Of a DNA stretch of 64,000 nt, positions 1 through 64,000 are shown one piece after another (within the stretch, counting starts at the first letter, position 1; each line of letters starts with the position of its first letter). Made by a program: the position numbers and the translations under genes. The stretch covers positions 9,440,675 through 9,504,674 of the forward strand of contig NC_087078.1 of the NCBI RefSeq assembly GCF_026151205.1. The letters are read 5' to 3'. Origin of the DNA: Bolinopsis microptera. Lineage: Eukaryota > Ctenophora > Tentaculata > Lobata > Bolinopsidae. The notes beneath the pieces were generated by a model. The model did not search any database, was not told the DNA's origin, and saw nothing but the letters and a program-made list of their open reading frames with translations.

Positions 1-473
1 AAATACATATAATATATAGTTTAATTAAACACCCTACGCGCGTGGGGTGGACTCCTGGGGTGGACTTTTATTCAGCGCGTATTTTGTAGCCTGTTCAACT
101 TGACGTTTTGATTCGTTACTATCTCAATGTCACAGATACACAGAATGTGAGGTGATCATCTTAAAGAGAAACGTCTCAGCTTTCACCTGGTGTAAAGTTT
201 ATCTTTGTACTCAAAATATAGCTCGCTCAGTGTGCAATAGAAGTTGACAATACAATAACCACGTCTGCGACCGGTCGTCAGATACCGGAGTGTTGCACAA
301 AATTGGGTCCCTAAATTAAAATTCTATGACACAGTTACCATGCAGAAATGTCTAGGGAAACATTTGGTGAAAGTTTCAACTCTCTACTATAAAAATAGCG
401 ATAGTTATTGAAGATAAACCGTGAGAAACTCCCTCTTGTCGAGATCAACGCTCTAGGAACCTCCCTTCTGTAC

Positions 474-512
474 CACGTGACAACGATTTGAGCGTCACGT
501 GGCCGTCACGTG
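474..512. promoter_or_regulatory. Cluster of three CACGTG E-boxes
   Basis: CACGTG occurs at 474-479, 496-501 and 507-512, three palindromic E-boxes in 39 bp. They lie just inside the left inverted repeat of the element and about 1 kb upstream of the ankyrin-like exon. bHLH and bHLH-ZIP factors (the MYC/MAX/USF/MITF type) bind this hexamer. A 22-nt direct repeat (starts near 541 and 571) follows directly. Regulatory function is inference from motif density only. Confidence 0.3.
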
Positions 513-1500
513 ACAAAAGTGCGCGCATCGGATCGAACAGTCTCGTGGGAAATCCTGATTGCCTGATCGATCTCGTGGGAAATCCTGATTGCTACGGAAA
601 GGGCTGACAACCACAGTTATTTCCCTTCCTCAATTTTCCAGTTCACTTGCTCAGTGCTGTCAGTTGTTTTTTGTTTGCCCTGCTATATAAACTTCACTCC
701 GTCATAATCCCCTACTCCCCTATCCAATGAACTGTTTCTGTTACAGCTGCCATTCTGTTGACTGGACCCTAACTTAGTCTTATCATTTTCACTTGATAAC
801 TTTATCCGTGTGCACTTTCTCGAAACTCAACTTATCTTTGTCAAGACTCAGCTAATCTCAGAACTAAATGTTGCCTTAACAGACTTACTTGTCACTGCAC
901 TGGGCCCTCCTTTAAATGCAAATATCATATGAGCAGCTGATCGATTTATTGCTTGAACTGTGCATCCTTTTTAAAAATATATAAGGTCAATTTTACTATC
1001 GTGAAACTTAGTCACTGAAGACAACGCAATCTGGCTGTGCCGGTTCCCCTCTGCCTAGATCACTTAGAATATCCATAGTTAGCAATACTTTTATCGTTTA
1101 ATGCAGCGATATAGCCAGTTATCAATGCTACATAGTAGATTTTAGCCTGTTCCAATCATGGACTTATATCGCGTTAATGGAATTTATGAAATTGCCTACC
1201 GTTCAAATCGCTCTCTGTTGTTAGCACCACACTGATTAACTACGATGTTCCAATTTTTTAGAATTATGTCCGACATAATTCTAATTTTTGCTGTTACAGC
1301 AGATAGTTATGGTGTAATGGCACGCAGGAATAAGTCATCCCTGTCCTCCAAAAAGCACATGAAAAGGTATTTGGTAAGCTATGTCTTTTCCAATATCAAA
1401 TCCAATGTATCACAATCTGTGGACTTTCTACTCAAAAACTAGATTGATTAATTGATAATTCATTGCTGATTGTTCACGCGCCCTGTATGGAAGTATATAA

Positions 1501-2037
1501 ATGGTAATCCGCATACTCCAGGAAGAATTGAAGCAATCTCAAAAGAAAAGAAGGGAATCTGGATCCTTCGTAGGATCGTCAAAGAGCTTAGAGGGGAGCT
1601 CTACGCTTCACTGGCCATGCAAAGCAGGGAGAGTGACGGAGGCGGAGGCACTGCTGGCTGCTGGAACGGACATTAACAAGCTGGACAGAACGCAGTTTAA
1701 CCCTTTCATGGACGCGATCAACTCAGGTAAATCATTTGACCGCCTTAACAATATGGGTTTATCTAACATTGGTAATAGTAGCAAGAGGTTTTAGTCATGC
1801 ATTTGATTACAGCACAGTGTGAAACCCTGAAGCATACGTCGAGCTCTAAACTCTGTTTTGTCTGATAATCAATTATTTGAATATTGAAGGATTAAATTTG
1901 GTAACTTGATGATCACACAATTAACAGGACAGGTCGACTGTGCTAGATGGCTGCTGAGGCAAGACGGTTTAAAGCTTCAGCCCGAGATATGGTCGTTTTG
2001 TAGGGAGAGGGTGCTAGAGTCATTGCTAACAGCTTAA
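1501..2037 (+). CDS. Ankyrin-repeat protein fragment, two exons
   Basis: Exon 1 is 1501-1726 (donor AG|GTAAATC) and exon 2 is 1928-2037 (acceptor after TTAACAG). The join is in frame and restores an ankyrin turn, INSGQVDCARWLLRQDG. The first repeat is visible as STLHWPCKAGRVTEAEALL followed by AAGTDIN. The predicted product is only 111 residues and stops at TAA 2035-2037 inside what looks like continuing exon (a donor-like AAG|GTAAAA follows at 2043). It could be a short gene, a wrongly called 3' boundary, or a decayed gene whose later exons are those at 2216-3794. The whole unit sits between the inverted repeats of the 30-5173 element. Confidence 0.5.
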
Positions 2038-2215
2038 CAGAAGGTAAAATCCTGAACTTTTGTTCATTGATTAAAAATCACCATTCAGACATACAATCGT
2101 TCAGATGTAAAAATTATTTATTCACTATTTTGGATTACATTTAGTTACAGGACTAACATGCGACATCCGTCGTTGACCTTTGTCTTTATTTCAGCAAGGT
2201 ACGGAGAGCGATCCA

Positions 2216-3794
<1,579 letters not shown>

Positions 3795-4049
3795 GACGGT
3801 AATACATTAACTTGTTTAGATAATAAATTTAATAAGTAGATTTTGAGTGATGATTACTGAATACAGATATCGAGCCTCGAGGTACCATAAAAAGGGTATA
3901 TAAACTTATCACTTATGCTTATATGCTTATACTATCAATGAATATCAAATCGCCTTCTCTAGTTATCAAACCCAACATAAGTTAAATCTCTGCCTACAAG
4001 GACTATTTGATATTTACAACAGACCGAGTGAATGTCTCAATCTTTTCAG

Positions 4050-4245
4050 GAAGCTTTATACTCCGACATCCACAATTTACCACGCCCCTGAGATCGACAA
4101 AGGTCTTTCTGATAGATTGACTTCCAGCCAATTCGATCTATCGAAGCCGAGTGGGAAGAACAAAGAACTGAAACCCCATGGTCGCAACGATGCTCCTCGC
4201 GGACAAGGGAGAGTTAGGGCCATCGGTGGTCACAAGACTGGATAA
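4050..4245 (+). CDS. Candidate terminal exon of unknown gene
   Basis: An acceptor (TCTTTTCAG|G) at 4049/4050 opens an exon of 65 codons in one frame, ending TAA 4243-4245. The product begins KLYTPTSTIYHAPEID and ends in a basic Gly/Arg-rich tail (GQGRVRAIGGHKTG). Its phase does not match the exon ending at 3794, where an in-frame TAG lies directly before a donor-like G|GTAATA. It therefore either belongs to another transcript or shows that the gene in this element has accumulated frame damage. No family is recognised. Confidence 0.35.
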
Positions 4246-5248
4246 TATTTATTTTTTAAGCGTTGAGGTTGTCACGAAAGCGTACTGTAACGGGACTATC
4301 AGATTTGAGTGATTTGATTTTGTGATTTGCAGTTCACGTGATTTTATTGTGATTTTAGACTGTAAAAACTATAAAGGTTCAAGTTGAACTATCGTCGCCA
4401 TGATTATGTATTTTGGAACTGTTCACGTTGAAATTGCTTCGTTAATCAGCAGTCTTCCTTGGTTACTTTCTACTGTGTAATGCAGCTACGATCAACGATA
4501 CTTAGCTAATACATTCATAGTAACACTAACTGCACTGAGAAGAGTAAAAAATTTGAGCTTTGACGGAATAACATTTCCTTGTTTTTAGATACGGTTACTA
4601 CTCTAGTGAGGGGTTCATAGCTGATCATTAAGGTCTTACTCACAATAATTTGTGCTCTGATATTGGCCGTACTGACTGCTGTTGAAAAAGCCACTCCATC
4701 AGATGCGCGCCGCAAGAGTCCACCCCTGTAGACCCCACTACGTACAAAATTTGAAATTTTCCCAAAAACTTCTGATTAAGCCAGTTTGTTTTCAATAACT
4801 TTTGCAATATTTACAGTAGACCCTTAAAATTTTCACCAAATGTTACTCCAGACATTTCTGCATGGTAACTGTGTCATAGAATTTTAATTTAGGGACCCAA
4901 TTTTGTGCAACACTCCGGTATCTAGCGACCGGTCGCAGACGTGGTTATTGTATTGTCAACTTCTATTGCACACTGGGCGAGCTATATTTTGAGTACAAAG
5001 ATAAACTTTACACCAGGTGAAAGCTGAGACGTTTCTCTTTAAGATGATCACCTCACATTCCGTGTATCTGTGACATTGAGATAGTAACGAATCAAAACGT
5101 CAAGTTGAACAGGCTACAAAATACGCGCGGAATAAAAGTCCACCCCAGGAGTCCACCCCACGCGCGTAGGGTGTTAAACCAAAGATCGGCTATTAAATTG
5201 CACGATCAAAAGTTTGTAACAAAACATTAAATCAATGAAAACTGAAAT

Positions 5249-6463
5249 TTATTCAACACTCAATTTATTCATCAATTTATTCATCAATCGTTCATGATTT
5301 TCAACATATAATACCAGTATGAAAATAAGAATAATTGATAGGAGGACAGTAACAACAAATTTCGAAATAGTTATCATAGCATCATGCAGTGACGAAAAAT
5401 AAGGTATCAACTGACTGAAAATGAAGAAAGATAGAGCCTCTTTAACTCGTAAAAAATAACTTTTTTTGCAAGGGATCATATCGAGGACTTTCTCAAATTC
5501 ACCATCGGCAAGTCGAGTAATATTATCACAGAATACCACTCTACCATTAAAGTAACGACCAAAGCATGCACTTAAATCGACCGAAGGGTCCCATAAGCTG
5601 ATTATGTCCAAGCAAAATATTCTTATCCGTGTATGATCATACTTGACTTCAACAGCAGACTCCCAATTTGTATTCGGATAAAGGAAATGCTTGGGTAATT
5701 CCTTATGAATTATAAAAATCTTTTGGAACACATTTTTAGTATGCCATCTGTCATTTAACATATTTAAAGCATAGAATACTTCAAGTGAAGCAGATGCATC
5801 AGCAGCAGCATATAACTTTTGATTTTCAGATAAAATATTTAGCTCCCAGTTGCTATTAAAACGAATGGACTGAGGTTTCTCCAATTTTTTTCTCAAGCAG
5901 TTCATAGCTAGTGTTTCTAATCCTAACTTTGGCATAAAGCCAGTACGCTTTTCATCGCCTTTCTTTGGCGAACCTCTCCAATAATTTTCATAGCATGGTT
6001 CCAACAGAAACTGTCCATAAAACATTTTCGTAACCAATAGGCAGCGAAGATCCAACCATCCACGAAAATATATTGCATTTCTACCAATAAAGATGGCACT
6101 GTCATAAAACTGACTCGTCAATCGCTCTATGTCCTTCTCAATATCGACTCCAACCTTGATGATATCTCTGTTAAGTAATACATCACGTAAACTATATGGT
6201 AAAGAGTTCGGACACTCAAATGTATTAGTCAGGAACAAGATAACACATTCATCGGTTGAAATTTGTATCACAGCTACATCAAAATGTTGCTCAAACATGT
6301 TACTAGAATTCCATTCACAGTCAAACCCGACCACAGTGACATTCTCTTTCTGGATGTATTTCTTAACAGCATTGTTAGCTTCATGTTCATTTGCAGGTAC
6401 AACAATAAGTCTTCTTTCTTCAACGTCATACTTCTTCATTATCCTATGGTATAAAGTAATCAT
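5249..6463 (-). CDS. EXD2-like 3'-5' exonuclease with C-terminal membrane segment, copy 1
   Basis: A 404-residue single-exon ORF. The DEDDy exonuclease motifs are complete: Exo I GFDCEWN (D48, E50), Exo II KVGVDIEKDIERL (Asp111 equivalent), and Exo III LYAAADAS with the Tyr-x3-Asp pair. WLDLRCL and the MPKLGLETL segment match the EXD2/WRN exonuclease fold, and EXD2 is the closest human relative I can recall. Human EXD2 is anchored by an N-terminal membrane helix; here hydrophobic segments are at the C-terminus (about residues 340-392), so the topology would be reversed. The next gene upstream is a paralogue of the same length in the same direction. Substrate is unknown. The first ATG of the ORF is used as the start. 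Confidence 0.85.
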   Translation of the reverse strand: MITLYHRIMKKYDVEERRLIVVPANEHEANNAVKKYIQKENVTVVGFDCEWNSSNMFEQHFDVAVIQISTDECVILFLTNTFECPNSLPYSLRDVLLNRDIIKVGVDIEKDIERLTSQFYDSAIFIGRNAIYFRGWLDLRCLLVTKMFYGQFLLEPCYENYWRGSPKKGDEKRTGFMPKLGLETLAMNCLRKKLEKPQSIRFNSNWELNILSENQKLYAAADASASLEVFYALNMLNDRWHTKNVFQKIFIIHKELPKHFLYPNTNWESAVEVKYDHTRIRIFCLDIISLWDPSVDLSACFGRYFNGRVVFCDNITRLADGEFEKVLDMIPCKKSYFLRVKEALSFFIFSQLIPYFSSLHDAMITISKFVVTVLLSIILIFILVLYVENHERLMNKLMNKLSVE

Positions 6464-6827
6464 TAATCACTGGATTAATCAAATATTTGAATTATCAGGT
6501 GAAATCACAGTTTTATCATTCAATTACAACAATTAATTGAGAATCGTTTTAAATCCTCCCTTTTACTATTCTAGTTATGACTATATGAAATACCATAAAG
6601 GAAATAAGGATCGCAATAATAAAATCAAATCAACATGAATAGTTACATAAAATTTAACATAGAAATTGAGGCATATTATATATATATAAACGTGTAAAAA
6701 CATTATGTTCTGAAAATTAATTATCAATTTATCAAAATGAATCAATTCATATATCGTACACCAATTACATCATAGGTCATTAATTTGAATGTGCACCTGG
6801 AATCAAAACGTTATAAATCATTACAAA

Positions 6828-8063
6828 TTATAGTCTTGTAGTCTTGCCACGAGCCACTCCTTTTTTGATAATTGGTAGTTTAAAATATCCAAGATATGAG
6901 ACCACCAACAATAAACAAAAAACCACAGCAAAAAAGCTCAAAACCTTTAAAAAAGTATCTATCAACCATTCAAAAACTCGTGCAAGGGTACTTTTCTTAT
7001 GAGGAATCATATCAAGAACTCGCTCAAATTCATCGTTTGAAATTGTTCTAAAACCGCTAGGCAACAGCGGTGTATTGAGCATCATACCCCCTAACCGTAG
7101 GAATACCCTATTTTTGAAGTAGCGTCCAAAGTATTTACGTAAATTGAGCGAAGGATCCCGTATGTCGATTATATTGAGGCAAAACATTCTTATCCGTGTA
7201 TGATCATACTTTACTTCGATAACAGGATCCCAACTTTCAAATTGACGAAGACGATGTTCAGGAAATTCTGCATGAGTTATAAAAACCCCTGGTAGTAAAT
7301 TCGGACAACAATACCAGCTGTCATTTAACATATTTAAAGCATGGAATACTTCGAGTGAAGCAGATGCATCAGCAGCAGCATATAACTTTTGATCTTCAGA
7401 TAAAGATTTTAGCTCCCAGTTGCTATTAAAACGAATGGACTGAGGTTTCTCTAATTTCTTTCTTAAGCAGTTCATAACCAGGGTCTCTAATCCTAACTTT
7501 GGCATAAAACTAGCACGCTTTTCATCCGCTTCTTCGAGCATCATGTGTTTTATTTTGAATTTATTTTTGTGATACTCATACAGCAGAAACTCTCCATAAA
7601 ATATTCTCGTTACTAAAAGGCATCGAAGATCCAGCCATTCCCTACAACATGACGTATTTCTACCATCATTGCTGATGCTGTTATAAAATTGACTCCCCAA
7701 GCGTTCTATGTCCTTCTCAATTCCAACTCCAACTTTGACGATATCTCTGTCAAGTAATACATCACGTAAGCTCTTTGGTAAAGTGTTCGGACATTCAAAT
7801 GTAGTAGTCAGGAACAAGATAACATATTCATCGGTTGAAATTTGTATCACAGCTACATCAAAATTTTGCTCAAGCATGTTACTAGAATTCCATTCACAGT
7901 CAAACCCGACCACAGTGATATTCGCTTTCTGGATGTATTTCTTAACTGCATTGTTAGCTTCATGTTCATTTGCAGGTACAACAATAAGTCTTCTTTCCTC
8001 AACGTCATACGTCTTCATTATCCTATGGTATAAAGTAATCATTAAAATCATTGCAGTGATCAA
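6828..8063 (-). CDS. EXD2-like 3'-5' exonuclease with C-terminal membrane segment, copy 2
   Basis: A 411-residue single-exon ORF, clearly a tandem duplicate of the gene at 5249-6463. Exo I GFDCEWN, Exo II KVGVGIEKDIERL and Exo III LYAAADAS are all kept, so both copies look catalytically competent. The exonuclease half is much better conserved between the copies than the C-terminal half, where a hydrophobic segment (LSFFAVVFCLLLVVSYLGYF) predicts a C-terminal membrane anchor. The first ATG (8063) gives an N-terminal MITAMIL extension; an internal ATG aligns with the start of copy 1. The intergenic space of about 360 bp has no exon I can see. Confidence 0.85.
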   Translation of the reverse strand: MITAMILMITLYHRIMKTYDVEERRLIVVPANEHEANNAVKKYIQKANITVVGFDCEWNSSNMLEQNFDVAVIQISTDEYVILFLTTTFECPNTLPKSLRDVLLDRDIVKVGVGIEKDIERLGSQFYNSISNDGRNTSCCREWLDLRCLLVTRIFYGEFLLYEYHKNKFKIKHMMLEEADEKRASFMPKLGLETLVMNCLRKKLEKPQSIRFNSNWELKSLSEDQKLYAAADASASLEVFHALNMLNDSWYCCPNLLPGVFITHAEFPEHRLRQFESWDPVIEVKYDHTRIRMFCLNIIDIRDPSLNLRKYFGRYFKNRVFLRLGGMMLNTPLLPSGFRTISNDEFERVLDMIPHKKSTLARVFEWLIDTFLKVLSFFAVVFCLLLVVSYLGYFKLPIIKKGVARGKTTRL

Positions 8064-8739
8064 ATATTGGATTTAATAAATGTATTACGTAATGGAATTA
8101 AATAAAATCGATATTTTACATCTGATTGAAATAAAATCTCTAAAATGTTCCTGCTGTTGAGATAACGGGTAACCTTGCGATACCAATGTCACACTGTCAA
8201 AGCACGATACCAAACTCTCTTAAAAGTTTAAACGTGATTATAATGCATTTACAATTTTCATATTGCATTTTCAATGCTTGATTAAATCAATGGCATGTGA
8301 ATTTACTTATAGCTAATACGATCGCCGCTTATTATGTTATTATTATATTCACACATGTCAGGATAATGGTATTATATACATAATATCGGGAGAGAGTAAT
8401 ACTCAAACACATCAACATCACAAGCATTATCAATAAATCACAATAAAACATGCTTTAAATAGTAATAAGTAAAACCCCTCACAGTAACAATAACATTGCA
8501 CCGTAAACAATAAAATTCTGTAAGTAGATTTATGCCCCTGCAGAACTTAATCGCAATTTAAAGAGCGATAGTATGAATAAAACATTTAAAAATAAAAATC
8601 TTCATGCATTGCAGAACTGTTAAGTAATCCAGTCATAACTTCATTGAGTTATAATATTAATTGTTTAGCTGCTGCTAAATCAAAATATCAAATTTATTCC
8701 CAAAATTATCGTAAATTGCTACACAAATTTCAAAGCTTG
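8064..8739. other. AT-rich intergenic DNA, nothing recognised
   Basis: No open frame of useful length, splice-bounded exon or repeat family is recognised between the EXD2-like gene and the minisatellite. Confidence 0.5.
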
Positions 8740-9325
8740 AAGCACTGTTAGTATGAAGTAGGATAAGCTTGAAGCACTGTTAGTATGAAGTAGGATAAGC
8801 TTGAAGCACTGTTAGTATGAAGTAGGATAAGCTTGAAGCAATGTTAGTATGAAGTAGGATAAGCTTGAAGCTATGTTAGTATGAAGTAGGATAAGCTTGA
8901 AGTACTGTTAGTATGAAGTAGGATAAGCTTGAAGTACTGTTAGTATGAAGTAGGATAAGCTTAGAGCACTGAACTTAGTATGAAGTAGGATAAGCTTAAA
9001 GTACTGTTAGTATGAAGTAGGATAAGCTTGAAGCACTGTTAGTATGAAGTAGGATAAGCTTAGAGCACTGTTAGTATGAAGTAGGATAAGCTTAAAGCAC
9101 TGTTAGTAAGTTAGTATGAAGTAGGATAAGCTTAGAGCACTGTTAGTATGAAGTAGGATAAGCTTGAAGCACTGTTAGTAAGTTAGTATGAAGTAGGATA
9201 AGCTTGAAGCACTGTTAGTATGAAGTAGGATAAGCTTGAAGCACTGTTAGTATGAAGTAGGATAAGCTTGAAGCACTGTTAGTATGAAGTAGGATAAGCT
9301 TGAAGTTAGTATGAAGTAGGATAAG
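8740..9325. repeat. 32-bp minisatellite overlapping the ribokinase stop codon
   Basis: About 18 copies of a unit containing GAAGTAGGATAAGCTTGAAG followed by CACTGTTAGTAT, mostly 32 bp with a few longer or shorter variants (for example a repeated TTAGTA near 8975, 9110 and 9180). The last copy, at 9306-9325, is read on the minus strand as the final codons of ribokinase plus its TAA. The array therefore appears to have grown from the 3' end of the coding region into the 3' flank. Confidence 0.95.
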
Positions 9326-10226
9326 AACTCTGAGTACCTAGCTTAGTGACACTCTGAGAAGCAACACTACAAGCAAAATCAACCTTCCTTTGAAATGACC
9401 TTCCTTTTAACGACTCGTCAGCCAACAGACAAGCAAGTGATCCGATAAAAGCATCCCCAGCACCAGTGGTATCAACAGCTTTAACCTTCGGACAGGGAAC
9501 ATGGACATTTTCACCAGAGCCGTCTTGATAAATCACACCATTGGCTCCAAGAGTTACCATTCCCATCTTGCAACCTTTCTTTCTTAACAGACCCGCTGCA
9601 TTAGAAGCCTCTTCCACTGAGTTAACAGAATCTAATCCAAGGAGCTTCTCTGCCTCAGATTCGTTAACACAGAAGATATCAACTAGCTTGTACAGTTCGT
9701 CAGGGAGGCTATCAGTTGCCGGGGCAGCGTTGTAGATAGTGGTAATGTCCTTGTTTAAACTCTTGATAAGCTTCAGAGCAGTCAAGTTGGTGGATAAAGG
9801 TATTTCCTGTTGGAACACCACAACTTTGCTGCTTGCCAGAAGACTCTTGGCTTGATTAACAGCCTCGTCATCAAGCTCGTTGTTTGCTCCTCCGACTATA
9901 ACAATACAGTTCTCAGCCTGATTGTCCACTGTAATGGTAGCCACACCAGAAGCTGCATACTCCACCCTCCCAACGTGGGTGATGTCTACTCCGACATTCT
10001 TCAAATTCTCTATGTAATTATCTCCGAATGTGTCTGTACCCAACTTGGCTACAAGAGCCGTCTTTGCACCTAGTTTTGCAGCCATTACAGCTTGGTTGGC
10101 TCCTTTCCCGCCAAAACCCACCATGAACTTAGTTCCATGGACAGTTTCTCCGCCCTTTGGTAGAACTGGGACGTAACTGATCAGATCAGTCATACAAGAT
10201 CCCACAACAACAACAGTTGCAGTCAT
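9306..10226 (-). CDS. RBKS: Ribokinase
   Basis: A 306-residue single-exon ORF of the PfkB/ribokinase family (human RBKS is 322 residues). Ribokinase phosphorylates D-ribose to ribose 5-phosphate with ATP in the cytosol. Visible signatures: VVVVGSCMTDL at the N-terminus, the first PfkB motif GFGGKGANQA, FCVNESEAE, the ATP/anion-hole motif VDTTGAGDAF with catalytic Asp, and the monovalent-cation-loop end GTQSSYP. The start chosen is ATG 10224-10226 (MTATVVVVG); a TTCTGCAG just upstream could be an acceptor for a 5'UTR intron. The C-terminus reads GTQSSYPTSY then stop. It is truncated by a few residues compared with RBKS because the stop belongs to the adjacent minisatellite unit. Confidence 0.95.
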   Translation of the reverse strand: MTATVVVVGSCMTDLISYVPVLPKGGETVHGTKFMVGFGGKGANQAVMAAKLGAKTALVAKLGTDTFGDNYIENLKNVGVDITHVGRVEYAASGVATITVDNQAENCIVIVGGANNELDDEAVNQAKSLLASSKVVVFQQEIPLSTNLTALKLIKSLNKDITTIYNAAPATDSLPDELYKLVDIFCVNESEAEKLLGLDSVNSVEEASNAAGLLRKKGCKMGMVTLGANGVIYQDGSGENVHVPCPKVKAVDTTGAGDAFIGSLACLLADESLKGRSFQRKVDFACSVASQSVTKLGTQSSYPTSY

Positions 10227-10249
10227 TCTCAGCTCTGGTCTGCAGAACA

Positions 10250-11107
10250 CCTTTTAAATAAATTATTTCAGTTTAATTTTGACTATAACTTTCATGCATT
10301 ATATTATAGTCGAAGTTTAGATAAAATCAGGGAACATGGTGGCTTATTAATTCCCAAATTCAATGTACTTTACATAAATAAGCAAATTACAATTTATGGC
10401 TTACATAGTTTGGAGAACTATAATTCAACAATTCAAATGACTACACATAGTTGCCTTCTTTAACAAAAAATAATAGCTTAATTGATAAATCAAAATGTTT
10501 CATATATAATAATTTAAAATCTGATACTCATCTCATAACGACTGTTCAGTGATGCAGCTTGTATTTTTTTTAAATTTTATGAAAAATTTATTAAAAATAA
10601 AGAATAGTTATAGGCTTTAAAATGAATGTATCACAACTTAATCCTCCATTGACAAAAAATCTTTAACTTATTGAAACTAGAAGACATAATACTGTTAAAT
10701 CTAATCAAAAACTTTTTATGAACGGTTTTTTTCATATGCAACATTACTGCTTCATTGGCCAAAGTTACAATTTATGTTTTGATGCGATGCGGAAGTTGTT
10801 TAGTTAAAAAAATGTTAAATTATCAGAGAGATCAATTAATGACAATAGTCTCTAGAACTTATCAATTAATAATTTTGTAATCTTAATAATCTTGCATGGC
10901 TGAAATGTAACGCTTGATTTATGTACTATGTAATAATTAACTGAATTTTCAAATAAGAAATTAAAAAATATGAAAAATAACGTAAATCGAATCAACAAAA
11001 TAATAAAGCATTTAATCAAACTATCTAATCTAAGGGTAGCTTCAAGGGGAGCTAAAAATATAAATATTTGCATTAAGGTCTGTCTTCTGAATATAATAAC
11101 AAAACAA
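10250..11107. other. AT-rich intergenic DNA, nothing recognised
   Basis: No coding exon or repeat family recognised; long A/T runs only. Confidence 0.5.
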
Positions 11108-12328
11108 TCAAGTAGAAGATGAGTTCCCCACAATAGCCACTCTATCCTGGAACTGAGGAAGACCTCCGTCTCTAGTTACTGAGTCTGTCATGGTGGTAGT
11201 GCCACTGACGATATCAGTGAACGATTTAGGCTCCACAACTCTAGCTGGCTCTGAATAACTCGGCTGAGCATCAGAATCTTCACCACAGCAGCAATCTGAG
11301 CAACCTTCCCGGAAAATATCACATTTGTACATCAGGAACCCGTAGATTATAGGATTAGTAACGATAGAAAGGTAGAAGAATATGTACACAAGTGCTTTGG
11401 GTCCAGAGGGAGTGTATCTTAAGATACCGTAGATGATCCCATAAGGTAACCAGGTTACCAGAGCAGTAGTTACAACCAGTGCTCCAGAAAGACGCTTACC
11501 ACGTGACATACGAGGTTCCTTACAGCAGAGAGAGATCCAGATACCAGAGTGGATGAAGAGAGGCAGGATGCTGAAGATGACCATGTTGAAGTAATCAACC
11601 AGTCCTTCCCAGTTAAAAGAGGTTTCTGCAGCATTGTGGATAGAACACTTACGGTACGTGTCAGTGTATCTAGAGTCGAGGTAGTGCTCCTCTATCCCTA
11701 CAATAAGAAGTATTGCCTCTATGATAGGGAGGACCCAGCAGATAGCAATGATCACTCTCAACACTCTGTTAGTAGGGAGGAAGACACAGATGCAGGATAT
11801 AGGTATGATAGCCAACATGTTCAGATCACTGAGGAGCCAGGAGGAGATGATACTGAGGACTTTGCACCTTACAGTACCCACATCAGACGAAGTAGCCTCA
11901 CCGTAGATAACACTTGGCCAGATGAAGCCAGGTCCTCTGATAGTAGCAGCAGCTAGGGAGAGGAGGATGTCAACAACACTCATGTTAACTAGAACTGTCT
12001 TGAACCTCTTACGGTGGGCCTCTCCTCTGTGGTTGTATTTGAGGAAGAAGGCTAGAGTGTTTGAGTTCAGGAACAACCCAACCACACCTGAAATCAAAAT
12101 CTTCTATATATTTCCAGTAAGAAGTAAACCTTACAGTTTCAACTAAAGATTAAGTTCTTAGTTAATACGGTCCATTTTGAGTTAACAATTTCCATAAAAT
12201 GTTCATTTTAGTATCTAGTTTGACTAGCAACTGAACTCACCAAGAAAGATGACACAAATCCCTGTGACAAGAGTATACAAGTCATGTTCTGCATCATTAT
12301 CTGGCTCTCCTACTACCACCACTACCAT
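11108..12328 (-). CDS. Rhodopsin-like GPCR, two exons
   Basis: Exon 1 12241-12328 and exon 2 11108-12087 join in frame across a 153-bp intron (CTTG|GTGAGT...TTTCAG|GTGTG), giving 355 residues. Seven membrane segments are visible: TM1 LVTGICVIFLGVVGLFL, TM2 VVDILLSLAAAT, TM3-4 around ISCICVFLP, TM5 FNMVIFSILPLFI, TM6 ALVTWLPYGIIYGIL, and TM7 IVTNPIIYGF, which has the NPxxY motif. The DRY motif at the end of TM3 is not present. The tail has a Cys-rich patch (CSDCCCGEDS) that could be palmitoylated, and is otherwise Ser/Thr-rich. Ligand is unknown. A closely related but broken paralogue lies at 16327-17705. Confidence 0.88.
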
Positions 12329-13667
12329 CGCTGGTAAGAGAACGTGATTTTACAGTTGTTAACTGTATAAATATTATATTATATTTTTTAGCTGTATAAA
12401 TATAATATACCTATATAAATAAGTATAGTACTACCCCATATTATGGTATAAACAATAAACATAATATGATATGAGTGTAGTACAATGTATTCGATAAAAC
12501 TCAGTAAATCAAAGAAAAAATACACAATAAGTATTATATATATAACAGAGAAAACATTCAAGATAAATAAACTAACATACAATACTGGATACTGGGGGGG
12601 GGGGCCAATGGCATAAAATGGCATAAAATGACATAAAATGGCATAAAATGGAGACTTTTTCTATGGAGAAAATGGAAAAACCCATGAGTAATTCTCCATT
12701 TTCTCCATTTTATGCCATGAATTTTGTCTTCGAAATTTCATCTTTAACACCATTTAACACCTAAATTGGACATCCTAACATGTTTATTTACGATTACTAG
12801 GGGCGTAACAAGCTTATGAAAGCTCATAGTAGGCTACTTGATGCTTATACTAGGTTAGTAGAGGCACACTTCAGGCAAACTCCTAATTACTCAAGCCTAG
12901 TGTAAAGTTATTTCTACAGGCTTCAGCAGGAGTGAGTAATAGGGGAGAGTAATAGGCACTGAGAAGTGAGACCTACATCCTCGACAGTCGAAACAAGCTC
13001 GCACTGCAAAGGGGAGGCCTGCCTTCCGAGATCGCATTACCAGGGGGAAGCCTCGAGTCCAAATTTGTGTATCGAGGGGTAGGTGCAGACTTCGATAAAC
13101 CGAAAAACCAAAAAAAAATATTTTCGGCTAATAATGAAGAGGGTAGCATGAAACGTGGAGAAAAGTGGTTTTTAGAAAAACTTTGAAAAATTTTGACTTG
13201 GAAAATTTTCGGCCCGAGTCATTCTCGATACGTACCTCTCGTATCGAGAGCTCCCGATTCCGAGCTCGTGTTGCAAAGGGGAGGCCTGCCTACCGAGATC
13301 GCATTACCAGGGGGAAGCCTCGAGTCCAAAATTGTGTACCGAGGGGTAATTTTCTAAGTCAAAATTTTTCAAAGTTTTTCTGAAAAACACTTTTCTCCAC
13401 GTTTCATGCTATCTTGTTCATTATAAGCCGAAAATATTTTTTCGGTCAAAATTTTTCAAATTTTGTCTGAAAACCGCTTTTCTCCACGTTTCATGCTACT
13501 CTGTTCATTATTTGCCGAAAATATTTGTTCGGTTTTTCGAAGTCCACACCTTCCCCTCGATACACAATTTTGGACTCGAAGTAATGCGATCTCGGAAGGC
13601 AGGCCTCCCCTTTGCAACACGAGCTCGGAATCGGGAGCTCTCGATACGGGAGGTACGTATCGATTGA

Positions 13668-15004
13668 TTGATTGATTGGGAACTGGGTTTTACTACCCCA
13701 GTTAATGTTTACTAAAATAGATATTGAACAGCAATTTAATAAGATAAAAATCGTACCAGCGTACTTTAAAATCTGTATGATTCATGAAATTAAAAGTAGC
13801 TATGACCATTAAGAGTTAAATATATTGTTTATATTCCCCATCATGGACTAGTGGCTCAACAAAACTGCGTCGGAAATTAAAGCTCAGCTAAAGCCTGAAG
13901 ACTATTCAGTCTTGTATAGAAAATAACTACAGCTACCAATATGTCCCTCACAAACATGGTCCAAAACATATCAAAACAGCACACGAAACACACACTCAAA
14001 AAAAGTTGTCAACCGTTGCTCTCATCGGCACAATAAATTTGCCCGTCCTTTATGTAAAACTTTTTGGTCGGTTCTGCAAGTGCCCGCTTCTTCATGTCCT
14101 GTACCAGATCTTTCCTGAGCTTCCTCTGTTCGACAGACCGATCAGGGCTCAAGAAAACTGTCTTAAACTTCTCACTCTGCCGCAGGTTCCTGGCATTCCT
14201 CAGAATCTGATCAACGATGAGCGAGTTTGAGGTGATAACTTTAACTGGTCGCGTTGAGTCAACCGTTTTCTTTTTTCCTATTCTCTGAGCCTCTACTTTT
14301 GGCTTTATGCCAATAGTTTCCAGAACTTCACTGACTTGAGATTCGAGCTTCTCTTCTTTTTCCTCAGGCAGACCGAAGATAAGAAGGTTCCTGCTGCGGT
14401 CCTCCTCTGCAACAATAGTCTCGACTACAGACGTCAATGCTTCCGGGCTGATTACTGGAGACTGTGCTGGCCAACTTTGAACGACAGAGCTGTAAGATTG
14501 GAACTCCGCTTTCACTGAATCAGCAACTGAACTTGACACAGTTTTCTTCATCGCTTCAAGTTGCTTAGTCTTGCAGCTGATAGCTCGGCCTGAACACTGA
14601 TAACCTGCTCTTGCTTCACAATTAACTGACCCTGAAGTCTGGTCAACACATTCTTATACGTTTCAACGGTCTCCATAAGATAGTTCGTATACTCAAAAGA
14701 TCGACCACACACATTGACAATCTCCGGCTTATTCAGTCTGTTGAAGTTCTTAGCGTCCGCAATGTCCTTTAACTTTCCGTACGGCTTGCCAAATTTCTTC
14801 AGAGTCTCTTTGCTCCAGGTGAACATCTCATTCCACATGTAATTGATACTTTCCAAGTCCAAATCTGCCATCGTAAAGATCAGCACAACAAGCTAGCAGC
14901 GCAGTAGCGGTGCAATTATCAAGAGATAAGCAGTGCGATAACGAGAGCTAACAATTTTAAAACGGCAGTGAGAGTGTATTTCGACTGAGTGAGAGTGTAT
15001 TTCG
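13668..15004 (-). mobile_element. ORF1-only non-LTR retrotransposon (LINE) relic
   Basis: The insertion is bounded by the broken 230-bp unit: GGTACGTATCG to its left and AAAATGACTCGGACC to its right are contiguous in the intact units at 15236-15262 and 15476-15502. On the minus strand it runs from a 5' leader (about 15004) through ORF1 to a short 3' UTR ending in an (AATC)n tail at about 13668. There is no reverse transcriptase ORF, so it is ORF1 plus UTRs only, like mammalian HAL1 elements. The flanks suggest a very short imperfect target duplication. Confidence 0.75.
14009..14886 (-). pseudogene. LINE ORF1 protein with one frameshift
   Basis: Two overlapping frames (14548-14886 and 14009-14551) make one protein. 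The first encodes an N-terminal domain (MADLDLESINYMWNEM) and the start of a coiled coil (VISVQAELS). The second continues the coiled coil and gives an RRM-like and C-terminal domain typical of LINE ORF1 proteins (RSRNLLIFGLPEE, KVITSNSLIVDQILRNAR, FLSPDRSVEQRKLRKDLV). The frames meet near 14548-14570 with an ATGA stop/start overlap, most simply read as a 1-nt frameshift. ORF1 proteins bind the element RNA as chaperones. Alternatively the two frames are natural and joined by recoding. Confidence 0.7.
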
Positions 15005-16004
15005 AAAATGACTCGGACCGAACATTTTCTAAGTCAACATTTTTCAAAGTTTTTCTGAAAACCACTTTTCTCCATGTTTCATGATACTCTGTTCATTATT
15101 GGCCGAAAATATTTTTTCGGTTTTTCGAAGTCCACACCTTCCCCTCGATACACAATTTTGGACTCGAAGTAATGCGATCTCGGAAGGCAGGCCTCCCCTT
15201 TGCAACACGAGCTCGGAATCGGGAGCTCTCGATACGGGAGGTACGTATCGAAAATGACTCGGACCGAACATTTTTCTAAGTCAGCATTTTTCAAATTTTT
15301 TCTGAATCCGCTTTTCTCCACGTTTCATGCTACCCTGTTCATTATTTGCCGAAAATATTTTTTCGGTTTTTCGAAGTTCACACCTTCCCCTCGATACACA
15401 ATTTTGGACTCGAGGTAATGCGATCTCGGAAGGCAGGCCTCCCCTTTGCAACACGAGCTCGGAATCGGGAGCTCTCGATACGGGAGGTACGTATCGAAAA
15501 TGACTCGGACCGAACATTTTTTAAGTCAGCATTTTTCAAATTTTTTCTGAAAACCGCTTTTCTCCACGTTTCATGCTACCCTGTTCATTATTTGCCGAAA
15601 ATATTTTTTCGGTTTTTCGAAGTCCACACCTTCCCCTCGATACACAATTTTGGACTCGAGGTAATGCGATCTCGGAAGGCAGGCCTGAGGCCTGCCTTCC
15701 GAGATCGCAATGGCCTCCCCTTTGCCTCCCCTTTTCTAAGTCAACATTTTTCAAAGTTTTTCTGAAAACCACTTTTCTCCATGTATCATAATGTTTCATG
15801 ATACTCTGTTCATTATTGGCCGAAAATATCTTTTTTTTAGATAATTTTTCTCGAAATTCTAAATTGTTCAGGTTTTCAATGGCATAAAATGGCATAAAAT
15901 GGAGACTATTTCTATGGAGAAAATGGAAAAACCTATGAGTAATTCTCCATTTTCTCCATTTAGGCCATTGCCCCCCCCCCCCCCCCCCCCCCCCCCTGGA
16001 TACT

Positions 16005-16326
16005 TTTTAAACCCCAACAAATTATCACTTAAAAGTTAGAATAGTAAGTAAAATGCAAACATTCAGTAATTAGAATAGATTACAAATAAAATATGAACAA
16101 ATTAATCACAGGAAATAAATGAAATTAAAATGTCTAAAATACGATAATATCCCCAAACTTGTAAAATATCTAGCTAATTAAGAACTTATTAACAGTTTAA
16201 AATTAGATAAAACTAAGTACAAGATTTATTTCATGCTAAAAAAGAGTTAATTATTTTAAATGTAAATTTAACAACTGGACCTTTTTATCTTCAGTTTTTC
16301 TTGCACATGGTTTATTTAATCTTTTG
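16005..16326. other. AT-rich spacer, nothing recognised
   Basis: Sequence between the foldback element and the 3' end of the GPCR pseudogene; no feature recognised. Confidence 0.5.
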
Positions 16327-17705
16327 CTAAACATTTAGCTTATCAGGTTTCACCTTGGTGGTTGTTGCACTAGCTGTATTCGGAGGGGAGGAATTGTCAG
16401 CAACAACAGCAGAAGATGAGGATCCCATAATAGCAACTCTGCCCTGACACAGAGGGCTAGTAACAGTGTCCGTCATGGAGTGAGTCGCACTGACGATATC
16501 AGTGAATGATTTAGGCTCCACAACTCTAGCTGGCTCTGAATAACTCGGCTGAGCCTCAGAATCTTCACCACAGCAGCAATCTGAGCAACCTTCCCGGAAA
16601 ATATCACATTTGTACATCAGGAACCCGTAAATAATAGGATTAGTAACGATAGAAAGGTAGAAGAATATGTACACAAGTGACTTTTCTTCAGAAGTATCGT
16701 AGCGTAAGATACCATGGACTATCCCATAAGGTAACCAGGTTACCAGAGCAGTAGTCACAACCAGCGCTCCAGAAAGACGCTTACCACGTGTCATGCGAGG
16801 TTCCTTAAAACACAGCGCACTCCAGATACCAACATGTATAAGTAGAGGCAAGATATTGAAGATGATCATGTTGAAGTAGTCCACCAAGTTCTCCCAGTTG
16901 AACATCTTCCCATCAGCCAGATGAATAGAACACTTGTGGTAACTGGTGGTGTAGTGAGAGTTCAAGTACCCTCCCTCTATTCCTACGATGAGGAGGATAA
17001 GCTCAATCAGAGGAAGACACCAGACAGCTGCTATAATCCCTCTCATCTGCTTTTCAGAAGGGAGGAAGACACAGATGCAGGATATAGGGATGATAGCCAA
17101 GGTGTTGAGATCACTAAGGAGCCAGGAGGAGATGACACTGAAGAAAGTGCATCTGACAGTGCCTGTACCTAGGGTAGTAGCCTCCCCGTAGATAACACTG
17201 GGCCAGATGAAGCCAGGTCCTCTGATAGTAGCAGCAGCTAGGGAGAGGAGGATGTCAACTACACTCATGTTAACTAGAACGGTTTCTGAACCTCTTCCGG
17301 TGCTTCTCTCCTCGGTGGTTGTATTTGAGGAAGAAGAGGAGAGTACTGAGGTTGAGGACTAGTCCAGTGATACCCGGGAGGATATTGGTATTAAGAAGAG
17401 GAGAGTACTGAGGTTGAGGACTATTCCAGTGATACCTGGGAGGTTATTGGCATTAATAGTTGATATAACTTACATGGTGTTCACGAAACATTGGTACGGC
17501 TTTAGTTAATTCATAAAGGAGCAACCAGGTCCCTTTGCGCTTATAATTTTTTTCGTAAATCGGTCCAGATTTTAAAACGTTGACATAGTTCTATAAATTT
17601 TGTATATTTTACTCTGGTGGTTAGGTCGTAAATGGTCTTACCGAGGAAGATAACACACAGGCCTGTAACTAGAGCAAACTTTTCTGGATCTGTTGAATGC
17701 CATGT
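16327..17705 (-). pseudogene. Broken GPCR paralogue
   Basis: Exon 1 (17641-17705, starting MTWHSTDPEKFALVTG) and most of exon 2 (16327-17330) match the GPCR at 11108-12328 closely, including LVTWLPYGI, IVTNPIIYGF and the tail CSDCCCGEDS. Two lesions break the coding path. A 62-bp tandem duplication (17331-17392 and 17393-17454) covers the intron end and start of TM1: the outer copy keeps the CCCAG acceptor and the inner one has CCCGG. There is also a 1-nt insertion near 17280 (TTCAGAAACCGTT where the paralogue has TTCAAGACAGTT). From the ATG at 17268 a 313-residue ORF lacking TM1 remains open. An assembly error could explain the 1-nt change but hardly the duplication. Confidence 0.8.
17331..17454. 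repeat. 62-bp tandem duplication across a splice acceptor
   Basis: Copies 17331-17392 and 17393-17454 differ at only a few positions. On the minus strand each contains the intron end AATRCCAATA followed by the exon start GGTATCACTGGA. It causes the exon-2 acceptor of the GPCR pseudogene to be duplicated and creates an in-frame stop if the outer acceptor is used. Confidence 0.95.
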
Positions 17706-17988
17706 CATTCCTGACAAATAAAGCAACATAATTTGTGTGATTAGTATTTATAGTATTTAGTATTTATAGTATTTAGTATTAGTATTTATAAATAAATTAT
17801 TGCATCCTAAAAGTTATAAATTTAAACACAAAAATCACGTTTATCAAAAATTGTAAAAATTAATTAATTAATCGTGAGGATCTAAAAACGAATACTTAGG
17901 GGAATTGAAAGAAATTTAATCAACATTAATAATAATAATATAATATGATTGATGAATATGAAACAAAGTTTTGAAAGTGTAAATTACT

Positions 17989-19605
17989 CTATTTAAACCA
18001 GGATAGTGACCGGATCTGGTCACCAGATCCTACAACTTGGAGAAACTTTGGAGCAACTTCTTCGTAAAAAAGTGGATAATCTCTGGAACATGAGCAGTTT
18101 CGGTCATTCTTTTTGCAGGAGTTTCTGTGTAAAGAAAACAGTCCGTCCACAAACAACTTAATTGAGTATTCCCCTTTGTTAAGACCTTGACACTTTTCTA
18201 AAGCTTCCTCGATGAAATTGTGGAAGGAGTTGTTGAGTTCTTTACTGTCAGGAGATAAGGTGATATCACCGGCTAGAGTTGATATTCTCAGTTCTTTGAA
18301 GTTGGGACTGGTGTTCTTCATAAACAGCACAATATCGTCTGCAGGGAGAACGTTTCTTTTATCTGTCATGGACAGATACGCTAGTTTATCAAGGAGTGGC
18401 AACACTTGAGCAGCTATTATTTTGAAACAGCTAACTATATCGTAGTCATGGTTCATTCTTACGCACCCTGTACAGTCATTATTGTCAAGAATGAGCTTCT
18501 TGAGGTTGGTAAGCTTATTTAGCTTGATGAGGTGCTCTGAAGAAATCCTACATTCGGATAAATTCAGCTCTTCTAAGAAAAGGCAGTGAAGTGATAAAAC
18601 ATCAACGAACACGTCATCGTTCGTTTGAAAATTAAGTTGTCGGGAAAGATCTAGTTTTACAACATTAGGAGACAGCTTCAAAATAGAAATTAGCTGTTTG
18701 ATACATTTGAAAGGAAAGGGAGGATGATCCTCAGGATCATTCTTCCGAGCAACTAAAAATGTATTCATGTTCTCAAAAGGGGTTAATGAGTTCGTATTGA
18801 TGTTGAGAACATCAAGGTTTGCTTCAGAAACATTCAGATGTTGCAATGTGGAAGAAAAATTCCTCAAAATGTATTCGGTACAACAAGGTTGCAGGCTGGC
18901 GAATTCATGGCATGTAAATGAAGACAGCGGATTGATGGAGGAAAGAGATTCCCCGATGCATAAAGAAGGACCCCTGTTCGCATAATTAGCAGTAGCTGTG
19001 ATAACAAACGATTTCAGCTTCCTGGTAAAACTTAGCATGTATTGAACCTCTTTGCTCGTAAAATATTTGTTGGTAGCATCCCATGAGAGGCTTTCCAAGT
19101 TGGGACAAAATTTTTCTCCAATAACTTTAGCCAAACGTGGAGTAAGAGCAAAGGTCTTTCCAATGTATAACTTAGTCAAGTTAGGCATCAAATCTGCCAT
19201 AACAGAAAAGAGTGAAGCTGTCAAGTTTTTAATTCCGAACAGTGATAAAGAAGTCAAAGCTCCGTTGTTTAGGGATAACACTGACAGCATCCTCTCCACA
19301 CTGACTACTCTAATATTTTTTAAATATAACGGACTGTCACATAAGGCTGTGGTACGCAGCCGTTTAGTTCTTGATATTCTCGATAAGCAAAGATTGTACC
19401 ATCTTTTACAGGTAATGCTCATCCGAAAATATTCACGAATCCCGAAAAAGGAGAGAATGATATCCAAACATTCGTCATTCAAAGCAAGGATAGTGGGTAA
19501 TGTATCATCTGCAGCGGAAGAATCTGAAGTGTCGTAGTATGCTGAGTTATGAACAGGTAAACATCTTCGCTTGGCGGGGTGTTCTTCTTCAAGTGGAACA
19601 TCCAT
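17989..19605 (-). CDS. F-box and leucine-rich-repeat protein
   Basis: 538 residues from ATG 19605; a TTTTGCAG just upstream of the start points to a 5'UTR intron. An F-box is at about residues 34-76 (LALNDECLDIILSFFG ... CKRWYNLCL). It is followed by degenerate leucine-rich repeats: LTSLSLFGIKNL, LTKLYIGKTF, LQHLNVSEANL, VVKLDLSRQLN, LEELNLSECRIS, LKKLILDNNDC, LAYLSMTDK. F-box proteins recruit substrates to SCF (SKP1-CUL1-F-box) ubiquitin ligases, with the LRRs recognising substrate. The C-terminal part has a Cys cluster (CKKNDRNCSCSRD) of unknown role. I cannot assign it to one named FBXL orthologue. Confidence 0.9.
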   Translation of the reverse strand: MDVPLEEEHPAKRRCLPVHNSAYYDTSDSSAADDTLPTILALNDECLDIILSFFGIREYFRMSITCKRWYNLCLSRISRTKRLRTTALCDSPLYLKNIRVVSVERMLSVLSLNNGALTSLSLFGIKNLTASLFSVMADLMPNLTKLYIGKTFALTPRLAKVIGEKFCPNLESLSWDATNKYFTSKEVQYMLSFTRKLKSFVITATANYANRGPSLCIGESLSSINPLSSFTCHEFASLQPCCTEYILRNFSSTLQHLNVSEANLDVLNINTNSLTPFENMNTFLVARKNDPEDHPPFPFKCIKQLISILKLSPNVVKLDLSRQLNFQTNDDVFVDVLSLHCLFLEELNLSECRISSEHLIKLNKLTNLKKLILDNNDCTGCVRMNHDYDIVSCFKIIAAQVLPLLDKLAYLSMTDKRNVLPADDIVLFMKNTSPNFKELRISTLAGDITLSPDSKELNNSFHNFIEEALEKCQGLNKGEYSIKLFVDGLFSLHRNSCKKNDRNCSCSRDYPLFYEEVAPKFLQVVGSGDQIRSLSWFK

Positions 19606-19851
19606 CCTGCAAAATAATGTTACTTGAGATGATTGTATCAAAAGGAATATGCTCGTTAATCAACGATTTTGTATAATTTGAATTGTTGATTGTTTTTAAT
19701 TTATTTAATTTAATCAGGCTGCATTTCACTGGATCTGGATAGTATATGAAAAAGAGAAATATCGGATTAAAATTCATTACTGAATAGTTATTATACAAGG
19801 ATTTAAATAATGTGTTATCCGATGTCACATAAGGTCAGCACGCGAAGTAAT

Positions 19852-20714
19852 GGGGGGAATGCAACGTCAATTAATGTCAATTAATGTCAATTAATGTCAA
19901 TTAATGTCAATTAATGTCAATGTCAGTTTTGCAAAATTTTGGAATACTGACATTAATTGACACGATATTTTTCGACCAGAGATTATGTAGTTCTACCATA
20001 TTTTTAGCACTTTAGAACGTTTATATCATCAATTTATTCACTGTACTATCACATATGGAAATGTGAAATGTGAAAGAAATTCAGATCATTAAACAATAAA
20101 ACTAAAATAATACGGTTTTCCGAAATTTAATTTTCTTAAATGGGCGTGGCCATCCAAGGGCGTGGTTCTCAACATCATCAGAACTTAAAACCCACATTAA
20201 ACGAAATGCCTTCATGACATTTATATTTGAATAACGAATCTTAAACAGCTAACATTACTCCTTCATACTAAAAAAGCCGATTCTAGATATTTTAACTGTA
20301 TAAGAAACCAATAAAATATGGGTGTGGCCGGTGGGGACCGAAGATGGAAGAGTTGGAAGCTGAAATTTTTTTGGTACTCTTTAAACCTAAGGATCAACAG
20401 ATAAGAACATACTCATAATTATTCAAGGACATTTTGTTTTTTTGAACCGGTCTAACTTACATAGCCGTGAATATCTTGAATATTTATCGAATAATGATAA
20501 TCTCAAATTTCAAGACAAATTAATGTCAATTAATGTCAATTAATGTCAATTAATGTCAATTAATGTCAATTAATGTCAATTAATGTCAATTAATGTCAAT
20601 TAATGTCAATTAATGTCAATTAATGTCAATTAATGTCAATTAATGTCAATTAATGTCAATGTCAGTTTGGGGTTTTCATGGAATACTGACATTAATTGAC
20701 GTTGCATTCCCCCC
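19852..20714. mobile_element. G-tract foldback element, 0.86 kb, with 8-bp target duplication
   Basis: Termini are GGGGGGAATGCAACGTCAAT and its inverse (TTGACGTTGCATTCCCCCC at 20696-20714), flanked by perfect 8-bp repeats GAAGTAAT (19844-19851 and 20715-20722). Near each end is a 10-bp tandem array of TGTCAATTAA (about 6 copies near 19865-19920, about 14 near 20519-20658), followed by a hairpin ending AATACTGACATTAATTGAC. The middle is unique AT-rich DNA with no ORF. It is inserted about 250 bp upstream of the F-box gene start, where it could affect the promoter. Confidence 0.88.
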
Positions 20715-20722
20715 GAAGTAAT

Positions 20723-21516
20723 GGGCAATTTGGATCTAGTCAGAAAAGTATATAAGTTGCAGAAATTAAATAGAAACTACAAATTTAAATCTGAACTGAA
20801 GCTGAATTTAGATATTCCAGAACTTGAAATCATTGAACTTCAGGTATTGAAAGTTTATACTGATAATTAATTCCAGATCATCAGCAACTTCACACTCAAT
20901 AAATAAGAAGATGGGCATACCATACGCAGCAAAATGATAGAATATTGAAATTCAGTGAATTTAATGCCACTCGGGCTTCGATATAACATTATCTCTGATG
21001 GTGGTGGAGTATTTAAACACATCATAACATTCTTATGTTCTTTGTATAAGAGGATCAAATAAATTTTAAGTTTTAAACACTACATTGTTTATAAGTACAT
21101 AAGATCTTTGTCAATACGCACTTACCAGATGTGGGGGGTGTCCCATCACATTTGCCCATCCTTTCAAAAACGGAAGAATATAGCTAGAACGTCGCTATTC
21201 TTCGCCATGGCAAAATTGAAGAATTGTACATCTAGATTCTAGATGGTGAAAATAGCGAGAATTATCGAAATTTACAAACTTTTTGAAATGAAGGGCGAAT
21301 AGGTATTACGCCCCCATCTACACAGTTTGGACATTGGAATTGGCGCCATTGCATGAATGCAGGAACACGGGGGATCAGTGAGTCTGTGTCCACAGAAGTG
21401 TTACAATAACAAAAACCTTATTACTGTATTAGACAGTGAAACAATGACGTAACTAGCTGTGATTATTTGAAAATCTAAATAAACATTTATCAGAGGGTGA
21501 AGATGAGTTTTACTTA
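20723..21516. other. Intergenic DNA, nothing firm
   Basis: No convincing exon. Some short open stretches on the minus strand lack recognisable similarity. Confidence 0.4.
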
Positions 21517-21879
21517 TCATAAGTTAAATTTCAACCATTCAGAAGTACAATCTTTCATTAATACAGATATGAGCATGCTCTGTGCCCAAACTAGGTCGGC
21601 ACAGCTCTTGCCAGCTTTGTAGGCAGCTTGGAACGGTCCGGTGAAGTTGTCCACAGCTCTCTCTATTCTGTTTAGCACTATCAGTGACAGGATCTTGCTA
21701 GAAACATTCAGCAGGGTCAATGGTCGTATCGACTTAACTGGGCCGCGAGTTTTACCAGGCTTAGCCAGTGGTGTAAGAATGCCTGCTCTTATTGCTTCAA
21801 TGTGAATGTTTTTCTCGAAAGACTCGTTGAACACTTTAGCTAGCTCTTCATGAAGGAGGGGGTTGTTCAGGGCTTTCAT
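21517..21879 (-). pseudogene. Reverse transcriptase fragment of a non-LTR retrotransposon
   Basis: 120 residues covering the fingers/palm entry of a LINE reverse transcriptase: ILTPLAKPGKTRGPVKSIRP, LTLLNVSSKIL, LNRIERAVDNF and QAAYKAGKSCADLVWAQ match the family pattern in which a K-P-G-K loop leads into RP..LL and QxAY.xGRS. The catalytic YxDD region is missing. It is a short truncated relic on the minus strand with no second ORF attached. Confidence 0.8.
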
Positions 21880-21998
21880 GACATCGCACGTTTACATGGT
21901 GATTGTTAATTTTATCAATTAACCTTTGTGTTAACGTGTTAACTTGTTAAATATTCACTTTATCTATCTACTTTTGTTATTTAGTTTATTTTACTTAC

Positions 21999-22070
21999 CG
22001 TGGAAGAAGCATCCCATCAATAACACTTGAGACAAGGTCTCTCATCTCACGTTTATTTTCAGGATCAACA
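21999..22070 (-). CDS. Orphan coding exon, unknown gene
   Basis: A 72-nt open segment bounded by TTTTTTCAG| and CACG|GTAAGTAA. It encodes VDPENKREMRDLVSSVIDG followed by MLLPR. The strong splice sites and open frame support a real exon, but it cannot be joined in frame to the SWIM exons upstream, whose frame ends at 23517. It may be an alternative 3' exon or part of a different transcript. Confidence 0.35.
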
Positions 22071-22195
22071 CTGAAAAAATTATGAGTTAATATACAGATA
22101 GTCGCAAATTTTGTTGTGTCACGGTATTGTTCATCAGGTTTGTGATTCGCACACTAGTAATGATTTGCAAGCCGCTTTGAACAATATTATTTCAA

Positions 22196-23343
22196 GGGGG
22201 GGGGGGGGGGGGGGGTTCACCCTCATTTTTTTGTGAAACTTGGTTTCGAGATGGCAGTTGACCAACAAACTAGGACTGGTGACCGAACTTTTGAGGGGGT
22301 CCCGGACCCCAACCGCCAAACGGTGCCCGCGGGGCAGCCACGCCCATATTTGGTCCAAATTAGACCCAATCTAGCCAAATACCCTGAAAATGCCCAAAAC
22401 CCAGATTTCAGGTGCTTTACTTGTAGCTAGTGGTCCCCTGAACTCGTATATGAATTTTCATCAAGATTGGACAAAAAATGACTGAGTTATGAGCCAAAAA
22501 CCATATGCCCATATTTGGGCATATGCACCAAATTTGGTCGATTTTGGCCCATAAATTGGTCAAATGTCAATATTTTTGAATGAATGAAGTTTTAATATGG
22601 AATTTTGAGTTAGGCCTTTAAAAAAATTTGGCGGCCAAATTCTGAAATTTGCCGGGCATTTTTCAGAATTTGGCTGCCAAATTTTTTTAAAGGCCTAACT
22701 CAAAATTCCATATTAAAACTTAAGGTTGAAATGCGATTCTACGTTGATTCTGAAAATTTCATGTAAAAATATTGAAACCCTATTGAGTTCTATTTTTTTG
22801 AACGAAATCAGTTTCGCAAATATCGCGAACTGAGATATGGGTGATTTTGTTCATTTTTTGCGATTAATTGAACACAGAATCCACAGTTAGGTAGATACTG
22901 AGCTGATAATCATAGAGAATGTGTTATATAGTAGTATAAGCTTATCTTCCATATAAAGTTGGTTTCATTCAAAAATATTGATATTTGACCAATTTATGGG
23001 CCAAAATCGACCAAATTTGGTGCATATGCCCAAATATGGGCATATGGTTTTTGGCTCATAACTCAGTCATTTTTGTCCAATCTTGATGAAAATTCATATA
23101 CGAGTTCAGGGGACCACTAGCTACAAGTAAAGCACCTGAAATCTGGGTTTTGGGCATTTTCAGGGTATTTGGCTAGATTGGGCCTAATTTGGACCAAATA
23201 TGGGCGTGGCTGCCCCGCGGGCACCGTTTGGCGGTTGGGGTCCGGGACCCCCTCAAAAGTTCGGTCACCGGTCCTAGTTTGTTGGTCAACTGCCATCTCG
23301 AAACCAAGTTTCACAAAAAAATGAGGGTGAACCCCCCCCCCCC
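22196..23343. mobile_element. G-tract foldback element with nested hairpins, 1.15 kb
   Basis: Begins with a run of G (22196) and ends with a run of C (to 23343). Inverted arms of about 385 bp (22196-22585 and about 22965-23343) are nearly perfect over long stretches; for example GAGATGGCAGTTGACCAACA at left reappears inverted at right. Inside is a second, independent hairpin at about 22594-22727 with arms of about 60 bp (AGGCCTTTAAAAAAATTTGG and its inverse). No 8-bp target duplication is clear: the flanks are TATTTCAA and TTAAGGTT. Identical short ORFs in both arms are consequences of the inversion, not genes. Confidence 0.8.
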
Positions 23344-23516
23344 TTAAGGTTTCTTGAAAGTTTGGATTTCCAGATGTTATTCTAGGTCACCCAATACTTC
23401 TACCTTTTACCCTATCTACCTATCTGTCCTTTCAATTTAGGAGCCTAACCATCGACATTTTTTATAACACTCGAATAACACCTTTTCAACTTAATACAAG
23501 ATATCTAAATTCTAAA

Positions 23517-24008
23517 CTATAGCGTAATAAAAACGAACTTATAGATCATGCTCCTAAGATCTGCAAGCTTTCCGAATGTTGTATTTAGGTCTCCCTCAGT
23601 GTTTTTATCTGTTTTCTTCGGGCTCTCGTCTTGTGGAAGACTATCGTGTACTGTTAGTGGAAGACTAACTTCTTGAGTCGAACAGCTAGCACCAGGATCC
23701 GTGCATAGGTGAGGATTGTGCCTGCGATACAGTGTCAATGAAATTATTTGTTATAGAATCCGTATCAAAATAGGCATAGCGTTCTTATCAGATACAAGAG
23801 GATGTAATGATCAAACAACTAGTTTTACGCTGAAATAGGTTATTCATAATTACTTAAATGGAGCAAGATCCGTTTCTTACCTGAATGAAAGCGGAAGATC
23901 GGTCCATTCAACGTTCGACTCACGAATAACCGCCAAATGTTTGCACGGTAATTCTGGGTAAGACCTGAAGTTCAGGCAATCACAATGGACACTCGGACTG
24001 ACGGTGAC
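23517..24008 (-). CDS. SWIM zinc-finger protein, last two exons
   Basis: Exons 23881-24008 and 23517-23721 join in frame (TTCAG|GTAAGA, TATCGCAG|G). The first contains a SWIM zinc finger with the CxC...CxH ligands: HCDCLNFRSYPELPCKHLAV, then WTDLPLSFR; the second continues HNPHLCTDP. This CxC-(n)-CKH...W..LP..(Y/F)R.NP layout is known from orphan SWIM proteins in invertebrates and from proteins related to MULE transposases. The tail ends KLADLRSMIYKF before the stop. No upstream exons are recognised, so the gene is 5' incomplete or truncated. SWIM domains bind DNA or protein; the function here is unknown. Confidence 0.65.
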
Positions 24009-24710
24009 CTGGAAATGTGGGTAATTAGTTATTGATTAATCTGATTGTTATTTAATACTCAATTAATTGATAGTAAAGTAAATGTCCAAAATACAAGTAC
24101 AGGGAGCGTCGACGAGTGTTGTTAAGTAGGGGCGATTGTGCTCGTTATGGGACTACCAGTTATGTGCTAGTACTGAGAGTAAGGAACGCTGGTATGGCTA
24201 GGACCCTGGTATGGCTAGAACAGAGAAGGTACATAGACTGGGTGGTGTAGCCGGTGACTGAAACGGTTTAAGAAAACATGAGAAGAATGTTTAGGGCACC
24301 CTGGCTCTGATAAGCAATGCTGAGTAGTGTAGGTTTATTTGATGGCCTGGAAGTGCTAGGAATTGTTATTATATCATAATAGCCGTAAGGAATTAAAACA
24401 CAGAAGGCACAAACAAGTTTACTTTGTCGCATAATCTTGATGATATCTGAACATGTGTGAAATTGAACAAATAATGATATACCAGCTTAAACCCCTTATA
24501 TTATGTACTATTAGAAAACCCGTGGGTACAGTGAGCAAGCTAATATTGATAGATGGATCAAACAACACTGCTAGTACCACGCACCAGTCACATAAATCAT
24601 TATCGGGTGGTAATATGTTAACAGTGTCACAATTAAACTACCGCAGCATGGTCAAAAATAGGGTTATTTCGTCACAAAAAATTATTATAACTCTGTTAGC
24701 TCCTTGCTAT

Positions 24711-25420
24711 TCTAATAGAGTTATAGATCTTCAAAATAGAGGCAACTGGCAAGACATGTTTACTTTGCCACATCAGTTATTATAAGAGTTAGGTAATCGT
24801 CATCAGATTAACAGATCTTTTTTTCGTAGTTTGGATCGATTAATATAGGCAATTAAGCATCATATGTCAATTTTAACACACTATCTTGATATTGTTGGGG
24901 CAGGGAAAGTTAATTTTGTCACATTTTTAGTGACTTTGACAAATTTAACCTAAAATTGTTAAACTTGAGCTCTGATGTTCTAGACAATATTCTACCAATC
25001 GTTTCTGAAAGAATGCTGAATTCTAATAGAGTTATAGATCTTCAAAATAGGGCAAAACATGTTTACTTTGTCACATCAGTTATTATTAGACTTAGGTAAT
25101 CGTCATCAGATTAACAGATCTTTTTCGTAGTTTGGATTGATTTATATAGGCAATAAAGCAGCCTATGCTAATTTTTACACACTATCTTGAAATTGTTGGG
25201 GCAGGAAAAGTTAATTTTGTCACATTTTTAGTGACTTTGACAAATTTAACCTAAAATTGTTAAACTTGAGCTCTGATGTTCTGGACAATATTCTACCGAT
25301 TTTTTCTGGAAGAATGTTGAATTCTAATAGAGTCATAGAATATATAGATCTTCAAAATAGGGGCAAGACATGTTTACTTTGTCACATCGCATCAGTTATT
25401 ATAAGAGTTATTATAAGAGA
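24711..25420. repeat. Tandem repeat, period about 305 bp
   Basis: The phrase ATTCTAATAGAGT recurs at about 24711, 25019 and 25321, and the sequence between (TTTACTTTGTCACATCAGTT, TTGGGGCAGG, TTAGTGACTTTGACAAATTT) is repeated with small differences. About two and a third copies. No coding capacity is seen; it may be satellite-like or the end of an unknown interspersed repeat. Confidence 0.85.
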
Positions 25421-25819
25421 CTATTTCATTTTATAATCATTGTTTTTAACCTATTTACGATTTTGTATCATTTTTTGTGACAATGTAAACATCAATTGAT
25501 CTTAACTTGCATCAACTACATTGTCATCATATGATAAAGTTTTCCCGCCTTTCAAACCAAAATCAGATATAAATAATTCGCCAAAAATTTAAAATTCCAT
25601 ATATTGTGACAGAATTAACCTCATTTCCCAATAACCAAGTGCCTGTATTAGCTAACTATTCGAAACAAAATATTTTAGGGCTATGATTGGTAGATCAACC
25701 ATCAACTAATGAGTTAAAAGGTTTTTGAGGACACCTCACAGTAGAATAGAGGTATGGTATTCTGAGTGTGACAAAGTTACCCAAATATTGCCTTGTAACC
25801 GTTCGATGTAAATGAGCTT

Positions 25820-26431
25820 TTGTCATCATTAAAGTCTTATATGAGAGCGAATAAGTTACATATAAACATGTCCAAGTGCTGCTACATACACTTCAAACCC
25901 ACCATGGCAGGTTCTAAGTTAGAGACTTTATCACACCCTGAAGTTGTATTAACTATAGACAACTTTCCAATCAAAAAGGTTTCATCCGCAAAATTTCTGG
26001 GTGTTATAATTGACGAGAACCTATCATGGGAAGATCACATTAAAGCTCTTAAGCGAACTCTAAATCATTCCACATCCACTTTATGTAGACTTCGCTGCTC
26101 CCTTCCAGAATTTCTACACCAACAATTATATTATACCCTGTTCGAATCACATCTTTCCTACTGTATATCTGTATGGGGTGGGGCAGCGAAACAACGTATA
26201 AGTTCATTATTTACTGCTCAGAAGTACTGTCTCAGAGTACTATTTGGTGACAGGCTGGCATACCTTGATAAGTTTAAGACTTGTGCACGTACTAGGCCTA
26301 TAGGACACCAGAAACTTGACCAAAAAGTTTTCATAAAAGAGCACACCAAACCGATATTTAAGCATAATAATATTCTAGCTATACAAAATCTCTATACATA
26401 CCACAGGGCACAGTTACCTCGAGCTCTATAA
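25820..26431 (+). pseudogene. Reverse transcriptase 3' fragment of a non-LTR retrotransposon
   Basis: 203 residues of the RT connection/thumb of a Jockey/CR1-type LINE: ANKLHINMSKCCYIHF, VSSAKFLGVIIDENLSWEDH, LYYTLFESHLSYCISVWGGA, LFTAQKYCLRVLFG. The active-site palm would lie upstream, where no frame is open, so the copy is 5' truncated. It is on the plus strand, the opposite orientation to the RT fragment at 21517-21879, so these are separate insertions. Confidence 0.85.
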
Positions 26432-27075
26432 GATAATGAAATTCCGGGCTCCAATATCCTTACATGAGTTTTAATACTTTCAACACTACTATATAACAAA
26501 TAATTTGAGATCATGAATACGATGTAGTTACATTGAAACGTCGAGTAATCTCCTTTCCCTAATAAGAGCATTTTTACTTGTCGCAACAACCGGGATAAAG
26601 ATAATTTTACCCAGAATACATGAGGGTTACACATGTTCCTCGAGGAAACCCTGCCTTCTAATCTGTCAGGCAGACCCACCTGACAATCACAATACTAGAT
26701 CAACCAAAATTTTTAACATTTAACCCCAAAATTCAGAATGACTGACTTTACTACTAATGTAATGTGCTTGCGAGGTAAGCTAAAACGTGCGCTATTAACG
26801 AATCAACATAATCACGCCCTGCTTGATTGGACTGTCAAAGATTTTGACTGCGCAAATCTTATTTCCCAAACATTATAACTGGCTGGTCACACACATCTCA
26901 ATTAAAATTACCCTAGGCTACTGTTTTCCAAGTCTTGTCCTGTGAGTAAAGTATGTGTGAGGTGTGAGAAAGTTTTAATAAAATTATTGTATATTTACTT
27001 TTGAATTTTTAAAATCTAATTTGAGAATGAAGTTTAAAGAAATCTTAATTAGCACTGTATGGTTTAAGATATTTA

Positions 27076-29303
27076 TGGACACCTTTTTTTTTAAGTGTGG
27101 TGAAAATGACTTTGAGTGCCATGACACTTTTGACAGTGAAAGTGAAATGACTAGTAACTAAAAAGTGTAGCACAGAAATGCCTTAAATCTTAACTGCCCC
27201 TGTAAGGAAAATCCTTCGGTTAGTTAATGTGTCATAATATAGTACCAAGGCCGTGCCAGTTTTCAGCATTTTTTGACTATAATGTTTGAAACTACCATAA
27301 AAACCTGAATTTTGCGACTTTTCTGTTCAAAATTCAGATTATGTCTCAGAATTATTCAAAGAATATTTGGATTTTGGTAGGAATACTTGAACTGTGCTCA
27401 AAATAAGCAAAAAGTCATTTGTTTGGTAAAATTTCTAGTTTGGTTGAAGGGGTTGTACAAGGCCCATACTTTTGATCAGCTTGTGAATGAACTGTAACAA
27501 CTTTCAAGAAAAGTTGGTCTGTAATAATGTAAACTAAGAAAAACCTATTGTGTGCCTGTATTCAGTAAAAATTCTCTTACAAAATTACAATCGAGTTTTT
27601 TTACATTGCAGTAGCTAGACAGCAACAAATTAGAACGTTTTTCATTCATACTGTCGAAATTAAGTCTGCTCAACAGCATTCTGTTCGAAAATCAAATTAA
27701 GAGTGTGTCAGTTTTCAGTAAAAAGTCATTTTTAGGTCAAATTCATTACGATTAAAAATTCAAAAGAAATGACTCTTTGCTGAATATTGGCACTATACAA
27801 TTGATGTCTGACAGCATAAGCAAGATGATTCTTTACAAAATCTAACGATATTGTGTGTTCTAATTCAGCAAAAAGTCACTTTATAAATAATATTTTTAGC
27901 TTAAAATCTTCATAGAAATGACTTTTTGCTGATTATTGGCACGATAAAGTAGATTTCTGACAACAATATCATGTTCATCATGGAAATTTGGTACATACTA
28001 TTGATGTTTGAAGTTCATTGTGCCAGTTTTAAGTCAGTTATAGCAGGTTATCACAACACTGCTTACAAAGCACAAATTTTATGTGATTTACCATTGGTAT
28101 ATGCCTAGAAAAAGAAGTCATTTTAAGCTGAATAATGGCACACAGTGCAACAAAATTGTACCACATTAAACAAAAAAGGCACACCGCTCCCTCAAACAAT
28201 ATTCTGAACTAAAAAGAGTGCCATTTAGCAGTAAGAATGACTATTTCTGTCAAATAAGTCACTTTTTACTGATTTTCAGGACACATATGCTGTTTCAATT
28301 TTCAGGATATAACTACACTAAGATTCGTATCTGCACCATAAATAATTCGGTGCTTTAAGGTGATTGATAATGCTGATATTGACTTACAATAGTTGGTAAT
28401 TCCCACGTTGGTTGCAACAGTCACTACAGCTGATTAGTGGCACTCTAATATTTTAATCTGTTTTTGACCCCTTTATGAACACATTACTGTTCGAAATAAA
28501 TGCTTAAACTAACAGTAACACTAGTGCACCCATGGATCAAGAAATAGCCAATTTTTGTCTTTTTACATCATTTATCTATATGACTGATATGCTGAATTTG
28601 GGCACTCGGGACATAATTGAGTGTAAGCAGTACAGAGTTCAAGCCTTCTTTTAACTGATTAATGGCACCTTCAATCTAAAAGTCAATAAGGTGACTGAAA
28701 AAGAGAACTGAAATTTCGATACTTATTTCATCAATTAAAAAAAGATAAATTTCAAGCTGATACATGTGTGACTTTTTGCTGATGGCTCGCACATAGACAT
28801 GTAAGAATAAGTTTAAAGACACAACCAAACATTATCTTATCCAGAAAATAGCACAGTCACGCCTTGATCTTTTTAATATTTTGACAAGAACCATCAATAG
28901 AGCAGTCGTATTCAGATATAAAAATGACTTTTTGATGGATTCTGTCACTTACTGGAATTGCTAATAATGACTAAAATGCTGAAAACAGTTACTCACTCCA
29001 ATCTACTAGTGTTATGTGAACAATATTTGAGCAAAATATGGCGAAATCAATGGAATTAGTCAATTGGAGGTTAAAATGGTTTGCTGATTTTTGGCACTCA
29101 GTTTAATTGCTCATAAGTCATATTCTGCTTGAGCCTGGCACTTCGTTTTTTCAAATCACAACTGCTGAATATTTTCACTTCATCCTATGTACAAATGTAT
29201 GGTTGCACTTTAAAAAGCATTGCGACTTTTTCCTCATTTTGTGCACTCTACTTTGAAAAAGGTGAAATCAGCAACTCACCACACTTAAAAAAAAACGTGT
29301 CCT
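27076..29303. mobile_element. TA-flanked terminal-inverted-repeat element built of a recurring motif
   Basis: Termini TGGACACCTTTTTTTTTAAG (27076) and the inverse of AGGACACGTTTTTTTTTAAG (ending 29303) continue into GTGTGGTGA on both sides. TA flanks both ends (27074-27075 and 29304-29305), which fits Tc1/mariner-type insertion. The interior has no ORF. Instead it repeats a degenerate motif of about 25 nt, GACTTTTTGCTGATTWTTGG then CAC, in both orientations many times (for example near 27254, 27707, 27775, 27920, 28250, 28760, 28925 and 29075). Confidence 0.6.
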
Positions 29304-29759
29304 TATAGCTTATTATAACCATTGATACAAAGGCCATAATCTTTCGCCAGCTCTCCAATATCCACCTTGAAAGCTTGAAGCTGCATTTTATATCCTTGAA
29401 CTACACAATATAAACTAAAGAATGTTTTAGTGTAGACTTTTTGTCACAACAAGACTGTAACCTATAATAACAACTATAAAAGTATAAACAGAACCCCTAA
29501 TGTCTGCTTACAATTTTTCTTCTAGTCCTAATCTGAGCCTTGTCTCTATAAACTTAACTGAACTAGCGTTTCGGTGTGTGCAAAAGCTTCCAGGCACGCG
29601 CATTCCTTGCCCCGTTAGTTACCTGTCCTTCCAAAACCAAACTAGCAGTCAAGGACAAAAAGTCATACACCAATTATGAATTGTTTTACATCTTTTTATT
29701 CTGTAAAAATGTGCTAAAATTAAATTTCTTGTTTCATTGAATTTCTTGTTTCATTGATC

Positions 29760-30080
29760 CGTGCCCTTTAACCAATGTTGTATCATAATTGTTAGATTGA
29801 TCTAATCTACTATATTTCAGACCAAGGAATGATAGTTAGACAACTGCAGTTAACTAAGTCACACAAAATGTGACATTTGAACCATTATAGTGCCTAACAA
29901 CAATAGATTTTCTATCTGAGCAGTGCATATGGGAGTATGGGTTACGTGGCTATAATGTTCAGAACTTCTGAACGTGCTAGGTTAATATATGTCAAAATTA
30001 AGCCACTATCGTCGAAAACGCTATCATTTTTGTTTACCAATATCCTCAAACTCAAATGAACGTGTCCATATACATTGTTT
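29760..30080. repeat. Dispersed repeat, copy 1 (empty site)
   Basis: This segment is related to 55640-55767 plus 57018-57240: shared phrases include AAGTCACA, CCATTATAGTGCC, GAGCAGTGCAT, CACGTGGCT/TACGTGGCT and GTCGAAAACG. Here CATTATAG is present once and uninterrupted, whereas the other copy is split at the same point by a foldback element. The identity of the repeat is unknown. Confidence 0.75.
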
Positions 30081-31556
30081 GTAGTATATTATTTGTAATT
30101 GTAGCGAGTTATCGGATGTTTTATCTTTGAGCGAGGCTATCTTTATAGGAGTAGTCAAGAAGCTTGAGTTTTGGTGCTATGACGTGCTCCAGATTTTAGA
30201 AGATCTAAATATAAAATCTTTTAATATAATGGGAATTGAGCAGTGAGATTGGTTTCCTTTCTACATGATAACTCATATTGCTGGTGCAGTGATGTTAGGC
30301 ATCTGAGTTTGGGTATTTTAAGGAGCACTCTCTTTGGGAGACCACTGTCCAATTATGCTTTCAAATGATATTATGTTAAAACAAGCTGCGGGGAAGGTTT
30401 TGATAGTCAGCTTAAATAAATTGCGACTACATAAAATCACTGAGACAAGAACAACCATAAATAAGGAATGACAACAAATAATTTGAGTGTTCACTAACAT
30501 TTACATTATTTATATTGCTGTCAATCGATATTATTACGTAAGCCACCTAATTTTACATACCAGCAAATTCATGGAAAAAACGACACTTCAAACCTCAAAA
30601 ATATGATTAACAATCGAAACCAGAAACAGCTGCTTATAATGAAGTTGCACTGCTGAAAGATGTATGAAACAGCGATAGTGAAAAATCGTGATTGATAGAA
30701 GCTGGAGTAGAGTTGAATGGTGAAGGTTTTCTAAGTGTACGTATATGTACCTTGTTTTTGATGAAGCTTTAGTGGGACACGAATGGATGGAGACATCCTG
30801 ATCCGGTAGATTTCCACAAAATGGTCAACCCAACAAAAACTCGGCAGTAAACCTGAAATTGTTAACGAAAGCACAAATTGACCATTGGCGATGAACTTTA
30901 AGTTTTAATCACTCGAAATTAGCATGCTATACCTTTGATCATGAATCACAGACTTTTAATCGAGTAAATAGTGTAGTCAAATATGAAGTATAGAATAACT
31001 GAATAAGGTGTTATTAAGGCTAGACGTTAACTAAGCTTGAAGCAAACTACTGAGGATATAGAACCAGCGCAGCACTCCTGACAAAACCAATTTTGCAATT
31101 TATCCAATGCGAAAATACGTATTAACAGTTAAATGAAAAAAGTTTGGGCGAGCGATTTAGTGAGCGCGTAATGGTCTGGCCCGGCGCGCGCTACTTCGTA
31201 GCACGTGCCAACACTTCGAGAAGAAAGCGGCGCGCGCTAATTCGGAGAAATTTAGACGAGTAACATCCGTCACGTTTTTTAAATTTGTGCGACCAGAAAT
31301 TTATACTAACTGAAACTGTCTTTGTTATTATTTCAGTGCGAACCAGCGCTCACACTCTCACAGAAAATCTTACATCACAGTTGACAGGATAATAATCTTA
31401 GTTATTAATTCTATCAACATTCTCTAATAAAGCGATGATTAAGAAATCCGCTTATTCTGATCTAAAATACCCAAATGATACAGAAATCATGCTTCGTCAC
31501 GTTTCTCCCAAAAAATCACATACTTTAAATTAAAATAAACACATATTGGTTTCTAA
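30081..31556. other. Intergenic region with a short CpG-rich patch
   Basis: No exon recognised. A locally GC/CpG-rich block at about 31140-31260 (GGCCCGGCGCGCGCTAC, GCGGCGCGCGC) stands out from the AT-rich surroundings. It lies just beyond the 3' end of SLC30A6 and may mark an unrelated promoter or a repeat. Confidence 0.35.
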
Positions 31557-34500
31557 CTAAAGCGTCCTCTCATTTCTGAAGCCAGAAGCGTTAAGTTTAG
31601 TAGCAGGTCTGAAGCCATGGGTAGCCGATGCTGACGTCACAGTTGGTCGTGATGACGTCATCAAGGGAGTATGAGCTATGTTGTTGAACAAGGCGGCGGT
31701 CTCTTCTTTTATCACTTGAACGTTGAGAAGTGTAACGTGTTGAGACAGCCTGTGTGTTACCTGTAATATAGTACAACGTCAGTGTAGTATTCTCAGTATG
31801 TTCCAACTTCCACTAAGGATGTCAATTATCATGTCGAAAAAGTGGATAAAACAATTATACTTCGAAGTTTTCTCCGGAATTTTTTTGAAAGGTCACACGA
31901 ATGAGCTTAAAATTATGTCTATTACCACCGCAACATTCCATTAAATATCTTACCTCAGCTAGAACAGTCTGCTATAGATATCTTACCTCAGCTAGAACAG
32001 TCTGCTCCATTAAATATCGTACCTCAGCTAGAACAGTCTGCTCCATTAAATATCTTACCTCAGCTAGAACAGTCTGCTCCATTAAATATCTTACCTCAGC
32101 TAGAACATAGAACAGTTTGCTCTATTACCACCGCAACATTCCATTAAATATCTTACCTCAGCTAGAACAGTCTGCTATAGATATCTTACCTCAGCTAGAA
32201 CAGTCTGCTCCATTGAATATCTTACCTCAGCTAGAACAGTCTGCTCCATTAAATATCTTACCTCAGCTAGAACAGTCTGCTCCATTAAATATCTTACCTC
32301 AGCTAGAACAGTTTGCTCCATTGAATATTTTACCTCAGCTAGAACAGTCTGCTCCATTAAATATCTTACCTCAGCTAGAACAGTCTGCTCCATTAAATAT
32401 CTTACCTCAGCTAGAACAGTCTGCTCCATTAAATATCTTACCTCAGCTAGAACAGTTTGCTCCATTGAATATCTCACCTCAGCTAGAACAGTTTGCTCCA
32501 TTGAATATCTCACCTCAGCTAGAACAGTTTGCTCCATTAAATATCTTACCTCAGCTAGAACAGTCTGCTCCATTAAATATCTCACCTCAGCTAGAACAGT
32601 TTGCTCCATTAAATATCTCACCTCAGCTAGAACAGTCTGCTCCATTAAATATCTCACCTCAGCTAGAACAGTTTGCTCCATTAAATATCTTACCTCAGCT
32701 AGAACAGTTTGCTCCATTAAATATCTCACCTCAGCTAGAACAGTTTGCTCCATTAAATATCTTACCTCAGCTAGAACAGTATGCTCCATTAAATATCGTA
32801 CCTCAGCTAGAACAGTTTGCTCCATTAAATATCTCACCTCAGCTAGAACAGTCTGCTCCATTAAATATCTTACCTCAGCTAGAACAGTTTGCTCCATTAA
32901 ATATCTCACCTCAGCTAGAACAGTCTGCTCCATTAAATATCTCACCTCAGCTAGAACAGTTTGCTCCATTAAATATCTTACATCAGCTAGAACAGTATGC
33001 TCTAAATATCTCACCTCAGCTAGAACAGTTTGCTCCATTAAATATCTTACCTCAGCTAGAACAGTCTGCTCCATTAAATATCTCACCTCAGCTAGAACAG
33101 TTTGCTCCATTAAATATCTTACCTCAGCTAGAACAGTTTGCTCCATTAAATATCTCACCTCAGCTAGAACAGTTTGCTCCATTAAATATCTTACCTCAGC
33201 TAGAACAGTATGCTCCATTAAATATCTTACATCAGCTAGAACAGTATGCTCTAAATATCTCACCTCAGCTAGAACAGTTTGCTCCATTAAATATCTCACC
33301 TCAGCTAGAACAGTCTGCTCCATTAAATATCTTACCTCAGCTAGAACAGTTTGCTCCATTAAATATCTCACCTCAGCTAGAACAGTTTGCTCCATTAAAT
33401 ATTTTACCTCAGCTAGAACAGTATGCTCTAAATATCTTACCTCAGCTAGAACAGTTTGCTCCATTAAATATCTCACCTCAGCTAGAACAGTCTGCTCCAT
33501 TAAATATTTTACCTCAGCTAGAACAGTATGCTCTAAATATCTTACCTCAGCTAGAACAGTTTGCTCCATTAAATATCTTACCTCAGCTAGAACAGTCTGC
33601 TCCATTAAATATCTTACCTCAGCTAGAACAGTTTGCTCCATTGAATATCTTACCTCAGCTAGAACAGTTTGCTCCATTAAATATCTCACCTCAGCTAGAA
33701 CAGTTTGCTCCATTAAATATCTTACCTCAGCTAGAACAGTTTGCTCCATTAAATATCGTACCTCAGCTAGAACAGTTTGCTCCATTAAATATCTTACCTC
33801 AGCTAGAACAGTTTGCTCCATTAAATATCTTACCTCAGCTAGAACAGTTTGCTCCATTAAATATCGTACCTCAGCTAGAACAGTTTGCTCCATTAAATAT
33901 CTTACCTCAGCTAGAACAGTTTGCTCCATTGAATATCTTACCTCAGCTAGAACAGTTTGCTCCATTAAATATCTTACATCAGCTAGAACAGTATGCTCTA
34001 AATATCTCACCTCAGCTAGAACAGTTTGCTCCATTAAATATCGTACCTCAGCTAGAACAGTTTGCTCCATTAAATATCTTACCTCAGCTAGAACAGTTTG
34101 CTCCATTAAATATCTCACCTCAGCTAGAACAGTCTGCTCCATTAAATATTTTACCTCAGCTAGAACAGTATGCTCTAAATATCTTACCTCAGCTAGAACA
34201 GTTTGCTCCATTAAATATCTCACCTCAGCTAGAACAGTCTGCTCCATTAAATATTTTACCTCAGCTAGAACAGTATGCTCTAAATATCTTACCTCAGCTA
34301 GAACAGTTTGCTCCATTAAATATCTTACCTCAGCTAGAACAGTCTGCTCCATTAAATATCTTACCTCAGCTAGAACAGTTTGCTCCATTGAATATCTTAC
34401 CTCAGCTAGAACAGTTTGCTCCATTAAATATCTCACCTCAGCTAGAACAGTTTGCTCTATTAAATATCTTACCTCAGCTAGAACAGTATGCTCCATTAAA

Positions 34501-37500
34501 TATCGTACCTCAGCTAGAACAGTCTGCTCCATTAAATATCTCACCTCAGCTAGAACAGTTTGCTCCATTAAATATTTTACCTCAGCTAGAACAGTATGCT
34601 CTAAATATCTTACCTCAGCTAGAACAGTTTGCTCCATTAAATATCTTACCTCAGCTAGAACAGTCTGCTCCATTAAATATCTTACCTCAGCTAGAACAGT
34701 TTGCTCCATTGAATATCTTACCTCAGCTAGAACAGTTTGCTCCATTAAATATCTCACCTCAGCTAGAACAGTTTGCTCCATTAAATATCTTACCTCAGCT
34801 AGAACAGTTTGCTCCATTAAATATCGTACCTCAGCTAGAACAGTTTGCTCCATTAAATATCTTACCTCAGCTAGAACAGTTTGCTCCATTAAATATCTTA
34901 CCTCAGCTAGAACAGTTTGCTCCATTAAATATCGTACCTCAGCTAGAACAGTTTGCTCCATTAAATATCTTACCTCAGCTAGAACAGTTTGCTCCATTGA
35001 ATATCTTACCTCAGCTAGAACAGTTTGCTCCATTAAATATCTTACATCAGCTAGAACAGTATGCTCTAAATATCTCACCTCAGCTAGAACAGTTTGCTCC
35101 ATTAAATATCGTACCTCAGCTAGAACAGTTTGCTCCATTAAATATCTTACCTCAGCTAGAACAGTTTGCTCCATTAAATATCTCACCTCAGCTAGAACAG
35201 TCTGCTCCATTAAATATTTTACCTCAGCTAGAACAGTATGCTCTAAATATCTTACCTCAGCTAGAACAGTTTGCTCCATTAAATATCTCACCTCAGCTAG
35301 AACAGTCTGCTCCATTAAATATTTTACCTCAGCTAGAACAGTATGCTCTAAATATCTTACCTCAGCTAGAACAGTTTGCTCCATTAAATATCTTACCTCA
35401 GCTAGAACAGTCTGCTCCATTAAATATCTTACCTCAGCTAGAACAGTTTGCTCCATTGAATATCTTACCTCAGCTAGAACAGTTTGCTCCATTAAATATC
35501 TCACCTCAGCTAGAACAGTTTGCTCTATTAAATATCTTACCTCAGCTAGAACAGTATGCTCCATTAAATATCGTACCTCAGCTAGAACAGTCTGCTCCAT
35601 TAAATATCTCACCTCAGCTAGAACAGTTTGCTCCATTAAATATCGTACCTCAGCTAGAACAGTTTGCTCCATTAAATATCTTACCTCAGCTAGAACAGTT
35701 TGCTCCATTAAATATCTCACCTCAGCTAGAACAGTTTGCTCCATTAAATATCGTACCTCAGCTAGAACAGTCTGCTCCATTAAATATCTTACCTCAGCTA
35801 GAACAGTTTGCTCCATTAAATATCGTACCTCAGCTAGAACAGTCTGCTCCATTAAATATCGTACCTCAGCTAGAACAGTCTGCTCCATTAAATATCTTAC
35901 CTCAGCTAGAACAGTTTGCTCCATTAAATATCGTACCTCAGCTAGAACAGTCTGCTCCATTAAATATCTTACCTCAGCTAGAACAGTCTGCTCCATTAAA
36001 TATCTTACCTCAGCTAGAACAGTTTGCTCCATTGAATATCTTACCTCAGCTAGAACAGTTTGCTCCATTAAATATCTCACCTCAGCTAGAACAGTTTGCT
36101 CCATTAAATATCTTACCTCAGCTAGAACAGTATGCTCCATTAAATATCGTACCTCAGCTAGAACAGTCTGCTCCATTAAATATCTCACCTCAGCTAGAAC
36201 AGTTTGCTCCATTAAATATCTTACCTCAGCTAGAACAGTTTGCTCCATTAAATATCTTACCTCAGCTAGAACAGTATGCTCCATTAAATATCGTACCTCA
36301 GCTAGAACAGTTTGCTCCATTAAATATCTTACCTCAGCTAGAACAGTTTGCTCCATTAAATATCTCACCTCAGCTAGAACAGTTTGCTCCATTAAATATC
36401 GTACCTCAGCTAGAACAGTCTGCTCCATTAAATATCTTACCTCAGCTAGAACAGTTTGCTCCATTAAATATCGTACCTCAGCTAGAACAGTCTGCTCCAT
36501 TAAATATCTTACCTCAGCTAGAACAGTTTGCTCCATTAAATATCTCACCTCAGCTAGAACAGTTTGCTCCATTAAATATCGTACCTCAGCTAGAACAGTC
36601 TGCTCCATTAAATATCTTACCTCAGCTAGAACAGTTTGCTCCATTAAATATCGTACCTCAGCTAGAACAGTCTGCTCCATTAAATATCGTACCTCAGCTA
36701 GAACAGTCTGCTCCATTAAATATCGTACCTCAGCTAGAACAGTCTGCTCCATTAAATATCGTACCTCAGCTAGAACAGTCTGCTCCATTAAATATCGTAC
36801 CTCAGCTAGAACAGTCTGCTCCATTAAATATCGTACCTCAGCTAGAACAGTCTGCTCCATTAAATATCTTACCTCAGCTAGAACAGTTTGCTCCATTAAA
36901 TATCGTACCTCAGCTAGAACAGTCTGCTCCATTAAATATCGTACCTCAGCTAGAACAGTCTGCTCCATTAAATATCGTACCTCAGCTAGAACAGTTTGCT
37001 CCATTAAATATCTCACCTCAGCTAGAACAGTCTGCTCCATTAAATATCTTACCTCAGCTAGAACAGTTTGCTCCATTAAATATTTACCTCAGCTAGAACA
37101 GTATGCTCTAAATATCTTACCTCAGCTAGAACAGTTTGCTCCATTAAATATCTTACCTCAGCTAGAACAGTCTGCTCCATTAAATATCTTACCTCAGCTA
37201 GAACAGTTTGCTCCATTGAATATCTTACCTCAGCTAGAACAGTTTGCTCCATTAAATATCTTACCTCAGCTAGAACAGTTTGCTCCATTAAATATCTCAC
37301 CTCAGCTAGAACAGTCTGCTCCATTAAATATCTTACCTCAGCTAGAACAGTTTGCAACATTAAATATCTTACCTCAGCTAGAACAGTTTGCTCCATTGAA
37401 TATTTTACCTCAGCTAGAACAGTATGCTCTAAATATCTTACCTCAGCTAGAACAGTCTGCTCCATTAAATATCTTACCTCAGCTAGAACGGGGGGGGGGG

Positions 37501-40500
37501 GGGGGGGGGGGGGGGCCAATGGCATAAAATGGCATAAAATGGAGACTTTTTCTATGGAGAAAATGGAAAAACCCATGAGTAATTCTCCATTTTCTCCATT
37601 TTATGCCATGAATTTTGTCTTCGAAATTTCATTTAACACCTAAATTGGACATCCTAACATGTTTATTGACGCCTTACTAGGGGCGTAACAAGCTTATGAA
37701 AGCTCATAATAGGAGGGTTAATTTTTTAAGTCAAAATTTTTCAAAGTTTTTCCGAAAAACACTTTTCTCCACGTTTCATGCTACCCTGTTCATTATTTGC
37801 CGAAAATATTTGTTCGGTTTTTCGAAGTTCACAACTTCCCCTCGATACACAATTTTGGACTCGAGGTAATGCGATCTCGGAAGGCAGACCTCCCCTTTGA
37901 AACACGAGCTCGGAATCGGGAGCTCTCGATACGGGAGGTACGTATCGAAAATGACTCGGACCGAACATTTTCTAAGTTAACATTTTTCAAAGTTTTTCTG
38001 AAAACCACTTTTCTCCATGTTTCATGATACCCTGTTCATTTTTGGCCGAAAATATCTTTTTTTAAAATAATTTTTCTCGAAATTCTAGATTTTTCAGGTT
38101 TTCAATGGCATAAAATGGCATAAAATGGCATAAAATGGAGACTATTTCTATGGAGAAAATGGAAAAACCTATGAGTAATTCTCCATTTTCTCCATTTATG
38201 CCATTGGCCCCCCCCCCCCCCCGCTAGAACAGTTTGCTCCATTGAATATCTTACCTCAGCTAGAACAGTCTGCTCCATTGAATATCTTACCTCAGCTAGA
38301 ACAGTTTGCTCTATTACCACCGCAACATTCCATTAAATATCTTACCTCAGCTAGAACAGTCTGCTCCATTAAATATATTACCTCAGCTAGAACAGTTTGC
38401 TCCATTAAATATCTTACCTCAGCTAGAACAGTCTGCTCCATTAAATATCTTACCTCAGCTAGAACAGTTTGCTCCATTAAATATCTTACCTCAGCTAGAA
38501 CAGTCTGCTCCATTAAATATCGTACCTCAGCTAGAACAGTCTGCTCCATTAAATATCTTACCTCAGCTAGAACAGTTTGCTCCATTAAATATCGTACCTC
38601 AGCTAGAACAGTCTGCTCCATTAAATATCGTACCTCAGCTAGAACAGTCTGCTCCATTAAATATCTTACCTCAGCTAGAACAGTTTGCTCCATTAAATAT
38701 CGTACCTCAGCTAGAACAGTCTGCTCCATTAAATATCTTACCTCAGCTAGAACAGTCTGCTCCATTAAATATCTTACCTCAGCTAGAACAGTTTGCTCCA
38801 TTGAATATCTTACCTCAGCTAGAACAGTTTGCTCCATTAAATATCTCACCTCAGCTAGAACAGTTTGCTCCATTAAATATCTTACCTCAGCTAGAACAGT
38901 ATGCTCCATTAAATATCGTACCTCAGCTAGAACAGTCTGCTCCATTAAATATCTCACCTCAGCTAGAACAGTTTGCTCCATTAAATATCGTACCTCAGCT
39001 AGAACAGTTTGCTCCATTAAATATCTTACCTCAGCTAGAACAGTTTGCTCCATTAAATATCTCACCTCAGCTAGAACAGTTTGCTCCATTAAATATCGTA
39101 CCTCAGCTAGAACAGTCTGCTCCATTAAATATCTTACCTCAGCTAGAACAGTTTGCTCCATTAAATATCGTACCTCAGCTAGAACAGTCTGCTCCATTAA
39201 ATATCTTACCTCAGCTAGAACAGTTTGCTCCATTAAATATCTCACCTCAGCTAGAACAGTTTGCTCCATTAAATATCGTACCTCAGCTAGAACAGTCTGC
39301 TCCATTAAATATCTTACCTCAGCTAGAACAGTTTGCTCCATTAAATATCGTACCTCAGCTAGAACAGTCTGCTCCATTAAATATCGTACCTCAGCTAGAA
39401 CAGTCTGCTCCATTAAATATCTCACCTCAGCTAGAACAGTCTGCTCCATTAAATATCTTACCTCAGCTAGAACAGTTTGCTCCATTAAATATTTTACCTC
39501 AGCTAGAACAGTATGCTCTAAATATCTTACCTCAGCTAGAACAGTTTGCTCCATTAAATATCTTACCTCAGCTAGAACAGTCTGCTCCATTAAATATCTT
39601 ACCTCAGCTAGAACAGTTTGCTCCATTGAATATCTTACCTCAGCTAGAACAGTTTGCTCCATTAAATATCTTACCTCAGCTAGAACAGTTTGCTCCATTA
39701 AATATCTCACCTCAGCTAGAACAGTCTGCTCCATTAAATATCTTACCTCAGCTAGAACAGTTTGCAACATTAAATATCTTACCTCAGCTAGAACAGTTTG
39801 CTCCATTGAATATTTTACCTCAGCTAGAACAGTATGCTCTAAATATCTTACCTCAGCTAGAACAGTCTGCTCCATTAAATATCTTACCTCAGCTAGAACG
39901 GGGGGGGGGGGGGGGGGGGGGGGGGGGCCAATGGCATAAAAATGGCATAAAATGGAGACTTTTTCTATGGAGAAAATGGAAAAAACCCATGAGTAATTCT
40001 CCATTTTCTCCATTTTATGCCATGAATTTTGTCTTCGAAATTTCATTTAACACCTAAATTGGACATCCTAACATGTTTATTGACGCTTACTAGGGGCGTA
40101 ACAAGCTTATGAAAGCTCATAATAGGAGGGTTAATTTTTTAAGTCAAAATTTTTCAAAGTTTTTCCGAAAAACACTTTTCTCCACGTTTCATGCTACCTT
40201 GTTCATTATAAGCCGAAAATATTTTTTCGGTCAAAATTTTTCAAATTTTTTCTGAAAACCGCTTTTCTCCACGTTTCATGCTACCCTGTTCATTATTTGC
40301 CGAAAATATTTGTTCGGTTTTTCGAAGTTCACACCTTCCCCTCGATACACAATTTTGGACTCGAGGTAATGCGATCTCGGAAGGCAGACCTCCCCTTTGA
40401 AACACGAGCTCGGAATCGGGAGCTCTCGATACGGGAGGTACGTATCGAAAATGACTCGGACCGAACATTTTCTAAGTTAACATTTTTCAAAGTTTTTCTG

Positions 40501-43500
40501 AAAACCACTTTTCTCCATGTTTCATGATACCCTGTTCATTTTTGGCCGAAAATATCTTTTTTTTAAATAATTTTTCTCGAAATTCTAGATTTTTCAGGTT
40601 TTCAATGGCATAAAATGGCATAAAATGGCATAAAATGGAGACTATTTCTATGGAGAAAATGGAAAAACCTATGAGTAATTCTCCATTTTCTCCATTTATG
40701 CCATTGGCCCCCCCCCCCCGCTAGAACAGTTTGCTCCATTGAATATCTTACCTCAGCTAGAACAGTCTGCTCCATTGAATATCTTACCTCAGCTAGAACA
40801 GTCTGCTCCATTAAATATCGTACCTCAGCTAGAACAGTCTGCTCCATTAAATATCTTACCTCAGCTAGAACAGTTTGCTCCATTAAATATCGTACCTCAG
40901 CTAGAACAGTCTGCTCCATTAAATATCTTACCTCAGCTAGAACAGTCTGCTCCATTAAATATCTTACCTCAGCTAGAACAGTTTGCTCCATTGAATATCT
41001 TACCTCAGCTAGAACAGTTTGCTCCATTAAATATCTCACCTCAGCTAGAACAGTTTGCTCCATTAAATATCTTACCTCAGCTAGAACAGTATGCTCCATT
41101 AAATATCGTACCTCAGCTAGAACAGTCTGCTCCATTAAATATCTCACCTCAGCTAGAACAGTTTGCTCCATTAAATATCGTACCTCAGCTAGAACAGTTT
41201 GCTCCATTAAATATCTTACCTCAGCTAGAACAGTTTGCTCCATTAAATATCTCACCTCAGCTAGAACAGTTTGCTCCATTAAATATCGTACCTCAGCTAG
41301 AACAGTCTGCTCCATTAAATATCTTACCTCAGCTAGAACAGTTTGCTCCATTAAATATCGTACCTCAGCTAGAACAGTCTGCTCCATTAAATATCTTACC
41401 TCAGCTAGAACAGTTTGCTCCATTAAATATCTCACCTCAGCTAGAACAGTTTGCTCCATTAAATATCGTACCTCAGCTAGAACAGTCTGCTCCATTAAAT
41501 ATCTTACCTCAGCTAGAACAGTTTGCTCCATTAAATATCGTACCTCAGCTAGAACAGTCTGCTCCATTAAATATCGTACCTCAGCTAGAACAGTCTGCTC
41601 CATTAAATATCTCACCTCAGCTAGAACAGTCTGCTCCATTAAATATCTTACCTCAGCTAGAACAGTTTGCTCCATTAAATATTTTACCTCAGCTAGAACA
41701 GTATGCTCTAAATATCTTACCTCAGCTAGAACAGTTTGCTCCATTAAATATCTTACCTCAGCTAGAACAGTCTGCTCCATTAAATATCTTACCTCAGCTA
41801 GAACAGTTTGCTCCATTGAATATCTTACCTCAGCTAGAACAGTTTGCTCCATTAAATATCTTACCTCAGCTAGAACAGTTTGCTCCATTAAATATCTCAC
41901 CTCAGCTAGAACAGTCTGCTCCATTAAATATCTTACCTCAGCTTGAACAGTTTGCAACATTAAATATCTTACCTCAGCTAGAACAGTTTGCTCCATTGAA
42001 TATTTTACCTCAGCTAGAACAGTATGCTCTAAATATCTTACCTCAGCTAGAACAGTCTGCTCCATTAAATATCTTACCTCAGCTAGAACGGGGGGGGGGG
42101 GGGGGGGGCCAATGGCATAAAATGGCATAAAATGGAGACTTTTTCTATGGAGAAAATGGAAAAACCCATGAGTAATTCTCCATTTTCTCCATTTTATGCC
42201 ATGAATTTTGTCTTCGAAATTTCATTTAACACCTAAATTGGACATCCTAACATGTTTATTGACGCTTACTAGGGGCGTAACAAGCTTATGAAAGCTCATA
42301 ATAGGAGGGTTAATTTTTAAGTCAAAATTTTTCAAAGTTTTTCCGAAAAACACTTTTCTCCACGTTTCATGCTACCTTGTTCATTATAAGCCGAAAATAT
42401 TTTTTCGGTCAAAATTTTTCAAATTTTTTCTGAAAACCGCTTTTCTCCACGTTTCATGCTACCCTGTTCATTATTTGCCGAAAATATTTTTTCGGTTTTT
42501 CGAAGTTCACACCTTCCCCTCGATACACAATTTTGGACTCGAGGTAATGCGATCTCGGAAGGCAGGCCTCCCCTTTGAAACACGAGCTCGGAATCGGGAG
42601 CTCTCGATACGGGAGGTACGTATCGAAAATGACTCGGACCGAACATTTTCTAAGTTAACATTTTTCAAAGTTTTTCTGAAAACCACTTTTCTCCATGTTT
42701 CATGATAACCTGTTCATTTTTGGCCGAAAATATCTTTTTTTAAAATAATTTTTCTCGAAATTCTAGATTTTTCAGGTTTTCAATGGCATAAAATGGCATA
42801 AAATGGCATAAAATGGAGACTATTTCTATGGAGAAAATGGAAAAACCTATGAGTAATTCTCCATTTTCTCCATTTATGCCATTGGCCCCCCCCCCCCCCC
42901 GCTAGAACAGTTTGCTCCATTGAATATCTTACCTCAGCTAGAACAGTCTGCTCCATTGAATATCTTACCTCAGCTAGAACAGTTTGCTCTATTACCACCG
43001 CAACATTCCATTAAATATCTTACCTCAGCTAGAACAGTCTGCTCCATTAAATATCTTACCTCAGCTAGAACAGTTTGCTCCATTAAATATCTTACCTCAG
43101 CTAGAACAGTCTGCTCCATTAAATATCTTAACTCAGCTAGAACAGTTTGCTCCATTAAATATCTTACCTCAGCTAGAACAGTCTGCTCTATTAAATATCT
43201 TACCTCAGCTAGAACAGTTTGCTCCATTGAATATTTTACCTCAGCTAGAACAGTATGCTCTAAATATCTTACCTCAGCTAGAACAGTTTGCTCCATTAAA
43301 TATCTTACCTCAGCTAGAACAGTTTGCTCCATTAAATATCTTACCTCAGCTAGAACAGTCTGCTCGTTGGCATCTCGTCTGACCCTTACGTCGAGGGTTC
43401 CCGCTAAAACACCCCAAGTTAACGTCCAGAAGTGCTCGTTCCTGTAAAAAGCAGTGATGTTCACATCTTCTAGCTTAGATATGTGAAATAAATCAAAATA

Positions 43501-46500
43501 TTTGTATGTTTATGTCACCAAATAAATGATAGACGAACAACACATTCATGATTGTAATTTCTTTAGTTTGGGGATATTCTTGTAGGTAAAAAGACACAGG
43601 AAACGGTCCAATTTCTTCAAATTTTCTTAAATTCAGCTACCTATACCCTTCTGTCGTAAGAGTTATAATACGGAGTTTTTTTTCGTGCTTGTCCATATGA
43701 TGACCGCTACAACAATTTAATATATTTTGATATCTATACAAAATTTGGGAAAAATAACCTTATTTTTTGTGTGCATGGAATGACCGAGCAAATGACATGT
43801 AATTTAGTATCTACAAGTATTATTCGACTGAATCGGCAAGATCAGATTTAGACAATTCGTAAAAAAATCATTAGGAATTTGCTGTTTGTAGTAAATGGGA
43901 ATATAAAGTACTAGTGGACTATACTACAAATTGTAGAACTGCGAAAAATATAATATTAAAAACTTCTGAAACGCTAAATGGAAGGGCTAGACACTAGTGA
44001 CCTCTGTCGTCAGCATCAATATTTTCAGGGGCGCACTAAAATTTTGGTTTTGCTTCGGTGCCTCGCCGATTTAATCGACCATTATCCCTTTTTGGATATA
44101 ATCTAGGAGTTATTTCGCCATCCAGCGCAAAAAAGGAGCAACGACTAACTTTGCCTAGTTCTGACCTAAAATGAAGAGCTATTATTTACTGGTCACTTTT
44201 AGTAAAAAATAAGGCTGTGAGACTGACTAATTCTTTGTTAGTGATATGCTAAATGATTTTATGTTTTATAATTTGGATTTATTAGTCGAGAACTGGATAA
44301 TTATCTTGTCCATCATCACTTTAAAACTCAACCGTTCGCCATTGCGATCACTTTGATATCTCTCGAATATTTGAAAAGCACGTTTTGAGTGCACGAAATA
44401 TATCATGATGCTTTTAATCACGACTATCTTCATAACTGGAATCTCCGCTTTTGACCAAACAGGTAGGCTGGTTTCGTACTATTGCATAATGCAGAATGCC
44501 TTTTCATTCTAAACTAATTAATATTAAATCGTTAATATATTAATATGAATCAGCACGAAAGATTTTTGAGACTTTCAGGTCAAATAGCATTTCCTTTGAC
44601 AATTTGAACACCTAGGCTGGAAAGCAGTACGAACTGGCGGTAGCATAAACTATGACCTGGAGGAGACACCACTAGAGATAAAATCAGACACCAACCTAGG
44701 GAGGAAACTCGACATTCTCTTCTATTCTAACGATCAATGGGCAGGAGGAATCTCAATTATTTCCCAATCCACTCCAAGATACTATCTCTACTACTGCGGC
44801 GGGTCATATTATGAAACCTCCTCAGCAAGCCTGCCATCTGCCACTATCGAGATATGGAGGATCACACTAACCAAGACCTCTGGTGTCCGAGTTGTGGTAC
44901 AGTGTAACGAAGTGGAAGTGGTCAACATCCTGATGTCGATCTCTACGTGTAGCGGTGCCTATTCGCGTGTTAGCTGGAGCAAAGACGTAGATCAGATACT
45001 GTTCACTATCAGGGACACCGGTTCACATTTCTACAGAAAAAGGATACCAGGTACGGTAATTTGAAGTTAGAAAAATAAAGTATGACAAATGAAAATCATT
45101 ATGAGCTGTCAATAAATTACGTAGTTGTTAAAGAGTGTGTAACGTGTATTCAAATTAAATTTATGATTCAAGTTAAATCAAAGTTTGTAGAGACTGAACG
45201 AGGTTGGGAAGTTTCAAAACTGGGATATGGGTGGGGTGATTAGTGCAATCTCTATTTATAACACAATTTTTATTCGACTGTTATTATTAACCAAGATATC
45301 TATTAACCAAGGTATAGGTATACTATACTACCGCCATGTTCCCATCTATCTGGATATTGGACAATATCAGAAAGATTAAAACGGGGGGGGGGGGGGGGGG
45401 GGGGAGATTTCCTCTAGGCTCCGTGTGTATTAAAGGACTTCTGTAAGACCTTTTGTTGAGAGGGATAATTTAATTTAATTGAATACTTGTCCTCCAGCAT
45501 TCTTTGTTAAACAAATCACTAGTACCATGTTAACGCACAACATAATTCTCCCGAGTAAAATATGCTCGCACAAAACTTGGTTACCATGAATATGGAGCAT
45601 AGTACTCAGCCTCCTAAGGGCCAATATGAATAACCGGCATGGAATCAAGTCACGTGGGTAGTCATGGGGTTTTATTGGCTAGATATTCTGAATAATTCAA
45701 GTGCGCGATAGACAACTTTACCCTGTCACAATTTATATCGAAAAAATCTACCACTTAAAATATCCTTGACGCCACCAATTGCTCATCTAAATTTGACATA
45801 TTTAATTAACAAAACATGTAAAGTCTTACTCCCCAGACGCTGGATTATCGCGTATTTAAGAGACACCGTATGATGGGTCCACTGCCCGTTACTCACTTTG
45901 ACTAAATTTCTGCTAATTCTCAGTTGTTTTTACCATTGTAACCCCTGTTTTACGCTAGTCATCGTTATTTTTAAGGTTTAGACACTGTCCAATGGATCGA
46001 CAGGTATGGTCTGTTAACTGTTTTATTTCCAAATACCCTTTACTTTTGTGATACAAAAACAGTATTCACTAAGACAACACTCTAAATTCTAATCTCTAAT
46101 AAATTCTGGACCTACGTAAAATACAAATCCAAGTCACCCAGATCTCTGAAAATACAATTTAAATCGTTGCCGAAGAGTCAAGCTGATCAAGCTGACCCCT
46201 TTAACGATTATTTTGTTCAAAGCCCAATTTTTGTTATGGATTAGTTTTTTAAAGTTTTTTAATGTATGTATCAGCACACAAAATGGCTATAACGTGGTTT
46301 TAACCTCATTTTGTGACGTTATCAAATGAAGATTCTAACCTGAACTCCAGTACTCCGTCAAGGGTTGCAGCCTCCCTCAAGCACTTGTCAAGAGAGGATA
46401 TCATGTGACCGGGGGTGGTCTGGAGCAGCACTTTGCTTGTATACACTGACAGATAATATCTATAAGATTTAGAGAATTAATGGGATAATTGAGATTCTGA

Positions 46501-46597
46501 TAATGAATAGTTCAATTATCATATTCATTTAAGAATGAGGTCTAGGAGAATTCAAACTACAAAATAGATCGACTAACGTACACATAATATATATAAA

Positions 46598-46676
<79 letters not shown>

Positions 46677-48397
46677 GGCAGACAGGCAGGCAGGCAGACA
46701 GACAGACAGACAGACAGACCGACAGACAGACAGACAGACAGATACCTGTCATTGGCAGTAAGGTAGCGATGGTAATAAAGCTGATAAGGATAGCTATAAG
46801 AGGATCTGCTCCTGGCAGATCATATGAAGTAACTAGGTAGTATGAAGCTGCAACCCCCAGAGAGGATAAACCTGAAACGGGAGGAGAGTTAAAAAGTTAG
46901 AGCGTCCATTTCTATCATGAATATCATAGATCATTTGCCGGTAAATAAAAATAAAAACAAAACAAAACTTACATGTTACAAGAGCTAACGGGTTGAGAGG
47001 TTTACCAGGCAGAAACAATCCTGCCAGAAGAGGCACATACCCGAACAAGCTGCTACCTAATCGGAAAACAAGCTTAAAGTGGCAAATCAGTAGTCACGTG
47101 ACATTTGGAGTTAATAAAATACCAGTTCTAAATAGTGAGAGGTGAAATGATACCATCGAGTGTTTTTTTCCATAAAAAATACTTAACTTAAATCAATATC
47201 CATACTTCATTCATTTTATCTTGTCACGAAGGCGGATTCCGTCGTAAAATAAAAAAGATTGAATTGCAAGAAGTTCCGAGTTTAGTTACCTAAATCGTTG
47301 ACTGAGTCCTGTACCCAGTTGCTGGGAGAGGAGCGAGCTAGGTGCTCGTAAGCTGGGTTCTTCACCAGAAAAGTAGCTCCGAAATGTAGTCCAAGACCTG
47401 GTATTGAGTATATTGATTAGTAGGGGGAGGCAGGACATATTATTTGCTTTGACACGTGATGATTGGTAAAATGCGACCATTTAAGTAAAGCGTAGTTTGC
47501 TGAAATCTGTTCAAACACTTGCTTAGTGTTTAGTGCTTATTTCATTAATAAATATAACTTCCAACTTTGACTCAAAAACAGCGCATAAAATCTCACAAAC
47601 CAAACACAGTAGCCGGGAGCATGGAATCAGGTCTGAAGTCCAGTCCCTCGAGGAGATGATGCACAGCTTCCTTTATGATAAAGAAGGAAATGAACTGGGT
47701 GAGTAGAGTAGCGGAGAACACAGCCAGAACCTCTACTCTGGAGTAACCGTATGTGAAGGTCAGGGAGGGAGCCTGTTTCTCTGACCATCTGAACAATAAA
47801 TAATTCAATATTCTCCTCACATAATGTTGCAGGTTGAGCTTCAACCCGCTAATTTGTTTCAATTTCTTTCCTAGCCCCAACCCTCTGATGTTTCGATCAA
47901 TTTTCAAAAATTTGTATTACAGCTATCAAAAATATCCAGTATTGGACTCTACCTGCAGCCGATAGGATTAAAGAAAGTAATTACCTGAAGATGAGAGCGG
48001 ATACGAGATTAGCAAAGTCAAATAGGGTGAGAAAGGTGAGGGCCCGCAAAGCTAGACTGTTTGTAGAGTAAACCCAGTAAAACATGAATAGTATACCTGG
48101 AGAATTAGAGTTATTAGAAATGTAATAAAATAAGCAAATATTTTCTATTATATAGGTGAATACTGAATAATTATATAACATTGACTTAACTTAGCATTAT
48201 GAATGGCCACCGAAAAATCATTTTACTGCTCTTTGACTGCAACTAAAATAAGTCGGATTTAGTTCCTTAATCCAAGTAAAATATCATTTTCAAAAATTCA
48301 GGTTCAACTGACCTAAGAATGTTCCAGATATGGCATAAATACATCTCCGAGATTGAGGGTCACCGGAGAGCGATCTCAACTCCTTTAGCAAACCCAT
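31557..48397 (-). CDS. SLC30A6: Zinc transporter ZnT6, nine coding exons
   Basis: Exons on the minus strand: 48397-48313, 48096-47985, 47788-47601, 47397-47290, 47056-46973, 46871-46746, 46445-46340, 43441-43345, 31760-31557. All have GT-AG boundaries and matching phases. They total 1110 nt, 369 residues. Matches to human ZnT6 as I recall it: YSTNSLALRALTFLTLFDF, RVEVLAVFSATLL, TSKVLLQTTPGHM, TLDGVLEFRNEHFWTL, RVRRDANEQTVLAE and VTHRLSQHVTLLNVQVI. ZnT6 is a SLC30 family member of the early secretory pathway that pairs with ZnT5 and itself lacks the TM2/TM5 zinc ligands; no HxxxD is visible here either. The C-terminal disordered tail is shorter than in human (461 residues). The start is the ATG at 48397, and an upstream acceptor (TTATTAG at 48422) may mean a further 5' exon. 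The last intron contains the 36-bp donor array. Confidence 0.93.
37490..38222. mobile_element. G-tract foldback element in the array, copy 1
   Basis: 733 bp, starting with a G run and ending with a C run, flanked by GCTAGAAC (37482-37489 and 38223-38230), an 8-bp target duplication taken from the array unit. Palindromic end modules (ATGGCATAAAATGG ... CCATTTTATGCCAT) and one copy of the 230-bp unit identify it as a relative of the element at 12594-15996. No ORF of its own. Confidence 0.88.
39900..40719. mobile_element. G-tract foldback element in the array, copy 2
   Basis: 820 bp, same ends and same GCTAGAAC flanks (39892-39899, 40720-40727) as copy 1 and the same neighbouring array variants, including the unusual unit with TTTGCAACATT about 140 bp to its left. 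Slightly longer than copy 1 because an extra partial repeat (TTTTCGGTCAAAATTTTTC) is present. It is therefore a segmental copy, not a separate insertion. Confidence 0.88.
42090..42900. mobile_element. G-tract foldback element in the array, copy 3
   Basis: 811 bp, with GCTAGAAC on both sides (42082-42089, 42901-42908). Internal sequence and left-hand array context match copy 2. Spacing between copies is 2410 and 2190 bp, so this is the third member of a higher-order repeat. Confidence 0.88.
43442..44404. other. SLC30A6 intron sequence, nothing recognised
   Basis: AT-rich intron between the exon at 43345-43441 and the nested gene; no exon or repeat recognised. It will contain the promoter of the nested gene if that gene is transcribed independently. 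Confidence 0.4.
44405..45064 (+). CDS. Small secreted protein nested in a SLC30A6 intron
   Basis: Two exons, 44405-44462 and 44616-45064, join in frame (ACAG|GTAGGC, AACACCTAG|GC) to give 168 residues. Residues 1-15 (MMLLITTIFITGISA) form a clear signal peptide. The mature part is a beta-rich domain with several Tyr and Cys residues: KLDILFYSNDQWAGGISIIS, YYLYYCGGSYYE, ATIEIWRITLTK, VRVVVQCNEVEVVNILMS, DQILFTIRDTGSHFYR. The TGA at 45062-45064 is followed within 10 bp by AATAAA (45074-45079), which supports this as the terminal exon. The pattern resembles extracellular domain families found in cnidarians, but I cannot name the family. It lies on the strand opposite to its host gene. Confidence 0.75.
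45065..46339. other. SLC30A6 intron, with an isolated G tract
   Basis: No exon recognised. A run of about 24 G at 45383-45406 resembles the terminal G tracts of the foldback elements, but I find no partner C run or target duplication nearby, so it may be a solo end or a simple homopolymer. Confidence 0.4.
46599..46741. repeat. (CAGA)n microsatellite
   Basis: About 35 tetranucleotide units, with CAGG variants at 46676-46697. The array ends immediately next to the donor of SLC30A6 exon 46746-46871 (plus-strand CAGATAC|CTG), that is, within 5 bp of a splice site. Confidence 0.95.
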
Positions 48398-49388
48398 ATC
48401 TTCAGCAACACCTCCGAAGTTCTAATAACACCAAACTTTGAGTAAGTTAGTTTGCAGTTATAAGTAATTACTCGGTTGTAATCAATTATTTAATTGATTA
48501 ATTAATTGCTCTGCCACAGATGAGATGTTAAGGTAATGTTGTGATGTAGCTCCTTGATAGAGTAGAGTTCTTTCTCGCATGCTAAAAAAAGAATAGTTTC
48601 GTTAAAATTTATTTTAAAGATCGGTCCCGTTATTTGAAAAGCAAACCAAATATCAATTATATAAGATACCTTTGTAGCTTTGTAGGTAAACACAAACTAA
48701 ATATATATTATATATGTGGTAATAAGAATCTAAATAAAACAAAAAAGTTTTTGTTATAGATTTTAGCTAATTCGATTTATTTGATGAAGTATAATAAAAC
48801 AGTTCATTCAAAATGTGTACTGGTCTATATAATAATAGTCCAGCACAATAACTTTCTGATATATCATATCGCTACATTTATACCGGCGGAACCGTAAAGC
48901 GGTAAACAACGATGACAAATTATTATTTGCGTATACTAAACTAATACTTAATTGTGATTACTTAATATAATCATGAGCTTAACTTTTGTATTATATGCTT
49001 AATTAATATCGACTTTCTTTGTTTAATACAAGCACATTACACAAATCAAGTCGATATTAATTAAGTTAGATATAACAAATATAATAATAATATATAATAA
49101 TATAAGATATAACAAATTATCTAGTACACTCTCTGAATGATGGACGATATACAAATTTGATATCGAACGGTCAATACAAAACAAAGACACGACCCAAAGC
49201 AAAAAAAAACTGTCCAAACAAAACACTCTCTCTACATACTCCGGAGAGATCGATTAATCATCAAAAGATTTTCCACGTTTTAAAAACGATGTTGGGTTGA
49301 TAACACAGAAAGTGCTGTCATGTTTTTATTACGCCACTGAAAATTTAATTTATAGAAAAGTTCTATGGTAGCCAATAGAAGGTTGTAT
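48398..49388. other. AT-rich DNA upstream of SLC30A6
   Basis: Probable promoter and 5' region of SLC30A6; an acceptor-like TTATTAG lies at about 48422, so a 5' exon may lie here or beyond. No exon is recognised. Confidence 0.4.
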
Positions 49389-49880
49389 GAAATGAAATGA
49401 AATGAGGTATTTATATCCCGCTCATATGATTAACCAACAACACAAGGAAGGTGGTTAACCATGTCAGAGCGGCTGACTGTGAGTGATGTGAGCAAATGTG
49501 TAAAAGTGAACTAAAGTATAACTCGTCATAAGGTAAAGACAAAATTAAAACATCTTTTATTGTAAACCACACTAAACTAAATAGAAGCAGAAACCATACA
49601 ATACATGTAGGTAAAATAAAGGTACAGTGACATAATCAGTCAAGAAAGAGACAGATCCTAGAAAGTTAGACATCAAGACATAAAATGGAGTGCGGTAAAA
49701 AATAGAAGCCAACGTGTCTTGCAAAGTGAAGACAATGGAAAGAAAAAACATCAGAACTGATTATATAAATGATTCTTTAACATTCGCTTGAAACAGTTGG
49801 TATCAGTAATACTTCTCAACATCAGCGGAAGAGAGTTCCATGCAACCGGTGCATGGCTTGAAAAACGTCTGTCATCAACT
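49389..49880 (-). mobile_element. 3' end of a CR1/L2-type LINE
   Basis: On the minus strand, about 49875-49751 encodes the typical C-terminal tail of LINE ORF2 proteins (DDRRFSSHAPVAWNSLP, then CFKRMLKNHLYNQF and a TGA at 49751-49753). It is followed by a 3' UTR and a short (ATTTC)n tail at 49389-49405, next to GCGGGATATAAATACCTC. It is a 5'-truncated copy located between SLC30A6 and DAXX. Confidence 0.8.
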
Positions 49881-50069
49881 TTGGATCTTTTATTCTTTTA
49901 AAACAATTTAAAAAAATACCATCAGTGTATAATTACAGCGGGAGTTTTACAAGAGTTTTTTTTTCAGATCAACTATGCAGATAATCTATACTTGATATAG
50001 TACAAATATCGGCTTTCGAACAAGTAAAACCAAATTAAGAATATACCGCTGCTAGCAGCTCATTTTAAG

Positions 50070-53000
50070 TCAATCATCATCGTCGTTGTCAATATCGTTG
50101 TCATTTTCATCGTCATCATCATCATCTTTTTCGGATTCTTCACTTTCGCTTTCACTTTTCTCCTCTTCACTATTTTCACTTTCACTATCACTTTTATCTT
50201 CAGCTTGTTTATTTAATTGCTGGATAGCTCCGTCTTTTTTATCTTTGTTCTTGTCTTGGTCTTTGTTTTCCCCGTCAAGTTTATCTTTGTCCTTATTTTC
50301 GTCATCACTGCCTGCTTCGTCATCGAATATATCGTTGTCAAGCAATTCTCGTTCCAGCTGTTTGGCATCAAACCTAAAATCGCGTGTTTCAAATTAAATA
50401 TTCTGCGATATCATCACTCATCAGACTTATAAAAATCAAGCCTCAAAAGTTGACGAATTTTTACGGTTTATAAAAAAAAACCTTTAAAAAAATATTAATT
50501 AAGAGTCCATTATCAGCACTCTTACGTGGATTGAATGTTCTGGAGTTTTCGTCGGGCATCAGTTTTATTCCTCTTCAGTTGTTTCCGCAGCATAGGATCT
50601 TCTTTAGCGGGGTCTTTAGTAATGTCCACCTGGTCCATCAGATGAAACCCACCGTCCAACCTGAGTAAATGTGGAGTTATAGGACGTGAATCTTGACTAA
50701 TGATGGGTAGGCGATGTTAATTGTTTAACTAGCTATTAAAAGGAGCAGTTTGGACTTTGGAGCATATTAATATTATATTACTTTATAAGTATCTACGCCT
50801 GCAGTTAGTAGCCCAGTGATTATTTCAACAAGTACACATAAGGGGGACATAATTGTAATTCTGAGACTGATGTGCTGCATATTTTGTTAATATTACTCCA
50901 CTATCGTCAGTATTGTGCAATTCGTACAATAATTAAAATCTCTCACTCGATAATTGCTAAGGGTAAGGGTTACATAAGCTAAAGAATCGCACTCAACACC
51001 TGTTAAGGGGAGCGATTTTTATTATCATATTATACTTTTATTGTCCCGGTCATCAAAGCGTGATCTTTCTAAAATTTACGCAACATTTGTCAAGTTTATA
51101 CATGTGTTTTCGTCTTTCGCAAGAAAGTTGACCTTAAATGGCTTATTTTGCCACGATGCTAGGCCAGGTATTATCTAAAACAATAAGAAAATAAATAAAA
51201 GTTCGAATGTCAGGTGTAAACGTGAACAAATATTACTTCAGCTCAGTATTCTTTTAAGGTTGGGGCGAATGGGTGCCTTGAGAAAAATTGCTCTAAAAAG
51301 TTTCTCCCCGTCAGTTTCAGTCTGATAACTTTTTGGGTTGTTTGATTGACAACATATTCCTGAAGAGAAACCTACGTTAAGAATTTATTCACATAATATA
51401 TGTGTTATTAATTGGAATTCTTGCCCTTACTATCAACACTTGTTGAGAGGAGTGATATGTACTTAGTATTATATATCTTAGTATATTATATTATCGTATA
51501 ATCGTCCCGACGGTCGTCTAAGCTGGGTTTTCCGAAGAAAATGTACGTCGATCTCGCACTATTTTTCAATTCTATAATATCTTATTTGTTTTTGTCTTTC
51601 TGGCTCACGGAGAATTTACTTCGAATAACTTAATTACGACAATAATAGAGTATGAACAATCTAAGACAGAGAGATTAAATTTTTCTTAAATTTTCGGTAT
51701 AAACGTGAACAAATATTACTTCAGTTCCGTTTTTCTGTGTGACTGTATCTGAGATCCAGCGTCTAGGAACACTTGCTTGGCCAATGTTTTCACTTTTTTC
51801 TCCTTCATTGAAATTTTGCACTCTTTTAAACCCCGCTCGATCAGACGTCTGACATCCTGAATATCTGGAAATTTCTGAAAATATAATTAGGTTTAGGATT
51901 TATGCTATTAGTGGTAAATAAGCAGGATTTCATTTTACAATATTTAATTTCCAGCCAGATTAAACGGGTTTAATGGGTTAGGAAACCTGTCGTGCGTTGA
52001 GTCTTTCTTCAATATACTGGGATAAGACTGGAATGCCACAGTTAACTTTCACGTTGAAGTAGTAATGACAGTTTAGGTCACCTTGAACCTCTTCTAACTT
52101 TTGTAAAACCTTCCTATGTTTCTTCTTCAACTTTGCCTCCTGAAAACGTTGCCGGTTATTTAAATTAAATAATATAGGCTCAGTTGAACTATTTTGGGGG
52201 TGAAGAAAGTGAAAGCATTCTGGTTTCAGCACTGCACCTTGGTTCAAACACTATCAATTTTTAACATGCCATATAATATAGTGCGAAATTTGCTAATTTT
52301 CAGTATGTGAATTGTGATCGGTCCAACGGTCAATCCACGTGTTATGACATAACATCACGTATTAAACAATCATAACATGCAAACCTGTAGGTATAGATTA
52401 CCCCACTTGTCCATCTCTTCACAATCAATATCAGCCTCCTGGACAGCCTTGATCCGTCTGGCTAACCGGACTAGTTTCCGGCTCAGTTTCTCCACTTGTG
52501 CTACTTTCTGCTTGTACTCCTCCGACTCTTCGTCCACTTCCGGGTCAGGGTCATCTTGAAATATTTTGCTAGTCTCTCTTCAATCAATATTTAATTAATT
52601 TATTCAGCGCATTTAATTAATGTTTATATACATACTTGGAGATGTAGAGATAAGAAGAGAGAGCGACGCTGATTATAATTGTTCCTTAAATACTAACACA
52701 TATATTTAGAGATAAAATCATCAAAAGCATCTCACCTTCGCTCTCAGATTCCTTGTTCGGCTCACTATCGTCAGAGTCGCTAACCACGGTAATACGTGAG
52801 CTGCTAGGCTGTGCATCCATCTTAAAACAGGCTGGTATCTTAAATCCAGTCACTGCAGGTCCTGCAGGTTTCAAACTAACTCTCTTTTTCTCTGGCTCTT
52901 TGCTTTTATCCGGTTGGGGAGGGTTTAGAGATTGTACTGATAGCCTTTTAGGTTGTTCAGTATTTAGAGATTGTAATGATATCCTTTTAGGTTGTTCAGG

Positions 53001-54781
53001 ATTAAGAGATTGTAATGATATCCTTTTAGGTTGTTCAGTATTTAGAGATTGTAATGAAAGCCTTTTAGGTTGTTCAGGATTTAGAGATTGTAAATATGAT
53101 ATCCTTTTGGGTGGTTTAGGGAAGAAGATATTACTAACTGGATCAGTTGTTTTTGTTTTGTTTTCATCTTGTTTCATATCAGAAGGGGTTTCAGAAGGAG
53201 TTTCAGAAGGGGTTTCAGAAGGGGTTTCACATGGCATCACGTAATCTGGTCTCAAGGTAACTTCACGGGACTTGTTTTGAAGTGGACCAAGTTTAATCTC
53301 CACGTATTGCACATTCCCGGGTTTCACTGAGGTAATCATGCAGTCACGTGATGTCTCCTTAATAAACTCAATGCTTTTCTGGGATAACGAAATAGGAGTG
53401 TGCCGCTCGGGTCGTTCGTCACTCTCCATCTCGTAATTTGAGATATCCTCCTTTTCGACGAGACTCTGACTGGAGGGTATAGTCAAGTCATTAGGACCGA
53501 CTTCAGCACGTTCGTCCGTTTTTTGTTTTGCGGGGTTTGTATTTTGACCAACAACAAAAATAACAGAGTCAGATGATTCTTCTCCAGCTTCCATACGCGA
53601 TTCTTCAGTAGAAGTAGACACTTCGACATCATTAATGATAGTCAATGATTCGCCGCAATCAGGTTCGCTGTTAATTAGACCAACAATTTCTTCTCTTTGA
53701 TCTTCAACAGGAGGATCAATAATTTCTAACGAACCAGACACTGGAGTAGTTACGACCGTGTTCTGTTTTGTTGGGTTCGAATTCTGACCAACGATGAAAA
53801 TGACGGGGTCTGATGATTCTTCTTCAACTTCCCTCCTTGTTTCATCTTCAGAAGTAGACGCACCGGCTATAGTCAAGGATTCGCCACAATCAGTTTCCTT
53901 GTTGATAGGACTGACAACTGTATCTCCTTGATCGCCCTCATTTGGTTCAATTATCTCTAAAGAGTCAGACGTTGATGATTTGTGTCTCCTCTGTTTGATC
54001 TCCTGTTTCATTTCGGACAATTCACAAGAAACGTTTTCAGGAGCTGGCAGATTCTCGACAGCTTCCTCTGGTGGCGATGTTTCAGTCCCCAGCTCATGCA
54101 TGTTATCATTGAAAATTCTAACGGAATCCGATGTCGAACTCTTATCGCTGGAAGAATTGTCGGACTCTATCTCTGTAGCAGAGAGCAGTTCGGATGAGGT
54201 TGGGATATTTTGCTGAGTTTCAAGAGTTGCGATTATACAGGAGTATTTTAATAAGTCATCTCTGTTCAGAACATTTGTACTCAAGCTATTCCTTTCTTCC
54301 TCAGTATTCTCCTCATCGTGATCTTCTGTTTCTTCGCATTTTCCGGAATCTTTCTCCCTTTCAGTTTTATCTGATTTTCCTTCAGAAGAATTTTCTATAT
54401 TATCGGGATCAATTTCCTCCGCTTCTTCGGTGGTTGCATTCTTTTCCACTTTCCGTATTTTGTTCACTTTCATCTTCGTTCTTTTTATTAGAGGCAATAA
54501 TAGTGATATCTCCAATATTCCCAACACTCTCCGGAGAAGTTTCTTGAGCACACTTCGAAGGATCCATTTGTTTGCTTCCAACTTCACCGTAATCAGTGTC
54601 AGAAAGATCATTTGAGTCGCAGCCAGATTTAGAATTCTCGCTCTGATCGGTGGCGTCTATGTTTGTGGGGAAAGGAATTAAATCCTGGTCGATAAGAGGC
54701 GAGGACAAGTTGCTTGAAGACTTGGCTGCCGATGGAGAGGTCGCTTTCTCGTCACGTGGTATCGATATAGATGTCCTGGAA
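50070..54781 (-). CDS. DAXX: DAXX homologue (H3.3 histone chaperone), 5' incomplete
   Basis: Exons on the minus strand: 54781-52736, 52554-52385, 52139-51987, 51874-51720, 50660-50526, 50373-50070, phases matching from 52736 on. The four middle exons encode the DAXX histone-binding domain: KLVRLARRIKAVQEADIDC, YIEERLNARQ, KFPDIQDVRRLIERGLKE, LAKQVFLDAGSQIQ, GFHLMDQVD and LRKQLKRNKTDARRKLQ, each alignable with human DAXX as I recall it. The last exon is the acidic tail (about 100 residues, Asp/Glu/Lys/Ser). DAXX deposits histone H3.3-H4 with ATRX and binds SUMO. The large first exon is a disordered, acidic region with LQSLNPEQPKRI-type repeats, SETP repeats and SUMO-interacting motifs (DITIIASN; RITVVSDSDDSE). 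Unlike human DAXX, this long region precedes the histone-binding domain. A 1-nt frame break lies near 54440-54450 (run of four A on the sense strand): upstream and downstream frames are both acidic and coding-like, so an indel or assembly error is likely. The N-terminal helical bundle exon was not found. Confidence 0.88.
50990..51740. repeat. Diverged intronic duplication including a splice donor
   Basis: Two related segments in the DAXX intron, about 50990-51245 and 51428-51740, share ACGTGAACAAATATTACTTC plus flanking phrases such as TGTTTTCGTCTTTC / TGTTTTTGTCTTTC. The second overlaps the end of exon 51720-51874. On the sense strand both contain GCTGAA or ACTGAA followed by GTAATATTTGTTCACG, so the real donor has a decoy copy about 490 bp into its own intron. 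Confidence 0.7.
52925..53235. repeat. DAXX: In-frame coding repeats of DAXX exon 1
   Basis: Five tandem units of about 36-39 bp (52925-53110) encode LQSLNPEQPKRIS-like blocks, and four 15-bp units (53178-53230) encode SETP blocks. Both are multiples of three and lie in the disordered region next to the histone-binding domain. Confidence 0.9.
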
Positions 54782-55115
54782 CTGAAATAATACGATATTT
54801 AGTGAAATAGAGAAATTGACTTTTTATCGACCCCAAGTTTTCCGCCCGACAGAATTGTAGCCATGTTATTGATATTTTGATAACAATTGTGCAATGTTAT
54901 TAAACGAACTGGTACTACCATTTAACGTTTGTTATATGTTATACAATAGCGTTATGATCTTATGTTCAAACAATATCGTTACATGTAATACGATACAGCT
55001 AATTATACTTATTAGTCACACGAAAAGCCTCACAAGACCACTGTATGGTTATCACGGTGAAGTGACGAGGCTTTATTTAGCGCTATATAGAGAGTAAGAA
55101 TTCTTATAATAGTAT
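54782..55115. other. Intron/intergenic DNA before the tRNA gene
   Basis: Acceptor side of the next DAXX intron (TTATTTCAG at 54782-54790). No upstream DAXX exon is identified up to the tRNA. Confidence 0.4.
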
Positions 55116-55227
55116 GTCAGGATGGCCGAGTGGTCTAAGGCGCCAGACTCAAGAGTAATCTTGCATTCGTACGAATGAGCATTCTGGTCCACGAATGTGG
55201 GCGTGGGTTCAAATCCCACTTCTGACA
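55116..55227 (+). tRNA. trnL-CAA: tRNA-Leu(CAA) with a 28-nt intron
   Basis: The cloverleaf is complete: acceptor GTCAGGA pairs with TTCTGAC, D-arm GCCGAGTGGTCTAAGGC, anticodon stem CCAGA/TCTGG, anticodon CAA at 55150-55152, a long class II variable arm (CCAC/GTGG), T-arm GTGGGTTCAAATCCCAC and discriminator A. An intron at 55154-55181 follows position 37, as in other animal tRNA-Leu(CAA) genes. It contains a perfect 14-nt palindrome CATTCGTACGAATG. A-box and B-box promoter elements are intact. Confidence 0.97.
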
Positions 55228-55767
55228 CTTTTGCTGCACTGGTTAAGCACTCAAATTAAGTTAATCTGGAAATTTCAATACTTTCTGGGTGGAACCTCTT
55301 GTGGGTAATTTATAATTACAAATTATAATTACAATTATAATTACTAATTATCCCTGACAACAAGGAGCCTGTTGATGTCGTACAGACTTTTAGGATGCAC
55401 AAATTTTAAAATTTTTGTTATAACATAATATTATAATAATACATATAATATAAGTATTCATTCCATATTGTAAAAAATGTTCAAGAACTTACATAAAAAT
55501 TAAAACTGACTAGATTTCAGGATCTTGGTTTGGTTTGGTTGATTCGTTTCATACGTTTAGTCAAGAGCCGACGTTTCGAACACTTAAATTTGGGTACAGT
55601 TCTTTTTTAAATATTATTATATAATTATCAATCATGAAGACCATCGACACTGTCCGCGCAACCATAACAACGACATGCTAATTGGACAGCTACAAAGGAA
55701 TGCCAATTGAGCACTGAGCTGCAATAGTTAATTAAGTCACAGAAATGTGGCATTTTTAACATTATAG
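55228..55767. other. Intergenic DNA ending in a dispersed repeat
   Basis: AT-rich. The part from about 55640 to 55767 is the left half of the dispersed repeat also seen at 29760-30080. Confidence 0.5.
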
Positions 55768-57017
55768 GGGGGGGGGGGGTGACATGTCTCCAATGTCTCC
55801 AATGTCTTTTGTCTTTTTTGAAAAGATAGGGTGCAGAGACAAGTCCTGGAGACATTGGAGACATTGGAGACACAGCTTTTGGAGACATTGGAGACATTGG
55901 AGACATTGGAGACAAAGCTTTTGGAGACATTGGAGACACTGGAGACGTAGATGTATGATTGGAGAAGGAGGAGGATCTAGGAGGAGGATGACCCAGGAGG
56001 AGGACTCAGGAGGAGAAGGAGGAGGATGAGGACTCAGGAAGAGGACTGAGGAGGACTGAGAAGGAGGAGGACTGAGGAGTACTGAGGAGGATGGCTGAGG
56101 AGGATGGCTGAGGAGGATGACTGAGAGGGAGGAGGAGGAGGAGGAAGAGGAAAAGGACTGAGGAGGAGGAGTAGGACTGAGGAGGAGAAGGAGGAGGACC
56201 TAGGAGGAGGACCCAGAAGGAGGACTCAGAAGGAGGAGGAGGAGAACTCAGGAAAAGGACTGAGAAGGAGGAGGACTCAGGAGTACTGAAGAGGATGACT
56301 GAGGAGGAGGAGGAGGAGGAGAAGGACTGAGGAGGAGAAGGAGAAGGTGGAGGAACTAGGAGGAGGATGAACCAGGAGGAGGACTCAGGAGGAAGAGGAG
56401 GAGGACTCAGGAGGAGGACTGAGAAGGAGGAGGACTGAGGAGAACTGAGGAGGAGGAGGATGAGGACTGAATAGGGGGGGGGACTGGGGGAGGACTGAGG
56501 AGGAGGGGGACTTGGGGAGGACTGAGGAGGAGGAGGAAGACTGACGAGAAAGATGAGGAGGAGGACTGAGGAGGAGGACTGATGATTGAGGAGGAAGAGG
56601 AGGAGGATGAAGAGGAGTAGGAGGACTCAGGAGGAGGAGGACTCAGGAGGAGGAGGACTCAGGAGGAGGAGGACTCAGGAGGAGGAGGAGAACGACTGAG
56701 GAGGACTGAGGAGGAAGAGGAGGAGGAGGAGGAGGAGGAGGAGGAGGAGGAGGAGGAGGCTGTGTCTCCAATGTCTCCAAAAGCTGTGTCTCTAATGTCC
56801 CCAATGTCCCAAATGTCCCCAATGTCTCCAATGTCTCCAAAAGCTGTGTCTCCAATGTCTCCAAAAGCTATGTCTCTAATGTCCCCAATGTCCCAAATGT
56901 CCCAAATGTCCCAAATGTCTCCAATGTCTCCAAAAGCTGTGTCTCCAATGTCTCCAATGTCTCCAATGTCTTTGTCTTTTTCGAAAAGATAAGGTGCGGG
57001 AGACATTGGAGACATGC
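55768..57017. mobile_element. G-tract foldback element with homopurine core
   Basis: 1250 bp, flanked by 8-bp repeats CATTATAG (55760-55767 and 57018-57025). The left end is a G run then TGACATGTCTCC; the right end is GGAGACATG then a single C. Both arms are tandem repeats of GGAGACATT / CCAATGTCTCC type in inverted orientation and contain the matching phrases TTTGAAAAGATAGGGTGC and TCGAAAAGATAAGGTGC. The core (about 55950-56755) is almost pure purine, GGAGGA / GGACTGAGGA repeats. The related sequence at 29760-30080 lacks the element at exactly the duplicated CATTATAG. Confidence 0.88.
55950..56757. repeat. 800-bp homopurine (GGA/GAGGACT) tract
   Basis: Nearly uninterrupted purines with scattered CT, repeated as GGAGGAGGACTGAGGA variants and ending in (GGA)n. 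It forms the core of the foldback element at 55768-57017. Long homopurine-homopyrimidine tracts with mirror symmetry can form triplex (H-) DNA. Confidence 0.9.
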
Positions 57018-57638
57018 CATTATAGTGCCTGACAACAATACATTTTATTTTGAGCAGTGCATTAGGGGGTATGTATATGGGTCACGTGGCTAATAGCCGG
57101 TACGTCTACGTCTGAGCATGCTCGGTTAATAGCTATACCAAAACTATGCCTGTAATGTCGAAAACGTTATTTTTTGTGTGTACCAATATGTTCGACTTCA
57201 AATGAACATGTCCAATGTCCATATACTTTTGAGGCGACATACTGCGTTTAAAGATACTTTTCAGCAGGATTACTGTAACTAAGACTTGGGCCAATGTTTA
57301 AACTTGGGCCAATGTTTAAACTTGGGCCGAAGTTACATCCTGGTTACGGTTACGATTCTCCAAAAACAATTCATATGAACATAACATTATTATGATGTAA
57401 TGTATCTAATATTCCCATTGTTAAGAACGATTATAAAGTCGAGGAATAGTAAACAACGGCATTCAACATGGCGCTCCAGGGTACCTCGTCATAATCGACA
57501 ATTACCCTCAATCTCATGCTCAAACAATGAAAATATGGAAATAAGCTCCGACTCTCATGCGCCTAGCACTAATTGCTGTGGAGAAATTATAAAAATAATA
57601 GGCCTGATCATCTCCTCTTCACATACCTGGACCAGTCA

Positions 57639-57714
57639 ATCTCGTAATAGAACTCTCGTAATAGAACTCTCGTACTATAACTCTCGTAATATAACTCTCG
57701 TACTATAACTCTCA
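57639..57714. repeat. Short tandem repeat, about 17 bp period
   Basis: Five imperfect copies of CTCGTAATAGAACT / CTCGTACTATAACT. On the minus strand they run up to a donor-like sequence TGGTCCAG|GTATGTG at about 57624-57632. No gene is assigned. Confidence 0.7.
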
Positions 57715-57918
57715 AGCTTAGTTTTATTTTCGTTACTCACACATACAGACATTTTGGAGACAGTATTTTCCTAAAGGGATAAGTATCAGTCGAATCTGTT
57801 AAATAAATCACACGAATCCGGGCCTCATGTGACTTTTTCATTACTTTTTCATTATATTCGATTAGTGGTAATCTTTCTTCGCTCTTATGAGTGGGTCGAT
57901 CATATAGTTTAATAGTTG

Positions 57919-58512
57919 GTGACGAAGTGTGAGTCTCCACTCAGTGTTTTAAAACAATTAGTTGTCGACGTTTCGGCAACATGCCTTTGTCATATGAAAC
58001 AAGCGCGTCACGGTCCATTGCGTGGTTAGATAAATTGATATATTATAATATATGTATAATTATATTGTTTTGTTGATATGTCGTGTAAGTCTGTGGAGTA
58101 GTAGCAAGAAGGTATCGTATACATTTTAATTTGTTCTCTTGATTATTTATTAATGATTCAAATTCTGTATTTTATGTAGGGTCGGCACCAATGTAATTAT
58201 GGTTTTACCACCGTGTTTTGGTTCAGCCGAAATTAATTTTACTATGATGTTTACATAATGTTTCTCACTCCAGCTGCAGTCTGGTAGTGTTGAGTCTCAG
58301 GAATATTTTTCTAGCTATCATTTTCCATGTTTTTGCCTCACAGGAGATATTGTGGTCTTTTCTAAATAAAACTGTAATGCATTTGTAACTGTAAAGTTTA
58401 TCTGAATTTTGAAATAATAGACAGGACCACAGGACGTTACAATAACTTACATTGCCGAAACGTCGATAACTAATTGTTTTGAAACACTGAGCGGAGACTC
58501 TCACTTCCTCAC
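57919..58512. mobile_element. MITE-like element with about 70-bp inverted ends
   Basis: The left end (57919-57985: GTGACGAAGTGTGAGTCTCC ... TTAGTTGTCGACGTTTCGG) and right end (58447-58512: CCGAAACGTCGATAACTAA ... GACTCTCACTTCCTCAC) are inverted copies of one another with a few mismatches. The interior has no ORF. Target duplication is not clear. It lies shortly upstream of the GPCR at 58777. Confidence 0.65.
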
Positions 58513-58776
58513 TTAGGTTAAAATATAGTAGCGCCAGATCATATGACTTTTCCGTAGGTTTATTGTGAGTTCGTTATATTTGTTTAGTATATATGTTGAT
58601 AATAGAGTATAAGAGTAACGCAGACAAAAGTCGTGCGATTAAGTTTGCCTCTCTTATTTGCCACTGATGAATAAACGTGCAAAACGGGCATCATTTACAT
58701 CATGTCGGAATTATTCTATATCTTTAATTGTACCATGAAACTACTTGTTTGTTATTATCATCAAATTTCAGATAGG

Positions 58777-59937
58777 ATGGATAACTCATCCGCTCGGATT
58801 ACAACAAGTTGGAGTACAACAATTTCTGGATTCAACCCCGCTGTAGATGTGACCTACGGGTTCATCGTATGTCTGTGTTTCCTAATCGGAACAGTGGGCA
58901 ACATGGCCAGCTTCCTCTACTTCAAGGCACAGAAAAAAGACATTTCAAATTTTATCTATATGCTGATAACAGCCAACGACATACTGATCAGCATTACAGT
59001 ACTACCTGTAGGAATATCTCTTTGGTCAAGAAGACGGCCAGGTATTTTGTTTGGTAGCGAGATTGGTTGCGCGGCTTGGTGTTACGTGTGGAAGATAGGA
59101 GTTGATCTCAGTATATTCTTCGTGGTCTGCCTAGGAATAATGAGGACAACCGCACTGCTGAGACCTTTTAAACAGCAACAAAGAAAATATCTGATAATGG
59201 CAGTAATAACGTACTTAGCGATACGATTAACTATAGCAATAGTAATTCATATCAAACAAGAGGGTATGAGAGTAGTATTCAACCCCGTTTTTACACGCTG
59301 CGTTTTCAATACACCTATCACATACAACAGCACTCTTCTTCTTATATGGAATATCAGTGATTTCCTGTTCCACATAACTCCTCCAATCGTTGTCGCAACA
59401 AGTTGTGTAATATCAGCTGTGTTGCTGTTAAGAACCAATCAGCAAGTACGACAGACGGAGCTACAAAAGTCAAGAAACAGAGCAACATTAACCATTTTAC
59501 TGTTCGCTCTGCTCTATGGAGTGTGTAATGTCCCTGGTGCTGTTGTATTGGTGTTAGCAACATACGCTCATCACAGTGATAATAAGGAATGGCTCGTGAA
59601 TTTGAGCAGTTTTGATAAACAACAATACTTCATGTTTGCGATTTGTACTCTGCTGCTAGCAGCTAACTCTGCAGCTAACCCGATCCTTTATTTTTGGAGA
59701 ATGCCTGGGTTGAGAGATTTTATCAGAGGGACTTCGAGACTAAACAGAGTAATAAGGAGGCGTCCGAACAATGCTAATCAGCTTGAGTGGGGGCGTGAGA
59801 TCAGAGATGCCGGAATCAATGACAATCGATATTTACAAAGAGCTGCGACAATACTAGACCACTTATACAACTGTAGAAGAAACATTTTTGTAACAGAAGC
59901 TAACAAAATAAATAAATACTTGAAAGCATTGACCTGA
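58777..59937 (+). CDS. Rhodopsin-like GPCR, single coding exon
   Basis: 386 residues from ATG 58777, which lies just after an acceptor-like AAATTTCAG, suggesting a 5'UTR intron; an upstream in-frame ATG at 58702 would add 25 residues that look intronic. TM1 VCLCFLIGTVGNMASFLYF, TM2 MLITANDILISITVLP, TM3 with Cys (GCAAWCYVWKIGVDLSIFF), TM5 FLFHITPPIVVATSCVISAV, TM6 TILLFALLYGVCNVPGAVV, TM7 LLAANSAANPILYFWRMPG, which has the NPxxY motif. The DRY position reads GIMR. N-terminal NSS and NST-type sites may be glycosylated. Ligand unknown. It is not closely related to the pair at 11-17 kb. Confidence 0.88.
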   Translation: MDNSSARITTSWSTTISGFNPAVDVTYGFIVCLCFLIGTVGNMASFLYFKAQKKDISNFIYMLITANDILISITVLPVGISLWSRRRPGILFGSEIGCAAWCYVWKIGVDLSIFFVVCLGIMRTTALLRPFKQQQRKYLIMAVITYLAIRLTIAIVIHIKQEGMRVVFNPVFTRCVFNTPITYNSTLLLIWNISDFLFHITPPIVVATSCVISAVLLLRTNQQVRQTELQKSRNRATLTILLFALLYGVCNVPGAVVLVLATYAHHSDNKEWLVNLSSFDKQQYFMFAICTLLLAANSAANPILYFWRMPGLRDFIRGTSRLNRVIRRRPNNANQLEWGREIRDAGINDNRYLQRAATILDHLYNCRRNIFVTEANKINKYLKALT

Positions 59938-60376
59938 TGTGACAAGCTTTTTGAGATGGGTATTATTTATCAGATGTTCATAGCATTGATTTATTATTAT
60001 TGAAAATATTACCTATCAATACCAATTAATTATTGTCTACTATATATTTTACTAAGTTTTGGATTGTTTTTGTCTAAACAGAGTTCCTTCGTATTCATAT
60101 CTTCATAAATTCCATTTAGGTATTTATGAAGATATTAAAGCGTTATATTTTTATACATTCAATGTTCGTACTATTTCTTTTTCAAAGTAAGTTTTAAGTA
60201 TTTACGTGATTCAGCGATTACGTGATTTTATGAGCCTATTATTCCAAGTTTTCGATCACAGACCCTCTTTTGCCGACACAGAATTCATAAAACGGAGCAT
60301 GATAATTTCAATTTGGTATTTTATGGGAAACTATCACTGCCTTAGATAGAAAATTAAAGATCACTAAAATCGAAAT
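59938..60376. other. Intergenic DNA between convergent genes
   Basis: 3' flanks of the GPCR (plus strand) and the multi-SIM gene (minus strand); nothing else recognised. Confidence 0.5.
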
Positions 60377-62140
60377 CTACCTGGACTCACTAAGGTTCTC
60401 AGAAACCAAATCAATGACCACAGTGCTTGTCCCCAGAGACGATTCCTTGACGACTGGGCTGGTTCCCCGGGACGTTTCCTTGACGACGGGGCTGGTTCCC
60501 CGGGACGTTTCCTTGACGACGGGGCTGGTTCCCCGGGACGTTTCCTTGACGACGGGGCTGGTTCCCCGGGATGTTTCCTTAGAGGGTGCTGTAATCTTCG
60601 ATTTTATGAATAATTCCATGCAGTCCCCAAGACAACACAGAATCCTTGCAGCGTAGGACTTTTTGTTCAATGTCAACTCGTTTTCTGTGAGCTCAACCTT
60701 CTTTATTCTGTCCAGAGCAGTTCGTTTTACTCCGTGCAGTGCACTGAAAAAGGAGTAGATATTGGTCACCAGTGCAGAGATACGAGACATTATCATTTAA
60801 AACAAAAGAATTAATCCTAGCATTAAATAGTTATAACTCTGACGCTGCCAAACGTTTGCGCAGGTTCAGTTCGCTCCTAAGTTCAGTTTGCAAAGCAAAC
60901 CTGCACAAAAGTTCAAAACAGTGACCCAAGTTATTATTAAACGAATTCGTAGTTCTAACCTTCGGAATTTCTGTTGAAATAGTTTAATCATCTTTACTTT
61001 AGTCTCAGGCAGCACTTTCGTCAGCAACCGTATGAAAATAGCGAACATGACATACTCTGACAAGTGGTAGGGTACAATCTGGTAGTGAGCAGAGAACCAG
61101 TCCCCAGGTTTGATCTCCACTGGGTTTATATCCATGAAATATTTCATCATTAGCAGCCTCCGGAGGTGGTAGAGCAGCGACAAGGGTGACTGAACATTCA
61201 GCAACATTGAACAGTACGTGTTTACGGAAGCTAGAGAAACATTCTTCTTGTCCAGGTGTAGTGAGAGAATGTGGTTGATAAATATCCTCATAACCTCCTG
61301 CACATCGGCCTCATCAGAAAATTTTGTTTGGATTGAGGTGAGGTTATCTACAATCTTTTCGAAGTGACTAGAGTTATCCTGTGAAGGAGTGAGTGGTGAA
61401 CTTGAGCTCCTTTCTGAGACTGAAGGAATATTCGAGATAATCTGCGCGGGTATTACATTGCAGGCAGTCTGGAGCTGAGGTCTTGAGTGAGTAGCGTGAG
61501 AAGCACTAGAATTAGAGGAACCTTGCCGTACGAGCATTACGGGAGGGAGCATTCCGGGAGGGAGCATTCCGGGAGGGAGGCTGACTGCAGGGAGGCTGTA
61601 TTTCGTCATTTCCTCAATTATCTCCGCTCGGGAAGGATCTAACCTCCGCCCCTCAAAATCCAAATCAATGACCACTGGGCTTGTCTTCCTGGACGTTTCC
61701 ATAACGACTGTGCTGGCTCCCCGGGAGGGTGCCGATTTATGGGAGGGAGGCTGTCTGTAGGGAGGCTGTATTATTGTATGCCCTTCCTCAATTATCTCAG
61801 CTCGGGGAGGGTCTAACCTCCGCCTCTTCTGCGGACGCTCACTCTGCAGACGCTGACTCGCAGCATTTGTCTCGGACACCATGTCATGCGCAAACCCTTT
61901 GAGTCTTCTAACTACGTTCTCTTGGTTGAGACCTCGTGTGCAGTTTTCAATGTGCTGTTTGAACTTGGAACTAAGGAGGTAACTGTTGGGGCACGTGTGT
62001 TTAACTGCGTCAAGATTAGCAAAGAATTGACTGAAGAGTGCGCTCCTAGGAACAAGTTGTCGGACATCTTCAACCATTGAGATGTAGAGTGAGTGGTTGT
62101 CAGGTTCCTCGTCGGAGTCGAGGTTCACAACTTCGACCAT
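60377..62140 (-). CDS. Protein with several SUMO-interacting motifs and a helical domain
   Basis: Exons 62140-60960 and 60743-60377 join in frame (CCGAAG|GTTAG, CTTTTTCAG|T), giving 515 residues. SUMO-interacting motif candidates lie at the N-terminus (VEVVNLDSDEE), in the middle (SPVVIDLDFE) and at the C-terminus (TSTVVIDLVSE). Residues about 33-100 form a helical segment (LFSQFFANLDAVKH ... SSKFKQHIENC) that vaguely resembles the DAXX N-terminal helical bundle. A second helical domain spans about residues 250-440 (DVQEVMRIFINHILSL, SPLSLLYHLRRLLMMKYF, YVMFAIFIRLLTKVLP). KETSRGTSPVV is repeated four to five times near the end. Candidates are a SIMC1/SLF2-type protein or a DAXX-related protein. 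I do not recognise it with confidence. It is on the same strand as DAXX. Confidence 0.7.
60440..60576. repeat. 33-bp coding minisatellite
   Basis: Four to five copies of a 33-bp unit containing GACGACGGGGCTGGTTCCCC, in frame in the multi-SIM gene and encoding the 11-residue block KETSRGTSPVV. The last copy degenerates into a SUMO-interacting motif (TSTVVIDL). A separate, diverged copy of the same block is at about 61670-61710. Confidence 0.93.
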
Positions 62141-62852
62141 TGCTACAAGATATTGTTATATTGAGTAAAGCTGAAGTAGGTTTGATGTCGGCCCCCAGAG
62201 GGCTGGATCGCAAGATCCTTTTACAAGATATGATTAATATTAGGTAGTCAAGAATTAAGATCGTATATTTTTTGACAGCTAGATGTGTTTTTGGAATCAT
62301 ACTATACTTTGAGATCCTTGAGAAATCGAAAGGGAAGTATGAATATTGTTTAACATTATATTATAGCAGATTCTGCTGGTTTTGGGTAATGCAAGTTAAT
62401 GAAGATGTAGGGTTAACGTAATAAATCAATTTTCATTACCATAATTCAAAATTTATACATGCAATTCAAGTTTAGTGAAACATAAAACATTCCCTCAAAT
62501 CTATTCATTTTAATATTAACTGTGGTTAAAATTCTCTCTTGACCTAAAACTCATACTGACTAATATAAGGAAGCAATTATTTACTAACACACGGGCAGAG
62601 GCTGAAATGTTTAGCAAAACTTGTCTCAAATTGAATAACGTTCGAACAATGAAGCAGTGGACATCAGATCTACTATATATATTGTTAACTCGTCATGATT
62701 ATATCATTATATAACCCAAATGTACAACAATTGAAAGCAAGCAATATATTTTACTACATAATTTTAGAACTCCACTGTCTACAAAGTCTCTAAAGTAATA
62801 GACGAAGAAGGTCAAAAAGGGGCTGATCAGATAAGTTACATTGAGCTTTACC
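62141..62852. other. Intergenic DNA, nothing recognised
   Basis: Space between COPE (3' end) and the multi-SIM gene (5' end), both on the minus strand. Confidence 0.5.
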
Positions 62853-63937
62853 TTAACGGTTAGACAACAAAGCTGAGGAAAATTCGTCAAAAAGCTTCTC
62901 CTTCTCCTGAAGCCTCAAAACATACGGATGATCAGGATGTGAATCCTTAACTTGGGAAATGTATCGTTTAGCAGAGTCTTTAGCTCCCAAAAACTGTGAA
63001 ACTATCGACAGGTTGATCAAAGTTTCCGGATGACCGCTATCCTTATCCAAAGCCTTTTGTAACACATCCTCCGCTTGTTCAGACTTACCTTGCAGCAAGA
63101 AACAGACTGCCTGACCGTTGAGAAGTATTGGGGTGGGCCCAAACTTATCTGCAAGCTCTTGATACACGTAGTATGCTGTCTGTATGCTCTTTGTGTCTGC
63201 CATTGCGATATTGAGGGCAGCGAGAGAAAGCTGGGATACTGTCGTGTCCTCATCAATCTCCTGCATTTTCTTCACCTCTTTAGTGGCGATATCCACTCGG
63301 TTCATCTGAAGCAGGGTCTGGACTGCTAGAGCGTGACATTCCAGCGAAGAGGCGGAATTTGTGACACGGAGAGTTGACTCAAAGTCTCCAGCTAGCAGAT
63401 AAACGTTGGCACACAAAAGGGCGACGACATTCGGGCAAAGACTTGCTGCTCCTTCGTTCAACACGTTTCCTACCTGAGGGATAAGAGTCATGTTAGTACT
63501 GTAGGAAAACGTACTTTGTTAGGAGTTAACAGATGCTGTGATGCAATAAATTGGCAATATGCACAGTGCATAGGTAAGGTTGAAGGGCAGCCAATCTGCA
63601 GTTATCAATATCTTGAAATAAGAGTAGTAATAATTGAATCCCCTGCTTGCATTTGTATGTGTCACAACATCCTTCAGATAACTTACAAAACAAATGGAAG
63701 CATTTATTGCGTGCATGATAAAATAAGCCATGAACCTAAAAAGTTCTGAAACATTACGGCATCATATGCCAATAGATATACAACGGGGATTGAAAGGGGT
63801 GAGAATGATCAAACTAACCTCTGAAATAACAGCGTCTTTGTTACTAGGATTCTGCATGATCTTAGCAAGAAGTACCAGCGCTAGAAACTCTGGTCCGGAC
63901 CTTGTCTCCACCTCTCCCAACACCAAGTTATATTTAC
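62853..63937 (-). CDS. COPE: Coatomer subunit epsilon, 3' part
   Basis: Exons 63937-63819 and 63473-62853 join in frame (CAGAG|GTTAG, CCCTCAG|GTAGG). The 5' end lies beyond the window. Epsilon-COP is a TPR-solenoid subunit of the COPI coat, binding alpha-COP, in Golgi-to-ER retrograde transport. Matches to human COPE as I recall it: SLECHALAVQTLLQMNRVD, MQEIDEDTTVSQLS, AYYVYQELADKFGPTPILLN, GQAVCFLLQGKSEQAEDVLQ, KALDKDSGHPETLINL, SHPDHPYVLRLQEKE. The C-terminus ends LLSNR, and its length fits the family (last about 205 of 308 residues in this exon). Confidence is high for identity. Confidence 0.95.
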
Positions 63938-64000
63938 CTGCAAGGACAAACTCTAGTTTCCTGAATCAAAAATGTAAACAAACAGATCATTATCAGTGTT

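Follow-up and report, generated by a model that had tools for sequence, protein, structure and literature searches.

The window analysed here, a 64,000-nucleotide stretch at positions 9440675-9504674 of contig C7 in the lobate ctenophore Bolinopsis microptera, carries on its reverse strand a predicted ZnT6/SLC30A6-like gene (31557..48397) of nine exons, encoding 369 amino acids and with all introns of the GT-AG type. Exons 1 to 7 lie at 48397-48313, 48096-47985, 47788-47601, 47397-47290, 47056-46973, 46871-46746 and 46445-46340, followed by exon 8, of 97 nt, at 43441-43345 and by exon 9, the last coding exon, at 31760-31557, with its stop at 31557. Introns 1 to 7 measure 216, 196, 203, 233, 101, 300 and 2898 bp respectively, whereas intron 8 (31761..43344) reaches 11,584 bp. 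Intron 6 holds a (CTGT)n microsatellite on the same strand (46598..46742), which starts at the fourth base after the end of exon 6.

Identification of the gene draws on both domain and homology searches. A 341-residue query lacking exon 5 matched the Cation_efflux family (PF01545) at residues 20-214 with an E-value of 9.7e-25. Comparison with SLC30A6 orthologues, as proposed in an earlier note on this DNA, returned named matches that were mostly zinc transporter 6: among the best 120 of 1387 homologues of the same query, this was the commonest informative name, borne by proteins 37–46% identical to the query, and the remaining rows were unnamed, hypothetical or described as 'cation efflux' alone. 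No ctenophore name appeared among those best 120, many of which are nameless; a RefSeq model of B. microptera ZnT6 may therefore be absent, may lack a name in that set or may have a length beyond the range covered. Homologue alignment continues across the junction of exons 8 and 9, with ZnT6 sequence on both flanking exons, and five close relatives read ANEQTVLAE|VTHRL at this point. The earlier note had described an exon at 43441-43345 ending GAG|GTAAGA and a resumption of ZnT6 at 31760 with VTHRLSQHV, both of which are seen in the sequence; exons 8 and 9 are consecutive and the gene is intact. Judged from the nine-exon translation and its homologues, the two exons belong, as that note held, to one predicted ZnT6/SLC30A6 gene.

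Between them lies a minisatellite made from the exon/intron junction itself (31939..43365, reverse strand). Its 36-bp repeat unit, GAGCAGACTGTTCTAGCTGAG|GTAAGATATTTAATG, consists of the terminal 21 nt of exon 8 (43365-43345) and the 15 nt with which the intron begins. Allowing at most one substitution per core, 251 unit cores were counted, 250 of them followed by GT; the single GT-less copy reads TTAAGA. The GT-bearing donors comprise GTAAGA (138), GTACGA (49), GTGAGA (47), GTAAAA (14), GTAATA (1) and GTAAAT (1), and the 250 spacings between cores are predominantly 36 bp (223) or 33 bp (20), with seven of other lengths. The claim of some 250 tandem copies of a 5' splice site, in a minisatellite built from an exon/intron junction, therefore stands. 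The unit length given for it was likewise right, its listed parts (18 + 15 nt rather than 21 + 15) were not, and the 11.4 kb over which the unit was said to repeat is not a uniform run, broken as it is by three inserted elements and three internal boundary copies. Beyond the donor of the last unit, at the 3' end of intron 8, the original intron of 193 bp, GT...AG, is still present (31761..31953, reverse strand). The 18-mer CTCAGCTAGAACAGTCTG occurs 92 times in the 264.65-Mb genome, with 88 occurrences in the ZnT6 array and four in a partial copy about 210 kb away, and its reversed-pattern control has no genome matches; together with the TRF results, this concentration rules out chance or a simple repeat as the origin of the array. 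A 915-bp segment of the window (31169..32083), comprising downstream flank, exon 9, the end of intron 8 and the units on the exon 9 side, shows no difference from the sequence that starts at position 4034 of locus L009, some 210 kb off on contig C7.

Within intron 8, long strings of units recur between blocks as block duplications, the order of units and the internal indels varying from block to block. The sequence of the array/intron boundary recurs internally three times (at window positions 43009, 38331 and 32142). A single kind of inserted element, with poly-G/poly-C termini, long G/C runs and inverted ends (GGG..CCAATGGCATAAA), interrupts the array in three copies on the reverse strand (37490..38222, 39900..40719 and 42090..42900). 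All three are flanked by the 8-bp direct repeat GCTAGAAC and diverge by about 1–2%; the first copy is also shorter inside, through an indel of slightly less than 90 bp. As the flanks and the surrounding unit context are the same three times over, the element inserted once and was later amplified along with the array, an order of events that places block duplication after the insertion. The internal block duplications of this one assembly also suggest past length instability of the array. Duplicated blocks are a classic target of misassembly, and the assembler might have inflated an array that is much shorter in the animal. We regard this as very improbable, since the blocks vary in order and indels, the inserted copies have diverged from one another and similar arrays lie at unrelated genes; the assembled length itself may be inexact.

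An intron with so many donors raises the question, posed in the earlier note, of how U1 snRNP picks among them. U1 pairing energy was computed for 249 array sites and for the other seven donors of the gene. Copies reading GAG|GTAAGA (133 of the 249) pair at -9.6 kcal/mol and GTGAGA copies (47) at -9.7 kcal/mol; the 69 others are weaker, at -4.3 to -6.9 kcal/mol, and the other seven ZnT6 donors fall between -5.3 and -8.1 kcal/mol. In total, 180 of the 249 array copies outdo all seven of these and equal or slightly exceed the real exon 8 donor. A partial answer to the question comes from a 337-residue protein sequence, P0002, whose coding contig (source jgi) is 1,186 bases long and lacks the introns of the gene. 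It agrees with ZnT6 at 336 of its 337 residues and, reading ANEQTVLAE|VTHRL, passes from exon 8 straight into exon 9 without an additional unit, as expected of the first donor; P0001 and P0003-P0005, unnamed relatives 67–92% identical, likewise join AE|VT without an insert. Because the contig is so short and intron-free, P0002 must come from an mRNA or a retrocopy. It is most likely a transcript-derived sequence, known at the protein level, from which it would follow that the first donor of exon 8 is most likely used and that a normal ZnT6 mRNA is most likely made despite the array, a retrocopy being the lesser possibility. P0002 represents a 90%-identity cluster of three sequences, in which isoforms with one to three extra units could therefore hide; short-read assembly can collapse repeats in such a contig, and the source animal may have carried a shorter allele of the array. 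In older experiments the intron-proximal of duplicated donors is reported to have been preferred. Here such a preference would make the array, with its stop, part of the mRNA; P0002 shows otherwise.

Whether some units are nonetheless translated depends on the reading frame. The frame entering from exon 8 is open across the first 10 unit cores, nine of them with GT, and meets a stop at 42970, which rules out the whole array as a coding exon. Since both common spacings, 36 and 33 bp, are divisible by three, use of donors 2-10 would add whole residues, and use of donors beyond the tenth would yield truncated products. The array could thus be read as a variable coding repeat, in which donors 2-10 are also used and place in-frame 12-residue (EQTVLAEVRYLM)n insertions after the membrane domain of ZnT6; in human IFI6, according to a citing paper, two downstream repeat units do act as donors. 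The three commonest substitutions (116, 49 and 43 of 221 full-length units) are synonymous in the exon 8 frame, which is compatible with this reading but can likewise be produced by the copying of blocks. Of the 12 types of substitution observed, these three are the synonymous ones, a proportion that accords with a near-neutral array. We nevertheless consider the coding reading unlikely. The insert is missing from all five of the closest sequences, and most of the array, lying behind the stop, cannot code from exon 8. When the array frame (exon 8 plus the first units) was used as a query, with the 8000 candidates sharing most words scored, seven matches of 20% coverage each were obtained, the five inspected all aligning to the exon part, and no repeat-bearing protein was present among the seven (candidates of about 98–313 residues). 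A further open stretch of 1,637 codons, deeper in the array and with no known link to an exon, is explained by the divisibility of the period by three. Hardly credible, in our judgement, is a role for the array as a U1 sponge or telescripting device that suppresses premature polyadenylation or titrates U1. The strong pairing of the 180 best copies relative to the other seven donors would accord with such a role, as would the confinement of the three AATAAA motifs of intron 8 to the three inserted elements, but nothing found ties the array to regulation. No evidence emerged for the titration of U1 raised in the earlier note, and the pre-mRNA of a single gene could hardly compete with the cell's pool of U1.

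The interpretation we favour, and hold with good confidence, is a splice-junction minisatellite of the 'mirage' type, near-neutral and removed whole because the sites flanking true exons win. We infer that it would have started with a 36-bp tandem duplication across the exon 8 donor, probably through slippage at the 2-bp GA common to AAC-GA-GCAG in the exon and AATG-GA-ATG in the intron, leaving a second donor behind the first; growth to about 250 copies would then have come from further rounds of slippage, from unequal exchange and from duplication of larger blocks. Under exon definition, U1 is paired at whichever donor lies closest to the upstream acceptor; the true first donor would for that reason go on defining exon 8, whose 97 nt would suit such a step. 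If the first donor wins, the whole array would be excised as one intron and its expansion would be close to neutral: with the original donor kept first and the mRNA unchanged, the array could grow almost freely.

Comparable structures have been described in chordates. The mirages of amphioxus are tandem repeats of exon-intron boundaries in Adh3, the globins BflGb6 and BflGb9, troponin C and PGBD5; they are length-unstable, with units of 10–72 bp in Adh3 and 150–160 bp in BflGb6, whose mirage has six and three units in two haplotypes (PMC3087553 and PMC3902484). As in these mirages, the unit of the ZnT6 array holds the end of an exon and the start of an intron (21 + 15 nt), its splice signals look usable (250 of 251 keep GT), and splicing appears normal. 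The differences are of scale, with the six and three units of BflGb6 set against 251, and of host and organisation, the ZnT6 array belonging to a ctenophore and possessing higher-order blocks and an amplified insertion. Human IFI6 (6-16/G1P3) similarly contains a minisatellite that supplies multiple splice donors (Turri, Cuin and Porter 1995, as represented in a citing sentence), although there the two downstream units used as donors give rise to three mRNAs, whereas P0002 fits the first donor of ZnT6. Intron gain through tandem duplication of AG|GT proto-splice sites, discussed in PMC3087553, also generates extra splice signals from a duplicated junction, but makes a new intron where the ZnT6 array enlarges an existing one. 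The assertion that no such case had been described cannot therefore be sustained, amphioxus mirages and IFI6 being of the same kind; at the scale claimed, nothing near 251 units was found in open-licence PMC literature as far as its text was available, nor any report of such arrays in ctenophores in open-licence PMC papers. What is new is the size of the array, its block structure, its ctenophore host and the pairing of donor and acceptor arrays described below.

Other arrays were sought in twenty 10-kb stretches (L012-L031; 200 kb), evenly spaced along C7 and picked regardless of repeats. The sample held 47 arrays with a period of at least 10 and at least three copies, 24 of which passed a stricter cut (period at least 14, at least three copies, at least 100 bp). 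Five of these 24 are splice-junction arrays, at three loci besides ZnT6. At L021, an array with a 64-bp period and at least 79 units (1-5083; the locus starts inside it) combines the 55-nt tail of an SRCR exon with GTTAGTTAC, and a second, of four 42-bp copies (5972-6139), starts at the donor of another SRCR exon. At L027, 47 units of 35 bp (386-2033), 44 of them with GT, consist of an exon tail followed by GTGAGC; splice sites and an open frame mark out the exon, for which neither Pfam nor PDB gave homology support (no match in the former, none of use in the latter). At L031, 40 units of 25 bp (5848-6849) join an exon tail to GTGAGT, and 11 units of 47 bp (5004-5516) join the intron tail GTTCCTCAG to an exon head, the two arrays flanking one intron of an actin-3-like gene. 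The single acceptor attributed to the ZnT6 intron fits that gene model, while this other gene has an acceptor array. Pfam supports the SRCR and Actin domains beside the arrays (2.6e-12, 1.7e-10 and 5.9e-12). In NCBI's predicted actin-3-like isoform X1, KTLGL is joined straight to MFVPQ, which fits use of the first donor and the last acceptor; predicted isoform X2 has another upstream exon (DAKAL|MFVPQ) and bears on the last acceptor only.

In a genome with many exons, chance can be expected to place the edges of some arrays close to junctions. Translated array flanks in L012, L013 and L019 and the flanking frames of 17 arrays yielded no further junction cases. Donor-motif enrichment in array units, assessed against dinucleotide shuffles in 28 arrays (the 24 of the sample, two others in the window and two in L009, the ZnT6 array having been excluded beforehand), was not significant: two of the 28 reached p<0.05, one of which is the L009 copy of the ZnT6 array (Fisher p 0.085; binomial p 0.41). 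As this test was negative, recurrence at junctions is argued from the evidence of single genes and not from a statistic. It is on that footing, and tentatively, that we raise a wider reading, to which we give a little less than an even chance: junction minisatellites may be a recurring, genome-wide feature of B. microptera, so that an intron would contain tens or even hundreds of almost identical donors or acceptors in competition. The spliceosome would follow a rule by which the sites flanking true exons (first donor, last acceptor) win, and a splicing-linked mutational process may seed the arrays at junctions.

Studies of competition between identical splice sites have mostly relied on small numbers of engineered copies, two or a few. 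The ZnT6 array and similar arrays in B. microptera offer a natural test of splice-site choice in a living animal, one acceptor facing 250 near-identical donors in ZnT6 and, in the actin-3-like intron, 40 donor copies facing 11 acceptor copies. The sites used would separate exon definition, which favours the outermost sites and a short exon, from a preference for intron-proximal donors. Should such arrays prove common both in this ctenophore and in amphioxus, junction minisatellites would represent a broad route to intron growth.

Three further arrays of the sample may be noted: one at position 8625 of L014, among the 24 of the stricter cut, sits inside an open frame; the unit of another (L017, 5326-5767) contains GTG|GTAAGT, a candidate donor; and the first base of a third (L030, 9403) is the fifth downstream of a possible CAG|GT.

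Junction arrays, tandem repeats whose unit spans an exon end and intron start or an intron end and exon start, can occupy both sides of one intron. At L031 (G000:C7:19014299-19024298), one of twenty 10-kb stretches evenly spaced on C7, a single intron of an actin-like gene holds donor and acceptor arrays at 5004-6849, with 40 units carrying the donor on its 5' side and 11 carrying the acceptor on its 3' side; an alternative homologous exon also lies upstream of this intron in a predicted model (NCBI isoform X2). Within L021, another such stretch, neighbouring SRCR-domain exons bear two junction arrays on the same strand (1-5083 and 5972-6139).

The 915 bp at window 31169-32083, among them ZnT6 exon 9 and the repeat units on the exon-9 side, recur identically ~210 kb away at the C7 locus L009, from position 4034 on, where they adjoin an unrelated 42-bp repeat. 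The L009 segment is a partial gene copy of very recent origin.

ZnT6 intron 6 contains a (CTGT)n microsatellite (window 46598-46742) starting at intron base 4. At window 12594-15996 lie additional fragments akin to the poly-G/poly-C inverted-repeat element, some in tandem. Open frames at window 52686-54656 and 60377-62155, which may be DAXX-like, carry tandem repeats with 39- and 33-bp units that preserve the frame.
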